DNA from: Burkholderiales bacterium
Lineage (GTDB): Bacteria; Pseudomonadota; Gammaproteobacteria; Burkholderiales; Burkholderiaceae_C
Assembly: GCA_029268225.1 (NCBI GenBank)
Contig: JAJUGJ010000003.1
Coordinates: 124,001-188,000 of the forward strand
Length of the DNA: 64,000 nucleotides
Reading direction: 5' to 3'
Under the pieces are notes generated by a model, which saw only the letters and a program-made list of their open reading frames with translations, was not told where the DNA came from and made no database searches. The position numbers and the translations under genes are program-made. Positions 1 to 64,000 of the stretch are shown in pieces; the first letter of the stretch is position 1, and each line of letters opens with the position of its first letter.

Positions 1-152
1 CTGTTGGGTACGAAGAACATCTGAGTGCTTTGCAACCTGTCAGTGGCGTCGTCAGTCTTCAGTCTGCGCATGACGCGATGAGAGATCTCAATGCGCTGGT
101 GAATGACATGGTTAAAAAGAAGCTGCAGGCGCTGGCGGATGCCGGCCACTGA
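1..152 (+). CDS. 3' end of an unidentified gene (partial)
   Basis: An open frame enters from the left edge and ends at the TGA at 150-152. The visible 49 residues end in a charged helical tail (DMVKKKLQALADAGH). I do not recognise a family from this fragment. The stop lies 13 bases before the ATG of the sulfotransferase gene on the same strand, so the two may be co-transcribed. Good codon usage and tight spacing are the only support. Confidence 0.55.
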   Translation, partial: VGYEEHLSALQPVSGVVSLQSAHDAMRDLNALVNDMVKKKLQALADAGH

Positions 153-165
153 CCTTGAGGTGTAT

Positions 166-999
166 ATGAAAAAAAGACAAGTGGTGTTGATCGGTGGGGC
201 GATGCGCAGCGGTACCACCGTTATTCATCGAGCCTTGTGCGCTGGCGAGAATACCAATCCGTATATTTCAGAGAGTTGGTATCTCCTGGATGTGATGCGC
301 ATTTATAAATGGAACCTGACAAGGTACGATGTCCGGAATGCAGATCAGTTCGGGTCCATTGAAAACTTCAAGGATGTTGTTTTTGACAACTTCCGCAAGT
401 ACGTGACGCTGGTTTCAGCCAAGTACAACGATCCTGAAGTGATTATGCTCAAGCATCCTGAGCTCACCCGTTTCTTCAATGACATATCGGATTACTTTGA
501 CGATTGGAAGTTCATCGTCATCGTGCGCGATCCTCGCGATGTGATCGCCTCCATCAAGAGGGTTCAGAAGCGCCATCAAGAAAGTGGCTTGCATACCCCC
601 CAAACAGAGTTGAGGTCTATATCAGACTTCTGTCTTGAATACTTGTCCTACTACAAAACGGTTGATTTCTCCAAACTGAAAGGCAAGCATATCTTCCTGA
701 AATACGAGGACTTCGTCATGAACGCAAGCGATCAGCTGACCAAGGTCGCCATGTTCACCGGGGCCAAGTACGACCCTGATAAAGCGCTCAAGTTTTCGGA
801 CGAGCACCAGAAGGCCGCCAATTTCGACAAAGAGAAAAGGCTAGAGGACAAATTTGCCGGCGCGTTTTGGTCGGACATGTACACGAAAGACATCTCCGAC
901 GCGAGCATCGGTAGTTACAAAGATGAGCTCACAGAGGGCGAGGTGGCCGAGATACAGCAGCGCATTGGCGACTTCGGTCGGGCGTTTGGATACTGGTGA
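166..999 (+). CDS. Sulfotransferase family protein (PAPS-dependent)
   Basis: A 277-residue protein of the P-loop sulfotransferase superfamily, which moves a sulfuryl group from PAPS to a hydroxyl or amine. The 5'-phosphosulfate loop is seen at residues 11-18 (GAMRSGTT) and the 3'-phosphate site around residues 120-129 (VRDPRDVIAS), in the usual order and spacing. No signal peptide or membrane segment is visible, so it should act in the cytoplasm. I chose the ATG at 166 because the protein begins directly with the beta strand leading into the P-loop; an upstream ATG at 103 would overlap the preceding gene by 50 bases. The acceptor cannot be told from sequence; a surface glycan is a reasonable guess given the region, but it is inference. 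Confidence 0.85.
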   Translation: MKKRQVVLIGGAMRSGTTVIHRALCAGENTNPYISESWYLLDVMRIYKWNLTRYDVRNADQFGSIENFKDVVFDNFRKYVTLVSAKYNDPEVIMLKHPELTRFFNDISDYFDDWKFIVIVRDPRDVIASIKRVQKRHQESGLHTPQTELRSISDFCLEYLSYYKTVDFSKLKGKHIFLKYEDFVMNASDQLTKVAMFTGAKYDPDKALKFSDEHQKAANFDKEKRLEDKFAGAFWSDMYTKDISDASIGSYKDELTEGEVAEIQQRIGDFGRAFGYW

Positions 1000-1025
1000 C
1001 CGGACCCGTCTTCCAATTTGGGTAT

Positions 1026-1059
1026 GAAAAAGGCCCAAGTGAGTGAGTCACTTGGGCCT
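1026..1059 (-). terminator. Rho-independent terminator of ssrA
   Basis: A perfect 12-bp inverted repeat (1031-1042 and 1048-1059, 5-nt loop) is followed on the minus strand by a run of five T. It lies 6 bases beyond the 3' CCA of the tmRNA. In the plus direction no T-run follows, so it should stop only minus-strand transcription. Confidence 0.85.
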
Positions 1060-1064
1060 GAATG

Positions 1065-1435
1065 TGGTGGAGCCGGGGGGAATTGAACCCCCGTCCGTAA
1101 GCCATCATCGAGCAGTTCTACATGTTTAGCTGTCTGATTTGAGTCTCGCCAACCTGATCGCGCAGCAGCACGCTACCAAGCCAGCCAGTCACTTGATCTC
1201 GACCCCAGCTGAGTGACCCAGCTGGAGCCCAGCCTATGTGAATGACCTCTCAGCTATCGTCTTGCGACTCAAGCCCAGCCCATAGGCCAACTGTTGAGAG
1301 GCTCACCGGTATTAAGCGGCGAGTGCGAACTTTTGATCGTTTGCAGTTAGTTTTTTTCCAGTGGATTTACGAGCTGACTGGTGCTCGACATGCCCTGTCC
1401 CGAATCCGCACCCACGTCGAAACCAGGTCGGCCCC
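1065..1435 (-). ncRNA. ssrA: Transfer-messenger RNA (tmRNA), standard one-piece form
   Basis: tmRNA rescues stalled ribosomes by acting first as alanyl-tRNA and then as a short mRNA. Read on the minus strand, the 5' end GGGGCCG pairs with CGGCTCC near the 3' end to form the acceptor stem, followed by an encoded ACCA. The T-arm (GTTCAATTC within a GGGGG/CCCCC stem) and the conserved GGTTTCGAC near the 5' end are clear. The tag frame at 1312-1344 reads ANDQKFALAA followed by TAA. Length is about 371 nt before any 5' trimming. A strong terminator follows directly. Confidence 0.95.
1312..1344 (-). other. tmRNA proteolysis-tag reading frame
   Basis: GCA AAC GAT CAA AAG TTC GCA CTC GCC GCT TAA on the minus strand gives the tag ANDQKFALAA. 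The resume codon is GCA, and the terminal ALAA is the signal recognised by ClpXP. The tag differs from ANDERFALAA, which I recall as common in Burkholderiales, only at ER versus QK. Confidence 0.9.
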
Positions 1436-1450
1436 AGGAAAAGTAGAGTC

Positions 1451-1456
1451 ATTGTA
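1451..1456 (-). promoter_or_regulatory. Possible -10 box of ssrA
   Basis: TACAAT on the minus strand lies 15 bases before the mature 5' end, which leaves room for a short leader removed by RNase P. The best -35 match upstream is poor (TCAACA at a 19-bp spacing), so only the -10 is proposed. Confidence 0.4.
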
Positions 1457-1516
1457 GGCTTGATCGCTCTCGCCGTGTTGACCTTGTTCTGTGATATCGG
1501 TCCGGTTGAAGGGATT

Positions 1517-2797
1517 TCAAGCCCCATCGGCTGCAGATTCTTCCACCAGGCCCCGGCACAGCGAGTTCAGGCGCTCCTCGTCGTCCTCCGACAGGTTCGG
1601 CCCGGCAGCCAGGCGGGCCACCCGCTCGATCAGTTGCAGGCGCGCGCGCAGCGCATCTTGCACCGCCTCGGCTTCGGCTGCCACCTCGTCGCCAATCGCG
1701 CCCGGGCTCCACAGACCACTCTCGTTCCAGCCTGCCCGCAGCTTGTGAAGCAGGTACAGCGTCAGGTCGGCTGCGCGTTGCAGTGCCGGGCTGGGCTCGG
1801 CCGGCAGCACGCCGTCCACATGGATCATCGTCTCCTGCAGTGCCACGTTCAACCGATCAAGCTCGGACAGCAACTCGGGCAAGGCGCGGCGGGGCTTCAT
1901 GGGCGGCACAGCACGCGCCGCCGCAGACAGCGGGCCTGCCAGATGCTCGTCGAACTCGCCAGGCACCACCCGCAGCGCCACGCTGGCATGGTGCAGGTTG
2001 GCGCCAGGCAGGCGCAGGGCCGCCAAGGCTTCTTCCGTGGCCGACAGCAGCTTGCCCAAAGGAGACATCTTGTCCCCCGTCAGTCGGTGCGGGTAGCCCG
2101 AGCCATCCAGCCGTTCGTGGTGCTCGGCCACGGCCCGCGCCACATCCTTGGGGTAATCCGTCAGCTGCGTCAGCAGCAGTTGCCCAATGTGCGGGTGCAC
2201 CACCAACTGGCGGTAGCTGTCCACATCCAGCGTGCTCAGCGCATCGGCCTCGCCATAGGCGGGCGAAATGTACATCTCGCCCACATCGTGCAGCAGCCCC
2301 GCCGTCATGGCCAGGGCCACCAGGCGGTCATCGGTGTTGCGCGCACGGATCAGGGCGCCGGCCACCGCCATGGCATCGATCGCATGCTGGAATGCGGCCG
2401 GACGAGCCGTTTCCACTGCACTCAACAGCAGCTGCACCACCGAATGCAGTCGCACCAGCCCGGCGCAACGCACCAGCGCCTCGGCATGGGGGCGCAGCAA
2501 GGGGGTCAAGGGCCCCTGGCCGTCGATCAGTTTTTGCACGGCCGCTTGCAGAGTGGCGTTGGTCACCCCATCTTCGGCCATCAGGCAGGTTTCCAGCGGC
2601 TGCTTGAGCGCGCGGTCCATCAGCTTGCGCTGCAGATCGCGCGACACCGGCTGGTCACGGGCCCACAGCTTCATCCCATTGATGTCGAAGATGTCGTTCG
2701 ACGCGATGATGGTGCGGGTTTCGCTGGCTTCCAGGATGGTGGCCAGGGCGTGGGGATTGGCGACCTTGAAGTCGGCGTCCGAGGTGACTGGGCTCAT
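1517..2797 (-). CDS. HD-GYP domain protein (probable cyclic-di-GMP phosphodiesterase)
   Basis: A 426-residue protein with a C-terminal-half HD-GYP domain. Visible motifs are the HD pair at residues 170-171 (LLHDVGE), HPHIG at 201-205 and HHERLDGSGYP at 226-236, all intact, so a metal-dependent phosphodiesterase acting on cyclic di-GMP is the expected role. The first ~130 residues show no receiver, PAS or membrane segment I can name and may be a divergent sensory region; the region after residue ~260 is also unassigned. The start is fixed by a strong GAGGAG ribosome site 6 bases before the ATG. It lies downstream of argJ but beyond argJ's terminator, so it probably has its own promoter. Confidence 0.85.
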   Translation of the reverse strand: MSPVTSDADFKVANPHALATILEASETRTIIASNDIFDINGMKLWARDQPVSRDLQRKLMDRALKQPLETCLMAEDGVTNATLQAAVQKLIDGQGPLTPLLRPHAEALVRCAGLVRLHSVVQLLLSAVETARPAAFQHAIDAMAVAGALIRARNTDDRLVALAMTAGLLHDVGEMYISPAYGEADALSTLDVDSYRQLVVHPHIGQLLLTQLTDYPKDVARAVAEHHERLDGSGYPHRLTGDKMSPLGKLLSATEEALAALRLPGANLHHASVALRVVPGEFDEHLAGPLSAAARAVPPMKPRRALPELLSELDRLNVALQETMIHVDGVLPAEPSPALQRAADLTLYLLHKLRAGWNESGLWSPGAIGDEVAAEAEAVQDALRARLQLIERVARLAAGPNLSEDDEERLNSLCRGLVEESAADGA

Positions 2798-2866
2798 GTC
2801 TGACTCCTCATGGGCATGCCCGGCTGTTCCGCGCGGGTGACGCCCAAACCTTAGCACGCCCGCACC

Positions 2867-2900
2867 CAAAAAAAACACCAGACCGTTGCGGGTCTGGTGT
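2867..2900 (-). terminator. Rho-independent terminator of argJ
   Basis: A perfect 10-bp stem (2875-2884 with 2891-2900, 6-nt loop) is followed on the minus strand by about eight T. It starts 37 bases after the argJ stop codon. Confidence 0.85.
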
Positions 2901-2936
2901 CGGGCAGCGACGGCCAGTGAGGCCGGTCAGGGGGGG

Positions 2937-4166
2937 TCAGCTGCGGTAGTCGGCGTTGATCGTCACATACTCGTGCGACAGGTCGCAGGTCCACACCGTG
3001 GCGGTGGCGTTGCCACGGGCCAGGCCCACACGGATGGTGATCTCGGCCTGCTTCATCACGCGCTGGCCATCGGCCTCCTGGTATTCGGGGCGGCGACCAC
3101 CCTTGGTGACCACGTGCACATCGTCCAGGTGCAATTCGATCAGGCTCTGGTCCAGGTCGTCGATGCCGGCGTAGCCGACGGCGGCCAGGATGCGACCCAG
3201 GTTGGGGTCGGAGGCGAAGAACGCGGTCTTGACCAGCGGCGAATGGGCGATGGCGTAGGCCGCCTTCTGGCACTCGGCTTCGTCGCGGCCGCCTTCCACC
3301 GTGATGGTGATGAACTTGGTGGCACCTTCGCCGTCGCGCACGATGGCCTGGGCCAGCTTTTGGGACACCTCGATCAAGGCGGCACGCAGGGCTTGACCGT
3401 CGGTGCTGTTCAGGTCGGTGATCTCGGCGTGCGCAGCCTTGCGCGAGGCCATCAGCACGAACGAGTCGTTGGTGGACGTGTCACCGTCGATGGTGATGCG
3501 GTTGAACGAGGCGTTCGCGGCCTCGGTCACCAGCGCCTTCAGCAGGCCGGGGGCCACGTTGGCATCGGTGGCCAGGTAGCCCAGCATGGTCGCCATGTTC
3601 GGCTTGATCATGCCGGCGCCCTTGCTGATGCCGGTGATGGTCACGGTCTGGCCGCCCAGGGTGATCTGCTTGGAGTAGCCCTTGGGGATGGTGTCCGTGG
3701 TCATGATGCCTTCGGCGGCCACGGCCCAGTTGTCTTCCTTCAGGTCGGCGATGGCACCTGGCAGACCGGCTTCGATGCGCTCCACCGGCAGGCTCTCCAT
3801 GATCACGCCGGTTGAGAACGGCAGGATCTGCTCAGGCGACAGATGCAGCAGGCGCGCCAGAGCGATGGTGGTGGCGCGGGCGCGCACCAGGCCGTCTTCG
3901 CCGGTGCCGGCGTTGGCGTTGCCGGTGTTGATCAGCAACGCGCGGATTTCGTTGCCGGCGGCCAGGCGCTCCTGGCACAGCTGCACGGGCGCGGCGCAAA
4001 AGCGGTTTTTGGTGAACACGCCGGCCACGGCCGCACCTTCGTCCAGGGTGATGACGGTCAGGTCGCGGCGGTTGGCCTTGCGCACGCCGGCCATGGTGAT
4101 GCCGAGCTTCACGCCAGGCACGGGATGCAGATCAGAGGGAAGGGGGGCGGTCAGGTTGACGGGCAT
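2937..4166 (-). CDS. argJ: Bifunctional ornithine acetyltransferase / N-acetylglutamate synthase
   Basis: ArgJ recycles acetyl groups from N-acetylornithine to glutamate in arginine synthesis. The 409-residue protein contains the self-cleavage site NMATML with the nucleophile Thr193, preceded by [10 protein letters not shown], and the conserved NTGNANAGTG near residue 80. A ribosome site AGGAG lies 6 bases before the ATG at 4166; a longer frame exists upstream but has no such support. It is the last gene of a minus-strand group (binding protein, histidine kinase, response regulator, argJ), 51 bases after the regulator, and ends at a clear terminator. Confidence 0.95.
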
Positions 4167-4217
4167 AGGGGGCTCCTGCGAAGGCCCCTGATTGTGCCGC
4201 ACTCACATGTCGCTTGT

Positions 4218-5030
4218 TCACATCGCTTTGAAGCGATGGGCGTACAGGCGGCTCACCTCCAGCACCTCGGGCCGCTGGCGCAGGTGCAGGCGTGTGCGGT
4301 GCTCCTGGCGGCTGATGCGTTCCACGGCCCTCACGTTCACCACATGGCTGCGGTGAACCTGCCAGAACAGGCTGGGGTCCAGCCGATGCACCAGCTCGCG
4401 CAGCGGGGTGCGGATCAGCCAGTCAGGCGCGTGGGCGTCCTGCGTGGCGGTGACCACCCGCACGTACTTGTCCGAGGCCTCCAGATAGACGACCTCTTCC
4501 ACCGGAATCAGGTAGATGGACGAGCCTGCGGCCGCTTGCAGCACCCGCAGTGGCGCCTCGACCTCTGCCAAGCCGGGAGCCCGCCGCAGGTCCATCAGGT
4601 GGGCGGGCAGGGCATCCTCGTGCACGGGCGCAAGGGGCTCACGGCGGGCCAGCTGCTGTTGCAGCCGCATGCAGGTCAGCGCCAGGCGTTCGGGGCGAAC
4701 GGGCTTGAGCACGTAGTCGATCGCCGCCCGCTCGAAGGCGCGCACGGCGTGGTGGTCATAAGCCGTGATGAACACCACAAGGGGCAGGGGCCGATCGTGG
4801 GGCCAGGCTTCCACCACGTGCTCGGCGGCGTCCAGGCCATTGAGCCGTGGCATGTGGATGTCCAGAAACAGGATGTCAGGCCGATGTCGTGATGCCAGGT
4901 CAAGCACCTGCTGGCCGTCTCCCACCACATGCGTCACCTGCAGCTCGGGCCACAGCTGTGCCAGCTGACGGCGCAAGGCTTCGGCCAGCACCGGCTCGTC
5001 TTCGGCAATCAAGGCGCAGGGGGAGGTCAT
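4218..5030 (-). CDS. LytTR-family response regulator
   Basis: A 270-residue two-domain regulator. The N-terminal receiver has the acidic pair at residues 10-12 (EDE), the phospho-acceptor Asp57 in FLDIHM, and KP near residue 107 (DYVLKPVRP). The C-terminal LytTR DNA-binding domain runs from about residue 170 and includes YLEASDKYVRV and FWQVHRSHVVNV, typical of AlgR/LytR-type regulators that bind paired direct repeats. Its start lies one base after the stop of the histidine kinase gene, so the two form a pair. Target genes cannot be read from the window. Confidence 0.92.
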   Translation of the reverse strand: MTSPCALIAEDEPVLAEALRRQLAQLWPELQVTHVVGDGQQVLDLASRHRPDILFLDIHMPRLNGLDAAEHVVEAWPHDRPLPLVVFITAYDHHAVRAFERAAIDYVLKPVRPERLALTCMRLQQQLARREPLAPVHEDALPAHLMDLRRAPGLAEVEAPLRVLQAAAGSSIYLIPVEEVVYLEASDKYVRVVTATQDAHAPDWLIRTPLRELVHRLDPSLFWQVHRSHVVNVRAVERISRQEHRTRLHLRQRPEVLEVSRLYAHRFKAM

Positions 5031-5031
5031 G

Positions 5032-6210
5032 TCAGCTGTGGGCGGGCGCCCAGGTGGGTGGTCGCAGCGGCAGCCTCAAGGTGGCCGTGGTGCCGCAGGC
5101 GGCTTGGTGAGGGGCGAATGCAGGAGGTGTGCTGTCCAAGTGCAGTGCGCCCGCATCGCCATAGGAGGCCAGCAGGCGCTCGCGGATGCATTTCAAGCCA
5201 AAACCTTGCCCTGGCTGGGCGAGAGGCGCATCCAGCGCGGAGCAGCCCTGCCCGGAATCTTGCACCTGGATGGTCAGCATCTCGCCCTCACGATACACAC
5301 GAATGTGCAGCGTGCCACCTTCAGGCAAAGGGTCCAAACCATGTTTGATGGCGTTCTCTATCAGGGGCTGTACCAGCATCGGGGGCAGGGGCACCTCGTG
5401 CAACTCGGGGGCAATGTCCATCTGCACCTGAAGCCGGCGCCCCATGCGCACCTGCATCAAGGCCAGATAGTCCTGGGCGTGTGTCATCTCCTCGCGCAGT
5501 GTGACCGAGCCAGCACGGCTCGCGCTCAGTGTGGCACGCAGGTAATCGATCAGGTGCGCCAGCATGTCTTGCGCGGCGGCGGGTTGGGTGTCGATCAAGG
5601 CATGCAGGTTGGCCAGCGTATTGAACAGCATGTGCGGCTCCAGTTGAGCCTGCAAACGTTGCAACTGGGCCTGGGCGTGCAAACGCTGGCTCTGCTCGGC
5701 GCGCTGCCGCAGCATCTGGGCCCGCACCCGAAACAGGTCCACCACGAAGATCACCAGCATCGAAAAGCCATGAAAGATCATCGCGATGAGCAGTGTGGCC
5801 GGTGCGGTCGGGTCTGCCGGCATGCCGGGTGTGCCCCGCATGTAGAGCGTCCACAGCCCATGGGACAAGGGGGCGCTGATCAGGAACACGACCAGGGCCA
5901 GGGTCAGCATCAGCGGGCGCGGGAGCAGGGCGTACATGCCCTCTTGCGCATGGCGCTGCCGGGCTGCGTCACTCTGACGCCAGCAACGGCTGGCCAGTCC
6001 GCACCACAGCGGGGCGGCCACCGCCAGGGTCGTCAACGCGCCAATCACGTTGGCAACCAAGTAATGCACGAACGACAGCGGCGGCGCGCTGTGCGCCGGG
6101 TTGGCCATCTCCAGCGCCTTGAAAAAGGTGGCGAAGGCCAGGGCCCAGAAGGGCTGCAGGCTCAACAAACGGCGCACATGCGGCCACAGCAGTACCTGCG
6201 GTGGCGTCAC
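5032..6210 (-). CDS. LytS/YehU-type sensor histidine kinase (AlgZ-like)
   Basis: About 392 residues. The N-terminal half has about four membrane segments; the second half has the His_kinase motif LEPHMLFNTLANL with the phospho-acceptor His, followed by an HATPase region (N-box LIENAIKHGL, G-box DSGQG and GFGLKCIRERL). It should autophosphorylate and pass the phosphate to the LytTR regulator directly downstream. I chose the GTG at 6210, which overlaps the stop of the upstream gene (GTGA) and has GGAG 8 bases before it; another in-frame GTG at 6237 has a weaker site. The overlap suggests translational coupling with the binding-protein gene. Confidence 0.88.
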   Translation of the reverse strand: MTPPQVLLWPHVRRLLSLQPFWALAFATFFKALEMANPAHSAPPLSFVHYLVANVIGALTTLAVAAPLWCGLASRCWRQSDAARQRHAQEGMYALLPRPLMLTLALVVFLISAPLSHGLWTLYMRGTPGMPADPTAPATLLIAMIFHGFSMLVIFVVDLFRVRAQMLRQRAEQSQRLHAQAQLQRLQAQLEPHMLFNTLANLHALIDTQPAAAQDMLAHLIDYLRATLSASRAGSVTLREEMTHAQDYLALMQVRMGRRLQVQMDIAPELHEVPLPPMLVQPLIENAIKHGLDPLPEGGTLHIRVYREGEMLTIQVQDSGQGCSALDAPLAQPGQGFGLKCIRERLLASYGDAGALHLDSTPPAFAPHQAACGTTATLRLPLRPPTWAPAHS

Positions 6211-7268
6211 CAATCGATCTCCGCACGCGTGGCGCACTCGGGGGCCTGCGCATGCACGCTGCAGCGCACGCGCTTCATGAAGCGCAACCCTTGCTTGTCA
6301 TAAAAGCCCCGTTTCCCCAGTTCCACGCGCAGATTGTGCTGCGCGGTCACGAAGGCCACCGCCTCCTCCGGCTTCAAATCCACCCATATCTGGGGTGGGA
6401 TGTCGGCTTCGGCCTTGCGCACTGCGGTCAGCACGGCATCGTGCTGGCTCAGCCAGTAAGTGCGCGACGCTGCCCCAAGCCCTTCGGGAAAATGCGACCG
6501 CTGGATGACCAGTTGCAAGGTGGTGAAGCCCAGGGGCAGCCGCGAGATGCCGCCCTGGGTGCCCACACCCTTGTTGATCTCCATGGGCAGATAGGCCACG
6601 GCGGGCGAGAAGATCACGTCCAGCCCGCCGTTGTTGAACTTGGTGACGAAGTTGCGCAGGTCGGCTGACACGGGCTGGGCGCCGATCATGTTGATCAGGT
6701 GGGCCTGCACCTTGTCATGGTCAAAGGCCGGCATGCGGGCGCCCGCAAAGCCACGTGCAAACAGGGTCCGGTCGCGCCCCATGGTGTAAAGCGCTCCGGT
6801 GCTGATGACGCCGGCGATCTCGAAACCGTCCTGCACATTGAGCTTCGCTGCCCCGGGCGATGCCAGCGCCTGCACCGCCTTGTGGACCACGGCATAACTG
6901 GCGTTCAGGTCCACCCGCCCATCCTTGATGATCGTGGCGGCTCCCCCATGGTCCATGGCCGCGGTGACCGCGTTGTAAGGCTTGGTCCGCAAGGACGTGG
7001 CCAGCAAGCCCTGGCATTGCCCGACGCGGAAATCGTCGGCCGCGATGCGCTCGTCAGAATAGGCCCGGACGGCGATGTCGGCCCCATGCTTTTGCATCGC
7101 CAGGGCATACGTCTTGGCACCATCGAACACCTGGCCCGCAGCGCCCAGAGGGTCCCACACGCAAATGGTGGGCGCAGCCTGTGCGCCCGCGCCACACAGG
7201 CTCCACATCGCCACCAGCGGGGCGAGCCATCCGGCTCCGGTCAAGCGGCGCAGCAAAGACAAAGGCAT
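6207..7268 (-). CDS. Putative periplasmic solute-binding protein
   Basis: A 353-residue protein with a clear signal peptide: basic start (MPLSLLRRL), hydrophobic core, and likely cleavage after AGAQA at about residue 30. The mature part resembles the putative solute-binding proteins grouped with TRAP/TAXI-like receptors (I believe the DUF6091 group), but I cannot confirm the family. There is no transporter gene beside it. Instead its stop overlaps the start of a LytS-type histidine kinase, which suggests it works as an accessory sensor for that two-component system rather than in transport; this is inference. Four cysteines occur in the mature chain. Confidence 0.7.
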   Translation of the reverse strand: MPLSLLRRLTGAGWLAPLVAMWSLCGAGAQAAPTICVWDPLGAAGQVFDGAKTYALAMQKHGADIAVRAYSDERIAADDFRVGQCQGLLATSLRTKPYNAVTAAMDHGGAATIIKDGRVDLNASYAVVHKAVQALASPGAAKLNVQDGFEIAGVISTGALYTMGRDRTLFARGFAGARMPAFDHDKVQAHLINMIGAQPVSADLRNFVTKFNNGGLDVIFSPAVAYLPMEINKGVGTQGGISRLPLGFTTLQLVIQRSHFPEGLGAASRTYWLSQHDAVLTAVRKAEADIPPQIWVDLKPEEAVAFVTAQHNLRVELGKRGFYDKQGLRFMKRVRCSVHAQAPECATRAEIDW

Positions 7269-7388
7269 GGCGTATCTCGGTGAGAGGTGAGGGAAAAGAG
7301 GCAATCTAGCGAACTTCCCATCCGCTTCACAGAGGGTTGCGACCAAGTGTCGTGAGCGGTCGTGAACCGTCTTGGGCCTGGCGTGGGC

Positions 7389-7422
7389 GAAAAAAAAGAG
7401 AACCCGAACGGGTTCTCTTTTT
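7389..7422 (-). terminator. Rho-independent terminator of secA
   Basis: A 9-bp stem (7397-7405 with 7410-7418, loop GAAC) is followed by eight T on the minus strand. It lies 20 bases after the secA stop codon. T residues on both sides could make it work in both directions. Confidence 0.85.
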
Positions 7423-7441
7423 GGGCGGCGGTTGGGCGCGA

Positions 7442-10186
<2,745 letters not shown>

Positions 10187-10328
10187 GGAGCAATCAATCC
10201 AATCGGTCGGTTTGCCAGCCACTGGGCTGGCGCTTGGTTTCTGGAGACACTCTCCCCAGCCCACCAAAGCAAAAAAGTGTAGCACCCAAGGGTGATCAGG
10301 CTGTTGCCACTTGGGGAAGCTGGGGAAA

Positions 10329-11324
10329 CTACACCCCCCTCTTTCGGTGCAAGGCCCAATAACAGGCGATCAGGGCCGTGCAGGCGCCCAAAGGTTGGTA
10401 AATCCGGCCCTCTTTGAGATGAGCCAGCGGCACCATGACCAACATATAGGCAAGCATCGTCAATACAAGTGCGGTGGCGGCTTTCTCTTGGCGCCTCCAG
10501 AGCCATCCGCAGGCAAGGGCGTAAAAGGCGGTCAGCCCGCCGAACAAGGCAAAGGCGCCTTGGTGCAGACCCGTTTGCCGCATCCTGTTCCAGTCCGACA
10601 GGTTGATCTGCAGCGTCAAGTGATTGCCCCACACGGCGTGTGTGGCATCCAGGCCCACCCCCGGCAGTGAAGAGTGCTCGAACAGGCTGTGGCGTGTCAG
10701 CTGGATCAGCCCCGTGCCCAGCGCCATCAGACCCAGGGCCAGCACCGTCTGACGCCACCGGTTTGGGGAGTCCACCATCCAAGCTCTGATCAGCATGAAC
10801 ATGGGGATGAACAGCGCCGACTCTCTGGAGAACAGCGCCACCGCATAGAGCGCGACAAAGGGCCAAACCGTGCCCACTGGGACTGTCAAGGCCAGGTAAG
10901 CCAGCATCAGCAAGGTGTGCATTTCCAGAAAATCCCATGGATAGGTCCAGAAATGACTGCCTTGCATCCACACGAAGAAGGGAAGCAGCAGCACCCAACC
11001 CGCTTGCCACGCACCGCGCGATGTGGCGGGCATCCACCGGGCGCACATTCGGTAGAGCGCGAGGTTACCCGTCAAGAACATGATGGCGGCGAACACCCTG
11101 AAGGGCTCACGGCTGAACAGCCCGAGAAACTCCAACAGCGCAGGGCCCAGCAGACGATTTTGGTAAGCGCGCCAATGAGGGGTGCCCTCCAGCACCCCTT
11201 GGGAGGCGGTCATCAGCGTTGCCATGTGGGCCTTGTGGGTCGCCCACCACCCCCGCCACTCCAGGTAACTGATGCCCAGTATCCAGAGCGCCAGCAAGAT
11301 CCGGCGAGTCATCGCCGTGTTCAC
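10329..11324 (-). CDS. Multi-pass membrane protein, unknown function
   Basis: A 331-residue, very hydrophobic protein with roughly eight to nine membrane segments and no motif I recognise. A conserved-looking [15 protein letters not shown] near residue 55 and [10 protein letters not shown] near residue 165 are reminiscent of membrane proteins of polysaccharide or glycolipid metabolism, but this is weak. Its GTG start overlaps the stop of the zinc-type permease gene (ATGTGA); an ATG 12 bases further in is also possible. It is the last gene of the metal-uptake operon by position, though a link with metal transport is only inferred. Confidence 0.7.
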
Positions 11325-12124
11325 ATCTGTTCCGGATCGGGGTGAAGCCAGCAGGCCAGCACACCACCCAACACGGCGCTGACGAGCGCCATGGCCACCA
11401 CCACCACGGCCCCGGAGGGCCAGTCAAACATGGCCGACACACACAAGCCCACGGTGTAGGCCAGTGCCCCAGAGCCCCATGCCAGAGGCAGTTGCCAGCG
11501 CACCGGGGCCTGACGCACGGCCAGCGCGGGCATGATCAGGCTGCTGAACACCAGGTACACCCCCACCAACTGCACCGAGGCTGTCACGGCCAAGGCAAAC
11601 AGCAGGTAAAAGCCCGCCTGGCCCAGCCAGCGTTGCGCTCCAAACCACACAGCCAGCACAGCGACGGACAGGGCGGCCATACCCCACAACTGGTCTGGCG
11701 TCACCCACAGAATCTGCCCCACCAGCAAGTCTTTGAGGTGCTCACCGCCGTGCGGGTTGCCCGCCAGCAGCAAGATGCCCACCGACGAGGCCAGCACAAA
11801 CAAGGCGCCAATCAAGGCCTCCTGAATGTCTGGCCAGCGCCGCTCCATCCAGGTCAGCAACACGGCGCCCAGCAAGGCGGCGCCCACGGCCGCCCCTTGC
11901 ACGGCCCAGGCTTTGTCGGACCAGCCCAGGGTGCCGGCCGCGATCACGCCCAGCCCGGCAATCTGGGCAATGGCCAGGTCGATGAAGACAATGCCTTTGC
12001 GCAGCACACGTTGCCCCAGGGGCACATGCGTGCTCAGCACAAGCAAACCGGCCACCAGGGCGGGGCCGACGATGGACCAGTCCACCGGATGCCAGTGCGA
12101 GGGTGAGAGCGCGTCCAGACTCAT
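11321..12124 (-). CDS. znuB: Zinc/manganese-type ABC transporter permease (ABC-3 family)
   Basis: A 267-residue integral membrane protein with about eight hydrophobic segments. It matches the ABC-3 (ZnuB/MntB) permease family in length and layout, with VFIDLAIAQIAGLGV near residue 50 and VGVYLVFSSLIMPALAVR near residue 190. It would form the channel for the binding protein encoded 26 bases upstream. No ATP-binding subunit is encoded next to either gene, so the ATPase must come from elsewhere. The znuB symbol rests on family and on pairing with a ZnuA-type protein. Confidence 0.85.
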   Translation of the reverse strand: MSLDALSPSHWHPVDWSIVGPALVAGLLVLSTHVPLGQRVLRKGIVFIDLAIAQIAGLGVIAAGTLGWSDKAWAVQGAAVGAALLGAVLLTWMERRWPDIQEALIGALFVLASSVGILLLAGNPHGGEHLKDLLVGQILWVTPDQLWGMAALSVAVLAVWFGAQRWLGQAGFYLLFALAVTASVQLVGVYLVFSSLIMPALAVRQAPVRWQLPLAWGSGALAYTVGLCVSAMFDWPSGAVVVVAMALVSAVLGGVLACWLHPDPEQM

Positions 12125-12150
12125 GGGTTTGGCTTTCGTCCTGGTCAGGT

Positions 12151-13071
12151 TCAGCGGGTGGCCGCCAGCAGGCGCGCCACGGTGTCATCGAACAGGCCGA
12201 ACAGGTCTTTGGCGCGTTCGCTGCCACCCACGGTGAACGGCAGGACCACCACGGGCAGCTTGGTGCGTTCGGCCAACCACTGGGCCCCTCGGCCATCGTT
12301 GTAAGCCGCACGAATCACCATCTTGGCCGGCTGCTGCTGCAACTGCTTGACCACCCCTGACAGGTGCGAGCTGGACGGCTCGATGCCCGGCTTGGGCTCC
12401 AGCGCCGCCACCTGTTTGAGCCCCAACCAGTTTTCCAGATACGGGAAACCTTGATGCTGCACCACGATGGGCGTGCCCTTCAGGGGGGCGGCCTCCTGGC
12501 TCCACCGCTGCAGCGCGATGCCCCAGCGCCGGTTGAAGTCCGCCAACCGGGCCTCGTAGGTGCGTGCTTGTGCGGGATCGACCTGGCTCAGACGGTGGGC
12601 GAGCGACACCGCCACCAGGCCAATGTTGCGCGGATCGGTCTGGATGTGAGGGTTGCCCTCGGCGTGCACGTCGCCATCGGCCCGGTCCAGTCGGTTGGGG
12701 ATGTCGAGCATGCGCACCGCGCTGGCCGCTTCGAAGTAGCCGGGGCGGCCCACTTGCACCTTGGGGTTGCCAGCTTGGCGCAAGAGCACGGGCAGCCAGG
12801 CCACCTCCAGCTCGGCTCCCGTGCACACCACCAAGTCGGCATTGCGCACCGCGGCGATCAAGCTGGGCTTGGCTTGCACCAGGTGTGGGTCCTGCAAGGC
12901 ATGGGTGGCGGTATAGATGCTGGCTTGCTCACCCGCGAGTTCACGCGTCAAGGCGGCCCATTCGGGCTCGCAGGCAAAGACCTTCAGCGCATGGGCTGGG
13001 GTCACGCAGGCCAGCAGAGCGGGCAGCGCTGCCCACCATGCTGGCTTGTTGACAACAAAGCTCTCTTTCAT
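12151..13071 (-). CDS. znuA: Metal ABC transporter substrate-binding protein (ZnuA-type)
   Basis: A 306-residue cluster A-I binding protein. A signal peptide is visible (hydrophobic core to PAHA at about residue 28). Likely metal ligands are His in ALQDPH (about residue 63), HAEGNPHIQTDP (about residue 140) and QHQGFPY (about residue 205), plus an acidic C-terminal region. The long His-rich loop found in E. coli ZnuA is absent; instead there is only the short segment DGDVHAEGNPH. It lies 12 bases after the outer-membrane barrel gene and 26 bases before the permease, so the three form one operon. Zinc is the likely cargo, but manganese or iron cannot be excluded. Confidence 0.85.
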   Translation of the reverse strand: MKESFVVNKPAWWAALPALLACVTPAHALKVFACEPEWAALTRELAGEQASIYTATHALQDPHLVQAKPSLIAAVRNADLVVCTGAELEVAWLPVLLRQAGNPKVQVGRPGYFEAASAVRMLDIPNRLDRADGDVHAEGNPHIQTDPRNIGLVAVSLAHRLSQVDPAQARTYEARLADFNRRWGIALQRWSQEAAPLKGTPIVVQHQGFPYLENWLGLKQVAALEPKPGIEPSSSHLSGVVKQLQQQPAKMVIRAAYNDGRGAQWLAERTKLPVVVLPFTVGGSERAKDLFGLFDDTVARLLAATR

Positions 13072-13083
13072 GGCAGGCTCCGA

Positions 13084-14547
13084 TCAGAAAGCGTGTGCGC
13101 CGTGGGCGCCCAGGCTCATCTGGTATTGCAGATACAACTGCGTGTCCTTCACGCCTTGGCGTGCCTGGTCCTGGTTCAGCTGAAGGCGCCACCGCTGGAA
13201 CTCGCTGGGTGACCAGTCCAGCATCACGCTGGTGCGCTTGGGGTTGTAGCCCGGGCTGGCCAGCTCGTGTTCGGCGTAGTGGGTGGCAATGCCGCTGCCC
13301 AGGCGCAGAGAGCCACTGTCCAGGCGGTCATGTCGCAGGCCCACACGCCACTGTGGCATGAACTGGTACACGCCCTGCACATACCAGCCCGACTGGCGGC
13401 TGCGGTAGGTGTCCTCGTGCGCATGATCGTCGTGCGGCACGCTGGCCGTGCCCGAATCCTGGCGCCAGAAGTACTCCCCTTGCAAGGTGAAGTTGGTGCG
13501 CTTGGCATTGCCGTTGGGGGCCCATTTCCACACACCATCGAGCACCCACATGCGGCTGTTGCCGCTGAAGCTGGCTGCTTCGTGTGTCTCTTCGCCTTCA
13601 TGGCCATGGTCGTGTGCCAGACCCCAGGCGCGCTCGTGCGCCTTGGTGCGCAGCCACGAGGCGCCCAGGCGCCAGCTGTGGCTGTCGCCCACATCGCCGC
13701 CGGTGCGCGCTGACAGCAGGGCCGCTCCCAGGGCATTGCCGCCACGATCCGACCCAGGGAAGGCGCCCCCATTGCCCAACTCGGCACCCAGTTCGATGTA
13801 CTGCGTGGTGGGCAGCACCCACTTCAGCTGTGCTCCTTCCTGCTTGTACTGTCCGCCCAGAAAAGCCTGGTGCGCAAGGGGCAGGTCCACGAAGCTCCAG
13901 GTGTGGGCGTGCTGCTCGTTCTGGTAGCCCAGAGCCCCATAAAAGCGCCCGCCCTTGAGTGTCAGGCCGTAGGGCAAAGCGGTGGATTGCACGAAGGCTT
14001 CTTCCACCTCCACCTCGTTGTCGCCATCCAGTCCCAGCGTCAGGGCGCCGTAGGCCAGGTTGTCGACATTGGCGCTGAAAGTGATCTCCGATTCGCCCAG
14101 GCTGAAGCCGCGCTGGCCCGGGCCGACGCCGTGGCCATCCCCGCCCAGGTTGAAACCACTCAGCGTCCAGCTTTCCGGGTCTTTCGACAGATTGGCGTAG
14201 GTGCCCGTGAGGATCATGCCGATGGCCGGGTTGAAGGCGCTGTTGCCCTTGCGGGAAGCAACGGCTGCTTCAGGCGGCAGGGCCATGCCCGAACCGGCGT
14301 CGGCGGTCTGCGTGTCGGTGGTGGGGGCTGCGGAGGCCGTGCCCTGAGTGCCCGCTTGGGCCTGTTGCGCCTGGTTCAAACGGGCTTCGAGGGCCTGCAA
14401 GCGCTGCTCGTATTGCTGGCGCAGCTCCTGCAACTGGGTGCGCAGCTGCTGCAGTTCAGTGTCGCTGGCGCCGGTGGCGGCGTGGGCGGGCAGGGCGGAG
14501 AACAGGGCGGCGGCGATCGCGCCCATCAAAGGGGTGTACTTCAACAT
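13084..14547 (-). CDS. Outer-membrane beta-barrel protein with His-rich segments, probable zinc uptake
   Basis: A 487-residue exported protein. After a signal peptide (to PAHA at about residue 23) comes a coiled-coil stretch (ELQQLRTQLQELRQQ and on to about residue 60), then a low-complexity Ala/Thr linker, then a repetitive aromatic/glycine-rich region typical of a porin-like barrel, ending in AHAF. Histidine- and acid-rich segments (AHDHGHEGEETHE, VPHDDHAHEDTY, NEQHAHTW) fall where barrel loops would be. It sits just upstream of the ZnuA/ZnuB-type genes, so a role in passing zinc across the outer membrane is likely. I chose the ATG at 14547, which gives the clean signal peptide. Confidence 0.75.
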   Translation of the reverse strand: MLKYTPLMGAIAAALFSALPAHAATGASDTELQQLRTQLQELRQQYEQRLQALEARLNQAQQAQAGTQGTASAAPTTDTQTADAGSGMALPPEAAVASRKGNSAFNPAIGMILTGTYANLSKDPESWTLSGFNLGGDGHGVGPGQRGFSLGESEITFSANVDNLAYGALTLGLDGDNEVEVEEAFVQSTALPYGLTLKGGRFYGALGYQNEQHAHTWSFVDLPLAHQAFLGGQYKQEGAQLKWVLPTTQYIELGAELGNGGAFPGSDRGGNALGAALLSARTGGDVGDSHSWRLGASWLRTKAHERAWGLAHDHGHEGEETHEAASFSGNSRMWVLDGVWKWAPNGNAKRTNFTLQGEYFWRQDSGTASVPHDDHAHEDTYRSRQSGWYVQGVYQFMPQWRVGLRHDRLDSGSLRLGSGIATHYAEHELASPGYNPKRTSVMLDWSPSEFQRWRLQLNQDQARQGVKDTQLYLQYQMSLGAHGAHAF

Positions 14548-14673
14548 GGTTTGGCTGTCTGACAAATCAAAATGCGGCGCAACGCCCAAGCCCGCTCACC
14601 CTGTTCACACAGGTAGGCAGTGGCATGGCGAAGGCCAAACAGCCCCAGCAAGGCGCGGGGCCGGCGAAACATT

Positions 14674-14970
14674 TCAAACAGACAGGACCGGCGGGGCGCG
14701 CGACCAATAACCCCGCTCCATGGGCACACTGCGCCAAGCGGGCGCAGCGATGCTGACCAGCGCATGGCGCGCCGGGCTGAGATGCAGGGCAGGGGGGGTG
14801 GAAGCCAGCGCCGCCTGTGCGCCGTGATGACTCAGGCATTCCTGGCACAGCACATGGGCCGCCTGATTGGCGTCCTCCAGCGCATGCTCCAGGTCGTGAC
14901 GCAGGCCGGCCTGCTGCATCCACAGCATTGCCATGGCCAGCAGCACACGCCAGCCCCACCTTGTCATCAT
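14674..14970 (-). CDS. Small exported protein with CxxC...HH motif
   Basis: A 98-residue protein with a hydrophobic N-terminal segment (WGWRVLLAMAMLW) and a possible metal-binding sequence HVLCQECLSHHG near the middle. It resembles small DUF2946-type proteins that occur beside metal-transport genes, but I cannot confirm the family. The start is uncertain: ATGs at 14982, 14970 and 14967 are all in frame, and a GGGG stretch favours the later ones. It is the first minus-strand gene before the metal-uptake operon (126-base gap), and its promoter region is shared with dciA on the other strand. Confidence 0.5.
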   Translation of the reverse strand: MMTRWGWRVLLAMAMLWMQQAGLRHDLEHALEDANQAAHVLCQECLSHHGAQAALASTPPALHLSPARHALVSIAAPAWRSVPMERGYWSRAPPVLSV

Positions 14971-15021
14971 CTGACCCCGCATGGGCGATACTGTACCAAT
15001 GGTTTTTGAACGAGCTCACCC

Positions 15022-15360
15022 GTGAACGACAAGCGTTGGACGCCCACTGCCACCTTCAAGCCCATGGTGCCCGATGTGCCCCAGGTCAAGTCGGCCCTGG
15101 AGCGCTCCGAGACCCTGGCCAGCCTCATGCAGCGCCTTCGCGCCTCGCAGGAATGCCTGGCCGCGGTCAAAACCTGCTTGCCACCCGCCATGGCCGCGCA
15201 CGTCAAGGCGGGCCCCATCGACGAAGAGGGCTGGACGCTGCTGGCCGCCAACGCAGCCGTGTCTGCCAAATTGCGGCAACTGCAGCCTCGCATCGCTGCA
15301 GCCTTGGCGGCCAAAGGCATCAAGGTCAACGCCATCCGGGTGCGGGTGGCGTCGCAGTGA
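15022..15360 (+). CDS. dciA: DciA-like protein (DUF721), probable replicative helicase loader
   Basis: A 112-residue protein of the DUF721/DciA type, which in bacteria without DnaC assists loading of the DnaB helicase. The N-terminal region has the short helix-rich domain (LMQRLRASQECLAAVKTCLP) and the C-terminal half ends with the basic strand KVNAIRVRVASQ. Genes of this family often sit near secA in Comamonadaceae, which agrees with the position here. The start is a GTG at 15022; no strong ribosome site is visible. Identification rests on overall pattern, length and location, so it is moderately sure. Confidence 0.65.
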   Translation: MNDKRWTPTATFKPMVPDVPQVKSALERSETLASLMQRLRASQECLAAVKTCLPPAMAAHVKAGPIDEEGWTLLAANAAVSAKLRQLQPRIAAALAAKGIKVNAIRVRVASQ

Positions 15361-15386
15361 GTGCGCCAGCAAAAGATATGGGCTAA

Positions 15387-15412
15387 CATCATGCGCATAT
15401 CATCATGCGCAT
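15387..15412 (+). promoter_or_regulatory. Tandem palindromic repeats, probable CcdA(B) operator
   Basis: Two identical 12-bp repeats (CATCATGCGCAT at 15387-15398 and 15401-15412) are separated by 2 bp. Each contains the 8-bp palindrome ATGCGCAT, with centres 14 bp apart. They lie just upstream of the ccdA start chosen here, which is where the antitoxin/toxin complex of this family represses its own promoter. Binding is inferred. Confidence 0.55.
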
Positions 15413-15422
15413 GGAGATTGCA

Positions 15423-15686
15423 ATGTCAGCCGTCCATTCTGTCCCGCACGCCCGATCAGGTTCTGCGGGCAAGCGCGCCACAAACTTGAGCTTGAGTGCC
15501 GATGTGCTGGAGGCCGCCAAAGCCATGGACATCAATATTTCGCAGGTATGCGACGCTTACCTGCGCGAAGTGGTGCGGCGCGAGCAGGAGCGTCGCTGGC
15601 GCCAGGAGCACGCCGAATTCGTGAACGCCTACAACGCCACCATCGAAGCCGAGGGCTTGCCGCTGGACGAGTGGAGAAGCTTCTGA
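15423..15686 (+). CDS. ccdA: CcdA-type antitoxin
   Basis: An 87-residue antitoxin. The N-terminal part is a ribbon-helix-helix DNA-binding segment (KRATNLSLSADVLEAAKAMD) and the C-terminal part, rich in Arg/Glu and ending in LPLDEWRSF, is the toxin-binding tail typical of CcdA. The start at 15423 has GGAG 6 bases upstream; the ATG at 15405 lies inside the palindromic repeats and is less likely. The stop overlaps the start of the toxin gene (TGATG), so the two are translationally coupled. Confidence 0.88.
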   Translation: MSAVHSVPHARSGSAGKRATNLSLSADVLEAAKAMDINISQVCDAYLREVVRREQERRWRQEHAEFVNAYNATIEAEGLPLDEWRSF

Positions 15687-16003
15687 TGGCTCGTTTTGAT
15701 GTCTACGAGAACCCTGGCAGCCACGTGGCAACCACGCCTTACTTGTTGGATGTGCAAAGTGACCTGCTTGATGGTCTCGACAGCCGGATGGTGGTGCCAC
15801 TGCGAAGCGTGGCGCACTTTCCGACGGTCAAGTTGCCCACTCAATTGACGCCTTTGCTGTCCGTTGCAGGGCAAGACTTTTTGCTGGAAACGCCCAAGAT
15901 GGGCGCTGTGCCCAAGCGCATCTTGAAAACACCTGTCACCTCGCTGGCGGATGAGCAAGCAAGGATCATCTCTGCCCTGGATTTCTTGTTCCAAGGTTAT
16001 TGA
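15686..16003 (+). CDS. ccdB: CcdB-type toxin (gyrase poison)
   Basis: A 105-residue protein matching CcdB in length and pattern: it begins ARFDVYENPG, has VQSDLLDGLDSRMVVPL in the middle, and ends with the conserved tail ADEQARIISALDFLFQGY. CcdB traps DNA gyrase in a cleaved complex; the C-terminal Trp-Gly-Ile of the F-plasmid toxin is replaced here by QGY, so target binding may differ. A 6-bp hairpin (16004-16020) follows the stop but has no T-run. Chromosomal ccdAB pairs are usually stabilising or relict modules. Confidence 0.88.
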   Translation: MARFDVYENPGSHVATTPYLLDVQSDLLDGLDSRMVVPLRSVAHFPTVKLPTQLTPLLSVAGQDFLLETPKMGAVPKRILKTPVTSLADEQARIISALDFLFQGY

Positions 16004-16033
16004 TGCGTCAGGCCGACGCAGTTGAAAGCGATG

Positions 16034-17209
16034 TCAGCCCAGAAGTTGTGCCACCAACGCTTGCCGTTGACTGACCGCCTTGCCTTGCAGCACAAACCCC
16101 ATCAGAGTGCCAGTCTGGTCAGCCTTTGGGGCTGACACAAAACGGGCTTCGAGTGCGTCGTCTGAAGAGGTGACTGCCCACTGACCGGGCGCCCCTGCCG
16201 GCGGCGGGCACACCACGGTGGGCCACGCGGGCGTCTTCACGATCACCGGCATGGCCGGGTAGCTCACCTGTGTGGCCGAGCCTGCCAGGGTGGCCGCCAG
16301 GGCACGGGCCTGCTGCATCAAGGGCATCACATAGGGCAGCCACTGCCCCGACACTTCGGCACAATCACCCAGGGCGTGCACATGCGGCACGCTGGTGGCC
16401 AGCAAGCGGTCGACCTGAACCCCACGCCCCACCGTCGCGCCCGCCTGGGCGGCCAAATCCGTGCGCGGCTTCAGCCCCACGGCCGACACCACCAGGTCAG
16501 CTGGCAAGCTGCTGCCATCGTTCAAGACCACGCTCAGGCCGCTGGCGCCCTGGTTCACCGCGACCACGCTCACGCCCAGCTTGAACTGCGCACCAGCCGC
16601 TGTCAGACGCGCTTGCAGCAGGTCGCCGGCTTCGGGCGGCAGCAAACGCGCCAGCACCCGGTCAGCCACGTCCACCACGGTGGGGGTCACACCACGCGCC
16701 AGCAGGTCATTGGCAAACTCGCAACCAATCAGGCCTGCCCCCAAGATCACCACGCGTTGCGCAGCTTGGCCCGAGGCGGCCGTTTCCAGTGTCTGGGCAA
16801 AGCGCGCAAAGTCATCCAGGTCGTTCACAGACAGCACGGCCTCGGCCCCGTCGCCCTGCAAGGGCAGGCGCACCGGGTCGGCCCCCACCGCCAGCACCAG
16901 GTCGCGGTAACGCAGCACCTCGCCCGAGTCCAGCGTCAGCGTTTGCGCGCTGGCATCCACCTGTGTCACCCGGGTGCGCGGCAACACGCGCGCGCGCAAC
17001 TCCTCGGCCATTTTTTCGGCCGACTTCATCACCAGCGTCGCAGCCGTTTTGCCGCTGGCCAGCGCGTTCGACAGCATGGGTTTGGAATAAAACCCCGCCC
17101 CGTCCTGGCTGATGACCACCATGGGCAGCTCGGCACTGGCTTTGCGTAGCTCGCGCGCCAGGTTGTAGCCGGCCAGCCCGGCACCCACGATCACCACGGG
17201 ATCAGACAT
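16034..17209 (-). CDS. Rubredoxin-NAD(+) reductase
   Basis: A 391-residue FAD/NAD(P)-dependent oxidoreductase. The FAD-binding fold starts at VVIVGAGLAGYNLARELR (residues 5-22), the NAD-binding fold at VVILGAGLIGCEFANDLL (about residue 150), and a second FAD contact is VHALGDCAEV (about residue 290). The closest functional group is rubredoxin reductase (AlkT/RubB type), and the rubredoxin gene lies 15 bases upstream on the same strand, which supports this over a ferredoxin reductase. A GGAG ribosome site precedes the ATG. The pair would deliver electrons from NADH to an unidentified acceptor. Confidence 0.88.
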   Translation of the reverse strand: MSDPVVIVGAGLAGYNLARELRKASAELPMVVISQDGAGFYSKPMLSNALASGKTAATLVMKSAEKMAEELRARVLPRTRVTQVDASAQTLTLDSGEVLRYRDLVLAVGADPVRLPLQGDGAEAVLSVNDLDDFARFAQTLETAASGQAAQRVVILGAGLIGCEFANDLLARGVTPTVVDVADRVLARLLPPEAGDLLQARLTAAGAQFKLGVSVVAVNQGASGLSVVLNDGSSLPADLVVSAVGLKPRTDLAAQAGATVGRGVQVDRLLATSVPHVHALGDCAEVSGQWLPYVMPLMQQARALAATLAGSATQVSYPAMPVIVKTPAWPTVVCPPPAGAPGQWAVTSSDDALEARFVSAPKADQTGTLMGFVLQGKAVSQRQALVAQLLG

Positions 17210-17224
17210 GCAGCGCTCCGGGGA

Positions 17225-17389
17225 TCAGATTTCGACCATTTCGAAGTCGGCTTTGCCCACGCCACAGTCCGGGCACACCCAGGTGTCGGGGACATCTTCC
17301 CACTTGGTGCCGGCCGGGATGCCGTCTTGCGGCCAACCCTGAGCCTCGTCGTAGATATAGCCGCACACGATGCACTGGTAGGTTTTCAT
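17225..17389 (-). CDS. Rubredoxin
   Basis: A 54-residue iron protein. Two CxxCG knuckles are visible: CIVCG at residues 6-10 and CPDCG at 39-43, which hold one iron by four cysteines. [10 protein letters not shown] and the aromatic core are typical. AAGGA lies 5 bases before the ATG. The reductase gene follows directly. The upstream PIG-L gene ends 113 bases away, so this pair probably has its own promoter. Confidence 0.95.
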
Positions 17390-17502
17390 TGATTTCCTTC
17401 AAATAACGCCGCGATTGTCTCTGAGGATGCTGGGGCAGAAAGGAACTGCACACGTCACAAGGGTCGTCAAGATGACACGGGTGTGCCCCGAGGTAGAGGG
17501 GG

Positions 17503-18174
17503 TTAGCGCAGCAACCGCAGTACCTTGAATGCCTCGGCTGCGTCCATGCCGGCTGAGTGGCCACGGTGCCGTGCCAAAAGCTCCGCATGTGCCAGGCTGC
17601 GCGAGTGCGGTGCCTCCCGCATCTCACACGCATACGCGTTCAGCGCGTCCATCTTTTTCGTCAGATGGGCGCTGATGTCCACGAAACACTCGGGCGTGAA
17701 GGGGAGGGCATGTGGGTTTGACCACTCCGTGCTGGACAGGACTTCAAACGCGTAAATCTCACGCACGCTGCTGCCGGGCACAGGGCGACAAGCCGTCAGA
17801 ACCGCTTGCTGTGTGATGCGGTGATCTTCGTTCAGGTCGCCAACGTGGTGGGTGTAGATGACCTCTGGCTCATACGCGTGAATGATGGCTTCCAGCTTCT
17901 GAATGACATCGAGCAGCGGCACACTGTCCATCCGGTTGTCAGGTAGCCCGATGTAGTGATTCCGCTCAACTCCCAGCACGCGCCGGGCTTGCTCTGCGGC
18001 GCTGTCGCGCTGAGCCAGATCTGCTTGCAGCGTGTTCTGGCGAGAGGTCACGCCATCGGCCATGAACACCACCTGCACGGTATCGCCCTCGGCCACATGG
18101 CGTGCAATGGTCCCGCCGCAGCCCAACACCTCATCGTCGGGGTGTGCCGCAACGATCAAAATCTTCTTAACCAT
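17503..18174 (-). CDS. PIG-L family deacetylase
   Basis: A 223-residue zinc-dependent sugar N-deacetylase of the PIG-L/LmbE family. The metal motif AHPDDE is at residues 10-15, a second metal/catalytic region is YTHHVGDLNEDHR near residue 110, and GLPDNRMD follows the usual pattern. Its start overlaps the end of pseI by 8 bases, so it belongs to the pseudaminic-acid operon. Together with the formyltransferase domain encoded two genes upstream, it may remove an acetyl group from a nonulosonic acid or a precursor; that is inference. Confidence 0.85.
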   Translation of the reverse strand: MVKKILIVAAHPDDEVLGCGGTIARHVAEGDTVQVVFMADGVTSRQNTLQADLAQRDSAAEQARRVLGVERNHYIGLPDNRMDSVPLLDVIQKLEAIIHAYEPEVIYTHHVGDLNEDHRITQQAVLTACRPVPGSSVREIYAFEVLSSTEWSNPHALPFTPECFVDISAHLTKKMDALNAYACEMREAPHSRSLAHAELLARHRGHSAGMDAAEAFKVLRLLR

Positions 18175-19213
18175 TGATCAACTCCCACTGCACAGCCATA
18201 CCGCGGGCCACATCCACTTTCACCGTGCGCCCCAGCAGTTGATCGAAGTATTTGGGGGCGACGCCGTAACCCGGTCTGATGCGACGAATGTGCGCCTCCG
18301 TGATCACCTCGCCGGCTTTCATGTCCTTCACGAAATACACCGAGCGGCGATAGCGCTTGCTCGACTCTTCCGCTTGTTGCCTCTGAAAGCCCACCCGACC
18401 CAGTGCAGACCACGCATCCTTCGTGTCCGTGCACAGTCGCTCCAACTCGTGCGGTTCAATCGAGAACTCGCTGTCGGGGCCCTTGTCCTGGCGGCTAAGC
18501 GTGAAGTGCTTTTCGATCAAACATGCTCCCAGCGCCACAGCGGCCACCGATGCCGTCGTGCCCAGGGTGTGGTCTGACAAGCCAGGGATGGTGTTGAAGC
18601 GCTTCGCCAAATGAGGCATCTGAAGCAGATTGGCCTGTTCCATGGGCGCGGGGTAGCTGCTGATGCAATGAAGCAGCACCAGCTCTTTGCAGCCCCCATC
18701 GCGTGCCGCTGCAACCGCCTCTTCAATCTCGTCCTCGGAGCACATCCCGGTGGACATGATCATGGGCTTGCCCTTCTTCGCCACGTACTTGATCAAAGGC
18801 AGGTCGGTTGCTTCAAACGACGCGATCTTGTAGGCCGGTGCGTTCAGCGACTCCAGAAGATCCGCGGCCGATTCATCGAATGGTGTCGAGAAGAGCGTGA
18901 TGCCGATCTTGGCCGCAAACTCGAAAATCTCTTTGTGCCATTCATATGGGGTTTCGGCCCACTTGTACAAGTCGTAGAGCTTGAATCCATCCCACAAGCC
19001 ACCGTGGATCATGAAGTCCTCCCGGTCGCAGTCGATGGTCATCGTATCGGCCGTGTAGGTCTGGATCTTGATGGCGCTGGCCCCGCAGGCCTTGGCAGCC
19101 TTGATCGTCTCAAACGCACGCTCAATGTTGCCGTTGTGGTTGGCCGAGAGCTCCGCAATGATGTAAGGCGGGTGGTCAGGGCCGATGTGGCGGTGTTGGA
19201 TCTGGAATGTCAT
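18167..19213 (-). CDS. pseI: Pseudaminic acid synthase
   Basis: A 348-residue NeuB-family enzyme that condenses 2,4-diacetamido-2,4,6-trideoxy-L-altrose with phosphoenolpyruvate to give pseudaminic acid. Typical regions are YIIAELSANHNGN near residue 18, IKIQTY near 50, MIMSTGM near 150, and a C-terminal SAF antifreeze-like domain (YFVKDMKAGEVITEAHIR). The ATG at 19213 gives the expected N-terminus. Position after pseB, C, F, G and H supports pseudaminic rather than legionaminic or sialic acid. It overlaps the following PIG-L gene. Confidence 0.93.
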   Translation of the reverse strand: MTFQIQHRHIGPDHPPYIIAELSANHNGNIERAFETIKAAKACGASAIKIQTYTADTMTIDCDREDFMIHGGLWDGFKLYDLYKWAETPYEWHKEIFEFAAKIGITLFSTPFDESAADLLESLNAPAYKIASFEATDLPLIKYVAKKGKPMIMSTGMCSEDEIEEAVAAARDGGCKELVLLHCISSYPAPMEQANLLQMPHLAKRFNTIPGLSDHTLGTTASVAAVALGACLIEKHFTLSRQDKGPDSEFSIEPHELERLCTDTKDAWSALGRVGFQRQQAEESSKRYRRSVYFVKDMKAGEVITEAHIRRIRPGYGVAPKYFDQLLGRTVKVDVARGMAVQWELING

Positions 19214-19217
19214 GGCC

Positions 19218-20453
19218 TTAAGCTCGCTGTGTGGGGCTGTTGGACGTGATGATGGCTTTGGCAATCAACACATTGCCTTCCTGTTGGGCATCCGTGAACC
19301 GGATGAGCAAGCCACCGTGTTCAACGAACGCGTGAGGGTAGCCCTCTGCGTCCAGCATTCGAATGAAGTCATAAGTCGCCTCCAGAGATGCCTCTCCGGG
19401 CAGCATGCTTTGCTCAGGTCTGCGGCGGGTGAAGTGCACCACATGACCTTGTTGAGGCGTGGGCTCAGGCTCGTGCTCAACCATCCATTTGATGATCTCG
19501 AAGCTGAGGTCTCCCGCCCTCACATAAACGTCTTGCGCCTTGCCTGCCAGCGACAAGGGCTCCTTCCGGTAAACCGGCCCCGCATCCACTTCGTCAGTCA
19601 TCCGCAAGGCCGTCAGCTTTGTGTCTCGGTGACCCGCGAGGATCAGGTTCTGCAAGGGGCTGCCACCGCGGCCGTACGGCACGTCTGTCATGTGAAAGCA
19701 GACACATTCATGACGCGACCATATGTCTCGCGGAACGATCCAGTTCCAATGCAGGAAGAAGACATACCGAGGCTGGCAGGTGAGGAGTGCCTGTTTCAAT
19801 TCTTCAGGTGAGCTGACCAAGGTCCACGAGGCGTGCACGGCGGTGATCAAGGCCCGGTAGCCCTCCTGATGCCAAGGCTTGCAGGTGGCGATGATGTAGC
19901 TGTGGGCTGAAGCCGAGCCAGCGTGCTGCGTACGGACCTCCGTCAACATGGGCCGCCGTTTGTGCCATTCGTCGCTCAGCATCCCTAGGCGCACGACATC
20001 GGTGTGTTGTTGGCCATCAAAGTGAGCGTGGCGCAGAACGCCTTCCTCCTGAAAACCCAGCTTCTTTTGAAACCTGAGACTCGCCTCATTGCCAGCGATC
20101 ACCTCAGAGTTCAGCTTGTGCAGGTTCAACGCCCCGAATGCATGGTCCATCGCCTCCACGCCCAGCCGCGTGCCGGTTCCCTTGGGGGCGCCTGGCGCCG
20201 CATAAAAGCCCCAAAACGCCGACCGACTCGTTGCCTCGATCTGAGTGAAGTAAGCGACGCCGTCCGGGCAACCTCCTTCGTCCTCATGGATCAACCAGCA
20301 CGATGTGGCGTCGCTCTTGCGTCTCTCGAACCAGGCCTGGTGCTCGGACTCAGAGATCTCGTGCGTGTTGAACATCCACGACCGCACCTCCGGTGCATTG
20401 CGCCATGCGCGCACCATCGACAGATCCTGGGCGGTGAGGGGTCTCAATGACAT
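19218..20453 (-). CDS. pseH: Fusion of PseH-type N-acetyltransferase and a formyltransferase domain
   Basis: A 411-residue two-domain protein. Residues 1 to about 165 are a GNAT domain of the PseH type (RPLTAQDLSMVRAWRN, later NEASLRFQKKLGFQEEG), which acetylates N4 of UDP-4-amino-4,6-dideoxy-AltNAc. Residues ~183-395 look like a formyltransferase fold: FHMTDVPYGRGGSPLQ (His253) and TDEVDAGPVY (Asp290) match the His and Asp regions of methionyl-tRNA/sugar formyltransferases. The residue two before that His is Cys252, where classical enzymes have Asn; Asn238 lies upstream. The second domain probably uses formyl-tetrahydrofolate to formylate an amino sugar. It lies 4 bases before pseI and 3 bases after pseG. 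Confidence 0.82.
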   Translation of the reverse strand: MSLRPLTAQDLSMVRAWRNAPEVRSWMFNTHEISESEHQAWFERRKSDATSCWLIHEDEGGCPDGVAYFTQIEATSRSAFWGFYAAPGAPKGTGTRLGVEAMDHAFGALNLHKLNSEVIAGNEASLRFQKKLGFQEEGVLRHAHFDGQQHTDVVRLGMLSDEWHKRRPMLTEVRTQHAGSASAHSYIIATCKPWHQEGYRALITAVHASWTLVSSPEELKQALLTCQPRYVFFLHWNWIVPRDIWSRHECVCFHMTDVPYGRGGSPLQNLILAGHRDTKLTALRMTDEVDAGPVYRKEPLSLAGKAQDVYVRAGDLSFEIIKWMVEHEPEPTPQQGHVVHFTRRRPEQSMLPGEASLEATYDFIRMLDAEGYPHAFVEHGGLLIRFTDAQQEGNVLIAKAIITSNSPTQRA

Positions 20454-20456
20454 GGC

Positions 20457-21551
20457 TCAATCCCTAGGTTGCAGCAACAACTGACAAAGGGCTGATGCGC
20501 CCTCTCCAGACACCAACGCCTGCCCCATCCGGCTCTGTCGCAACAACGCTTCGGGGTGGCGCAGACTCCAACGCAAGGCGTCGCTGATGGTCTCGGTAGT
20601 CACCTGGCTCATCTCGCCCAGATACTGAATGTAGCCATCATGCGCCAAAGCGGTGTTGATGGGGGTTTGGTTGTCGGCAATGCTCACCACGAGGGCGGGC
20701 AAGCCCAGGCACATCCTTTCCCACGTTGTCGAGCCCCCCGCGCCAATCATCAAGTCGGCACTTACCATCAGCGCAGCCAATGAGGGCAGAGCCTGGTGCA
20801 CGATGGTGTTCGCTCGGCTGGCCGCCGCGGCCTTCACGCCCGACACGTCGGGGTGGTTGGGGCCCAGCACCACATCCACCGCCAGCTCGGCAAAATCCGG
20901 CTGCATCAAGGCATGAAGCGCTTTGAGCGTCTGATTGCTCGGATCACTCCCCCCCAGGAACACCAGCACACGTCGCACCACGCCGTCCACGCGCTTGCGC
21001 TGTTGGCGCCACTGCGCATACTCGGGCTTCAGCAAAGCGTAGCGTGGCCCCAGGCAGCATTGGCATGTGGCGGGCACGCGCTCCTGATAGCGCAACGCAG
21101 TCAGCTCGCCAAACCAGTTCTGATCCAGCAGCAGATCACAATCGTGAGGCCGGTCAGCCAGGTCGTCCACCACCATGATCCGGCTTGCCTGCGAACGCAA
21201 GGCGCGCTCCCAGTTCTGGTCCAGTGCATAGTGGTCCACGATCAGCCAGTCCACCCCGTCTGCTCCCATGACGGCACCACATTGCTGCGCGTCATGACGC
21301 CAATCGGCACCCAGCCAGGCAGCGTGCGCTGGCTCGGTGGCCGACGGGTGATGTGTGGCCACACCCGCCAGGGCATGCACCGCAAACCCGCGTTGCTGAA
21401 TCAATGCGATCAGATTTCCCGGGTGCTCACGGCAAATGAAACTGCAGTGCGCCCCGTGCGCCCGCAGTGCATCGGCCAGGGTCAGGCATCGCATGATGTG
21501 ACCCGTGCCCATCTCCACGGACGCGTCTGCGCGAAAGGCGACGCGCATCAT
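20457..21551 (-). CDS. pseG: UDP-2,4-diacetamido-2,4,6-trideoxy-beta-L-altropyranose hydrolase
   Basis: A 364-residue glycosyltransferase-B-like hydrolase that removes UDP from the pseudaminic-acid precursor. The N-terminus FRADASVEMGTGHIMRCL contains the GxGHxxR loop with the catalytic His, and the C-terminal UDP-binding part has GAGGSTTWERMCLGLPALV near residue 275. The ATG at 21551 overlaps the pseF stop (ATGA), so it is translationally coupled. Length and motifs fit PseG. Confidence 0.92.
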   Translation of the reverse strand: MMRVAFRADASVEMGTGHIMRCLTLADALRAHGAHCSFICREHPGNLIALIQQRGFAVHALAGVATHHPSATEPAHAAWLGADWRHDAQQCGAVMGADGVDWLIVDHYALDQNWERALRSQASRIMVVDDLADRPHDCDLLLDQNWFGELTALRYQERVPATCQCCLGPRYALLKPEYAQWRQQRKRVDGVVRRVLVFLGGSDPSNQTLKALHALMQPDFAELAVDVVLGPNHPDVSGVKAAAASRANTIVHQALPSLAALMVSADLMIGAGGSTTWERMCLGLPALVVSIADNQTPINTALAHDGYIQYLGEMSQVTTETISDALRWSLRHPEALLRQSRMGQALVSGEGASALCQLLLQPRD

Positions 21552-22243
21552 GTGCTGGGCTGCTGGTGCACCTTGAACATCCATTCGGCTTGCTCCCAAT
21601 CCTCTGGGGTGTCAATGTCCTGGACGCGGCGCCTGGGCAAGACAACGGGCACGGCATGATGGCTGAACAGCGGCAGCTGATTCACCCATGCAGACGCCTT
21701 GCCCCAGTAGAACTGCCCTGCATCGTGCCAAGCCTCTTCCAGATCTTGCGAGCGGGTGTGAAAGTGCTCCGGGTAGAACATCTCCACCCGCTGATCTGGC
21801 GTGATGCGAATGGCACGCTGAATGGGAAACGCGAAGCTGGTCACCGAAAACGCATAGGCTGCGCCTGTCTCCTGCAGCAACTGCAGCCCCCGTCGCACAT
21901 CCTCTGCTTGCAGAAAGGGCGCGGTGGCATAAATGCAGCAAACCTCGGTGGGCGCAGGGCCCTGCAACTGCTGCCACTGCGTGGCATGGGCAATGACAGG
22001 GATGGTGCCGGTGTGATCGTCAGACAGCTCGCTCGGCCGCATGAATGGGGTCTCGGCACCGTGGGCCCGTGCCACCTCGGCGATCTCCTCGTCATCGGTG
22101 CTCACGATGATGCGATCAAAGCAGCCACTGTCTTGCGCCGCCTGAATCGACCAAGCCATCATCGGCTGTCCACCAAACAGCTTGATGTTCTTGCGCGGAA
22201 TCCGTTTGCTTCCGCCCCGCGCCGGAATCACCGCCAATCTCAT
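21548..22243 (-). CDS. pseF: Pseudaminic acid cytidylyltransferase
   Basis: A 231-residue CMP-nonulosonate synthetase. The N-terminal nucleotide site AVIPARGGSKRIPRKN (residues 4-19) and the later IDTPEDW near residue 214 are typical. It activates pseudaminic acid with CTP to CMP-Pse, the donor for glycosyltransferases. Four-base overlaps with pseC on one side and pseG on the other show tight operon structure. Confidence 0.92.
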   Translation of the reverse strand: MRLAVIPARGGSKRIPRKNIKLFGGQPMMAWSIQAAQDSGCFDRIIVSTDDEEIAEVARAHGAETPFMRPSELSDDHTGTIPVIAHATQWQQLQGPAPTEVCCIYATAPFLQAEDVRRGLQLLQETGAAYAFSVTSFAFPIQRAIRITPDQRVEMFYPEHFHTRSQDLEEAWHDAGQFYWGKASAWVNQLPLFSHHAVPVVLPRRRVQDIDTPEDWEQAEWMFKVHQQPST

Positions 22244-23400
22244 GCTGTCAACACCTGCTCAAGCGCGTGGACCACATGGTCTTGCTGCGCATGCGTCAAC
22301 GTCGGGTACATCGGCAAGCTGATGGCCTCTGCGTAATACCGCTCCGACTGTGGGAAGTCACCCACCTTGAAGCCCATGCGCGCGTAATACGGTTGGCTGT
22401 GCACCGGGATGTAGTGCAAATTGACACCCACACCACGTTGGCGCAAGGCTTCGAACACCTCCAGGTGGGTCTGGCGGATTTGATCCAGATTCAAGCGGAT
22501 CACATACAAATGCAGCGCCGAATGCGCATCAGGATGCTGCCAAGGCACCGTCACGGGCATGCGTGCCAACAGCTCGTCATAGCGGCGCGCCAGCCCATGT
22601 CGGCGAGCAACATAGTCGTCCAGGCGCTGCATCTGGCTCACGCCCAGCGCAGCCTGCAACTCGGTCATGCGGTAGTTGAAGCCCAGCTCAACCTGCTGGT
22701 AGTACCACGGGCCGTCTGGGGCATGCGTCATGTGCGCGGCATCGCGGGTGATGCCATGGCTGCGCAGCAGAGCCATCTTGTGGGCCAACTCGTCGCTGTT
22801 GGTGAGCGCCATCCCGCCTTCGGCCGTGGTGATGATCTTGACCGGGTGAAAGCTGAACACCGTGATGTCGCTGTACCGACCGTTGCCCACATATTCACCC
22901 CGGTAACGTGCCCCGATGGCGTGAGACGCGTCCTCGATGATGCGAAAGCCATAACGCTGCGACAAAGCATGAATGGCGGCCATGTCGCACGGTTGCCCGC
23001 ACAGGTGCACCACCACCAGAATCTTGGGCAAACGCCCAGCGGCCTCTGCTGCGGCCAGCTTGTCCGCCAACGCCACGGGACACAGGTTGTAGGTGCGCGG
23101 GTCAATGTCGACAAAATCAACCTGAGCACCGCAATACAACCCGCAGTTGGCCGACGCCACAAACGTGATGGGCGTGGTCCACAACCAGTCACCGGGCCCG
23201 AGACCCAGCGCCAGGCAAGCCACATGCAAGGCAGACGTGGCACTGTTGCACGCCACCCCATGCCGGGCCCCTACATGGCCTGCCACACAAGCCTCAAACT
23301 GCGGCACCGCAGGCCCCTGCGTGAGGAAGTCTGACTGCAGCACGCCGATCACGGCGTCCACATCAGCCTGCGTGATCTCCTGGCGGCCGTACGGAATCAT
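22240..23400 (-). CDS. pseC: UDP-4-amino-4,6-dideoxy-N-acetyl-beta-L-altrosamine transaminase
   Basis: A 386-residue PLP-dependent aminotransferase of the DegT/DnrJ/EryC1 family. It begins IPYGRQEI, has the conserved EDASHAIGARY and the PLP-lysine region FSFHPVKIITTAEGG near residue 185. It converts the PseB product to the 4-amino sugar. The ATG at 23400 lies two bases after the pseB stop; the frame remains open into pseB but a longer start is not supported. Confidence 0.92.
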   Translation of the reverse strand: MIPYGRQEITQADVDAVIGVLQSDFLTQGPAVPQFEACVAGHVGARHGVACNSATSALHVACLALGLGPGDWLWTTPITFVASANCGLYCGAQVDFVDIDPRTYNLCPVALADKLAAAEAAGRLPKILVVVHLCGQPCDMAAIHALSQRYGFRIIEDASHAIGARYRGEYVGNGRYSDITVFSFHPVKIITTAEGGMALTNSDELAHKMALLRSHGITRDAAHMTHAPDGPWYYQQVELGFNYRMTELQAALGVSQMQRLDDYVARRHGLARRYDELLARMPVTVPWQHPDAHSALHLYVIRLNLDQIRQTHLEVFEALRQRGVGVNLHYIPVHSQPYYARMGFKVGDFPQSERYYAEAISLPMYPTLTHAQQDHVVHALEQVLTA

Positions 23401-23402
23401 GC

Positions 23403-24401
23403 TCAGATGCTCCCGATCTTGTCGCGGTTGGACTCGATCCACGCCTGCAGCGATTGGTCGCTCATCCACTCGGTGTTGTTGTCGCTGGTGTAGCTGAAGC
23501 CCTCTGGCACCTTGATGCCATCCTTGATGCGGTTGGGATCGTGATCCCAGTTGTGAATCGCCGGCAAGATCTTGAAATGCTCCGGATACTCGTAGGTGTG
23601 ATACGAGTCCTCGGCACTGATCATCTGTTCATGCAGCTTCTCGCCCGGGCGAATCCCCACCACCTCCTGGCGGGCCTCGGGCGCCACCACGCGGGCCAGA
23701 TCCGTCACCTTCATGGACGGAATCTTCTTGACGTAGATTTCACCGCCCTTCATGTCATCAAAGGCGTGCCAAACCAGTTCTACACCCTGCTCCAGCGAGA
23801 TCATGAAACGGGTCATGCGCGGATCGGTGATGGGCAGCACACCGCTGTCCTTGATGGACATGAAGAAGGGAATCACAGAACCGCGTGAGCCCATCACATT
23901 GCCGTAGCGCACCACGGCAAACCGGGTGCTGTGTCCGCCAGCATAAGAGTTACCGGCCACAAACAGCTTGTCAGACGCGAGCTTGGTGGCGCCATACAGA
24001 TTGACGGGGCTGCTCGCCTTGTCGGTGGACAAGGCCACCACGCGCTTGATGCCCTTGTCAATGCACGCATCGATCAGGTTCATGGCCCCGTGGATGTTCG
24101 TCTTCACGCATTCAAACGGGTTGTACTCGGCCGTGGGCACAATCTTGGTAGCGGCAGCGTGCACCACATAGTCCACGCCATCCAGGGCGCGATACAGGCG
24201 GTCCTTGTCACGCACGTCGCCGATGAAAAAGCGCACCCGTGGGTCGCCTTGGAACTTCTTGGCCATGTCCCACTGCTTCATCTCGTCGCGAGAGAAGATC
24301 ACAATGCGTCGTGGGTTGTACTTGGCCAGGGTCATGGGGACAAACGTGTTGCCGAATGATCCGGTGCCACCGGTGACGAGGATGCTTGCGTCTTTGAGCA
24401 T
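23403..24401 (-). CDS. pseB: UDP-N-acetylglucosamine 4,6-dehydratase (inverting)
   Basis: A 332-residue short-chain dehydrogenase-fold enzyme and first step of pseudaminic-acid synthesis. The NADP-binding loop is GGTGSFGNTF (residues 11-20), the catalytic motif LYGATKLASDK is near residue 140, and the family-specific RYGNVMGSRGSVIPFF follows. It is the first gene of the minus-strand operon, with a 144-base divergent region to the rfaH-like gene. I chose the ATG at 24401, which starts right before the Rossmann strand; a very long upstream open frame is a shadow of the rfaH-like gene. Confidence 0.93.
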   Translation of the reverse strand: MLKDASILVTGGTGSFGNTFVPMTLAKYNPRRIVIFSRDEMKQWDMAKKFQGDPRVRFFIGDVRDKDRLYRALDGVDYVVHAAATKIVPTAEYNPFECVKTNIHGAMNLIDACIDKGIKRVVALSTDKASSPVNLYGATKLASDKLFVAGNSYAGGHSTRFAVVRYGNVMGSRGSVIPFFMSIKDSGVLPITDPRMTRFMISLEQGVELVWHAFDDMKGGEIYVKKIPSMKVTDLARVVAPEARQEVVGIRPGEKLHEQMISAEDSYHTYEYPEHFKILPAIHNWDHDPNRIKDGIKVPEGFSYTSDNNTEWMSDQSLQAWIESNRDKIGSI

Positions 24402-24545
24402 GGTGCGCTTACTGTAGTGCTGTGCCCGGGTAATGTAAGCCTGATGAGGCTGGGAATTGGGGCGTATTGTGGATTCCATACACAGGACAACGGACATCGT
24501 TTGCTGAGCAGCGTTCGCCCGTTTCGCTGACAATCTGCACTGCCC

Positions 24546-25064
24546 ATGCCTACGTCCGTCCCCACCCTGAGCACTGCCTGGTACCTGGTGCACACCAAGC
24601 CTAGGCAAGAATTGATCGCTCTTGAGAACCTCTCCCGCCAAGGCTATTGCTGCTATCTGCCTCTCCTGAGTGTTCAGAAAGTGCGCCGAGGCAAAAGCCA
24701 CGTGGTGGCAGAGCCCATGTTTGCACGTTACCTGTTCGTGCAACTCAGCACCGATGAACACGCGCCGAGCTGGGCCCCCATTCGCTCCACTTTGGGCGTG
24801 AGCCAACTGGTTCGGTTCGGGACCCGCCCAGCCAAGGTCAGTGACGACCTGATGCAACGGTTGCGTCAACGTGAGCAGGTTATGCCCACTGAGCGGCTGT
24901 TTGAAGCAGGCGAAACCGTGCTTGTCTCCCAAGGTCCGTGGGCAGGGCTGGAGGCCATCTATCAGATGACCGATGCGCAGGAGCGGGCGGTGGTGCTGCT
25001 CACGATCTTGAGTAAGCCTGTGGCAGTGCCGGTGAGTGCTGCCGCACTGCGGCGGTCGGTGTGA
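24546..25064 (+). CDS. rfaH: RfaH-like transcription elongation factor (NusG paralogue)
   Basis: A 172-residue NusG-family protein. The NGN domain (residues ~10-105) has WYLVHTKPRQE, LSRQGYCCYLPLL and EPMFARYLFVQL, all matching the RfaH pattern, and a short KOW region follows (FEAGETVLVSQGPWAGLEAIY). RfaH is recruited to RNA polymerase at ops sites and suppresses termination and pausing over long surface-sugar operons. A perfect 12-nt ops site lies 163 bases after this gene on the same strand, directly before the polysaccharide operon. That makes RfaH a better call than NusG, which is normally encoded with secE and rplK. Confidence 0.88.
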   Translation: MPTSVPTLSTAWYLVHTKPRQELIALENLSRQGYCCYLPLLSVQKVRRGKSHVVAEPMFARYLFVQLSTDEHAPSWAPIRSTLGVSQLVRFGTRPAKVSDDLMQRLRQREQVMPTERLFEAGETVLVSQGPWAGLEAIYQMTDAQERAVVLLTILSKPVAVPVSAAALRRSV

Positions 25065-25226
25065 TGTTTGGCTACGCACCGTTGTGGTGCGAATTGCCAA
25101 CGCTCACAAATTTCAGAGTGGATTTTCGGAAACGCTCACAGTGCCTCGGCACAATGTTCACCTTCTGACACTGTTTAGGCTCGTTGAAAGAGCCGTTGAC
25201 CGCGCATGCTGATCGCGACACAGCAC
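25065..25226 (+). promoter_or_regulatory. Leader region between rfaH-like gene and ops site
   Basis: No gene is seen here. The stretch holds several short structures: hairpins at 25075-25091, 25141-25152 (GTGCC-TC-GGCAC) and 25178-25194 (GGCTC, 7-nt loop, GAGCC), and a repeated 10-mer AACGCTCACA at 25099-25108 and 25131-25140, 32 bp apart. A promoter for the downstream operon is expected in this region or before the rfaH-like gene, but I could not pick a convincing -35/-10 pair. Confidence 0.4.
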
Positions 25227-25238
25227 GGCGGTAGCGTG
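25227..25238 (+). promoter_or_regulatory. ops element (RfaH recruitment site)
   Basis: The sequence GGCGGTAGCGTG is identical to the 12-nt ops core known from enterobacterial capsule and LPS operons, and is followed by CC. It is in the plus orientation, matching both the rfaH-like gene upstream and the Wzx/Wzy operon downstream, which is what recruitment through the non-template strand requires. Confidence 0.85.
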
Positions 25239-25251
25239 CCCAAATTTCCCT

Positions 25252-25590
25252 ATGACAAGTCACCATGCCAAGATGCAAGATGCTGCCATCCTTCGAGTCA
25301 TGCGCACCTTGCACAACAGCACGGATCTCAGTCAGCTTGATCGGACCGAGCGGCTTGGTATGAGCCTGGGCGTGTGGAACTATTGCTTGAATGCGCCGGT
25401 GGGCAAGAGCTTGGTCAAGCGGGCGCTCTTTCAGAGTGGCCTGCGCAAGTTTAAATATGTATTCGCTTGGCGCCCGACTGGCGTTGCGCGAAAGATGTCC
25501 GTGTCAGACGCTTCCGTAAAAAGCACGATGGATGCGATCTGCGTGTGTAGGTGCCTGAGTCGTGAGCTCACACTGCCGGCTCCGCACTAA
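25252..25590 (+). CDS. Hypothetical protein directly after the ops site
   Basis: A 112-residue open frame starting 13 bases after the ops core. No ribosome site precedes its ATG, which would fit RfaH-assisted translation, or may mean it is not a gene. The sequence (for instance RTERLGMSLGVWNYCL and RKFKYVFAWRPTG) matches no family I know. It could be a short leader protein, a decayed gene, or a chance frame in a 600-base stretch that otherwise holds only the leader. Codon usage is not decisive. Confidence 0.35.
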   Translation: MTSHHAKMQDAAILRVMRTLHNSTDLSQLDRTERLGMSLGVWNYCLNAPVGKSLVKRALFQSGLRKFKYVFAWRPTGVARKMSVSDASVKSTMDAICVCRCLSRELTLPAPH

Positions 25591-25668
25591 ATTTGGGGCT
25601 CATTAATTGAAAGGATTGGGGCTCTTTCTATTACTGCCCCGTACGCCTATCCAAGGCGTCATGTTTTC

Positions 25669-26910
25669 ATGAGTGTTTTTCGAACCGGTGTTGTCTCATC
25701 TTTTGTCCACGCGGCAGGTCTAGCCATCCGCCTGGGCTTTGTGATGGCACTCGTCTACTGGACGAGTGCCGACTTGGTGGGGCTTTACGGTTTGGCTGCT
25801 TCGATCGAGGCAGTCGTCGTCTATTTGGCCGGCATGGAGTTCCACACCTTCACGTCGCGTCGCTACGCGCGTACAGGCGATCGCGCAAAGTTGCGGGTAC
25901 TGGTGTCCTCACATCGCCATTTGCTGCGCTTTACTGCCCCACTCGCCGCATTGATTGGTCTCGTTGCAGCGCTCGCTTTGTCCTTCACTCGGGACTGGAT
26001 TGCGTTAGGCTTGCTTGCAGCGTTGATGACCACTGGGGCTGTTGCGCAGGAATTGGGGCGCTACCTTATTTTGGCGCGTCGCCCAGTCCAGTCAGTGGTG
26101 CTGACCCTGCTGCGCACGGCGGCATGGCAGCCAATTGCGCTACCTATGCTGATTGGCGCCGACTCTACGAACAGCCTGCGTGTTCTGCTGGGACTATGGA
26201 CGATCTCCACAGTTGTTGGAGTTGCGTGGAGCGGATTTCTGCTTAGAGACCTCTGGTGGCCTCTCGCAACATGTCGCAGTCGATATTTGTTGCGCGGCCT
26301 CAAAGAGTCGCGTGCCTACTACGCGATTGCATCGCTGACGGTCGTTCAAAACAACTTGGAGCGTTTCGTACTGCAGTTGCTTTTGGGACCGTCTGCAGTT
26401 GGCGTGTATTCCTTCTTTCAGATGCTGAGCAATACCCTTACAGCTCTAGTTCAGACGGCGACGCTTAACATCGCGCTTCCTAATATATTGATCCGTTTCG
26501 GGCAAGGTCAGCCCGACAGGTTCAAATATCTATCAGACTTGCGGAAGCGGGTATTGCAGATCTGTGCACTTGCTGGGTGCGCCGTTTGCGCTCTTGCTTT
26601 CCCGTTGACCATCGCACTCTCTAAGCCGGACTATATGTTGCAACTCTGGTTGTTGCCGGTGCTAATCGTTGCGCAGACTCTCATGATGTGGACGCAGCCA
26701 ATTCATTTGGCCTTGTATGCGGCTCATCATGACCGAGTTTTGGTTCGTTTGATGGCAGGGTCGCTGGTAGTGGCCTTGGCGTTGGATATTGTTTTCATAG
26801 GATGGCTGGGTCTAAGTGGTGCGGTCATCGCGCCACTTACGGTGTGTTTAATGGTGGCGGCCGTCCGAATTCTGTTTATGAAAATATTGCGTACGAAGGC
26901 ACTACTGTGA
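25669..26910 (+). CDS. wzx: Wzx-type polysaccharide flippase
   Basis: A 413-residue membrane protein with about 12 hydrophobic segments and the layout of the oligosaccharide flippase (MATE/MVF-like) superfamily: an N-terminal bundle (FVHAAGLAIRLGFVMALVYW), then segments such as LVQTATLNIALPNIL near residue 260. It should move undecaprenyl-linked repeat units across the inner membrane. It is the first recognisable gene after the ops site, and its stop overlaps the GTG start of the next gene. Flippases are poorly conserved, so the call rests on topology and on the operon context. Confidence 0.8.
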   Translation: MSVFRTGVVSSFVHAAGLAIRLGFVMALVYWTSADLVGLYGLAASIEAVVVYLAGMEFHTFTSRRYARTGDRAKLRVLVSSHRHLLRFTAPLAALIGLVAALALSFTRDWIALGLLAALMTTGAVAQELGRYLILARRPVQSVVLTLLRTAAWQPIALPMLIGADSTNSLRVLLGLWTISTVVGVAWSGFLLRDLWWPLATCRSRYLLRGLKESRAYYAIASLTVVQNNLERFVLQLLLGPSAVGVYSFFQMLSNTLTALVQTATLNIALPNILIRFGQGQPDRFKYLSDLRKRVLQICALAGCAVCALAFPLTIALSKPDYMLQLWLLPVLIVAQTLMMWTQPIHLALYAAHHDRVLVRLMAGSLVVALALDIVFIGWLGLSGAVIAPLTVCLMVAAVRILFMKILRTKALL

Positions 26911-27440
26911 AGAAGGTTGTTCAGAGTTTTCTATATCGAGCTGCAGGGTCAGGCTTCGCGGTTCTTTTGTATCGCGTTTGTGCCAAGTTCAGGGAAATTC
27001 TGGTGAGACTGGCGTCAATGGCGAAAGCACGTGCGGTCTTTCCGTCTGCCGAGGATCTTTCATTGGATCTCCGCACAACCATAAAGTATTCACAGAACAT
27101 CTTTGTTGGGCGGGGAGTTACCATCGGCGCGGAGTGCGTGATCGGCGCGATGGCTCCGGTGCACATTGGTGATCTGGTGCGCATCTCTCGTGGTGTGACC
27201 ATTGAAACAGCCACGCTCGATTTCTCTACACCACTGCCATACCGGCATGTTGCTCGGCCGATCCACATTGGCACCGGCGCATGGTTGGGGAGTGGGGTAA
27301 CAGTGTTAGGTGGTGTTACCGTGGGCGACCACGCTGTCATCGGCGCTGGCGTCGTTGTGGCAAAAGACGTGCCCCCGCGGGCAATCATTGTCGGCTCAAT
27401 GAACCGGCATATCAGAGACCTTCCAGAGTCAACTCAATGA
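26907..27440 (+). CDS. Hexapeptide-repeat acyltransferase
   Basis: A 177-residue left-handed beta-helix (LbH) acetyltransferase of the WcaF/Maa type. Hexapeptide repeats run from about residue 70 to the end, e.g. FVGRGVTIGAECVIGA, GTGAWLGSGVTVLGGVTVG and DHAVIGAGVVVAKDVP. It probably O- or N-acetylates a sugar of the polysaccharide unit with acetyl-CoA. The GTG at 26907 overlaps the wzx stop (GTGA); the frame is open further upstream inside wzx but this start gives the right length and coupling. Confidence 0.85.
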   Translation: MKKVVQSFLYRAAGSGFAVLLYRVCAKFREILVRLASMAKARAVFPSAEDLSLDLRTTIKYSQNIFVGRGVTIGAECVIGAMAPVHIGDLVRISRGVTIETATLDFSTPLPYRHVARPIHIGTGAWLGSGVTVLGGVTVGDHAVIGAGVVVAKDVPPRAIIVGSMNRHIRDLPESTQ

Positions 27441-28315
27441 GAACCGTAGCGCAACTGCAAGTCTTACGCGAGGGCGTGAAGCCGACGATCCCCACTCGTG
27501 CGTGGCACCGTATTCAGGAGCGTATTCGTCACCCTGCGCTGCGCCGTGGCATCGCAAGGTTCATCGCGTCGGTGCGACCCCGAGGCGTTTCGTCGGCCAG
27601 TCCGGCTCTTAACGAGTTATTTGCTCGTGGGATTGTCACTTTCCCTAAGTTCATTTCGGACGAGAGCGTACTCGAACTCAGGGATGCACTCAAAGCACTC
27701 CCCTGCTTCGACCCTTGGGCAAAAGAGTTAGGGGAGTTCTCTCATGAGAACATACCAAGCCGAACCCACGTGGCGCAGATCCGTCTTGCTCCTTGCGTGG
27801 GCCTGTTGCATGACTTGGCGAGCGACCCCCGTATCCTTGATCTTGCGGCAGGCTATTTCGGCTGCCGCCCATATCTTGATAGTATTCAAGCGTGGTGGTC
27901 GCTATCCGGTCATGATCAGGCCGAGGAGGCCGAGAATTTCCATCGTGATAATGATTCCATCCGTTTTTTGAAGTTTTTTATTTACTTGACCGACGTTGGT
28001 GAGGTCAATGGTCCTCATGTTTATGTCGCTGGATCACACACTTCTGGCAAGCTGCTGGAGCGTCGCCGCTTAACCGACGAAGAGGTCCGGGAGGCATTTG
28101 GGTCCGACGTGCTTTGCATGACAGGCCGGGCCGGTGATGCGTTCATTGAGGATACCTATGGTATTCACAAAGGGCAGTTGCCAATGGCCGGTCGTCGCTT
28201 GCTGGTGCAATTTAGATACTCCCTGACGGAAACCATTTTCCGCTCCCCAGTCATTGTTGCCGGTTCGTTGCAAAATGCCACGGACGCTATGATTTCTCTG
28301 ATACATGACCGCTAG
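27437..28315 (+). CDS. PhyH-family Fe(II)/2-oxoglutarate-type dioxygenase
   Basis: A 292-residue protein of the phytanoyl-CoA dioxygenase family. The iron ligands are visible as HRD in ENFHRDNDS (about residue 175) and a distal His in DTYGIHKGQL (about residue 240), followed by an Arg-containing strand RRLLVQFRYS for 2-oxoglutarate. The ATG overlaps the stop of the acyltransferase gene (ATGA) and its end overlaps the next gene by 11 bases, so it is a true operon member. A hydroxylase in a Wzx/Wzy locus suggests hydroxylation of a sugar or an acyl or amino-acid substituent; substrate unknown. Confidence 0.85.
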   Translation: MRTVAQLQVLREGVKPTIPTRAWHRIQERIRHPALRRGIARFIASVRPRGVSSASPALNELFARGIVTFPKFISDESVLELRDALKALPCFDPWAKELGEFSHENIPSRTHVAQIRLAPCVGLLHDLASDPRILDLAAGYFGCRPYLDSIQAWWSLSGHDQAEEAENFHRDNDSIRFLKFFIYLTDVGEVNGPHVYVAGSHTSGKLLERRRLTDEEVREAFGSDVLCMTGRAGDAFIEDTYGIHKGQLPMAGRRLLVQFRYSLTETIFRSPVIVAGSLQNATDAMISLIHDR

Positions 28316-29780
28316 TTCAGAATCGAAGCTCATACTTTGCCTTATTAACTCTGCTGCTTATTCGCGGAGCTATTTTGAGCAGTTGGCGCCACACCTGCGC
28401 ACCCTCGGTTACAGGGTGCACTTTGCGCTTGATTCTCATTTTAGTGACCATCTACACGGGGCTGGTCAGGCACTCGAATGCGCCGATTACTTCACCGACT
28501 ATCTTCGTGCTAACCCTGGGCCAGTCGCTGAATCGGTTCGCGCCGCTACGACATGGCAGTCGCTGTTTTCTGATTTTGATCGTTGGCTCACTTTCAATCT
28601 AGATGCTCCAGCGCAGGCACACGGGCGATTCCAATATCAGGATATCCCTGCTCAGCTTGATGCGTTTTTCGGCGACATCTTCGAACGGCTCAGCCCTTCG
28701 GCGGTCCTGTACGAGCCTGTGAGTAATAGCTTTGCGCTTGCTGCTTACCGAGCTACTCAACTGCGAGGTGTGCCGTTCCTGAGTATCAGCCCATCGCGCA
28801 TACCGGGGCGCATTGAGCTCAGTACCTCGGGCGCGCTCAAAGACTTCGCAGCCATTGAAGCTGTCCAGGCACGACATGCTCGCGACGGTATTCCTGCCGA
28901 AATTCTGGAGGAAACACTCGCATATCTTGCGTCGATCGATCAGCAGGTGCCGGACTACATGAAGACCAATGGGCTGGACCAGATGAGCTTGCGCAAGAAA
29001 TACTTGAGGCTCGACAAGCTCTCGTACTTCCTGCGTATATGGCGCTACAGTCGAACTCAGCGCTCCGATTGGGCTTTGGCCTATCAGCACGGTGATCCCG
29101 TCGCGCTATCGTTGGCCTATGTGCGACGCGCCATCTGGCGCAAACTGCGGCTGAGTGCAGTGCGCAAGCTGTTCGAAACGCAGCTGCCTGCAGAAAACTT
29201 CTTGGTCTACCCGCTACACTTCCATCCGGAAGCCTCAACCTCCATCCATGCGGCCGACTATGTTGACGAGCTATCTGTGATCAAGGCTGTTGCCTTCCGT
29301 CTTCCGTCCAATGTTAAGTTGTATGTCAAGGAACATCCTTCAGCCGTTGCGTTGCAGCCGCTCGGGTTCTACAAGCAACTGAGCCGACTGCCTAACGTGC
29401 GCCTGATCAGTCCGGAGTTGAACGCCAAGGCCTTGATTCGCAAAAGTCAGGGCGTCGTGACGCTTACCAGCACTGCAGGCTTTGAGGGGGCGGTATTGAA
29501 CAAGCCTGTACTGGCTTTCGGGAATGTCTTCTATCGTTATTTTCCGAATGTTAGAACGGTTGATGGTTTCTCAGACATTGGTGCGAAGCTTTCCTGGTTG
29601 TTGGCGTACCAGCCTGTATCAAACGCCGCGATCGTTCACGCAACCGCGGCCTACCTCGACTTCACCGTGCCTGGCAAATTTGATTTCATGGCTACCCTGA
29701 GCAATGCAGCAGCCATGGGTGGCGTCGCAAGGTTTGTCCATACCAGGCTGAGCTATCACGATACAACGCCTACCTGTTAA
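28305..29780 (+). CDS. Capsule-type glycosyltransferase (Capsule_synth / Kdo-transferase-like)
   Basis: A 491-residue GT-B-fold protein. C-terminal features resemble KpsC/KpsS-like capsule transferases: FLVYPLHFHPEAST near residue 300, the HP motif in YVKEHPSAVAL near 345, and VTLTSTAGFEGAVLNKPVLA near 390. Such proteins transfer acidic sugars such as Kdo, or sialic-like acids. No signal or membrane segment is seen. It overlaps the oxygenase gene by 11 bases and lies 6 bases before the polymerase gene. Confidence 0.78.
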   Translation: MTASSESKLILCLINSAAYSRSYFEQLAPHLRTLGYRVHFALDSHFSDHLHGAGQALECADYFTDYLRANPGPVAESVRAATTWQSLFSDFDRWLTFNLDAPAQAHGRFQYQDIPAQLDAFFGDIFERLSPSAVLYEPVSNSFALAAYRATQLRGVPFLSISPSRIPGRIELSTSGALKDFAAIEAVQARHARDGIPAEILEETLAYLASIDQQVPDYMKTNGLDQMSLRKKYLRLDKLSYFLRIWRYSRTQRSDWALAYQHGDPVALSLAYVRRAIWRKLRLSAVRKLFETQLPAENFLVYPLHFHPEASTSIHAADYVDELSVIKAVAFRLPSNVKLYVKEHPSAVALQPLGFYKQLSRLPNVRLISPELNAKALIRKSQGVVTLTSTAGFEGAVLNKPVLAFGNVFYRYFPNVRTVDGFSDIGAKLSWLLAYQPVSNAAIVHATAAYLDFTVPGKFDFMATLSNAAAMGGVARFVHTRLSYHDTTPTC

Positions 29781-29786
29781 CGCACT

Positions 29787-31049
29787 ATGTCGCGTCGCCG
29801 CCTGCTGCTCCTGCTAGCTTTCGTGATCCTGGCGATTAGCCCGAAGGTGGTTGAGCCAGCCTACAACGGATATCTTGTTGCATTTGTGCTGCTGTTTGTA
29901 TTTGCGCATTTGTATGGTGCCCGGATGGCGGTGTCGCGGCATGTTCCATTTGGCGTCATTTTTCTTTGCGTTACTTGGCTCCCTGTGGTCTTGCTTCAGA
30001 CCTATACACACAGTAACGCGTTGAGGGATGTCCTGCGCGACCTTGGTGTGCTGATGGCCTTCTACGTTGGGTACGCGACCTTGCCGCGTCTGTTTGCATC
30101 TTCGGGAGACGACTGGCGTTTAGAACTGATGCAAGGAATCTCTAATGTCGGTTGGTTTGTGGTGCTGATCACCATTGCCGGGGCGGCTTTGGCATTTCTA
30201 GCTGGTGCCGACGCTTACTTCTGGAGAGGGCAGTATGTGCCCATGGCGCATTCCTGGTTGCCTTATATTTTTGCGGTGAACCTAGGCCTCGCGCGGATGG
30301 ATTCTCGTTTGCGCAGTCGCTACTTGCGGCGTGCATTATTTTGCGTGATGGGGACATTAGCTTCACTTTCCCGCACGGATCTGGTGCTGATAGCACTTAT
30401 CGTAATAGTTCAGGCTTGGGTCCATTTCCGTTATATCGCCAGTGATCCGCGCGCACTACGCTTTGCGCTTATTACTTTCGCGATCGGTTCGGTCACGATG
30501 CCCTTGTTGCTGCAACTTAGCGTTGTTCAGGAGCGTATAGAGGTTGGCGTTGACGAGGATGATCCCTCCCTGGCGTGGCGCTTTATTGAAAACCTTGCGT
30601 TCCTTGATCAGTATCTAAGCGCTGATTCGTTTACGCAGTGGTTCGGCTTCGGTTTAGGTGGTCGATTGTCTTTGCCCCTGGGGGTTGTCGACTTCAATGG
30701 TAACGACACAATCCCTCACCTTCACAACAGCTATCTCACATTAGCTCTCAAGTTCGGAATAATTGGGTTGATTGCACTGCTCTTTTTTCTTTTTCGACTC
30801 GGCCGAGCTTGGTGGAATGCACGAGTTCCATACAAGGGGGGGGTCTTATTGGCCGCAGGATGGATGCTGCTGTTTGTGCTGGCCAAGGCAGTTACGCTGC
30901 AGGGCTTGAGCGAATGGAGTCACGTTCTGTTCTTTGGACTCGCTTGCGCGTTGATCTTCAAATCACCCGATGCGCTGTTACGCAAGAAAAGCTTTGGGCC
31001 CCGACCTGTTTCAGGAATCGCGCCAGTTTCGGGTCGTACTGAATCTTGA
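29787..31049 (+). CDS. wzy: Wzy-type polysaccharide polymerase / O-antigen ligase-like protein
   Basis: A 420-residue membrane protein with about 10-11 hydrophobic segments and a large periplasmic loop. The segment GFGLGGRLSLP...PHLHNSYLTLALKFGIIG near residues 285-330 is typical of the Wzy_C/O-antigen ligase domain. With wzx upstream and wzz downstream, polymerase is the likely role; a ligase cannot be excluded from sequence. It is the last gene before a 535-base non-coding gap. Confidence 0.8.
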   Translation: MSRRRLLLLLAFVILAISPKVVEPAYNGYLVAFVLLFVFAHLYGARMAVSRHVPFGVIFLCVTWLPVVLLQTYTHSNALRDVLRDLGVLMAFYVGYATLPRLFASSGDDWRLELMQGISNVGWFVVLITIAGAALAFLAGADAYFWRGQYVPMAHSWLPYIFAVNLGLARMDSRLRSRYLRRALFCVMGTLASLSRTDLVLIALIVIVQAWVHFRYIASDPRALRFALITFAIGSVTMPLLLQLSVVQERIEVGVDEDDPSLAWRFIENLAFLDQYLSADSFTQWFGFGLGGRLSLPLGVVDFNGNDTIPHLHNSYLTLALKFGIIGLIALLFFLFRLGRAWWNARVPYKGGVLLAAGWMLLFVLAKAVTLQGLSEWSHVLFFGLACALIFKSPDALLRKKSFGPRPVSGIAPVSGRTES

Positions 31050-31584
31050 TGGCGCGAAAATCACGATGTATCGCGTGCGTGCACATCTGCGATAAAAGTA
31101 TCATTTTAAGAATTTTGTCGCGCAAGTTGGTTGCTGTTTGGGGCTGAGTTTTATTAGATATCCAGCATCGTTGCCGGGTGAGTTTTTTTGCCTGTGAGGA
31201 AGTCTCCTGATTAATTTGCGTCGGGCTTCTCTGCAGATGCATAGTCGGTATGAGGTTGCTGGATATTGGTTCGCGTCTAGGTCATCCTGAGAAAAGTGCA
31301 TCTTATTTTTTGCCGGGAATTTTCGTTTTCATGTTGACTTGAGCAAAAGCTGTTGCCGCGGATTGGTTCGGTTTTGTGGTCAATCTTCTATATGAATTTT
31401 TCCTTGATGATTGATGGCCTTTGCTGGTTTTGAGTCAGTGCGATCTTCGGAATTTACTTTTCGCTCGGTTTCAAATATTGGTTCTAGTTGCTTTGGTGCT
31501 GGTTTGGGGGTGCAAGTGATGTGGCCTTTTCGTTGCTTTCTTGTTAATGTGTCGCGAGTCCGCTAACGGATTGCAATTTGCGAG
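31050..31584 (+). other. AT-rich stretch without a gene
   Basis: This 535-base gap contains no frame I can support on either strand. It is clearly richer in A and T, with many T runs, than the rest of the window. A 10-bp inverted repeat (ATATCCAGCA at 31158-31167 and TGCTGGATAT at 31257-31266) is the only structure noticed. It may be the remains of a lost gene, or a promoter region for the two following glycosyltransferase genes. Confidence 0.6.
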
Positions 31585-32724
31585 ATGAGTTTGATTAGAA
31601 TTTTTGTTGATGCGCACCAGTTTGACCATGGTTTTGATGGCGCAGCCTCGTTTATTCAAGGTCTGTACTTGGCGCTTGTTCGGCAGCGTCCTGGAGACTT
31701 TAGAGTTATTCTGGGTTGCGCCAATCCAGATAAGGTTTTGTCTAACTTTGGTGGTGATCCGCACATTGAGGCGGTGCAGTATGGGACGACCAATCGCATT
31801 CGTCGACTCACGTATGACATCCCAAAGGTGGTTGCTCGTTTAAGACCCGATTTTGCGCACTTTCAGTACTTCACCCCGTTGATTAAGACCTGTCCGTGGA
31901 TAGTGACTATCCACGACGTCCTCTTTAATGATTTCCCTCAGTACTTTCCACCGGGCTATGCGCGTCTGCGGAACGTCTTGTTCCCGTTATCCGCTCGACG
32001 AGCCGATTTGCTGACCACCGTATCTGCTTACTCGAGAGAGAGGATTTCCGCTTGGTACGGCATCGATCCAGGACGCATCAACGTGGTTCCCAACGGTGTC
32101 GACCCAAATCGGGCAGGCGAGGTTGGTCTCGCCCCACCGAGTCCCCAAGTGCGCGCGCTTATAGCCTCGCCTTCTGGCTACTTGCTGTGCGTCAGTCGGT
32201 TCGAGCCTCGCAAGAACCAGGCGACAGCTTTGGGGGCTTTCGTCGAAGGAGGTTTCTGGACGCAGGGCATATCACTCGTTTTTGTTGGTAGTCGAACACT
32301 GGAATGCGCTGAGTTTGACGCGGCCTACGAAGCCATCCCGGCTGCGGCCAAGGATAGGATCGTGTTCATGCAGGACTTGTCGTTCGATGATGTTCAACGC
32401 CTGTATGCGCATGCCATTGCGGCGATCTATCCAAGTCTTGCCGAAGGCTTCGGTATGCCGCCTCTCGAGGCTGCCGCAGCGGGTACCCCGTCCCTGTGCG
32501 CGCGAAACACCGCGATGAGCGATTTTGCGCCGCTCTCTCCCTATTTCTTTGACGCCGGAGATCGCGCGGGGTTAGTCCATATGCTTCGGGAGGTTATCGC
32601 GCACCGCGACGTCCATCGAGAGTTGGCAGGCCGAATTGCTGTCGATGTGCGGGGGAGGTTTGCGTGGAGTACTGCGGCGCACGAGTTTGGTCGGCTAATA
32701 GACCACTCTCGAACCTGCACCTGA
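31585..32724 (+). CDS. Glycosyltransferase, GT4 family
   Basis: A 379-residue retaining glycosyltransferase. The N-terminal acceptor domain includes WIVTIHDVLFNDFPQ and ADLLTTVSAYSRERI; the C-terminal donor domain has LLCVSRFEPRKNQ near residue 205 and YPSLAEGFGMPPLEAAAAG near 285, the EGFGxPxLEA signature of GT4. It lacks an obvious ribosome site. It follows the AT-rich gap and may be transcribed through from the upstream operon. The donor sugar is unknown. Confidence 0.9.
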   Translation: MSLIRIFVDAHQFDHGFDGAASFIQGLYLALVRQRPGDFRVILGCANPDKVLSNFGGDPHIEAVQYGTTNRIRRLTYDIPKVVARLRPDFAHFQYFTPLIKTCPWIVTIHDVLFNDFPQYFPPGYARLRNVLFPLSARRADLLTTVSAYSRERISAWYGIDPGRINVVPNGVDPNRAGEVGLAPPSPQVRALIASPSGYLLCVSRFEPRKNQATALGAFVEGGFWTQGISLVFVGSRTLECAEFDAAYEAIPAAAKDRIVFMQDLSFDDVQRLYAHAIAAIYPSLAEGFGMPPLEAAAAGTPSLCARNTAMSDFAPLSPYFFDAGDRAGLVHMLREVIAHRDVHRELAGRIAVDVRGRFAWSTAAHEFGRLIDHSRTCT

Positions 32725-32769
32725 TGAGCATCGGGTGCCCTTCGACTTATGCACTTTGACTTTTTCGAG

Positions 32770-33843
32770 ATGCGTGTTGCCTTCATCGGTAGTGCTGGCG
32801 TCCCTAACCGCTACGGTGGTTTTGAATCCTTTTTGGAGCACTGTGGTCCCAGCTTTGCTGCTGCGACCGAGTCCACAGTCGTCACCTGCGACGCCGCGCT
32901 CTACCAAGATGATTTGAGCCCAAATTTCCGAGGTGTCCGCCGTGTTTTCTTGAAAACACGCGCCAACGGTGCCTCTTCCATCTTGCATGATCTGCTCGCG
33001 TTCTTCCGCGTCTATCGCGAAAGTACTCACATCATGGTTCTGGGTGTTTCCGGAGGCGTTTGGTTCCCGTTGTTCCAGCTGATGTGTCGATTGGGAGGCA
33101 AGCGACTCGGCGTCAACATCGACGGTGTGGAGTGGCGCCGAGCTAAATTCAGTCGCAATAAGCAGCGAATTCTGCGCATGTTTGATTATTTGGCGCAGCG
33201 TTTTTCCGACGTGGTCGTTTATGACAACGCTGGGCTGGCTCCGTATATTTTGCCTGCCGCAAAAGGTCGTGCGGTGGAGATCCGATATTCAGGTGATCAT
33301 GTGCTCCGCCTTCCGAACGTTTCTCGCCAACCAGGAACTGCCCTCACGGTCTGCCGCATAGAGCCCGAGAACAACCTGGATATGTTGATTGAGGGCGCTT
33401 TGCGCTCCGATCTTAAGCGCTATACGATAGTGGGCAACTGGGCTAACAGTGATTACAGTCGCGCGTTACGTGACCGCTTCCGCGGTAATGCCAGGCTGGT
33501 ACTCTTGGACCCGATCTATGATCCACGCCTTCTGGCCGAGCTGCGCGAGTCCTGCGCGATTTACTTGCATGGCCACAGCGTCGGGGGGACCAATCCATCA
33601 CTGGTGGAAATGCTTTTTTATGACTGCAGCATCATCTGTTTTGACGTAAGTTTTAACCGCGTTACTGTGGGTTCTGGCGCGAGTTATTTCGCTGATGCTT
33701 CGAGCCTTGCAAAGGCCATAGATGAACTCTTGGTAAAAATTGAGGCGGAACCTGATCTTGATCGGCAGAGTTTGCGTTCTCAATACACGAGCAAATCAAT
33801 TGCGAATGCTTATCTGGCGGCTCTCGTGTCACCAAAAAAATAG
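32770..33843 (+). CDS. Glycosyltransferase, DUF1972/rhamnosyltransferase-like (GT4)
   Basis: A 357-residue GT-B enzyme that begins MRVAFIGSAGVPNRYGGFES, the hallmark N-terminus of the DUF1972 group that includes beta-1,4-rhamnosyltransferases such as WchF/Cps2T. Other matching parts are LTVCRIEPENNLDMLI near residue 195 and YLHGHSVGGTNPSLVEML near 265. The ATG at 32749 is in frame 7 codons earlier; I prefer 32770 because it gives the family N-terminus. It is the last gene before the separately promoted exporter pair. Confidence 0.85.
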   Translation: MRVAFIGSAGVPNRYGGFESFLEHCGPSFAAATESTVVTCDAALYQDDLSPNFRGVRRVFLKTRANGASSILHDLLAFFRVYRESTHIMVLGVSGGVWFPLFQLMCRLGGKRLGVNIDGVEWRRAKFSRNKQRILRMFDYLAQRFSDVVVYDNAGLAPYILPAAKGRAVEIRYSGDHVLRLPNVSRQPGTALTVCRIEPENNLDMLIEGALRSDLKRYTIVGNWANSDYSRALRDRFRGNARLVLLDPIYDPRLLAELRESCAIYLHGHSVGGTNPSLVEMLFYDCSIICFDVSFNRVTVGSGASYFADASSLAKAIDELLVKIEAEPDLDRQSLRSQYTSKSIANAYLAALVSPKK

Positions 33844-34039
33844 TATTTCAGAGTGGGGTGCTGCGGTGTGTTCCCTCTTTGTTGTTGTTTTGAACTCTTC
33901 TCTGTAATGGTAGCGAGAAAGTGCGCTGCCAATTTCCCTGTCATGTCTCCGTCTATGAGATGCTACCGTTACCTTAGGGCGCCAGCGGTTTGAGGTACGT
34001 CGGGCTGAGGTTGTGCCTGATGGACAGCATCCCTTTTGA

Positions 34040-34068
34040 TTACGCTTGTCGCATTCCCCTAATACAAT
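34040..34068 (+). promoter_or_regulatory. Possible sigma-70 promoter of the exporter/wzz pair
   Basis: TTACGC at 34040-34045 and TACAAT at 34063-34068 are separated by 17 bp, matching 4/6 and 5/6 of the consensus. Transcription would start near 34075, after the ATG at 34067, which supports translation from 34103. The rest of the 33844-34102 gap holds nothing I recognise. Confidence 0.4.
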
Positions 34069-34102
34069 GCAACCACCAAGATACCTGATTGCAAGGCCGC
34101 AC

Positions 34103-36373
34103 ATGCACCAGCTTTATCGGGCCAGCTTGCTGGTCAGCGCCGTTTGCTTTTGCCTGAACACCACCGTACACGCACAGGCACCAACTGCTTCGATCGGTTC
34201 CGTGACGGCTTCGCCCACATCGGCCAGCACCTCGGCGCTGCAAACAGCGGTTGAAGCTGCTGCAGTGGCGCGTTCTGCGCACACGGGCGATACAGACTCT
34301 GTAAGCCCAGCCGTCACCGATCTAGTCCGTGACATCGATGTCAGCGCCACCGAGTTTCAGCGCTTCGTGCGAGACACCACAGGTCGGCCCTTGCCTCTTT
34401 TTGGCTACAACCTTTTCACGGGCGGGCGTACCTTCCCATCATTGCAGAACGTGCCCGTGCCATCTGACTACGTCATCGGCCCCGGCGACGAGATCGCCCT
34501 CAGGATCTGGGGTGTGGTCGAGGCAGACACCTCGCTGCGTGTTGATCGCAACGGTCAGGTGGCCATTCCCCGTGTGGGCGTGGTCAACGTGGCAGGGCTC
34601 AAGTCGTCTCAGTTGGAAGACGCGCTGCGCAGCCAGGTGGGCAAGTACCTTAAGAACTTCCAGCTCAATGCCACCATGGGCCGCTTGCGGTCGATCCAGG
34701 TGTTTGTGGTGGGTCAGGCACGCAAGCCAGGCGCCTACACCGTGTCCAGCTTGTCCAGCTTGGTGAGCGTTTTGTTTGAAAGCGGTGGCCCGGCTGCTGG
34801 TGGCAGCATGCGCAAGGTGCAACTCAAGCGCAATGGTCAGGTTATCTCCACCATCGACCTCTACAAGTTCATTGCCGAGGGCGACAAGTCGGCCGACACC
34901 TATCTGTTGCCGGGTGACGTGATCGTGATCCCGCCTGCAGGTCCGCGCGTGGCCATGATTGGGGCGCTGGGCACGCCTGCCATTTATGAATTGAGCCGCC
35001 CTGAGGAGCCCATTTCCCAGGTTCTGAGCTATGGCGGTGGCATGCTGTCACTCACCACGCCGCACAAAGTGCTGATTGAACGCATTGACGCAACGCGGGC
35101 CAAGGCGCCGCGCTCGGTCGTTGAACGGGCCTTGGACGCCAAGGGCTTGCGCAGCACGCTCAAAGACGGCGATGTGGTCACCTTGTTCAAGATCAGCCCG
35201 GCGTTTTCCAACGCGGTGACCTTGCGGGGTAACGTTGCGGCACCGCTGCGCTACAGCTACAAGTCGGGCATGCGCGTGGCTGACCTGATCCCCGAGCGCG
35301 ACGCTCTCATCCAGGCCGACTACTACACCCGCAAGAACATCATGGTGCAGTACGAGAGTGGCGACAAGGTCAGCGCCGCTCGCGTTGCCAGCGAGATCAA
35401 GAACTTGTTGGAAGAGATCAACTGGGACTACGCTGCCATTGAGCGCATCGACCCCAACGATGTGCGCACCCAGTTGATTCCGTTCAACCTGGGCAAGGCC
35501 ATCAAAGACAAGGATCCGGCCCACAATCTGCAACTGCAGCCTGGCGACGTCATCACCATTTTCGGTGTGAAGGACCTGCCTGTGCCGGTGGGAAAGCGTA
35601 CCCAGTTTGTTCGACTGAGTGGCGAGGTCAAGGTGCCGGGCTTCTACCAGATTCAGCCTGGCGAAACCCTGAAGCAGCTCATCGCGCGTGCGGGTGGCAT
35701 GACCGAGCAAGCCTACCCTTACGCCACCGAGCTCACCCGCGAGAAGACCAGGGCACAGCAGCAAGCCAACCTTGACCGAGCCATTCGCCGCCTGGAAAGC
35801 GACATTGCCGGCCAGGCTTTGACCACCGTTCAGAATGCCAACAATGCAGAATCTGCGGCAGCAGTGCAGGCGCAGGTGGCAGCCCAGAAGCAGTTGTTGG
35901 CGCGCATGCAAAGCCTGAAGGCATCAGGCCGTATTGCCCTGGAGCTGAAGCCGGAGCGGCCCGAATACCCCGATCTGCCACTGGAAGATGGCGACAGCAT
36001 CACCATTCCTGTGCGCCCGGGCTTCGTGAGTGTGTTCGGTGCCGTGTTGGCCGAAAACGCCTTCATCCACCGCCCCGATGCCAGCGTGGAAGACTACCTG
36101 GAGCGGGCGGGCTTGTTGCGTGAAGCCGATGTGGATGCCGCGCTCATCATCCGTGCAGATGGCTCGGTGGAAGGCAACACCGCCCACCGCAGGTGGTTTG
36201 GCAGTGGCGGTTTCATGAGCAGGGAGTTGCAGCCCGGCGATGCCATTTTCGTGCCCGAAAAGTTTGATCGTCGCTCGGCCTACACCCAGTTCATCCAGGG
36301 CGCCAAGGACTGGACGGCCATCTTCTATCAGTTCGGCCTGGGTGCCGCAGCCATCAAGACCATCCGCGATTAA
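34103..36373 (+). CDS. Large SLBB-domain polysaccharide export protein (Wza-like)
   Basis: A 756-residue exported outer-membrane protein. A signal peptide is visible (hydrophobic core to TTVHA at about residue 23). A Poly_export domain starts at about residue 123 (YVIGPGDEIALRIWG), then several SLBB-type repeats follow, e.g. VFVVGQARKPGAYTV, VTLRGNVAAPLRYSY and VRLSGEVKVPGFYQI, ending with an amphipathic stretch that could be the membrane helix. It is about twice the length of E. coli Wza because of extra SLBB repeats and a coiled coil near residue 560. The start at 34103 has AAGG 6 bases before it and gives the signal peptide. The wzz gene follows 8 bases later. Confidence 0.87.
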   Translation: MHQLYRASLLVSAVCFCLNTTVHAQAPTASIGSVTASPTSASTSALQTAVEAAAVARSAHTGDTDSVSPAVTDLVRDIDVSATEFQRFVRDTTGRPLPLFGYNLFTGGRTFPSLQNVPVPSDYVIGPGDEIALRIWGVVEADTSLRVDRNGQVAIPRVGVVNVAGLKSSQLEDALRSQVGKYLKNFQLNATMGRLRSIQVFVVGQARKPGAYTVSSLSSLVSVLFESGGPAAGGSMRKVQLKRNGQVISTIDLYKFIAEGDKSADTYLLPGDVIVIPPAGPRVAMIGALGTPAIYELSRPEEPISQVLSYGGGMLSLTTPHKVLIERIDATRAKAPRSVVERALDAKGLRSTLKDGDVVTLFKISPAFSNAVTLRGNVAAPLRYSYKSGMRVADLIPERDALIQADYYTRKNIMVQYESGDKVSAARVASEIKNLLEEINWDYAAIERIDPNDVRTQLIPFNLGKAIKDKDPAHNLQLQPGDVITIFGVKDLPVPVGKRTQFVRLSGEVKVPGFYQIQPGETLKQLIARAGGMTEQAYPYATELTREKTRAQQQANLDRAIRRLESDIAGQALTTVQNANNAESAAAVQAQVAAQKQLLARMQSLKASGRIALELKPERPEYPDLPLEDGDSITIPVRPGFVSVFGAVLAENAFIHRPDASVEDYLERAGLLREADVDAALIIRADGSVEGNTAHRRWFGSGGFMSRELQPGDAIFVPEKFDRRSAYTQFIQGAKDWTAIFYQFGLGAAAIKTIRD

Positions 36374-36381
36374 GGCCGGCC

Positions 36382-37509
36382 ATGAGCGACATGCGTGAAG
36401 AGAACGACGACGAGATCAGCCTGCTGGACCTGGCCATCACCATCAAGCAAAACATCAAGCTGTTGGTGTTGGCGCCAGTGGCCGCCGGTGTGGTGGCTTT
36501 GGGCGGCAGCTTTTTGATTGCGCCCACGTTCACGGCCACCACCACGTTTCTGCAACCGCAGCAGCAGCAAAGCGCCGCTGCGGCCATGTTGCAGGGCCTG
36601 GGGGCTTTGGGTGGCTTGGCGGGCGCAGCAAGCGGTTTGAAGAACCCGGCTGACCAGTACGTGGCTTTTGTGAAGAGCCGCAGCGTGCAAGACGCCTTGG
36701 TCAAGCGTTTTGATTTGCAGAACCGCTACGACGCCGAACTGCATGAAGACGCGCTGCGAGCCTTGCAAGAAACGGCGCGCATCAGCGCTGGCAAGGACGG
36801 CTTGATCAAGGTGGAGGTAGACGACAAAGAGCCCGCGTTTGCCGCGCAGCTGGCCAATGCGCACGTGGACGAGTTGCGCAAGCTCTTGGAGCGTCTGGCT
36901 GTGACCGAAGCCCAGCAGCGTCGTGTGTTTTACGAAAAGCAGCTGGAGCAAACCAAGGCCAAGCTGGCTGAAGCACAGTCGGCCCTGCAGGGCAGCGGCA
37001 TCAACGAAGGCGCCTTGCGTGCCGAGCCGAAAATGGCTGCTGAAGCCTATGCCGCCCTGAAGGCGCAAGTGACAGCGGCCCAGGTGAAGTTGCAGTCCAT
37101 GCGCACCTACCTGACAGACCAGTCGCCCGAGTTCAAGGTGGCGCAGTCGGAGTTGGGTGCCCTGCAAGCGCAGTTGAGCAAGGCCGAATCGGCCAACAAT
37201 GCGGCTGCACAAGACAACTACATTGTCAAGTACCGCGATTTCAAATACCAGGAATCGCTGTTCGAGATGTTTGCCAAACAGTTTGAGTTGGCCAAGCTGG
37301 ATGAAGCCCGCGACGGTGCCCTGATTCAGGTGGTGGACGTGGCGCAGACGCCCGAGCGCAAATCGAAGCCCAAGAAGGCCATGATCGCGGTGTTGACCAC
37401 CTTGGGCACGGGCTTCGCGCTCTTGCTGTTTGTGTTTGCACGCCAGGCATGGCGCAATGGCATGCAAGATGCCGAGACGGCACAAAAGCTCAAACAGCTG
37501 GTGAAGTGA
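36382..37509 (+). CDS. wzz: Wzz-type chain-length determinant / co-polymerase
   Basis: A 375-residue PCP-family protein with an N-terminal membrane segment (IKLLVLAPVAAGVVALGGSF, about residues 30-50), a long periplasmic coiled-coil part, the proline-rich DVAQTPERKSKPKKA near 320, and a C-terminal membrane segment (MIAVLTTLGTGFALLLFVF). There is no tyrosine-kinase domain and no kinase gene nearby, so it looks more like an O-antigen-type Wzz than a capsule Wzc. AAGG lies 6 bases before the ATG. A bidirectional terminator follows. Confidence 0.88.
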   Translation: MSDMREENDDEISLLDLAITIKQNIKLLVLAPVAAGVVALGGSFLIAPTFTATTTFLQPQQQQSAAAAMLQGLGALGGLAGAASGLKNPADQYVAFVKSRSVQDALVKRFDLQNRYDAELHEDALRALQETARISAGKDGLIKVEVDDKEPAFAAQLANAHVDELRKLLERLAVTEAQQRRVFYEKQLEQTKAKLAEAQSALQGSGINEGALRAEPKMAAEAYAALKAQVTAAQVKLQSMRTYLTDQSPEFKVAQSELGALQAQLSKAESANNAAAQDNYIVKYRDFKYQESLFEMFAKQFELAKLDEARDGALIQVVDVAQTPERKSKPKKAMIAVLTTLGTGFALLLFVFARQAWRNGMQDAETAQKLKQLVK

Positions 37510-37513
37510 ATTG

Positions 37514-37539
37514 AAAAAGCGCCGCATGCGGCGCTTTTT
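37514..37539. terminator. Bidirectional Rho-independent terminator
   Basis: A perfect palindrome AAAAAGCGCCG-CATG-CGGCGCTTTTT lies between the convergent ends of wzz and the WecA-like gene. A-runs and T-runs flank the stem on both sides, so it can stop transcription from either strand. Confidence 0.9.
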
Positions 37540-37546
37540 GTTGCCC

Positions 37547-38671
37547 TCAATGTGGCTGAGCCGCACCCATGGTGGGCATGCGGGTCTCGTCTGCCGCCCA
37601 AAGCCTGCGGTGCACAGACACATACAGCGCCGTGATGAGCACAATGGTGCTGAAGTGCAGGGCCGCATGACCCGGTGTGGCAATGGCAACGAGTTGGCAC
37701 GCCCCCACAATGGCCCAGATTTTCACGCTGGTCAGCCCGTGGCTGAGCCAGTGAGGCAAGGCGCGGCGGGGCACCTTGTTTTTGAGCCATTTGTACAGCA
37801 ATTGGTGCATGTGCCCCATGTCTGGCAGCCCACTTGGCACCTTGTGGATGATGTGCCGACGGAACATGGAATAACACGTCTCCAGGACCGGATACAGGCA
37901 ACACAGCAGCGCCGTCCAGGACGAGATTTCAGGGTTGCGGGCCACCAGCAAAATGGCGCATTCGGCCAGCCAGAAGCCCGCCAGGTAGGCGCCGCCATCG
38001 CCCAGGAAAATCTTGCCGAACGGGTAGTTGAGCAGCATGAAGCCCACCAGCCCAGCAATACCCCAAAGGCACAGTTTGGTGACTACTGCGTCGCCATGCA
38101 GCCACGCCAGGGTGCCCAGCCCCGCGAGCATGATGCACACCGCACCACCCGCCAGGCCGTTGAGGCCATCGATGATGTTGACGGAATGGGTGATGCCGCC
38201 CACCACAAAAATGGTCAGCAAGATCGAAAGCAGGGGGATGTGCTCCAGCAGGGTGTCCAAACCCGGGGTGTCGGCATCGGGCATTTGAGCCCCCAGCAGC
38301 CACAGGGCCAAGGCGGCGGACACAAATGAACTGAGCAAGCGCGTGCGCACCGATACACGCTTGGTGAGGTCTTCGACAAAACCGGCCAGGAAAACAGGCA
38401 GGGCGCACACCAGAAGGGTCAGTGTGGTGGGGTAGCTGTTGCCGTGTGTGAGGTATCCACCGATGCCGGCCATGAGCAACCCGATGATCAACCCTAGCCC
38501 TCCGATGCGCGGCACGGGTTTGGCGTGCAGCTTTTGGGCGCCGCTCAGGTCGTGATCCAGGGAGTGCTTGCCGTGCCAGTGCTGGGTCAACACCACGAGC
38601 AGACACGCACCAAAACTGGCTCCCACAATCAGCAGCAGGCGCTCAAAGAGCAGGGGATCAGAAAGTGGCAT
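37547..38671 (-). CDS. WecA/WbpL-type polyprenyl-phosphate sugar-1-phosphate transferase
   Basis: A 374-residue integral membrane enzyme of the MraY/WecA family with about 10-11 membrane segments. Key motifs are KPVPRIGGLG near residue 48, GFVEDLTKRVSVRTRL near 97 (the acidic pair is Glu-Asp), NIIDGLNGLAGG near 165, and NYPFGKIFLGDGGAYLAGF near 215. It should start glycan assembly by placing a HexNAc-1-phosphate on undecaprenyl phosphate, and it is the only initiating enzyme visible in the window, so it probably serves the Wzx/Wzy system on the other strand. Confidence 0.9.
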   Translation of the reverse strand: MPLSDPLLFERLLLIVGASFGACLLVVLTQHWHGKHSLDHDLSGAQKLHAKPVPRIGGLGLIIGLLMAGIGGYLTHGNSYPTTLTLLVCALPVFLAGFVEDLTKRVSVRTRLLSSFVSAALALWLLGAQMPDADTPGLDTLLEHIPLLSILLTIFVVGGITHSVNIIDGLNGLAGGAVCIMLAGLGTLAWLHGDAVVTKLCLWGIAGLVGFMLLNYPFGKIFLGDGGAYLAGFWLAECAILLVARNPEISSWTALLCCLYPVLETCYSMFRRHIIHKVPSGLPDMGHMHQLLYKWLKNKVPRRALPHWLSHGLTSVKIWAIVGACQLVAIATPGHAALHFSTIVLITALYVSVHRRLWAADETRMPTMGAAQPH

Positions 38672-38732
38672 GGCGCTGGCAGAACATATCCGGTGCCCAT
38701 TCTAGTGCGATTGCGTCCGCAAACCTAGGGTT

Positions 38733-38753
38733 AACAAGCACCCTGTTGGGTGC
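38733..38753 (-). terminator. Possible terminator after yacG
   Basis: A 6-bp GC-rich stem (38738-38743 with 38748-38753, loop TGTT) lies about 35 bases beyond the yacG stop on the minus strand and is followed by TTGTT rather than a full T-run. It may end the pilBCD-coaE-zapD-yacG transcript. Confidence 0.4.
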
Positions 38754-38787
38754 ATGGCTTGACAGGCCGTTCGCCATCAGTTCCACA

Positions 38788-39003
38788 TCAGTCGGGAGCG
38801 TCTTCTGGGTTCGGCTTGGCTTCAACCCGATAGGCTTCGCTGGCCCAGGCACCCAGGTCAATCGCCTTGCAGCCTTTGCTGCAGAAAGGGCGGTAAGGGT
38901 TGTCGGTGCGGTAGGCGTGCATGACACCGCACGATGGGCAGCGCACCGTCAGCGGCTTGGCAGACGACGGCTCGGGTGGAGTGGGGGGCGTAAGCTGGGC
39001 CAT
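38788..39003 (-). CDS. yacG: DNA gyrase inhibitor YacG (zinc-binding)
   Basis: A 71-residue protein with four zinc-ligand cysteines (C22, C25, C41, C45) in VRCPSCG and RPFCSKGCKAIDLGAWASE, the diagnostic pattern of YacG. It binds GyrB and blocks gyrase. It is the last gene of the conserved pilB-pilC-pilD-coaE-zapD-yacG group, 7 bases after zapD. Confidence 0.93.
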   Translation of the reverse strand: MAQLTPPTPPEPSSAKPLTVRCPSCGVMHAYRTDNPYRPFCSKGCKAIDLGAWASEAYRVEAKPNPEDAPD

Positions 39004-39010
39004 GGAGGGG

Positions 39011-39769
39011 TCAGGCGCAGAGGGTCAGTTCAAAGCCCGCGTCGGTATCTTGGGCCATTTTCAGCTTACCGTCGGCATCGGGGCGCATCAGGCGGATGGA
39101 GACGAGCAGGCGGTTGGCGCTGATTTCGGGGATCAAGCCCAGAGCCGGATCGATGCGCAGGCGCAGCAACTGGTAGTTGCGGTTTTCTTTGAGGCTTTGC
39201 TGGTATTGGCCGTTGGGTGCCGCCACCATGTGGGGGTGCCCGGCGTCGCGCAGCAAGCCCAGCATCACCTTGAGGGCTTCGGCCAGCGGGCTGAGGGTGT
39301 GGGCCCAGCGCTGCACATCGGCTTGGCGCTTGGCGGCTGGTTCGTGCTGCCAGGCGTAGTAGGCGGGCAGGTCAAACTCGCAGGTGCCACCCGGAATGCT
39401 GACGCGGCTGCGGATGCTCATCAGCCAGTCGTTGGCGGCCAAGGCCTGTCCGGCTTTGCCTTGCAGTTGATTGAGGCCGTTGTGCGCGTGCTCGATGCGG
39501 CCCAACACGTCGTCCAGAATGCGCTCTTCGATGGCGGGGTTGCCGCGGTAGCTCATGAACTGCGCTTTGTAGCGGTCGAGGTCGCGCAGCACGTCGCTTT
39601 TGAGGTCGGCACGTGAGGCCACGTCCATGACTTCGAAGATGGTGGACAGTGCGTAGTGATGGTCCACCGGGTCTTCGCGGTGCATCAGGATGCCCAGGCG
39701 GTCGAAGAGGTGTTCAAGGCGCAGCATGGTGCGAATGCTTTCACCGAACGGGTATTCGTAGAGGATCAA
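39011..39769 (-). CDS. zapD: Cell division protein ZapD
   Basis: A 252-residue cytoplasmic protein that cross-links FtsZ filaments. It begins ILYEYPFGESIRTMLRLEHLF, the conserved N-terminus, and includes SRVSIPGGTCEFDLPAYYAW near residue 125 and a C-terminal beta domain (ISANRLLVSIRLM). The start lies 4 bases after the coaE stop, between coaE and yacG as in other beta- and gammaproteobacteria. Confidence 0.95.
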   Translation of the reverse strand: MILYEYPFGESIRTMLRLEHLFDRLGILMHREDPVDHHYALSTIFEVMDVASRADLKSDVLRDLDRYKAQFMSYRGNPAIEERILDDVLGRIEHAHNGLNQLQGKAGQALAANDWLMSIRSRVSIPGGTCEFDLPAYYAWQHEPAAKRQADVQRWAHTLSPLAEALKVMLGLLRDAGHPHMVAAPNGQYQQSLKENRNYQLLRLRIDPALGLIPEISANRLLVSIRLMRPDADGKLKMAQDTDAGFELTLCA

Positions 39770-39773
39770 CGCT

Positions 39774-40421
39774 TCACCTGATGCTGTTTTGTCTCACGGA
39801 GGCCTGATTGTTCCATATGCACCATAGCTTCTCGACCTCGGCGCGAAGTTCAGGCAGGCTCAGGCCCTCGTTGAGGATGATGTGATCGGCCAGGGCGCGG
39901 CGGGTTTCGCGTTGCGCCTGCTTGGCCAACACGGCTTCGATGGCCTCGCGGGGCCAGCCGGAGCGCACCATGACGCGGGCGATCTGTGTTTCGGGCTCGC
40001 AGTCGACCACGAGGATGCGGTCGACCTTGTCTTTCCACTTGCGGCCAGACTCGGCGAGCAAGGGGACGTCGTAGATGATGTGTTGGTCTGGCATGGCCAG
40101 GCTGGCGTGCTGATCGGCGTGCAGGCCGATCAAGGGGTGCAAGATGGCTTCGAGCCGGGCCAGGGCCGATGGGTCGGTGAAGGCCAGTTCGCGCATGCGG
40201 GCGCGGTCCATGGCGCCGCTGGGCTCGATGAAGGCTTCACCAAACTGCTGTGCGATGTGCGGGATGGCCGCGCCTCCGGGGGCGGTCAGCGAGCGAGAGA
40301 TGGCGTCGGTGTCGACCAGGTGGGCGCCCAGCGCCACCAGCATCTGGCTGACCGTGGATTTGCCGCTGCCGATGCCGCCGGTGAGCCCGACGGTGAGGCG
40401 CCGAGGCGACTGAGAGGCCAT
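39774..40421 (-). CDS. coaE: Dephospho-CoA kinase
   Basis: A 215-residue P-loop kinase for the last step of coenzyme A synthesis. Walker A is GGIGSGKST near residues 14-22, followed by LVDTDAISR with the conserved Asp, and [10 protein letters not shown] near residue 117. The ATG at 40421 overlaps the pilD stop (TGATG); a TTG three codons earlier is less likely. Confidence 0.95.
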
Positions 40422-41320
40422 CAGGCCCAACCCAGCCAGCCCAGGACGCGTGCCGAGCCAGCCAGCGCGACCACGAGGCCCGCACCTGCGAGGAAGGGGC
40501 CGTAAGGCACGTACACGCCCTCACGCAGCTGGCTGCTGAGCTTCATGCCGATGCCGATGACGGCGCCGATGATGGACGAGCCCAGCACGATGGGCAGGAT
40601 CATTTGCCAGCCCAGCCAGGCGCCGAGGGCGGCGAGCAGCTTGAAGTCACCGTAACCCATGCCTTCTTTGCCGGTGGTGAGCTTGAACAGCCAGTACACC
40701 GACCACAGCGACATGTAGCCCGCGACGGCACCCCACAGCGCCTCGTTCAAGGGCAGGTTCCAGCCCAGTCCGGCGATGACCAGGCCGGCCCAGAGCAGGG
40801 GCAGGGTGATGCTGTCGGGCAGGATGGTGGTGTCCCAGTCAATGGCCGATGCCGCCACCAGGGCCGCCACAAAGCCGCACCACAGCAGCGTGGTGGGCTG
40901 GTTGCCAAAGCGCCAGGCGCAGGCCGCAAACAGGGCGGCGGTGGCCAGTTCGATGAAGGGGTAGCGCAGCGAAATGCGCGTGCCGCAGGAAGAGCATTTG
41001 CCGCGCAATGCCAGCCAGCTGATCACGGGGATGTTTTCATACCAGCGGATGGCATGACCGCATGATGGGCAGCGGGAGGCTGGCTTGGAGAGGCTGAGGG
41101 CGGGCGCGCCCTCCGAAGCTGGCTCGCCTTTGGCGGCTGACTCGGCATCGGGCAGGCCCAGAACGGACCGGGCCTCGGCCTGCCACTGCTGCTCCATCAT
41201 TTTGGGCATGCGGTGGATGACCACGTTGAGAAAGCTGCCCACGCACAGGCCCAGGATGCCCAGCCCCCAGGGCGTGAGCACCACATTGGTCAGAAACGAC
41301 CACAGCAAATCAACATCCAT
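40421..41320 (-). CDS. pilD: Prepilin peptidase / N-methyltransferase
   Basis: A 299-residue polytopic membrane protease that cleaves and methylates type IV prepilins. The zinc site has two CxxC pairs (CPSCGHAI near residue 84 and CSSCGTRI near 109), and the two catalytic aspartates lie in [11 protein letters not shown] and [15 protein letters not shown] low-complexity stretch ([18 protein letters not shown]) extends the cytoplasmic loop. It is the third gene of pilBCD. Confidence 0.95.
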
Positions 41321-41326
41321 GAGCGA

Positions 41327-42544
41327 TCAAACCACTTGGCCGAGCTTGAAGATGGGCAGGTACATCGACACGACGATGCCGCCGATGATGGTGCCCAGAA
41401 TCACGATGATGAAAGGCTCCATCAGGCTGGACAGCGCCTTGACGGCTTCGTCCACTTCTTCTTCGTAAAAGTCGGCGGCCTTGCCCAGCATGTGGTCGAG
41501 CGAACCCGATTCTTCACCGATGGAGCTCATCTGCATGACCATCACGGGGAACAGGTTGACGTTCTGCATCGCCGTGGTGAGGCTGGTGCCGGTGGAAACG
41601 TCTTTCTGGATCTGCTCCGTGGCTTCGGCAAACACGGCGTTGCCAGAGGCGCCACCCACCGAGTCGAGGGCTTCGACCAAGGGCACGCCGGCGGCAAACA
41701 TGGTGGACAAGGTGCGCGTCCAGCGGGCGACGGCCGATTTGAACATCAGGTCACCGAACACCGGGATCTTGAGCAACAGGCGGTCCATGGCCTTTTGCAT
41801 GGGCACGGAGCGCTTCCAGCTTTCGAGGAAGAAGTAAATGCCGCCCCCGATGATGCCGAAAATGGCCCACCAGTAAGAGACGAAGAACTCGGACATGGCC
41901 ATCACCATCAAGGTGGGGGCGGGCAGGTCGGCACCGAAGGAGGTAAAGACCTGTTTGAACGCCGGGATCACGAAGATCATGATGACGGCCACCACCACGA
42001 AGGCCACAACCAGCACGGCGATGGGGTAGGTGAGCGCCGACTTGATCTTTTGCTTGATGGCGATGGTTTTTTCCTGGTACGTGGCCAGGCGTTCGAGCAG
42101 GGTTTCCAGGATACCGGCGGCTTCACCGGCCTCGACGAGGTTGCAGTACAGGGCGTCGAAGTACAGGGGATGCTTGCGGAACGAGGCCGACAGGCTGGTA
42201 CCGGTTTCCACGTCTCCGCGGATGTCGGCCAGCAGCTTGGTGACGCGCGGGTTGGTGCTGCCGCGGCCCACGATGTCGAAGGCTTGAAGCAAGGGGACAC
42301 CGGCCTTCATCATGGTGGCCAGCTGGCGCGTGAAGATGGCAATGTCCTTGCCCTTGATGGAGCTGCCGCCCGAGGTGCGACGCTTCTTGACCTTCTGGAC
42401 CAAGATGCCCTGACGACGCAAGGTGGCTCCGACCACGGCTTCCCCCCCGGCGCGCATTTCACCCCGGACGATCTTGCCGTTGCGGTCTTTGCCTTCCCAT
42501 TCGAAGGCGAACTCTTGCGGTTTCTTGGCAGGTGCCGTGGCCAT
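41327..42544 (-). CDS. pilC: Type IV pilus inner-membrane platform protein PilC
   Basis: A 405-residue T2SF-type platform protein with two repeated cytoplasmic domains and about three membrane segments. It starts with the basic EFAFEWEGKDRNGK, and both halves contain the family pattern (IAIFTRQLATMMKAGVPLLQA and VARWTRTLSTMFAAGVPLVEA). It couples the PilB ATPase to pilus assembly. It lies 31 bases after pilB and 6 bases before pilD. Confidence 0.95.
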   Translation of the reverse strand: MATAPAKKPQEFAFEWEGKDRNGKIVRGEMRAGGEAVVGATLRRQGILVQKVKKRRTSGGSSIKGKDIAIFTRQLATMMKAGVPLLQAFDIVGRGSTNPRVTKLLADIRGDVETGTSLSASFRKHPLYFDALYCNLVEAGEAAGILETLLERLATYQEKTIAIKQKIKSALTYPIAVLVVAFVVVAVIMIFVIPAFKQVFTSFGADLPAPTLMVMAMSEFFVSYWWAIFGIIGGGIYFFLESWKRSVPMQKAMDRLLLKIPVFGDLMFKSAVARWTRTLSTMFAAGVPLVEALDSVGGASGNAVFAEATEQIQKDVSTGTSLTTAMQNVNLFPVMVMQMSSIGEESGSLDHMLGKAADFYEEEVDEAVKALSSLMEPFIIVILGTIIGGIVVSMYLPIFKLGQVV

Positions 42545-42575
42545 GTGTCAGGACTCCGTGTCGATATCGTGGGTT

Positions 42576-44300
42576 TTATTCGTTGGTGACCGCAATGACC
42601 TCTTCCAGAGAGGTGACACCTGCGCGCACTTTGACCAGACCCGATTCCCGCAAGTCTCGCACGCCTTCTGCCTTGGCTTGCTTGGCAATATCCATAGCTG
42701 TGCCTTGCGAGAGAATGATCCGTTGTATTTCCTCACTGATCGGCATGACTTGGTAAATGCCGACACGTCCTTTGTAACCGTTGTTACAAGATGAGCATCC
42801 GACGGCCTTGTAGGGTTTCCAACTGCCGTCCAGATCGGATTCTTTGTAACCCGCACGCAGCAAGGCTTCACGGGGATAGTCTGCCGGCACTTTGCAGTTT
42901 TCGCAAAGTTTGCGCGCCAGACGCTGGGCGGTGATCAAAATGACCGACGAGGCGATGTTGAACGGCGCCACGCCCATGTTCATCAGGCGGGTGAGGGTGC
43001 CGGGCGCATCGTTGGTGTGCAGGGTGGACATGACCATGTGACCAGTCTGCGCGGCCTTGATGGCGATGTCGGCGGTTTCGAGGTCACGGATTTCACCGAC
43101 CATGATGATGTCGGGATCCTGACGCAGGAAGGCTTTGAGCGCGGTGGAGAAGTTCAGCCCCGCTCGGTCGTTCACGTTGACCTGGTTGATGCCTGGCAGG
43201 TTGATTTCAGCCGGGTCCTCGACCGTAGAGATGTTGACGCCCGGTTGATTGAGGATGTTCAGGCAGGTGTAGAGCGAGACGGTCTTACCGGAGCCGGTGG
43301 GGCCGGTGACCAGCACCATGCCGTAGGGGCGTCCGATGGCCGCAAGCAGGCGCTCTTTTTCGGCGGGCTCGTAGCCGAGGGCCTCGATCCCGAGCTTGGC
43401 ACTGGACGGATCCAGAATACGGATCACGATCTTTTCGCCAAACAGCGTGGGCAGGGTGCTGACCCGGAAGTCAATGGCCTTGTTGCCGAACTTGAGCTTC
43501 ATGCGGCCGTCTTGAGGCACGCGTTTTTCGGCAATGTCGAGTTTGGAGATGACCTTGATGCGGGACGCCAGCTTTTCCTTGATGGCGATGGGCGGCTGGG
43601 TGACTTCGCGCAGTTCGCCGTCGACGCGAAAGCGCACGCGGTAGTTGTATTCGTAGGGCTCGAAGTGGAGGTCGGAGGCGCGGGCGTTGATCGCGTCGAT
43701 CAGCATCTTCTGGAGGAAGCGCACCACGGGCGCGTCTTCCACCTCGGCGGCCATGTCGGGGGAGTCTTGCTGCGCCGTGCCGGTGTCTTCGGTGACGTCA
43801 AACTCGAAGTCGCTGGAGGCGAGTGCGGCCAGTTGCTCTTGTGCGCTGGCCGTGCTGCCTTCGAGCATCTTGAGCAGCTTGTCGTGCTCGACGATGATCC
43901 ACTCGGGGTTGAGTTGGGTGGCGAACTTGATGCGCTCGACGGCTTCCTGATTGGTGGGGTCGGAGGCAGCGACGAACAGGCGGTTGCCGCGCTTGGACAG
44001 CGCCAGGACCTGGTATTGCGACGAGAGCTTGTTGTCGATGATGCCCTTGGGCAGGCGCTGCACATCGAGGGCCGAAAGGTCCACCACCGGGACCGACAGG
44101 GCCTTGGAGAGGGTTTGGGCCAGCGCACTGGCCGTGAGCTTGCCACTGCTGACCACGGCGTGGACAAAACTGCTCTTTTGTTCCTTGGCGGTTTTGGCCA
44201 AGGCGTCGGCTTCCACGCTGTCGAGCTTGCCAGCATTGACCAAGACACGGGCCACACCGGTGAGGTGTCCTGGGGATTCTGCGAGGATGGAGTCGGCCAT
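42576..44300 (-). CDS. pilB: Type IV pilus assembly ATPase PilB
   Basis: A 574-residue GspE/PilB ATPase. An N-terminal MshEN domain (residues ~10-150) of the kind known to bind c-di-GMP in relatives comes first. The motor domain follows with Walker A GPTGSGKTVSLY near 333, Asp box, Walker B DIIMVGEIRDLETAD near 398, and the His box. A zinc-type set of cysteines is seen in CENCKVPADYP and GCSSCNNGYKGR near the end. The ATG at 44300 is preferred to a TTG three codons upstream. Confidence 0.95.
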   Translation of the reverse strand: MADSILAESPGHLTGVARVLVNAGKLDSVEADALAKTAKEQKSSFVHAVVSSGKLTASALAQTLSKALSVPVVDLSALDVQRLPKGIIDNKLSSQYQVLALSKRGNRLFVAASDPTNQEAVERIKFATQLNPEWIIVEHDKLLKMLEGSTASAQEQLAALASSDFEFDVTEDTGTAQQDSPDMAAEVEDAPVVRFLQKMLIDAINARASDLHFEPYEYNYRVRFRVDGELREVTQPPIAIKEKLASRIKVISKLDIAEKRVPQDGRMKLKFGNKAIDFRVSTLPTLFGEKIVIRILDPSSAKLGIEALGYEPAEKERLLAAIGRPYGMVLVTGPTGSGKTVSLYTCLNILNQPGVNISTVEDPAEINLPGINQVNVNDRAGLNFSTALKAFLRQDPDIIMVGEIRDLETADIAIKAAQTGHMVMSTLHTNDAPGTLTRLMNMGVAPFNIASSVILITAQRLARKLCENCKVPADYPREALLRAGYKESDLDGSWKPYKAVGCSSCNNGYKGRVGIYQVMPISEEIQRIILSQGTAMDIAKQAKAEGVRDLRESGLVKVRAGVTSLEEVIAVTNE

Positions 44301-44384
44301 GGGTGTCAATGAAGCTATTTACTTCTCGGAAGTTCGCACTCAGACTTTAAACGATAGATAAGCGCGATTGGGTCCCCAAAGCGT

Positions 44385-46403
44385 TCATGGCGCGCCTGCA
44401 GTGGGATTATCGGACTCCACCAAGGACATGATTTCATCTGCGATCAGCCCGCTACCGTAGTCTGAGAGATGGTCGGTGTAGCTATAAAGGAAGCGACCGT
44501 TCTTCAGAACGGGGCAGGTGCCCTGGGACAGATCACATAAAAGGTGGTCTGGGCTGTAGACGAGCATATTGGGGTGGCGTGCTTGGAGTTCTGCCACATG
44601 GCGTCGATATGCGCGTGTCTCATTCAGGTGTTGCGCGTACGAGATCGTGCAAGCGTCTGGAAGGGGGCGGTCCAGTAACCGATTGAGCAGCGCGAAATCA
44701 GTTTGCCGAGGTGGCATGCACTGTGATGGGTCCGGTAATGTGGGATTGTCAATTGCAAAAATGATTTTTTTGCCTGCGGCCTCCAGTTCGCTCAGGGCTG
44801 CACTCAGTCCCTGCCAAGCCGCTTGATCGGACGTCAGTTTGCCTGTTGCCTCAATATAGTTGTGTCGTGTCAAAACTCGGAATGCCGTGCCAATCAGAAC
44901 AACTTTGACTTCAGGGTTGGAGATGATGGAGCGCAAGGCAATCGGGTTCGCCCTTGCGCAACGAGAGGGGTCATTCTCTGCATCAGGGGTGTTGCGCTGA
45001 GCACCTTTCATGGGGGCGCAAGCGATGTCGCCGACCATGCGCCAACCATAGTGTGTATTTTGTTTTTGGGTTAAGCCCCAATATAGTGCTTCACCCTTGC
45101 TGTCGCCCCAAACAACGTAACGTATTGGCTTGTGCTTGTCTTGATGGCACATCAGGAATGCCGAGCGCTCGTGTTCGGCTACACCGCATTCCGGTGAGGT
45201 CAGAGGTTGAGCAGCACGCAGTGAGGCCGTCTGCGGGGCGGTGTTGAGTTTGTTGACGCTGCGGAACGTCAGGCCAGCGCGGTGGTAAGTGTTGTAGCCA
45301 ACGAATCCGATGAACACGCTGGTCAAAAGCAGCGCCAGGCTTTTGGCTCTGAGTCGGCCGCTGAATCTGATGGGATGCTCAATCCAGGCATAGGTCGCCC
45401 AAGCCAGGAGCACACTCAGGGCGACGAGCAGTGCCCGCAACTCTGGCGAGAGCTTGCCGCCATACAAGATGGCGGGAAACACAAGCAGTGGCCAATGCCA
45501 AAGATACAAGGGGTAACTGATGCGACCCATGAATTGCATGGCTGCGTGACTCAAGATGCAGCGGTTCGTCCATGTGTTGGGGCCGGCGAGAATGATCAGC
45601 GAGGCGCCGACGGTCGGAATCAATGCCCACCATCCAGGGAATGCCTTGCCTGAGTTGATGAAGGCGTACCCGGCGATGATCAGGAGCAATCCCGAAACGG
45701 AACTCGCTTGCCTGATGGATGAGGGAATGACTGTCTGTCGCTGCAGCAGCAGGCAAACCAGCGCCCCCATCAGCAATTCCCAGAATCTGGCGTGAGGGTA
45801 ATAAAACGCTTGGTTGGCTTGCGTTTGGGTCAGGTGGATGTTGCCGGCAAATGAGAGAAGGAGGGCACCGACGATGAGCATGGAAAATCTGCCACCCATT
45901 CGCCATGCGATCATGAGCAACAGTGGGTACAGCAGGTAAAACTGCTCTTCGATGGCCAATGACCAAAGGTGCATCAACGGCTTCGACTCGGAGGCAGTGT
46001 CGAAGTAACCAGATTCGCTCAAGAGTACAAAGTTTTGTACAAAACTTGCCCCTGCTGCGATGTGTTTGCCTACAAGCGCAAATTCTTGGGCGTACAGCGT
46101 GAGCCAGCCGGCTGCGTAAACAGCGATGAGCACGCTGAGAAGGGCCGGAAAAATTCTGATGATGCGCTTGCAGTAGAAATCCACAAGGCTGAAATCATCG
46201 GACTGAATTTTCTTGAGGATGATGCTCGATATGAGGAAGCCGGAGATGACGAAGAAGACGTCGACCCCAATGAATCCCCCGGTGAGTGCGCCGGGGAAGG
46301 CGTGAAACAAGACAACCCCGGCAATCGAAAGGGCGCGCAATCCATCAATGTCTTCTCGGTAGGGCAGAACGGTGTGGTGCCGGTTGGTCTGCGATGTGGT
46401 CAT
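44385..46403 (-). CDS. OafA-type acyltransferase with C-terminal SGNH domain
   Basis: A 672-residue protein. Residues ~10-350 form the Acyl_transf_3 membrane domain with about 10-11 segments and the motif YREDIDGLRALSIAGVVLFH near the start, and GGFIGVDVFFVISGFL. The periplasmic C-terminal ~270 residues are an SGNH hydrolase-like domain (VVWGDSKGEALYWGL, and near the end YSPDHLLCD and DHLSDYG). Such fusions O-acetylate O-antigen or other surface sugars. The ATG at 46403 removes a weakly supported N-terminal extension. It is the last gene of a minus-strand glycan operon. Confidence 0.88.
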   Translation of the reverse strand: MTTSQTNRHHTVLPYREDIDGLRALSIAGVVLFHAFPGALTGGFIGVDVFFVISGFLISSIILKKIQSDDFSLVDFYCKRIIRIFPALLSVLIAVYAAGWLTLYAQEFALVGKHIAAGASFVQNFVLLSESGYFDTASESKPLMHLWSLAIEEQFYLLYPLLLMIAWRMGGRFSMLIVGALLLSFAGNIHLTQTQANQAFYYPHARFWELLMGALVCLLLQRQTVIPSSIRQASSVSGLLLIIAGYAFINSGKAFPGWWALIPTVGASLIILAGPNTWTNRCILSHAAMQFMGRISYPLYLWHWPLLVFPAILYGGKLSPELRALLVALSVLLAWATYAWIEHPIRFSGRLRAKSLALLLTSVFIGFVGYNTYHRAGLTFRSVNKLNTAPQTASLRAAQPLTSPECGVAEHERSAFLMCHQDKHKPIRYVVWGDSKGEALYWGLTQKQNTHYGWRMVGDIACAPMKGAQRNTPDAENDPSRCARANPIALRSIISNPEVKVVLIGTAFRVLTRHNYIEATGKLTSDQAAWQGLSAALSELEAAGKKIIFAIDNPTLPDPSQCMPPRQTDFALLNRLLDRPLPDACTISYAQHLNETRAYRRHVAELQARHPNMLVYSPDHLLCDLSQGTCPVLKNGRFLYSYTDHLSDYGSGLIADEIMSLVESDNPTAGAP

Positions 46404-46457
46404 GGATGATTGTTGTGATGGGGCCTGCGCACGCACTTCATCGGCTGAGCGCCGTCA

Positions 46458-47318
46458 TCAGATGGGTTTTCTGGCAATGATGATTTGAGATTTGTGGAGG
46501 GCTTTGTCCAATTCGGCGATGCACTTGCGACCATCTGGCAGGTCGCTCAGTTGGCGCCATGTTTGTGCCCACGCGTCGAGCACCGGGTGCGTGCCGCTGT
46601 CATAGTCTGTAGCGGATGTCCAGACAAGGGCATGCCAGACGGCCCAGTAAAAGCTGAAGTATTCATGTCTTTCGATGATCAGGCCTGATGACTTGACGAG
46701 ATCTTCGAAGTCCGTGTCGCTGAACACGCGAATGTGATTGGGCTTTTCGAAGCAGGCCGGATGTGCCACTGCCTTCATGATGTTTTCGGAAGCTTGGCCA
46801 GGTACGCTGAGCATGTACAGCGCGCCTGGCTTGCCAATGCGAACCAGTTCACCCATGGTGAGTTGGGGGTCGTCTACGTGTTCAAGTACCTCTGTGCAGA
46901 CAATCTTGTCGATGGTGTTGGACGTGATCGGCAATGGATTGCCGTCGCTTTGAATGACGTCGAAGTCTTTGATGCCCGCTTGCTCAAGAGCGCTTCGTGT
47001 GCTTTGCACCCGGTCCGGACTGATGTCGATGCCGATGGCGCGCTTGGCGTAATTCGCACAAAACTTGAGGTTGCCGCCATGGCCGCACCCAACGTCAATC
47101 ACGGTATCTGTCCCGGTGATCGGGAAGCCCGTGAACAACTCTTGCTTTGCGTGATTGAACCAGCCAGCGCCGATGGCATCGGCAAATCCGACGTCGTGAT
47201 ACACCTGATGCGATGGTGCTGCGGGCTCGGGTGCGGGAAGGGGTTTTCGCAGTCCGAGCTTGATGCGGAGTTTTCTCAGGCTGTCGCGGACTGCGTATCG
47301 ATACGTGGTGGTTGGCAT
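46458..47318 (-). CDS. Class I SAM-dependent methyltransferase
   Basis: A 286-residue methyltransferase. The SAM-binding motif I is TVIDVGCGHGGNLKF near residue 72, motif II IGIDISPDRV near 95, and motif III-like KIVCTEVLEHVDDPQ near 138. It lies in an operon with three glycosyltransferase genes, so methylation of a sugar or of a lipid-linked glycan is the likely role. No membrane segment is present. Confidence 0.85.
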   Translation of the reverse strand: MPTTTYRYAVRDSLRKLRIKLGLRKPLPAPEPAAPSHQVYHDVGFADAIGAGWFNHAKQELFTGFPITGTDTVIDVGCGHGGNLKFCANYAKRAIGIDISPDRVQSTRSALEQAGIKDFDVIQSDGNPLPITSNTIDKIVCTEVLEHVDDPQLTMGELVRIGKPGALYMLSVPGQASENIMKAVAHPACFEKPNHIRVFSDTDFEDLVKSSGLIIERHEYFSFYWAVWHALVWTSATDYDSGTHPVLDAWAQTWRQLSDLPDGRKCIAELDKALHKSQIIIARKPI

Positions 47319-47369
47319 TTTGCGGATGGGTATATGGGGTGTCTGAAGGACGGCCAGATCAGATGTGGG

Positions 47370-48785
47370 TCAGGCTGCTGGAGAGGTCACCGCTGGCGAG
47401 GTGAGGACTTGCGCCAAGGTTGAGGTGGCCACTTTCAGGGAGCAGTGTTGCGCCAGCCCTTGCATGGCGGCGCGTGACATGACTTGGTAAGCGGATGGGT
47501 GAAGCTTCGCACGTTGGTAGGACTCGGTGTAGGCGTTGCGCAAAGCCTCCCAACTGACTTGGCAGCTCAGGGTGCTGAATGCCAGCCGACTGTCGTGCGG
47601 CCAACTCGACAGTGTTTTGAAGCTGGGCAGGATGTAGGCGTTCTCGGGTGTGACGTAGTCGGCCATGGAGGTGTGGTCCGGAGAGATGGCCGGAACACCC
47701 ATGGACATCAACTCCATCAAGGGCAGGCACTGGCCTTCGCCGGTCGAGAAGTTGACGACGTAATCAATGCCGTCGAGAAACTGGTCGTAGTCGTGGTCTT
47801 CCAGGTAGCCGTTGAAGATGTAGATCTTGCATTTCATCCACATGAACTTTTTGAGCATGAAGGTCATGTGAATGAAGGTGTTGGTGCTGTCGAGCTCGTT
47901 GAGCTTGAGCACCAGCACGGCGTCTTCGACGTTCTGGAAGGCCGACACGAAGCCAGTCACGATGTCGCACCAGTTCTTGCGTGCATCGGACGGGTTCAGG
48001 ATGGAGGCGTACACAACCCCTTTTGCATGCAGGTGGTGCAGTGGAGGTGGTGACGCTTGGGCGGGGGCAGTGTTGGAGGCCTCGTCGGCCTTGAAAAGTC
48101 GTGTGACTTTGTGGAGGCGTTTCTGCCAGCGCGCAGCACGCCGTTGCCATTTGGTGACTTGCACGGGTGCGGGGCGCGCCATGTCGAGCCTGGCTTGGCG
48201 CAGGCCTTCGCTGGGGTCGCTCGGGATGTGCTCGGTGGAGTCATAGAGCATGCCCTTGACATGCAGGTTGATGCCTCGCGCAGGCGTGCGACCCTGCTCA
48301 CCGTGATACTGAAGGCCTCTTGCGTGAAAGCGGTCCCACACAGGCGCGGGAATGGACCAGACGGGAAAGTCCTCACCCATGGCATTGAGGATGGCCCGTC
48401 GTGCGAATTGGGAGTGGGTGATGGCGCATCCGGCGCGCTTGAGGTTGTAGCGCCAGTCGGTTTCGGGTTGACCGTCCCAGCTGTAGTCGGGGATGCGATC
48501 AAACTCCCAGGCCACCAGCGGCACGATGGGGCAGCGCTGCGGCATGAGGGTGCGATGAGGCGGCGCAAAGGAGAACAGCACGCAGGGGCGACCTTGTTGG
48601 GCAGCGAGGTCATAGGCGTGGTCGGCTTCGGTCAGGGGATCATGAATGATCTTGATCTCACCGAGGGTGGCCAGGGCCGGCGCAAACCACTTCAAGACAA
48701 AGTAGTAGCTGTATTCAGACTTGCCAATTCGACTGGAGATGTTGTCGGCATTGGTTTCTGAGTAGAGAAGCAGAAGCGGTTGCAT
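47370..48785 (-). CDS. Glycosyltransferase-like protein, GT4-type C-terminal domain
   Basis: A 471-residue GT-B-like protein. The C-terminal half has NPSDARKNWCDIVTGF near residue 263, VVNFSTGEGQCLPLMELMS near 335 and the following MGVPAISPDHTS, a variant of the GT4 E-x7-E region. The middle carries a basic, proline-rich insert (about residues 200-250) that is probably flexible. The N-terminal half is divergent. It lies between the methyltransferase gene and another glycosyltransferase on the same strand. Confidence 0.75.
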   Translation of the reverse strand: MQPLLLLYSETNADNISSRIGKSEYSYYFVLKWFAPALATLGEIKIIHDPLTEADHAYDLAAQQGRPCVLFSFAPPHRTLMPQRCPIVPLVAWEFDRIPDYSWDGQPETDWRYNLKRAGCAITHSQFARRAILNAMGEDFPVWSIPAPVWDRFHARGLQYHGEQGRTPARGINLHVKGMLYDSTEHIPSDPSEGLRQARLDMARPAPVQVTKWQRRAARWQKRLHKVTRLFKADEASNTAPAQASPPPLHHLHAKGVVYASILNPSDARKNWCDIVTGFVSAFQNVEDAVLVLKLNELDSTNTFIHMTFMLKKFMWMKCKIYIFNGYLEDHDYDQFLDGIDYVVNFSTGEGQCLPLMELMSMGVPAISPDHTSMADYVTPENAYILPSFKTLSSWPHDSRLAFSTLSCQVSWEALRNAYTESYQRAKLHPSAYQVMSRAAMQGLAQHCSLKVATSTLAQVLTSPAVTSPAA

Positions 48786-48821
48786 GGTTCGAGGGGCGGT
48801 AATGCTGGGCGCGGCTGTCGG

Positions 48822-50156
48822 TCAGGCGACAAGGTTCACAAACTGGCAGATGTCTTTGGCGACGTCCTGCCAGGTTCTCAGTGGGGTTTGTTGGATTGCG
48901 GCTTCTTTGCTCGCCAAAAAGCCAGGATTCTGGAGAGGCAAAAGCGCCTTCGCAATCAGGTCATTCACGTCATCTGGCTGGAAATACACCATCAGATCGC
49001 CGCAGACTTCTGGTATGGCACTGCGGTTGGAGGCGACGCAGAGGCGGTTGAACCAGGCCGACTCCCCGACGGGGAGTCCCCAGCCTTCGTACAAGCTGGG
49101 GTAGATGGTGTAGAGGCAATGTTCGTAGAGGTAAGCCAGGTCTTGGTCGGCGCAATCCGTCAGCAGGCTGACGTGTGGCGTCAGTTCGGGGTGTGCGTTC
49201 AGGGTGCGAAAGAAGGTGTCGGTCTGCCATCCAGGTTTGCCAGCAAAGACCAAGTGTGGGATGCGTGGCTGGTTCGGTGCTTGGGGCGCTTGGAGCATGC
49301 GTCGCCAGGCCTCCAGAAGCTGAGCGCCGTTTTTACGGATCTCGATGGTGCCGACACACAGGACGTAGGGGGTGTTCTGAGTGGCTCGGAGAACGACGGG
49401 GTTGTGGGTGGTGATGCCGCGTTGTCCTCTTTGAAAGCCCGCAAACTCGTGGGCGAGCGCAATGGTGACGATCTGTGTGCCAGCGCGATGTGGCAGGGTG
49501 CGCAGGTCATGTTCGGTGGAGCGAGAGACACAGATGAAATCGGTGGCGTAGCTCAGGGCATCCTGAAGGAAGCGTTCGTATGAGGCGCGGTGATCAGGGG
49601 GGAAGAAGTCAGGCGCGACGTGCGGGATCAGGTCATGCATCATTTGAATCACGCGTCCACCTTGCTGGCGATGCCGCATGACGAGCGCCAACAATTCGCA
49701 ACTCAACTGGCTGGCGCCTAGAAACACCAGGGTATCGTGTGGGTGGAGTCGGTGCACCACATGAGCGCGATCCTTCATCTTTCCGGGTTCGGCCAGCATG
49801 CGCAGGAAGGCCGCGGCGTACAGCCTGGTCTTGAGAAGACTGCGTCGAATCTTGTGGCGTTGGTGTGGCACCAGCCGCTGCTTGACCAGGATTGGGCTCA
49901 AGGGCCAGGCGTGCCTGATCTGCTCGTGGCGTGTCAGGATGGTTTGCAGACCAGCGTCTGTTTCCGGAAACAGGTCGTTGATGCACGCAGCGTGGTACCG
50001 ATCGGTGATCTCATCACGGTATCCACAACGAACGTTTCGACTGCCGTAGAGTCTGTGGATCTCTTGCAGGACGCGTATCTGGACGCGTTGGATGCCAGAT
50101 ACGTGCTTGTGTACCTGCGCGTAAGCAATGATGTCGGTGATGTCGAAGTAGATCAC
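48822..50156 (-). CDS. Glycosyltransferase, GT4 family
   Basis: A 444-residue retaining glycosyltransferase. It begins with YFDITDIIAYAQVHKHVSGIQ, a start seen in GT4 enzymes of LPS and capsule loci, has FICVSRSTEHDLRTL near residue 215, YVLCVGTIEIRKNGAQLLEA near 275 and TIYPSLYEGWGLPVGESAWF near 370, where EGWGLPVGE is the donor-binding signature. It is one of three consecutive glycosyltransferase genes. The donor sugar is unknown. Confidence 0.88.
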   Translation of the reverse strand: MIYFDITDIIAYAQVHKHVSGIQRVQIRVLQEIHRLYGSRNVRCGYRDEITDRYHAACINDLFPETDAGLQTILTRHEQIRHAWPLSPILVKQRLVPHQRHKIRRSLLKTRLYAAAFLRMLAEPGKMKDRAHVVHRLHPHDTLVFLGASQLSCELLALVMRHRQQGGRVIQMMHDLIPHVAPDFFPPDHRASYERFLQDALSYATDFICVSRSTEHDLRTLPHRAGTQIVTIALAHEFAGFQRGQRGITTHNPVVLRATQNTPYVLCVGTIEIRKNGAQLLEAWRRMLQAPQAPNQPRIPHLVFAGKPGWQTDTFFRTLNAHPELTPHVSLLTDCADQDLAYLYEHCLYTIYPSLYEGWGLPVGESAWFNRLCVASNRSAIPEVCGDLMVYFQPDDVNDLIAKALLPLQNPGFLASKEAAIQQTPLRTWQDVAKDICQFVNLVA

Positions 50157-50198
50157 TGGAGCTCAGGCGCGCGGTTGGCAGAGTGTGAGGCGATGCAA

Positions 50199-51269
50199 TC
50201 AGAGTTGGCTGATATACAGCTCGACGTACTGGTCAATGCAGCGTGTCCAACTGAACTGAGCGGCGTGTTGCTGCACAAGTTGTGGCTGCGAGGGATGGCA
50301 GTGAAAGTGGCGCAGCCCCGTTTCGATGACGGTTCGCATGTCATCGGGCTCGAAGCTGTGCCAGTAGTAGGCTTTGTCGCCACCGATTTCGGGCATGCAC
50401 GTGCGATCCGACAGAAAGACTGGCTTGCCAAAGTACATCGCTTCAATCGTGGGCAGGCCAAATCCCTCGGTCAATGACGGCAGCAGGAATGCCTCACAGT
50501 GCTGATACAGCCAGGCCTTTTGCGCATCCGAGATGTCGAAGTAGCAGGAGGCGTTGGTGATGTTGTCGGCTTGCAGGCGTTTGTAGAAGCTCTCGGAGTC
50601 ATCCGATCGGGCGCCGGCAAACACGAACCTTTTTTCAGGCCACGCCTTGGCGAGACGGGCCAGAGCCTCCACATTTTTGCTGGAAGCCATGCGGCTGAGG
50701 TGGAAGAAGAAGGGCTGTCCCACCAACTCAGGCAGGGCTTCTTGGGGGTGGTCAAGCAGCGAGCGCACGCCGTTGTAGATGCGATGCACCGGGCCGGGCC
50801 ATCCGAGTCTGCTGTGCAGGTCTTGTTTGACGTAGTCGCTGATCGTGACGATGGTGTCGGCGCGTTTGAGGTTTTTCAGCTGGCGCTTGAGGGCGCGCTC
50901 CTTTTCCGCACCGCTCATGAAGTAAAACAGATTCAGATCGTGCAGGGTCAGGATCTGGGTGCGTGTACCGACGGGCGCCTTGAGTCGGATGTGTTGGTTC
51001 AGGCTGTGCCAGATGTCGAACCGGATCGGACGGATCTGTATATGCCGCTGACGAGAGCGGGCGTGCAGGTAACCCACCTCGTGCCCGAACAGGCCGTGAT
51101 GGGCTTTGGGCAGGTGGAAGTAGAGGCGAATGCCTTGCTTCCTCAACTCTGGCGCACGCGCAGCAAGCGTCAAGCCAAACTGACGCGAAAACTCGCCGAT
51201 GCCGTCGTGAAAGTGTTTGATCTCACCAAAGCTGATGCCAATGTTTCTGGTGCGTGGTCTGTGGATCAT
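50199..51269 (-). CDS. Glycosyltransferase, GT4 family
   Basis: A 356-residue retaining glycosyltransferase. The N-terminal region has the acceptor-side glycine loop in HFHDGIGEFSRQFG; the C-terminal region has FFFHLSRMASSKNVEALARL near residue 187 and LLPSLTEGFGLPTIEAMYFG near 258. The ATG overlaps the stop of the MsbA-like exporter gene upstream (ATGA), so exporter and transferase are made together. Confidence 0.9.
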   Translation of the reverse strand: MIHRPRTRNIGISFGEIKHFHDGIGEFSRQFGLTLAARAPELRKQGIRLYFHLPKAHHGLFGHEVGYLHARSRQRHIQIRPIRFDIWHSLNQHIRLKAPVGTRTQILTLHDLNLFYFMSGAEKERALKRQLKNLKRADTIVTISDYVKQDLHSRLGWPGPVHRIYNGVRSLLDHPQEALPELVGQPFFFHLSRMASSKNVEALARLAKAWPEKRFVFAGARSDDSESFYKRLQADNITNASCYFDISDAQKAWLYQHCEAFLLPSLTEGFGLPTIEAMYFGKPVFLSDRTCMPEIGGDKAYYWHSFEPDDMRTVIETGLRHFHCHPSQPQLVQQHAAQFSWTRCIDQYVELYISQL

Positions 51270-53011
51270 GTGTTTGCTGCGGGAAGGCCACTCTGAATGC
51301 GGACCATGCCGGCATAGTGTCCGTTGAGGGCAAGGAGATCGGCGTGGTTTCCTTGCTCGATGATCTGACCTTCAGACATCACACAGATGAGGTCGGCATT
51401 GCGGATCGTGCTGAGGCGGTGGGCGATCAGGATGAGTGTTTTGGCGTGACGCAGGTCTTCAATTGAGCGCTGAACAACGGCTTCCGATTCCGAGTCGAGC
51501 GCAGAGGTGGCTTCGTCGAAAATCCAGACTGCGGCATCTCGGTAGAGCGCTCGCGCAATGGCCAGTCTTTGGCGCTGTCCGCCCGAGAGCATGCTGCCGT
51601 TGGTGCCAATGGGCGCGTCCATGCCTTCGGGCAGGCTGGACACGTGGTTCCACAGGTTGGCGGCGCGCAGACATTGTTCCACCTTCTGGCGGTTGACGCC
51701 TTCCGGGCTGGCGTAGGCGACGTTGCGCGCCACGCTGCCATCGAACAACACGATGTCTTGGGAAACCACCGCGAAGTGGCGGCGCAGGCTGGCGAGCTTG
51801 AGGTCTTCAATGGGCGTATCGTCCAGCAGGATTTGACCTCCGCTGGGGTGGGCGAAACGCAGCAGGGTGTTGACCACCGTGGTTTTGCCCGCACCTGATG
51901 CCCCCACCAGCGCGATGGTTTGACCTGCGCCAATCTGGAGGTTGAACTGTTTGAGCGAGGGGGCGGGGGCGCCCTCGTATTGAACGGTCACATCCTTGAA
52001 CGTGATGTGCCCCTCGCAGGCGGCCATGGTCTGGGTGCCATGGTCGGGCTCGGCCGGGGCGTTGATGAGGTCGAAGGCGCCACGCGCCGTGATGAGCGCC
52101 CCTGTGACAGGCTGGTAGATGTCGGTAAGGTGCCGCATCGGTGAAATCGTCATCAGCAGCGCTGTGATGAAAGAGACAAACTCGCCGACCGTGGTGGAGC
52201 CCTGGCTGGCTTGATAAATGGCCAAGGTGATGATGATGGAGACGCCCACGGCTGCCACCACCTGAGTCATGGGGGTGATGAGTGAGCTGGTGGCCATGGT
52301 CTTCAAGACCATCCGTCGGAGGGTGTGCGCCTCTTGATCGAAGCGCTGGAGCTCGAACTCTGCGGCGTCAAAGGTTCGAACGACTCGCCACGCGCGCGCG
52401 TTGTCATCGACCACATTGACCAGTCTTTGTTGCGATTCGTATGAGGCCTGTCCGATCTTGTTGAGGCGCTTTTGCACCAGTTTGATGGTGATGCCCAGCA
52501 AGGGCATGCTGATGAAGGCCAGCAGGGTGAGTTGCCAGTTCAGGTACAGCAGGTAGCCGACCAGAAACAGCAGGGACATGGCATCTTTGGTGACCGAGAT
52601 CATCGAGCCACCCAGAGTCTGCGATGCAAACTGCGGGTCGTTGATGATCTTGGTGACGGCGAGGCCTGGGCTGATGCTGGTGAAGAGTTGTGCATCGGCG
52701 CGCAGCAGCGCGCGCATGAGGTCGCGACGCAGGTCCAGCACCACACTGGAGGTGCCCGATGTCATGGTGTAGTTGCCCGCGAAGTTGAATGCGCCGCGGA
52801 TGGCAAACAGGCCCACGATGATGATGGGAACGATCCACAGCGGGTAGTTCAATCCTTCCTTGAAGCCAGAGTCAATGAGCTTCTTGAACAGCGCCGGGAT
52901 GGCCGGCTCAACCGCAGCACCCAGCGTGAAGCACAGAAAAGAGGCTGCAAACTTCTTCCAGTGTGGCTTGCCGTAGGCCAGGATTCGCCGGCCGGTTTCT
53001 TTGAGTTCCAT
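51266..53011 (-). CDS. MsbA-like ABC exporter (lipid A/lipid-linked glycan flippase)
   Basis: A 581-residue half-transporter with six membrane segments in the first ~320 residues and an ATPase domain after. Walker A is LVGASGAGKTTVV near residue 380, the signature LSGGQRQRLAIARAL near 480, and Walker B AVWIFDEATSALDSES near 500. It resembles MsbA, but a second MsbA-like gene is present at the right end, so this copy may move another lipid-linked product, or one may be the housekeeping enzyme. It follows the heptosyltransferase gene by 7 bases and overlaps the next glycosyltransferase. Confidence 0.87.
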   Translation of the reverse strand: MELKETGRRILAYGKPHWKKFAASFLCFTLGAAVEPAIPALFKKLIDSGFKEGLNYPLWIVPIIIVGLFAIRGAFNFAGNYTMTSGTSSVVLDLRRDLMRALLRADAQLFTSISPGLAVTKIINDPQFASQTLGGSMISVTKDAMSLLFLVGYLLYLNWQLTLLAFISMPLLGITIKLVQKRLNKIGQASYESQQRLVNVVDDNARAWRVVRTFDAAEFELQRFDQEAHTLRRMVLKTMATSSLITPMTQVVAAVGVSIIITLAIYQASQGSTTVGEFVSFITALLMTISPMRHLTDIYQPVTGALITARGAFDLINAPAEPDHGTQTMAACEGHITFKDVTVQYEGAPAPSLKQFNLQIGAGQTIALVGASGAGKTTVVNTLLRFAHPSGGQILLDDTPIEDLKLASLRRHFAVVSQDIVLFDGSVARNVAYASPEGVNRQKVEQCLRAANLWNHVSSLPEGMDAPIGTNGSMLSGGQRQRLAIARALYRDAAVWIFDEATSALDSESEAVVQRSIEDLRHAKTLILIAHRLSTIRNADLICVMSEGQIIEQGNHADLLALNGHYAGMVRIQSGLPAANT

Positions 53012-53018
53012 GGCTTGC

Positions 53019-54053
53019 TCAGCGGGATGCGGCGACACCCGCCGACAGGTGAGGCAGGTGACTCATGACATGCGCCGCCGTGATATCGGTCAATCGCTTT
53101 GCACGTATGTTGTGCAGGTAAACGGGGTCGTGTTCCAGTGGCGGGCGCTCGCCGAGAAGGGCGTAGCTGGGTGTTTGGACCGCTGCCGCCACGTTGGTCA
53201 TGCCCGTGTCGTTGCCGATGCACGCATCGGCCAGTTGCAACACCGCGGCACTGCCCAGTGGCGGCGCGTCGGTGACGATGGCGACATGGGGGTGCAGGGC
53301 CGGGGGGATGGCGGATTTGATTTCCTGTGCCAGCGTGGTTTCACCGGGCCCCCCCAGCAGGATCACACTGCCACCGCGCTCCTCGATGAGTCGCTTGGCC
53401 AACTCGGCGAAGTTGGCTGCGCCCCATTGCTTGTGCACCTCGCTGGTGCCGATGGCGAGTGCGTACCAGGGCCGTTGCAGATGTGACAGTCTGGTTTGCA
53501 TTTGCGCGACAAACGCAGCTGGAACCTCCAGCCGGGGCGGGATGGGCGCCCCACAAAAGCCGTGTGCCACCATGAACGCACTGGCTTCGTGAAAGGCTGC
53601 CACGGACTGGCCGGTGTATGCGGGAATGTAGGGGCCTTGGCTGAGGAAGATGCGCTGTAGCCAACGGTAGCCAAATCCCATGCGCGTGGGGATGCCGCTG
53701 AGCCAGGCGACCAATCCTCTGCTGGCTCGACCTGAAAACAGGATGATCCGATCGAACTGCCGTTGTCTCAGTTGGCTGGCCATGCGATGCATGCCGCGCA
53801 GGCCGGCATGCTGCCCTTTGCGCCCCTCTCCGCGTCGGGGGCGGTGATCGTGGTCAATGATCTCTTCGACCCAGGGCTCGTGACCGATGAATCCGCGTGC
53901 CAGCGTCGAGGGTTGCGCAATGATCGTGACTTGACCGTTGTGGCTGCGCTCAGCGATCAGGCGGAAGTAGTGGATGTGCCAGATCAGGTCCCCAATGCCA
54001 GTGAACTGCAGCAGGATCGCAGTGCGTGGTCGATGGTCTTGGGCGGCGCGCAT
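53019..54053 (-). CDS. Heptosyltransferase-like glycosyltransferase (GT9)
   Basis: A 344-residue GT9-family enzyme. The N-terminal ILLQFTGIGDLIWHIHYF matches the GD-x-x loop of WaaF/WaaC, and the C-terminal part has ILLGGPGETTLAQEI and the donor site CIGNDTGMTNVAAAVQTPSYAL. It transfers heptose or a related sugar from an ADP- or nucleotide-sugar to a lipid-linked acceptor. The ATG at 54053 gives the family start; the frame remains open 56 codons upstream, but that part matches nothing. It is the first gene of the minus-strand operon. Confidence 0.87.
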   Translation of the reverse strand: MRAAQDHRPRTAILLQFTGIGDLIWHIHYFRLIAERSHNGQVTIIAQPSTLARGFIGHEPWVEEIIDHDHRPRRGEGRKGQHAGLRGMHRMASQLRQRQFDRIILFSGRASRGLVAWLSGIPTRMGFGYRWLQRIFLSQGPYIPAYTGQSVAAFHEASAFMVAHGFCGAPIPPRLEVPAAFVAQMQTRLSHLQRPWYALAIGTSEVHKQWGAANFAELAKRLIEERGGSVILLGGPGETTLAQEIKSAIPPALHPHVAIVTDAPPLGSAAVLQLADACIGNDTGMTNVAAAVQTPSYALLGERPPLEHDPVYLHNIRAKRLTDITAAHVMSHLPHLSAGVAASR

Positions 54054-54264
54054 GAAGCAGGAGGCAAAAGCAAACGTGTATTTTGCCTTGCATTGGTGCG
54101 CTTCAGACAATGCGCACACCGCGGGTTCGCCGTGATTGACGTGTGCGAATGAAAGGGCTGTGTCGAGCGGTTGCGTTGTGCGACGCTGCGAGCAATCAGG
54201 GTGTTGTGAAAACCTCATCAAGCATACTTATCCATTTGGTGAAATTTCCAGAGAGACGTGTTAC

Positions 54265-55464
54265 ATGAAGGTTTTGATCCTGCAGCCCACTGGGTCACAA
54301 AAAGTTGATGGTTATGTGCGCTGGTCCTGTGAGTTGATTCGTAAGGATGGTCAGCAGGTGAGGAGCCGTGATGTGCTCTGGTTTGAGGCGCCTGAGCATG
54401 ATCAGGCCGCCTTGCAAGCGGATGACGGGGAGCCTTTTCTGATCGCGGCGTTGATGCAAGCGATGAAAGAGGCTCGCGATATTGAGGTGCGAGGGCGCGT
54501 TTCCAAGATGCTGCTGCAGAACCTTGAGGAGTACATGGCGTTTTGGGTTGCAACAGCGCCCAAAGTGTTTTCTTCGGTGCAGATCTCTGCCGACATGGTG
54601 AGCGTTGGCATCCCGGACAGTGTTGCGGGTGATCCTCTTGGAACCGAAGCGGCGATGGCTGCGTTTTCCGGGGGATTGGATGCCACGTTCTTGGCGTGGC
54701 GACATCACACCGGGCGCGCCGGATGGCGAAGCCGTCAGATTCGGTTTTTCGTCATGCTCAGTGGATTCGATATCCAGTACAACGAATCAGCGCATGTGGA
54801 TGCTTCGATGTCCAATGCGATCCAGACGCTTGGCAGCATTGGTGCGTCACTGAAGACGCTGAGAACGAACCTGCGCAAAGTCCTCGATGTTCCCTGGAAT
54901 CATCTGCACGGGACCGCTCTGGTCGCGTGCATGCACTTCTACAAGCATCAGGCGCGAACGATGTTGCTGGGCAGTTGTGAGAAGTACGACGATTTGATCA
55001 TTCCCTGGGGTTCATCCCCGATCTCTGATCCATTGTTGTCTTCTTCCAGCTTGAGAGTCATACACGACAGCGCGGAGTTCTCTCGGTCTGAAAAGGCTGC
55101 CGGCATTGCCGACTGGCCTGCAGGGCAGGCACATCTCCGCGTGTGCTGGCTGGCGAGTAATCCCGGTGGGAATTGCCTGAAATGCGAGAAGTGCTTGCGT
55201 ACGATGGCGAACTTCGCGAGCCAAGGTTTGCCGGTTCCGAGCAGCCTGGGTGGAAGTGAGGCCTATTTGAACAAGTATATTTTTCGGACCAAGCTCAGAA
55301 CCCAGCCACAGGAAGCGGAATGGCGTGCGATTGCGGCGGCTGGTGTTGGCCGCAAGAAGAGCCTGTGGCAATACTGGGTGCCGGTGATGCTGGCGTTCTC
55401 CAAGTTGCGCCGTGCGTACTACGTGGCGACGGGTCAAGGTGCTCGCGCAGGTGTGAACAGGTGA
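54265..55464 (+). CDS. PP-loop ATP-pyrophosphatase-like protein with QueC-like zinc site
   Basis: A 399-residue protein. A PP-loop motif SGGLDAT is at residues 135-141 (SGG-x-D-S/A-T), the adenylating site of QueC/ExsB, asparagine-synthetase and related enzymes. Cysteines at 294, 304, 307 and 310 (CWLASNPGGNCLKCEKC) have the C-x9-C-x2-C-x2-C spacing of the QueC zinc site. Outside these, the protein is unlike QueC: about 170 residues longer, with an unfamiliar N-terminal domain. A role in activating a carboxyl group of a surface-sugar precursor, for amide formation, is possible. It stands alone on the plus strand between two minus-strand glycan operons, and its 3' end overlaps the next gene by 31 bases. 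Confidence 0.75.
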   Translation: MKVLILQPTGSQKVDGYVRWSCELIRKDGQQVRSRDVLWFEAPEHDQAALQADDGEPFLIAALMQAMKEARDIEVRGRVSKMLLQNLEEYMAFWVATAPKVFSSVQISADMVSVGIPDSVAGDPLGTEAAMAAFSGGLDATFLAWRHHTGRAGWRSRQIRFFVMLSGFDIQYNESAHVDASMSNAIQTLGSIGASLKTLRTNLRKVLDVPWNHLHGTALVACMHFYKHQARTMLLGSCEKYDDLIIPWGSSPISDPLLSSSSLRVIHDSAEFSRSEKAAGIADWPAGQAHLRVCWLASNPGGNCLKCEKCLRTMANFASQGLPVPSSLGGSEAYLNKYIFRTKLRTQPQEAEWRAIAAAGVGRKKSLWQYWVPVMLAFSKLRRAYYVATGQGARAGVNR

Positions 55465-56543
55465 TCAAGTTGGGTGCGCAGGCGCTGCTGTGCGTGAGTG
55501 AACCCCATTGACCATGACTCGGGGTCTTGATTGGTCTCGGGTATTCGTTGCAGGCGTGACTGCAATTCATCTCGCCATGTTGCCTCGGTCCATTCAATGT
55601 GATGCCGCTCAAGGTCGATCATCTTGAATAGCAGCTTTTTCTTGCTCTCATTGAGTGTGCTGTCGACCTCCTTTTCGGCTTTGCTCATGCACAGGGCGGG
55701 GGTGCCCTCGTTCATCGAGCAGATGCTGAGGTGATAGATGTCACTGATGCAAAATTGTGCGTGCCTCAGCAACGCGCGTTGTCCGTTTAGCCGCCAGTGA
55801 AAAGTGGGGCGTGGCCATTGGTTTTTGAGCCAGTTGATGTGGATCCCGCGCAAACCAGTCTGCGCTTCAACGAAGCGCACCACCTCCTGTGCTTCCTTGG
55901 GCCGCAGACTGCGATGAAAGCAATGCGCGAAGTATCGCCCTCGGTGCTGACTGGGGGCAAACGGTTTGAGCAGGCTCGCGCAGTCGAAGCCAAGTTGCAC
56001 ATGAGGGCCGGGGTTCAATACCTCACGCTGGATCAGAGCCAATGAGCCGGGATCCCGAAGAATGACAGCATCGGCAGATTGAATGAAGTTTGCATAACGG
56101 GTACGCAGATCTTCGTCGGACGACAGGAACTTGGACGCGCCCAAAGCGCATCCACCTGCGACAACAATGCGAGTGTCAGGCAGGTGTTTTTTGAGGTCCA
56201 GATAAATGGTTAACCACTCTTCGGCTGTGGAGCGTTGTCCTGCTACGCCGCGGCGACCAGGGTAAGAATCGAGACCCCACATGGGGTTATTCAAAAAGTC
56301 ACCCCAAAAGACGATGGTGTGATACCGGCGAAGATCATTGATGTATCGAGTCATGCGGTAGCGCAAACCACCAATGCGGTCGCGTCCCTGCGTGACAATC
56401 AATTCAAATGGTGAATTGATTGTTGAGAAGTAGCGATGCGCAGATTCATCAACTGTGTACATCCCACTGTTTCTCGGATTGTAGGCGCATATGACGCCAG
56501 TCAGGGGGGCGTTTTGATTGATTCTGAATGGCGTGTGCGGCAT
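55434..56543 (-). CDS. Polysaccharide pyruvyl transferase family protein
   Basis: A 369-residue protein of the PF04230-type pyruvyl transferase family, which adds pyruvate ketals to sugars from PEP. It begins with GVICAYNPRNSGMYTVDESA, and has ILRDPGSLALIQRE near residue 160 and LRHAQFCISDIYHLSICSMNEGTPAL near 265 (split motif: the usual SxRxHxxxxA region is changed to SDIYHLSICSM). The changed site leaves activity uncertain. Its end overlaps the convergent PP-loop gene by 31 bases. Confidence 0.7.
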   Translation of the reverse strand: MPHTPFRINQNAPLTGVICAYNPRNSGMYTVDESAHRYFSTINSPFELIVTQGRDRIGGLRYRMTRYINDLRRYHTIVFWGDFLNNPMWGLDSYPGRRGVAGQRSTAEEWLTIYLDLKKHLPDTRIVVAGGCALGASKFLSSDEDLRTRYANFIQSADAVILRDPGSLALIQREVLNPGPHVQLGFDCASLLKPFAPSQHRGRYFAHCFHRSLRPKEAQEVVRFVEAQTGLRGIHINWLKNQWPRPTFHWRLNGQRALLRHAQFCISDIYHLSICSMNEGTPALCMSKAEKEVDSTLNESKKKLLFKMIDLERHHIEWTEATWRDELQSRLQRIPETNQDPESWSMGFTHAQQRLRTQLDHLFTPARAP

Positions 56544-56576
56544 ATGAGCTGATGTCGCCTGGTGTATCCGTGAATT

Positions 56577-57320
56577 TTAACGCGCCAGAGGACTTTGCTT
56601 TTGACGTCGGCGAAAATGCACTCTGCCGAGCATTAAGGTGATATTGAAGTGTTTCTGGATGGAGCGCCAAATTCTAGGTAGAAAATGATGATTTCTGCTG
56701 GTATTTTTTCTGCCGCCTCCCGAAATGTCGGACGGGCTTTCTCGGTCGTGTAGTACCACAACAGGGCTGATGCCTGCAATTGGTAAGGATTTTTGCCAAT
56801 ATCGATCGAGGCTGGTGTCTACCGGCTCGTTGATGCTGCTGAAGTGATCTATCAAAGATTGTGCTCCGTGTTTGGATAGCACATACCCTTGCATGCCGCT
56901 AAGATTTTTGGTGGGTAGTAAAAGTCGGTGATGAGGCCGAATTTTTGCAATTGAATGCCCGACTTGTTTTTGTAGGGCACCAAGACGGATTACAGGGGTA
57001 ACGTCGAGCAATGCTGGAAGTTGGGCGATCACTTCGCTGAAATCAGGCGCAATCAGCGCGTCATCCTCGAGGATGATCGCATAGGGATGAGGCCCCGTGG
57101 CGAGGGCGTTCCAAGCTGCAATGTGACTGAGATAACAGGCGTATTCATTCGGAAAAATGGATGTTCGCTTGAGATCTTGCTCATGTTTTTGTAGGAACTC
57201 GGTGGCGCTGCCATCGATTGCGCATACCCATGAAACCTCAATGTTCAGTGGGGATAATTGTGCCTGTATCGCCTCGCGTCTGTCAGGACGTCTTTGCAAG
57301 TTGATGACATAAGCATGCAT
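56577..57320 (-). CDS. Glycosyltransferase family 25 protein
   Basis: A 247-residue enzyme of the GT25 (LOS beta-galactosyltransferase, LgtB/LpsA) family. It starts with the diagnostic YVINLQRRPDRRE, has SIFPNEYACYLSHIAAWNAL near residue 55 and the metal-binding YAIILEDDALIAPDF near 82. A basic C-terminal tail (HFRRRQKQSPLAR) could bind the membrane. It probably adds galactose or glucose to the LPS core. The next gene upstream ends 11 bases before it starts. Confidence 0.9.
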   Translation of the reverse strand: MHAYVINLQRRPDRREAIQAQLSPLNIEVSWVCAIDGSATEFLQKHEQDLKRTSIFPNEYACYLSHIAAWNALATGPHPYAIILEDDALIAPDFSEVIAQLPALLDVTPVIRLGALQKQVGHSIAKIRPHHRLLLPTKNLSGMQGYVLSKHGAQSLIDHFSSINEPVDTSLDRYWQKSLPIAGISPVVVLHDRESPSDISGGGRKNTSRNHHFLPRIWRSIQKHFNITLMLGRVHFRRRQKQSPLAR

Positions 57321-57331
57321 GCGAAAATCTT

Positions 57332-58114
57332 TCAGACCGAAGTATCCCAGCAGTCACGAAGCCGGGTGGTGTCAAATGGGTAATGGAGATGGCCCTTGAG
57401 CCAATAGCGTGGGCCATATCGGAGTGTCAAATACCCCGTTTCAAAAATGGTGTGTGGTTTCGGGGCGCCGTGGAACTTGACGATTGATGCGTTCGAGGCA
57501 ATTTTATGTGCAGTGTCCCAATCTTTGATCCCTTGTCGCATGACGTGCTTGAAACTGACGATGTGACTACTTGGGAATGTGGCAAAAGATCGGTGGTGTG
57601 CGTGCATGGCGCCAGCGATGAAGTCCTGGTCGCCTGGTACGTGTTCGGGGTAACGAATCCCCGACTGAAAATCACCATGAATGAATCCGAGCCGTGCATT
57701 GCGAATGCGCATCACCGACGAGTTGACTTCGCTTTGGGACCACCCTCGCACAATGACCAGATCTTCGTTGCACTGATCGGCGAATGCCACGATGGGCTCC
57801 AAGGGGCCTTGGATGATCACGCTGAGGTCAAGGTAGATGAAATCAGGGTAGGGGACGTACTTTGGGTTGAACAGGGAGAGCTTGTAGTACGTGGGGTGGG
57901 TTCCAGAGTGTTGGAACTCTGGCCAAGCGGAGGCATCGATCTGAACAATGTCCGGGTGGATGGCACGCACCTGGTCCGTGATGCAGATCAGCCGAGGCGC
58001 CTGCGGTGAAAACCGCCGGAGCATCCTGTAAAGGCGGTCGATGCTGGCATTGGCCTGACCTTGCATGGAGCCGGTGGCGACACAGGCATACGTGAGGATT
58101 GCGTTGGGTGTCAT
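57332..58114 (-). CDS. Putative glycosyltransferase (GT-A type)
   Basis: A 260-residue protein with a GT-A-like pattern: an N-terminal nucleotide strand (AILTYACVATGSM), then PDFIYLDLSVIIQGPLEP near residue 90, where LDLSVII could be a modified DxD site, and GDQDFIAGAMHAHH near 160, similar to GT8-like enzymes (DQD-x). No family could be named with confidence. I chose the ATG at 58114; a TTG lies 5 codons upstream. It is divergent to the pyruvyltransferase-like gene on the plus strand, with a 58-base gap. Confidence 0.65.
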   Translation of the reverse strand: MTPNAILTYACVATGSMQGQANASIDRLYRMLRRFSPQAPRLICITDQVRAIHPDIVQIDASAWPEFQHSGTHPTYYKLSLFNPKYVPYPDFIYLDLSVIIQGPLEPIVAFADQCNEDLVIVRGWSQSEVNSSVMRIRNARLGFIHGDFQSGIRYPEHVPGDQDFIAGAMHAHHRSFATFPSSHIVSFKHVMRQGIKDWDTAHKIASNASIVKFHGAPKPHTIFETGYLTLRYGPRYWLKGHLHYPFDTTRLRDCWDTSV

Positions 58115-58172
58115 GACGGGATGAAGCAAGGGTGGGCGCAGGTGTGAAGGGCTGCCATGTTAAGCTGACAAG

Positions 58173-59054
58173 ATGCCTTCTGAAGTCGTCTTCGTACACC
58201 ATCAACCAGCGTTGCGCAACATAGGTGACGAGTTGTGTTCCCCACGGCACTACTTCGATTTCGTTCAGCCCAGAGCACGCATGGCCATCATTGGGGGCGG
58301 GGTGTTTTCAGACTTGGGCGAGAAGGCGTTAGGCCGCTTGCGAATACCAGCGTCGGATGCGGTGTTGTGGGGGGTTGGACGCTCCGTCAAGCGGGCAGGC
58401 GATCGTCTTCAGGTCATTGACCATCTGCCGCACTTGGCGTGGGGGTTGCGGGACATGGATGGCGTGGCCGACCTTGCGCACTTTCTGCCCTGTGTGAGTT
58501 GCCTGCACCCGATGCTCGAAGAGCCGATCGTGGGTGACAAAACCTTGTTGTTTGTCAATGCCGATCAGCGTGTGACCCGAGAGGCCGATGTCCCGGCTTT
58601 GCAGGCCTTGGCCGCAGAACGGGGCTGGGTGTTTTTGCAAAACAGCTGCAGCGACGAAGAGATGAAGGCAGCCTTGGCCAGCTGTGCCCGGGTGGTCACC
58701 AATTCTTTCCATGGTGCCTATTGGTCTCTTTTGTCCGGGCACGCCGTCAAGGTCATCGGCTATTCGTCGAAGTTCGAGAGCCTGTTTCGAGCCTTGCGTT
58801 TGCCCGTGAGTGCACTGCTGCGCTACGAGAAGCCGCGTAAGCATGCATGGCTGACGCGTTGGCTGGGGCAAGGCTCGCAGACTTCGGAGCTGGTGGCGCA
58901 GCTCAAACGGATGTCCGGCGACGAGGGCTTTGTGGCTTTGCCTGATCCTGCGGCCATCCGGCAGGAGTTCCGGGCCATGAACCTGCGCTTTGCGCAGGGC
59001 TTGGTGGAAGCGGGGGCGTTCAAGGACGTGCGAGTCAACGTGCTGCAGCGTTGA
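58173..59054 (+). CDS. Polysaccharide pyruvyl transferase family protein
   Basis: A 293-residue protein of the pyruvyl transferase (PF04230-type) family. It begins with a short RNIGDEL motif, the family's start, has MAIIGGGVFSDLGEKAL near residue 37, and the characteristic VVTNSFHGAYWSLLSGHAVKV near 180 (SxHG-A motif). This copy keeps the standard SFHGA site and is more likely active than the one at 55.4 kb. It is the first gene of a plus-strand group that leads into gmhA, hldA and hldC-gmhB. Confidence 0.82.
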   Translation: MPSEVVFVHHQPALRNIGDELCSPRHYFDFVQPRARMAIIGGGVFSDLGEKALGRLRIPASDAVLWGVGRSVKRAGDRLQVIDHLPHLAWGLRDMDGVADLAHFLPCVSCLHPMLEEPIVGDKTLLFVNADQRVTREADVPALQALAAERGWVFLQNSCSDEEMKAALASCARVVTNSFHGAYWSLLSGHAVKVIGYSSKFESLFRALRLPVSALLRYEKPRKHAWLTRWLGQGSQTSELVAQLKRMSGDEGFVALPDPAAIRQEFRAMNLRFAQGLVEAGAFKDVRVNVLQR

Positions 59055-59146
59055 GGTTTTGCGCTCTTGGCTCGGGGACTCAGTTGTTCTGGGTGCGATC
59101 AGCGACAATGAGCGGTTTGCAACGCAGCACCGCCCGAGATTCCGCC

Positions 59147-59716
59147 ATGAGTGATCTGTTCATCCGCAACCTGACCGAACATCTGTCGCTGTTTCGGACG
59201 CTGGAGGCATTGGATGGCGCGGTGAGGGAGGCGGGGCAACTCATGTCGGCGGCCTTGCAGGACGGGCACAAGTTGCTGTTTTGTGGCAATGGGGGGTCGG
59301 CCGCAGACAGCCAGCACCTGGCTTCCGAGCTGACCGGTCGCTTCATCAAAGATCGCCGGCCGCTGGCCGCCGTGGCGCTGTCAACCGACAGCTCGGCCTT
59401 GACCTGTATCGGCAACGACTATGCCTTCGAAGAGGTGTTCGCTCGCCAACTGGTGGCGTTGGGGCGCCCGGGTGATGTGCTGGTGGCGATTTCGACGTCG
59501 GGCAACTCTCGCAATGTGCTGCGTGCTGTGCAAGAGGCGCGCGCGCTGGGCATGCCGGTGATTGGCTTGCTGGGGCGTGACGGTGGCGCGATGGCGCCGC
59601 TGTGCGATGTGCCGGTGGTGGTGCCGAGCACGGTGACCGCGCGCATTCAGGAGGCGCACATCCTGATTGGCCACACCTTGTGTGGCCTGATCGAAGAGAC
59701 GCTGGGCTTGGCATGA
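59147..59716 (+). CDS. gmhA: Sedoheptulose-7-phosphate isomerase
   Basis: A 189-residue SIS-domain isomerase that starts ADP-heptose synthesis by converting sedoheptulose 7-phosphate to D-glycero-D-manno-heptose 7-phosphate. The signature LLFCGNGGSAADSQHLASEL lies near residue 44, with ALSTDSSALTCIGNDYAFEE near 83 and AISTSGNSRNV near 118. The ATG at 59147 gives the standard length; upstream in-frame starts at 59108 and 59051 would add unrelated residues. Confidence 0.93.
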   Translation: MSDLFIRNLTEHLSLFRTLEALDGAVREAGQLMSAALQDGHKLLFCGNGGSAADSQHLASELTGRFIKDRRPLAAVALSTDSSALTCIGNDYAFEEVFARQLVALGRPGDVLVAISTSGNSRNVLRAVQEARALGMPVIGLLGRDGGAMAPLCDVPVVVPSTVTARIQEAHILIGHTLCGLIEETLGLA

Positions 59717-59726
59717 GGTGCCCCCA

Positions 59727-60680
59727 ATGGCAATGAATGAAGGATCGGGTTTGATTCCGAGTAAAGAAACCCTGTCGCGCTGCCGCGTGTTGGTGGTGGG
59801 CGATGTGATGCTGGACCGTTACTGGTTCGGGGCGGTCGACCGTATTTCCCCTGAGGCACCCGTGCCTGTGGTGCGGGTGACCAGCGAGCAAGATCGTTTG
59901 GGCGGTGCTGCCAACGTGGCCCTGAATGTGACCACACTGGGCGCACGTGCCACCTTGTTGAGCATGGTGGGCTGTGATGACGCTGCACGCAGTCTGCGTC
60001 GCCTGCTCGCTGAAAAGGGGGTGGACGCGGTATTGGGCGAGGATCCGCAGCTTCAAACGATTGTGAAGTTGCGGGTCATCGGCCGGTCGCAGCAACTGCT
60101 GCGCGTGGATTTCGAGCGCGAGCCCGCACACGAGGTTCTGGCCCAGATGCTCAGTGACTTTGAGCAGGCCTTGCCGCATCACGATGTGGTGTTGTTTTCG
60201 GACTATGGCAAGGGTGGTTTGGCGCACATACCGCGCATGATCGAACTGGCCCGGCAAGCGGGCAAGCCGGTGCTGGTGGACCCGAAGGGCAGTGACTATG
60301 CACGGTACGCCGGGGCCACCCTGATCACCCCCAACCGTGCCGAGCTGACGCAGGTGGTGGGCGCATGGTCTGATGAGGCCACCCTGGTTCAGCGCGCCGA
60401 GTCTTTGCGCACGGCTTTGGGCCTGCAGGCGGTGTTGCTCACCCGCTCGGAAGAGGGCATGACCCTGTTTGATGCGGCCGGCCATTGGCATGAGCCCGCG
60501 CAGGCCCGTGAGGTGTACGACGTGACAGGCGCCGGCGATACCGTGATCGCGACCGTGGCGGCCATGCTGGCAGCCGGCTTGTCGATGCGAGATGCCATGA
60601 CCTTGGCGAACCGCGCCGGTGGCATTGTCGTGGGCAAGTTCGGCACCGCCCACGTGAGCCATGAGGAGTTGTGCGCGTGA
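59727..60680 (+). CDS. hldA: D-glycero-beta-D-manno-heptose-7-phosphate kinase
   Basis: A 317-residue PfkB-family sugar kinase, equivalent to the N-terminal half of E. coli HldE. Motifs are VVGDVMLDRYWFG near residue 23, RLGGAANVALNV near 58 and the C-terminal catalytic DVTGAGDTVIATV near 267. It phosphorylates position 1 to give the 1,7-bisphosphate. GAGGTG lies 6 bases before the ATG at 59727. It is split from the adenylyltransferase, which is encoded next and fused to GmhB instead. Confidence 0.93.
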   Translation: MAMNEGSGLIPSKETLSRCRVLVVGDVMLDRYWFGAVDRISPEAPVPVVRVTSEQDRLGGAANVALNVTTLGARATLLSMVGCDDAARSLRRLLAEKGVDAVLGEDPQLQTIVKLRVIGRSQQLLRVDFEREPAHEVLAQMLSDFEQALPHHDVVLFSDYGKGGLAHIPRMIELARQAGKPVLVDPKGSDYARYAGATLITPNRAELTQVVGAWSDEATLVQRAESLRTALGLQAVLLTRSEEGMTLFDAAGHWHEPAQAREVYDVTGAGDTVIATVAAMLAAGLSMRDAMTLANRAGGIVVGKFGTAHVSHEELCA

Positions 60681-61714
60681 GCGAGTTGCAAGACAAGGTG
60701 TGCTCACGCGAGCAGGCCGTGGAACGTGTGGCAGCCTTGAAGCGTCCGGTGGTGTTCACCAATGGGGTGTTCGATGTGCTGCATCGCGGGCATGTGAACT
60801 ACCTGCACGAGGCCAGCAAGCTGGGAGGCTCGCTGGTGGTGGCGGTCAACTCGGATGCCTCGGCGCGGATGCTGGGCAAGGGCCCGGATCGGCCTTTGAA
60901 CAAGGCCGAAGACCGCGCGGCCGTGTTGGCAGGCTTGGCGTCGGTGTCGTTGGTGACCTTTTTCGATGAACGTACGCCGGTGGCCTTGATCGAGGCGATG
61001 CGCCCCGACCTGTATGTCAAGGGTGGCGATTACGACATGGAGACCCTGGAAGAGACCCGCGTGGTCCGCAGCTGGGGTGGCGATGCGGTGGCCATTCCTT
61101 TTGTGGATGGCTACTCGACGACTTCCTTGGTGAAGCGCATCCGTGCTGGCAGTGGGCGCAAGGTCGCCTTTCTGGACCGTGACGGGGTGATCAACCTTGA
61201 CCGTGCCTATGTGCACAAGTGGGAAGAGTTCGAGTTTGTGCCCGGCGCGGTGGCGGCCATGCGCCGTTTGCGGGAGGCTGGGTATGAGCTGGTGGTGGTG
61301 ACCAACCAGTCAGGTCTGGCGCGCGGCATGTATTCGGAGGCCGAGTACCAGGCTTTGACCGATGCCATGTGCGCAGCCTTGGCGCAGGCCGGTGCAGCCG
61401 TCACGGCGGTGTACCACTGTCCGCACCACCCCAAGGGCAAGGTGGCCGATTTGGCGGTGGAGTGCGACTGCCGCAAGCCCGCACCGGGCATGATCTTGCG
61501 GGCCGCGAAAGAGTTGGGCGTCTCGCTCGCCGACTCGTTTCTGGTCGGCGACAAGCCTTCGGACATTGAAGCAGCGCGCGCCGCCGGGGTGGGCCGGGCG
61601 TACATCGTGCAGTCCGACAACGCAGAGTCGTCAGGTGAGCATGTGCAGGCCGATGCCGCGTTCAAGGACTTGGCTGACTGCGTGGCGCACCTGCTGTCAG
61701 GCCCATCAACCTGA
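60677..61714 (+). CDS. Fusion of heptose-1-phosphate adenylyltransferase (HldC) and GmhB phosphatase
   Basis: A 345-residue bifunctional protein. Residues 1 to about 150 are a nucleotidyltransferase with the HxGH-type motif (FTNGVFDVLHRGHVNYL) and VKGGDYDMETLEET, as in the C-terminal half of HldE. Residues ~160-340 are a HAD-IIIA phosphatase of the GmhB type (VAFLDRDGVINLDRAYV, VVTNQSGLARGMYS, ECDCRKPAPGMIL, FLVGDKPSDIEAA). It would thus remove the 7-phosphate and then attach AMP. The GTG at 60677 overlaps the hldA stop, with GAGGAG 8 bases upstream. The final epimerase gene (hldD) is not in the window. Confidence 0.9.
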   Translation: MSELQDKVCSREQAVERVAALKRPVVFTNGVFDVLHRGHVNYLHEASKLGGSLVVAVNSDASARMLGKGPDRPLNKAEDRAAVLAGLASVSLVTFFDERTPVALIEAMRPDLYVKGGDYDMETLEETRVVRSWGGDAVAIPFVDGYSTTSLVKRIRAGSGRKVAFLDRDGVINLDRAYVHKWEEFEFVPGAVAAMRRLREAGYELVVVTNQSGLARGMYSEAEYQALTDAMCAALAQAGAAVTAVYHCPHHPKGKVADLAVECDCRKPAPGMILRAAKELGVSLADSFLVGDKPSDIEAARAAGVGRAYIVQSDNAESSGEHVQADAAFKDLADCVAHLLSGPST

Positions 61715-62729
61715 CACCGCTTTGCTCAAAGGCGCGCACCATGTCGCGCTTCTCGGTGTGGGACTTGAAGCGCGTACGGTCCCAGCCGAATGCCAGCACC
61801 GGTGTGCCTGCGCCGTAGAGTTGGGCGGCAAACAGTAAGGCGGTGGACCGGGTGCCGATGACCGCATCGTAGCGATGGCGGCTCATCCAGAGCTCGACGG
61901 GCTCTTTCAGGTTCAGCACTTCGTACGTGGGGCTGCACAGTTCCTGGTTCGGGTCCTTGGGGTGCCCTTTGTAGTGCACCGTTTCATAGCCCTGGGTCTG
62001 TAGCCAGTGCTGGATCTCGTGGGTCACTTGGTCGCGATGCTCGGCGCTCATCAGGCCCGCCCCCACCATGGGCTGGCCAATGACCAGGGCGCGTTTGCCT
62101 GAGGCGGCCTCCGTGGTGGGGGTCGAAGGCTCGATCAGCGGCGGCAGTGTCGCCACCTTCTCGGCGGGGTAGACGTGCGGCAGGCCGGGCAGCACATAGA
62201 TGAGGTCGCAGAAGGGCGCGTCCGAGCCGATGCGGTCGCCCGCAAAGCACCAGTAATCCAACTCGGGGGCCGCCAGTCGACGCAGCTTGCGCAGGTATTG
62301 GAGCAGGCGCTTGATGGGGCTCAGCGGGTAGCGGCGGATGCTGATGAGTCCATCAGGCAGGATGCGCGCTTTCATCGTGCGCGCGCCGACGGCGGGAGGC
62401 AGGGCGCGCAGGAAGTAGTTGATGGCCTCGGTGTCGAAAACGGCGCTGTGGATGTGCACTTCGTCGCAAGGGCCGACCAGATCGGCCACCATGCGGATGT
62501 TGGCGCGCAGGCGTCGGTGGCGTCCAAACCAGCCGGGGAGGGGATTCCAGCGAGGCCAGGGCATGTACGCACTGGCGTCCCACTCATGGGCCTGGATCAG
62601 TGAGGTGATACCCGGCTGATACCAGACCAGCACCTGCTTGGCACCACGTTCATGGTGCCTTGCAATCTGCCTTGCTGCCAAGTACTGCAGTGGCGAAGCA
62701 ACGAAGTACAGGGCAACCGTCGTGCTCAT
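61662..62729 (-). CDS. Sialyltransferase/polysialyltransferase-like glycosyltransferase
   Basis: A 355-residue protein with the motif set of bacterial sialyl- and polysialyltransferases (GT52/GT38-like): an N-terminal LYFVASPLQYLAARQ, an acidic-Gly motif in ARILPDGLISI near residue 125, the HP motif in HYKGHPKDPNQ near 255, and VIGTRSTALLFAAQL near 290. These enzymes use CMP-nonulosonic acids. As the window makes CMP-pseudaminic acid, a pseudaminyltransferase is a likely role, by inference. The start overlaps the msbA stop (ATGA), and its 3' end overlaps the convergent hldC-gmhB gene by 53 bases. Confidence 0.75.
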   Translation of the reverse strand: MSTTVALYFVASPLQYLAARQIARHHERGAKQVLVWYQPGITSLIQAHEWDASAYMPWPRWNPLPGWFGRHRRLRANIRMVADLVGPCDEVHIHSAVFDTEAINYFLRALPPAVGARTMKARILPDGLISIRRYPLSPIKRLLQYLRKLRRLAAPELDYWCFAGDRIGSDAPFCDLIYVLPGLPHVYPAEKVATLPPLIEPSTPTTEAASGKRALVIGQPMVGAGLMSAEHRDQVTHEIQHWLQTQGYETVHYKGHPKDPNQELCSPTYEVLNLKEPVELWMSRHRYDAVIGTRSTALLFAAQLYGAGTPVLAFGWDRTRFKSHTEKRDMVRAFEQSGVRLMGLTAGAPRSQPSP

Positions 62730-64000
62730 GGCGCGGCGTGATCGTTGGAAAACTGCATGCGATGCAGGTTGCTGTAGATGCCGCCCAGGGTCAGCAATTC
62801 CTGGTGGGTGCCGATTTCAGCGATGCGTCCCTCGCTCATCACCACAATGCGATCGGCGTTGACGATGGTGGAGAGTCGGTGTGCGATCACCAAGGTGGTT
62901 CGACCGTGTCGCGCGTTGTCGAGGGCCACTTGGACCGCACGTTCGGACTCGGTGTCGAGCGCGGAGGTGGCTTCGTCCAGCAGCAGGATGGGGGCATCCT
63001 TGAGCAGGGCGCGCGCAATGGAGATGCGCTGGCGTTGGCCCCCCGACAGTCGGGCGCCGTTTTCGCCGATCTCGGTCTGGAAGCCTTGAGGCAGGGCCTC
63101 GATGAAGTCCAGCGCGTTGGCCGCTTGTGCCGCCCGTCGGACGTCGTCCTCGCTCACATCGGGGCGACCGTAGGCGATGTTGGCTGCAATGGTGTCGTTG
63201 AAGAGCACCACGTTCTGGGTCACCAGGCCGATGTTGGCGCGCAGTTCGCTGAGCTTCAATTGGTGGATGTCGACGCCATCCAGCAGGATGCGACCCTGGC
63301 TGGGCTCGTAAAAGCGCGGGATCAGCGACATCAGCGTCGATTTGCCACTGCCTGACGAGCCAACGAGCGCGACGGTTTCTCCGGGCTGGATGTCCAGCAC
63401 GATGTCGGTCAGGGCCGTGCGATCGGTGCCTGGGTAGCTGAAGCCCACCTGATCGAAGCGCAGGTGACCTTGCGCCCGGCCGATGGTTTGCGTGCCGGCA
63501 TCCACCTCCTCATCGGCATCCAGAAACTCGAACACGGACTGCGCAGCGGCCAGACCGCGTTGCAGTTGCTCGTTGACATTGGACAGGCGCTTCAGGGGCG
63601 ACAGCAGCAGGGCCATGGCGCCAAAGAACGACACGAAGCCGCCCACCGTCAACTGGTTCATGCTCGATTGCAGCGAGGCGTAGTAGATGATGGCGGCCAG
63701 CGCAATGACAGCGATCGTCTGCACGATGGGGCCGTTGGCTGCTGCCGTGGTCACCACTTTCATGCTGTAGCGGCGGATGGCGTTGGCGGTGGTGAAGAAG
63801 CGCTGTGCCTCGTAGCGCTCACTGCCGAAGATGCGGATTTCGCGATGGCCGCCAATCACTTCGTCGAGCACATGCGACAGCGTGCCCATGGTCGATTGCT
63901 GCGATTTGCTCAAGGTGCGCAAGCGGCGGCTGACGGAGCGGATCGTCCAGCCGATCAGGGGCAGCACGGTGAAGAAGGCCAGCGACAGTTGCCAGTTCAT
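62726..64000 (-). CDS. msbA: MsbA-type lipid A exporter (N-terminus beyond window)
   Basis: The last 424 residues of an ABC half-transporter; the first part lies past the right edge. Visible are membrane segments in the first ~150 residues, Walker A VALVGSSGSGKSTLMSL, Q-loop TQNVVLFND, signature LSGGQRQRISIARAL, Walker B ILLLDEATSALDTES and the switch IAHRLST. The match to MsbA is closer than for the exporter at 51-53 kb, so this is the better candidate for the housekeeping lipid A flippase. It overlaps the next gene by 4 bases. Confidence 0.88.
   Translation of the reverse strand: MNWQLSLAFFTVLPLIGWTIRSVSRRLRTLSKSQQSTMGTLSHVLDEVIGGHREIRIFGSERYEAQRFFTTANAIRRYSMKVVTTAAANGPIVQTIAVIALAAIIYYASLQSSMNQLTVGGFVSFFGAMALLLSPLKRLSNVNEQLQRGLAAAQSVFEFLDADEEVDAGTQTIGRAQGHLRFDQVGFSYPGTDRTALTDIVLDIQPGETVALVGSSGSGKSTLMSLIPRFYEPSQGRILLDGVDIHQLKLSELRANIGLVTQNVVLFNDTIAANIAYGRPDVSEDDVRRAAQAANALDFIEALPQGFQTEIGENGARLSGGQRQRISIARALLKDAPILLLDEATSALDTESERAVQVALDNARHGRTTLVIAHRLSTIVNADRIVVMSEGRIAEIGTHQELLTLGGIYSNLHRMQFSNDHAAP

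Follow-up and report, generated by a model that had tools for sequence, protein, structure and literature searches.

Does a polysaccharide operon that follows an rfaH-like gene and an ops sequence carry its own RfaH control, or is the 12-nt match fortuitous, a relic, or part of some other signal? The locus that raises this question lies in a 64,000-nt stretch of DNA, which we refer to here as the window. We consider it likely that the window holds a polysaccharide operon carrying its own RfaH control, exerted through a JUMPstart-type leader and ops. The features on which the argument draws are as follows.

24546-25064, + strand: rfaH gene, 172 aa (TIGR01955 match)
25156-25160, + strand: GTTCA, half of a putative MarR_EPS operator (second half not kept in the window)
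25201-25238, + strand: 38-nt JUMPstart-type element (alignment A2, stem-offset test, and Rfam JUMPstart layout)
25201-25206, + strand: flank of the element
25207-25211 and 25221-25225, + strand: stem arms of the element
25226, + strand: one-base spacer of the element
25227-25238, + strand: exact ops, GGCGGTAGCGTG (sequence match)
25252-25590, + strand: divergent MarR_EPS-like regulator gene (TIGR04176, 56.6 bits, below the cut-off of 88)
25669-33843, + strand: polysaccharide genes (family searches and ORF reading)
34046-36373, + strand: Wza-like export protein (Poly_export, SLBB; family searches)
36382-37509, + strand: Wzc-like ORF after the Wza-like gene (read as an ORF only)

An rfaH gene, ops, and polysaccharide genes in one locus

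In an NCBIfam profile search, ORF 24546-25064 scored 166.7 bits against TIGR01955 (curated cut-off, 144.5 bits), and it was the single RfaH match in the assembly (G000; 3,543,910 b). Its top relatives among solved structures were E. coli RfaH chains (E value, 1e-22). The exact 12-mer GGCGGTAGCGTG occurs only once in the window and once in the assembly, at 25227-25238; a gap of 162 nt separates it from the rfaH stop codon; it is on the same (+) strand and lies ahead of a long polysaccharide operon. The first-pass annotation, which had reported an exact ops site in the right orientation after an rfaH-like gene, was borne out on these points; its term "sensor" does not suit RfaH, which is an elongation factor that aids RNA polymerase in reaching the end of long operons.

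The annotation had also placed ops just before a Wzx/Wzy operon. Polysaccharide genes do follow, continuing on the + strand as far as 37509, and those at 25669-33843 comprise a membrane protein in the Wzx position, an acetyltransferase, PhyH, Capsule_synth, Wzy_C, and glycosyltransferases. The first ORF after ops, however, is MarR_EPS-like, and the Wzx-position gene starts only at 25669; family searches returned no match for its product, which is named from its position and from reading. Two minor features were seen in this part of the window: a stem resembling a terminator, which separates the MarR-like gene from the Wzx-position gene (25643-25659; one such stem found and one expected from shuffles), and, inside the operon, 535 nt (31050-31584) without a listed ORF of at least 100 aa.

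Linkage of rfaH and ops in relatives

A scan of named genomes with the RfaH alignment found 562 relatives, of which the best 80 were kept as rfaH loci (largely betaproteobacterial by their titles; 912,526 b, searched on both strands). Exact ops copies numbered 19 among these best 80 of 562 loci, compared with 1 for the reversed control pattern and 1 for the complemented one. Within 500 bp 3' of rfaH and on its strand, 12 exact and 3 one-mismatch copies were present, located 107 to 192 nt beyond the rfaH stop; the control patterns had no exact copy in the same interval and at most 1 with a single mismatch. The outcome that the first-pass annotation had named as refuting, loss of the match from homologous loci, does not arise as such, although 65 of the best 80 loci lack an ops in this 500-bp interval (a few contigs stop early). 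Exact copies in other positions were found 503 nt from rfaH (L084), 4.0 to 4.6 kb downstream of it (L087, L117, L120, and L122), just upstream of it (L148), and on the opposite strand (L147).

We also read 24 rfaH-like loci from the window's own family, with 1.5-kb flanks where the contigs permitted. In the first 200 nt downstream of the gene, ops was exact in two (the window and L013) and carried one mismatch in one (L014); copies with two mismatches numbered four. A variant core, TGCGGTAGC(C/G)T, was observed in rfaH-like loci L010, L016, L018, L025, L048, L050, L167, L168, and L172, and in the first four of these it sits no more than 200 nt downstream of the gene. This variant may be the ops of a related RfaH subfamily.

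A class-level sample of 229 genomes contained 51 with RfaH (E value, ≤1e-20). Apart from that of the window there were thus 50, each carrying the label "same class"; the stretches examined reached at most 6 kb downstream and totalled 334,303 b. In these other orders, 21 of the 50 rfaH loci held ops (19 exact and 2 with one mismatch), always on the strand of rfaH and in two cases upstream of it, and each control pattern had a single exact copy, counted over both strands. No ops was found in the remaining 29 loci within the stretch examined, which in some cases was short. Betaproteobacterial loci and loci from other orders of the class thus share the conserved 12-nt recognition sequence, a point on which the first-pass annotation is supported.

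A leader element of hairpin, one base, and ops

The aligned leaders share a 38-nt element that terminates in ops and reads CGCGCT, TGCYG, 9 nt, CRGCA, one base, and ops. The stem was assessed, without selection for stems, on all exact ops sites in the loci examined that had 45 nt of sequence before them (59 distinct contexts, of which 29 were nonredundant; E. coli included). A stem of at least 5 bp ending exactly 1 nt before ops was present at 20 of the 29 nonredundant sites and in 47 of the 59 contexts; 200 mononucleotide shuffles of the 29 sites averaged 2.1 and never exceeded 5. The counts at offsets of 0 and 2 nt were 4 and 10, partly registers of the same stems.

The rows of alignment A2 were sites already having at least 4 of the 5 stem pairs (L013 and L168, which had both passed this filter, were omitted by hand, and L124 was truncated by the contig end), so that the 99.3% stem pairing in A2 arises by construction. 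Stem covariation within the beta clade of A2 was weak, being matched by 37 of 500 shuffles. The covariance model R1, which had the window among its training rows, scored the window element at 65.6 bits. Folding gave the window hairpin no thermodynamic support: its 26 nt, folded alone, favor another hairpin.

The 5' half of the element (window, 25201-25238) is also complementary to ops itself, with about 10 pairs over the aligned leaders, and in single folds of the whole window element the better structure has this half paired with ops. Such a helix would be an alternative to the hairpin, forming only after ops had been transcribed; its columns hardly vary and therefore lend it no support either way. 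A second small inverted repeat (GGCTC-7 nt-GAGCC, 25178-25194) lies just upstream of the element. At four loci (L057, L062, L073, and L076), the 5-bp hairpin preceding an exact ops is about 6 nt from it rather than 1 nt, and these may represent another class of leader; L073 additionally has a stem register at 1 nt.

The layout of the element is that of the Rfam JUMPstart family (RF01707) as matched on an E. coli rfb leader (61.1 bits): both have 38 positions, a flank, a 5-bp stem, a loop, one base, and ops, whereas every stem letter of the window differs from that of E. coli. RF01707 itself scored the window at 17.6 bits (gathering threshold, 35 bits) and at threshold recovered 0 of 16 beta loci and 0 of 10 class-level loci (best of the ten, 28.6 bits). 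We therefore rejected it as a finder of leaders outside E. coli. By its layout, the window element would work like JUMPstart, though we do not file it as a member of RF01707. A model that includes the hairpin would aid the annotation of polysaccharide operons, since the Rfam model, at its threshold, missed every scanned leader outside E. coli.

A MarR_EPS partner

The ORF that follows ops (25252-25590) matched TIGR04176 with an E value of 2.1e-15, under the curated cut-off, and on this profile evidence we regard it as a divergent MarR_EPS homologue. Homologues of the window type come after 13 of the 15 linked ops sites among the best 80 of 562 loci; the two exceptions are L124, where the contig ends, and L139, where none was seen. 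Within the order, MarR_EPS comes after the leader element in 12 of 16 genomes with an element hit (the search profile includes the window protein).

For other orders, a profile built from the beta MarR_EPS proteins was applied to 19 of the 21 ops-holding rfaH loci (L200 and L255 were excluded) and gave a match in 17. The matched gene lies between rfaH and ops in 12 loci, after ops in 4, and before rfaH in 1 (L265). The gene order is thus rfaH-ops-MarR in the betaproteobacteria and often rfaH-MarR-ops elsewhere. The matched proteins are about 200 aa long and score just 44 to 60 bits; they are therefore remote homologues at best.

Upstream of ops, an inverted repeat, GTTCR-N3-7-YGAAC, was present within 150 nt in 22 of 28 beta leaders with an adjacent MarR_EPS gene (shuffled leaders: mean, 0.07; maximum, 1), and it often follows a -10-like hexamer, as judged by eye. 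We infer from this that MarR_EPS has its operator at the repeat, close to where transcription starts. Only the first half of the repeat (25156-25160) is retained in the window, and a scan of the window leader found no sigma-70-like promoter. With a half repeat, a divergent MarR protein, and no promoter found, the MarR_EPS layer of regulation may be decaying in the window.

Co-occurrence of the element with RfaH, linked and unlinked

The R1 model was run over the same family and order samples as the RfaH search. Among 200 family genomes, strong element matches (E value, ≤7e-8) occurred in 7 and RfaH (E value, ≤2e-25) in 24; all 7 element genomes were among the 24, the window and G002 being training rows of R1. 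The element lies beside rfaH in 2 of the 7 (the window and G002) and away from it in 5: at 1.7 Mb (G073), at 15 kb on the opposite strand (G029), and, in three genomes, on contigs other than that of rfaH, which may or may not be near. A weak family match (G097; E value, 0.008) came from a genome without RfaH.

The order gave a similar picture, with element matches (E value, ≤3e-5) in 16 of 399 genomes and RfaH (E value, 1e-20) in 44. Fifteen of the 16 element genomes were among these 44; 9 of the 16 were R1 training rows, and of the other 7, 6 have RfaH. The distance from element to rfaH was at most 6 kb in ten and 514 kb in one (G530), and in four genomes the two lay on different contigs. G261 (locus L193) has a strong element without a clear RfaH, only NusG-level matches and a short partial one. 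Three further R1 matches in the order were weak (E values, 0.003 to 0.009). The sample included two further genomes from the genus of the window, and these have neither RfaH nor the element.

From these distributions, rfaH and the element seem to come and go together. Since the element is found with both linked and unlinked rfaH genes, linkage is optional, and one type of element probably serves in cis as well as in trans. The first-pass annotation had stressed that rfaH and its target sit together, so that the locus may carry its own control; the linkage stands for the window, but it is neither peculiar to this locus, 21 of 50 rfaH loci in other orders holding an ops, nor obligatory, 5 of the 7 family elements being unlinked.

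Residues and predicted fold of RfaH

In E. coli RfaH, K10 and R73 are ops-contact residues (PMC7593976). With residues numbered by alignment to that protein, the window RfaH keeps K10 and has a leucine (L83) in place of R73; of the autoinhibition residues, E48 is kept (as E56), I93 is replaced by M103, and F130 is replaced by Y139. Among homologues with ops at the locus in alignment A3, K10 and T72 were kept in 23 of 23 and arginine stood at residue 73 in 0 of 23; in alignment A4, which shares three rows with A3, 3 of 15 homologues had R73 and 13 of 15 had K10. The best PDB match of the AlphaFold2 model of the window protein was recruited E. coli RfaH. Its C-terminal domain was predicted to be beta and NusG-like, and that of a gammaproteobacterial control (L202, whose fold is not established) was predicted to be beta as well; the prediction therefore does not discriminate between fold states, and we draw nothing from it on the alpha-to-beta switch of this domain.

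Alternatives to RfaH recruitment at a JUMPstart-type leader

That the 12-mer is a chance match might be suggested by its frequency, as it occurs somewhere in 128 of 200 genomes sampled from the window's family; because the bare 12-mer is that common, the window copy takes its meaning from its place. Near matches mean nothing here, since 11 copies with up to two mismatches were seen in the window and 8.5 were expected. Place, strand, recurrence, and the extended element all speak against chance, and we rejected this explanation on the basis of place and recurrence (the best 80 of 562 loci and the 50 other-order loci); its probability is negligible. It is unlikely, though a good deal less so, that the palindrome upstream of ops is a DNA operator (e.g., for MarR_EPS) rather than an RNA hairpin. 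Stem covariation would fit a palindromic DNA site equally well, the beta-clade covariation is weak by the shuffle count given above, MarR_EPS adjoins ops in most linked loci, and the 26 nt of the window have a better fold than this stem. Yet the distance from stem to ops is fixed at 1 nt while the stem letters change, in the E. coli JUMPstart as well; no MarR_EPS is annotated in the 2.4 kb viewed around the E. coli JUMPstart; and the separate GTTCR-N-YGAAC repeat, with its 22 of 28 leaders, is a better operator candidate.

A further alternative concerns the protein: RfaH might act in cis without ops, engaging polymerase close to the rfaH gene as has been proposed for an ancestral, NusG-folded RfaH, with ops being a relic or a mere pause. 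The position of rfaH next to its operon, the absence of R73, and the NusG-like beta C-terminal domain predicted by AlphaFold2 are all in line with this idea, as is a preprint in which RfaHs predicted to be NusG-folded act without ops and mostly lie beside long operons (PMC13015549). However, an exact ops is kept beside diverged rfaH genes, and the element tracks RfaH even where the two are 514 kb (G530) or 1.7 Mb (G073) apart; the fold prediction, shared by the gammaproteobacterial control, is uninformative. We regard action in cis without ops as quite improbable and prefer recruitment of RfaH at ops within the JUMPstart-type leader. Counting against this preference are the 65 of the best 80 loci without ops in the 500-bp interval and the 29 of 50 other-order loci without it in the stretch examined, the leucine at residue 73, the competing folds of the window element, the failure of the scan to find a sigma-70-like promoter, and the strong element of G261.

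Proposed mechanism

Under RfaH recruitment at ops, transcription would begin at a promoter within the 162 nt that follow rfaH and yield a leader RNA carrying the 38-nt element (flank, 5-bp hairpin, one base, and ops). By analogy with E. coli RfaH, a polymerase pause is expected near U11 of ops; RfaH supplied by the neighboring gene would contact the non-template ops bases exposed there and exclude NusG, and it would then load a ribosome and remain on the polymerase across the operon of about 12 kb. Because relatives also carry the element apart from rfaH, the window RfaH should act in trans too. In relatives, MarR_EPS probably controls initiation at the upstream inverted repeat; in the window, the repeat and the MarR_EPS-like protein both appear degraded.

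The hairpin has its base 12 nt upstream of U11, the 3' end of the RNA at the pause, and the hairpin of the his pause has a spacing close to 12 nt. At this distance the leader hairpin could therefore set the pause register or limit backtracking, and it may do so while RfaH loads. In E. coli, the polymerase pauses at U11 and RfaH reads flipped non-template ops bases (PMC5995543 and PMC11001881); the ops-paused complex is described in PMC11001881 as distinct from hairpin-stabilized pauses.

We offer a broader reading tentatively, with somewhat less than even confidence. Outside the enterics, rfaH, a MarR_EPS regulator, and a leader of hairpin, one base, and ops would form a recurrent module; ops recognition would be older than R73 and older than the unlinked, trans-acting RfaH of E. 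coli; and the hairpin would be a second, overlooked signal for pausing or against backtracking alongside ops.

Relation to known systems

The window resembles the E. coli RfaH/ops system in having an RfaH-family protein over the cut-off and an identical 12-nt ops before a polysaccharide operon. It differs in the linkage of rfaH to ops, in the leucine at residue 73, and in the MarR_EPS-like gene that comes first in the operon. JUMPstart, with its stem-loop, is listed for gammaproteobacteria in PMC2864571, and ops and RfaH have been tested in Yersinia (PMC12607645). UpxY of Bacteroides and TaA of Myxococcus are likewise specialized NusG paralogues encoded with their target operons, for which no ops recruitment is described in the parts of PMC7593976 drawn on here; the window protein scores 68.7 bits as UpxY (cut-off, 100 bits) against 166.7 bits as RfaH. 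The RfaH genes of clusters CL2 to CL8 (Wang et al. 2020, PMC7593976) also lie near envelope polysaccharide genes. Those of CL4 lie near a helix-turn-helix regulator, as the window rfaH does (PMC7593976). For CL2 to CL8, neither an adjacent ops nor a hairpin is reported in the sections of PMC7593976 drawn on here.

These comparisons bear on how RfaH-type factors came to choose their targets. A late origin of ops contacts, R73 among them, is argued in PMC7593976. A cis-first model of RfaH is set out in PMC7819879. In the preprint PMC13015549, 17 of 212 RfaHs predicted to be metamorphic lie next to an operon, and RfaH genes beside operons are linked mainly with ops-independent, NusG-folded forms. 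An rfaH gene beside an exact ops and lacking R73 has a bearing on both the late-R73 and the ops-independence claims. For the JUMPstart stem-loop, the element also defines a fixed distance of 12 nt to the pause site, one that is seen again where the stems differ.

A literature search, which left most subscription papers and supplements outside its reach, returned no report of rfaH-ops linkage in betaproteobacteria and, within the same limits, none of a MarR_EPS partner or of this leader element. Judged from the sequence comparisons, the RfaH-ops/JUMPstart arrangement is real and recurrent; its kind is known, and what is new is a JUMPstart-type leader missed by Rfam together with a MarR_EPS partner. 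The earlier reading of the locus had missed both the larger hairpin-plus-ops element and that partner.

On the other side of rfaH, the window holds a divergent block of sugar genes (17503-24402, - strand) that looks like a nonulosonic acid pathway, with NeuB-, NeuA-, DegT-, and epimerase-like genes assigned by eye.
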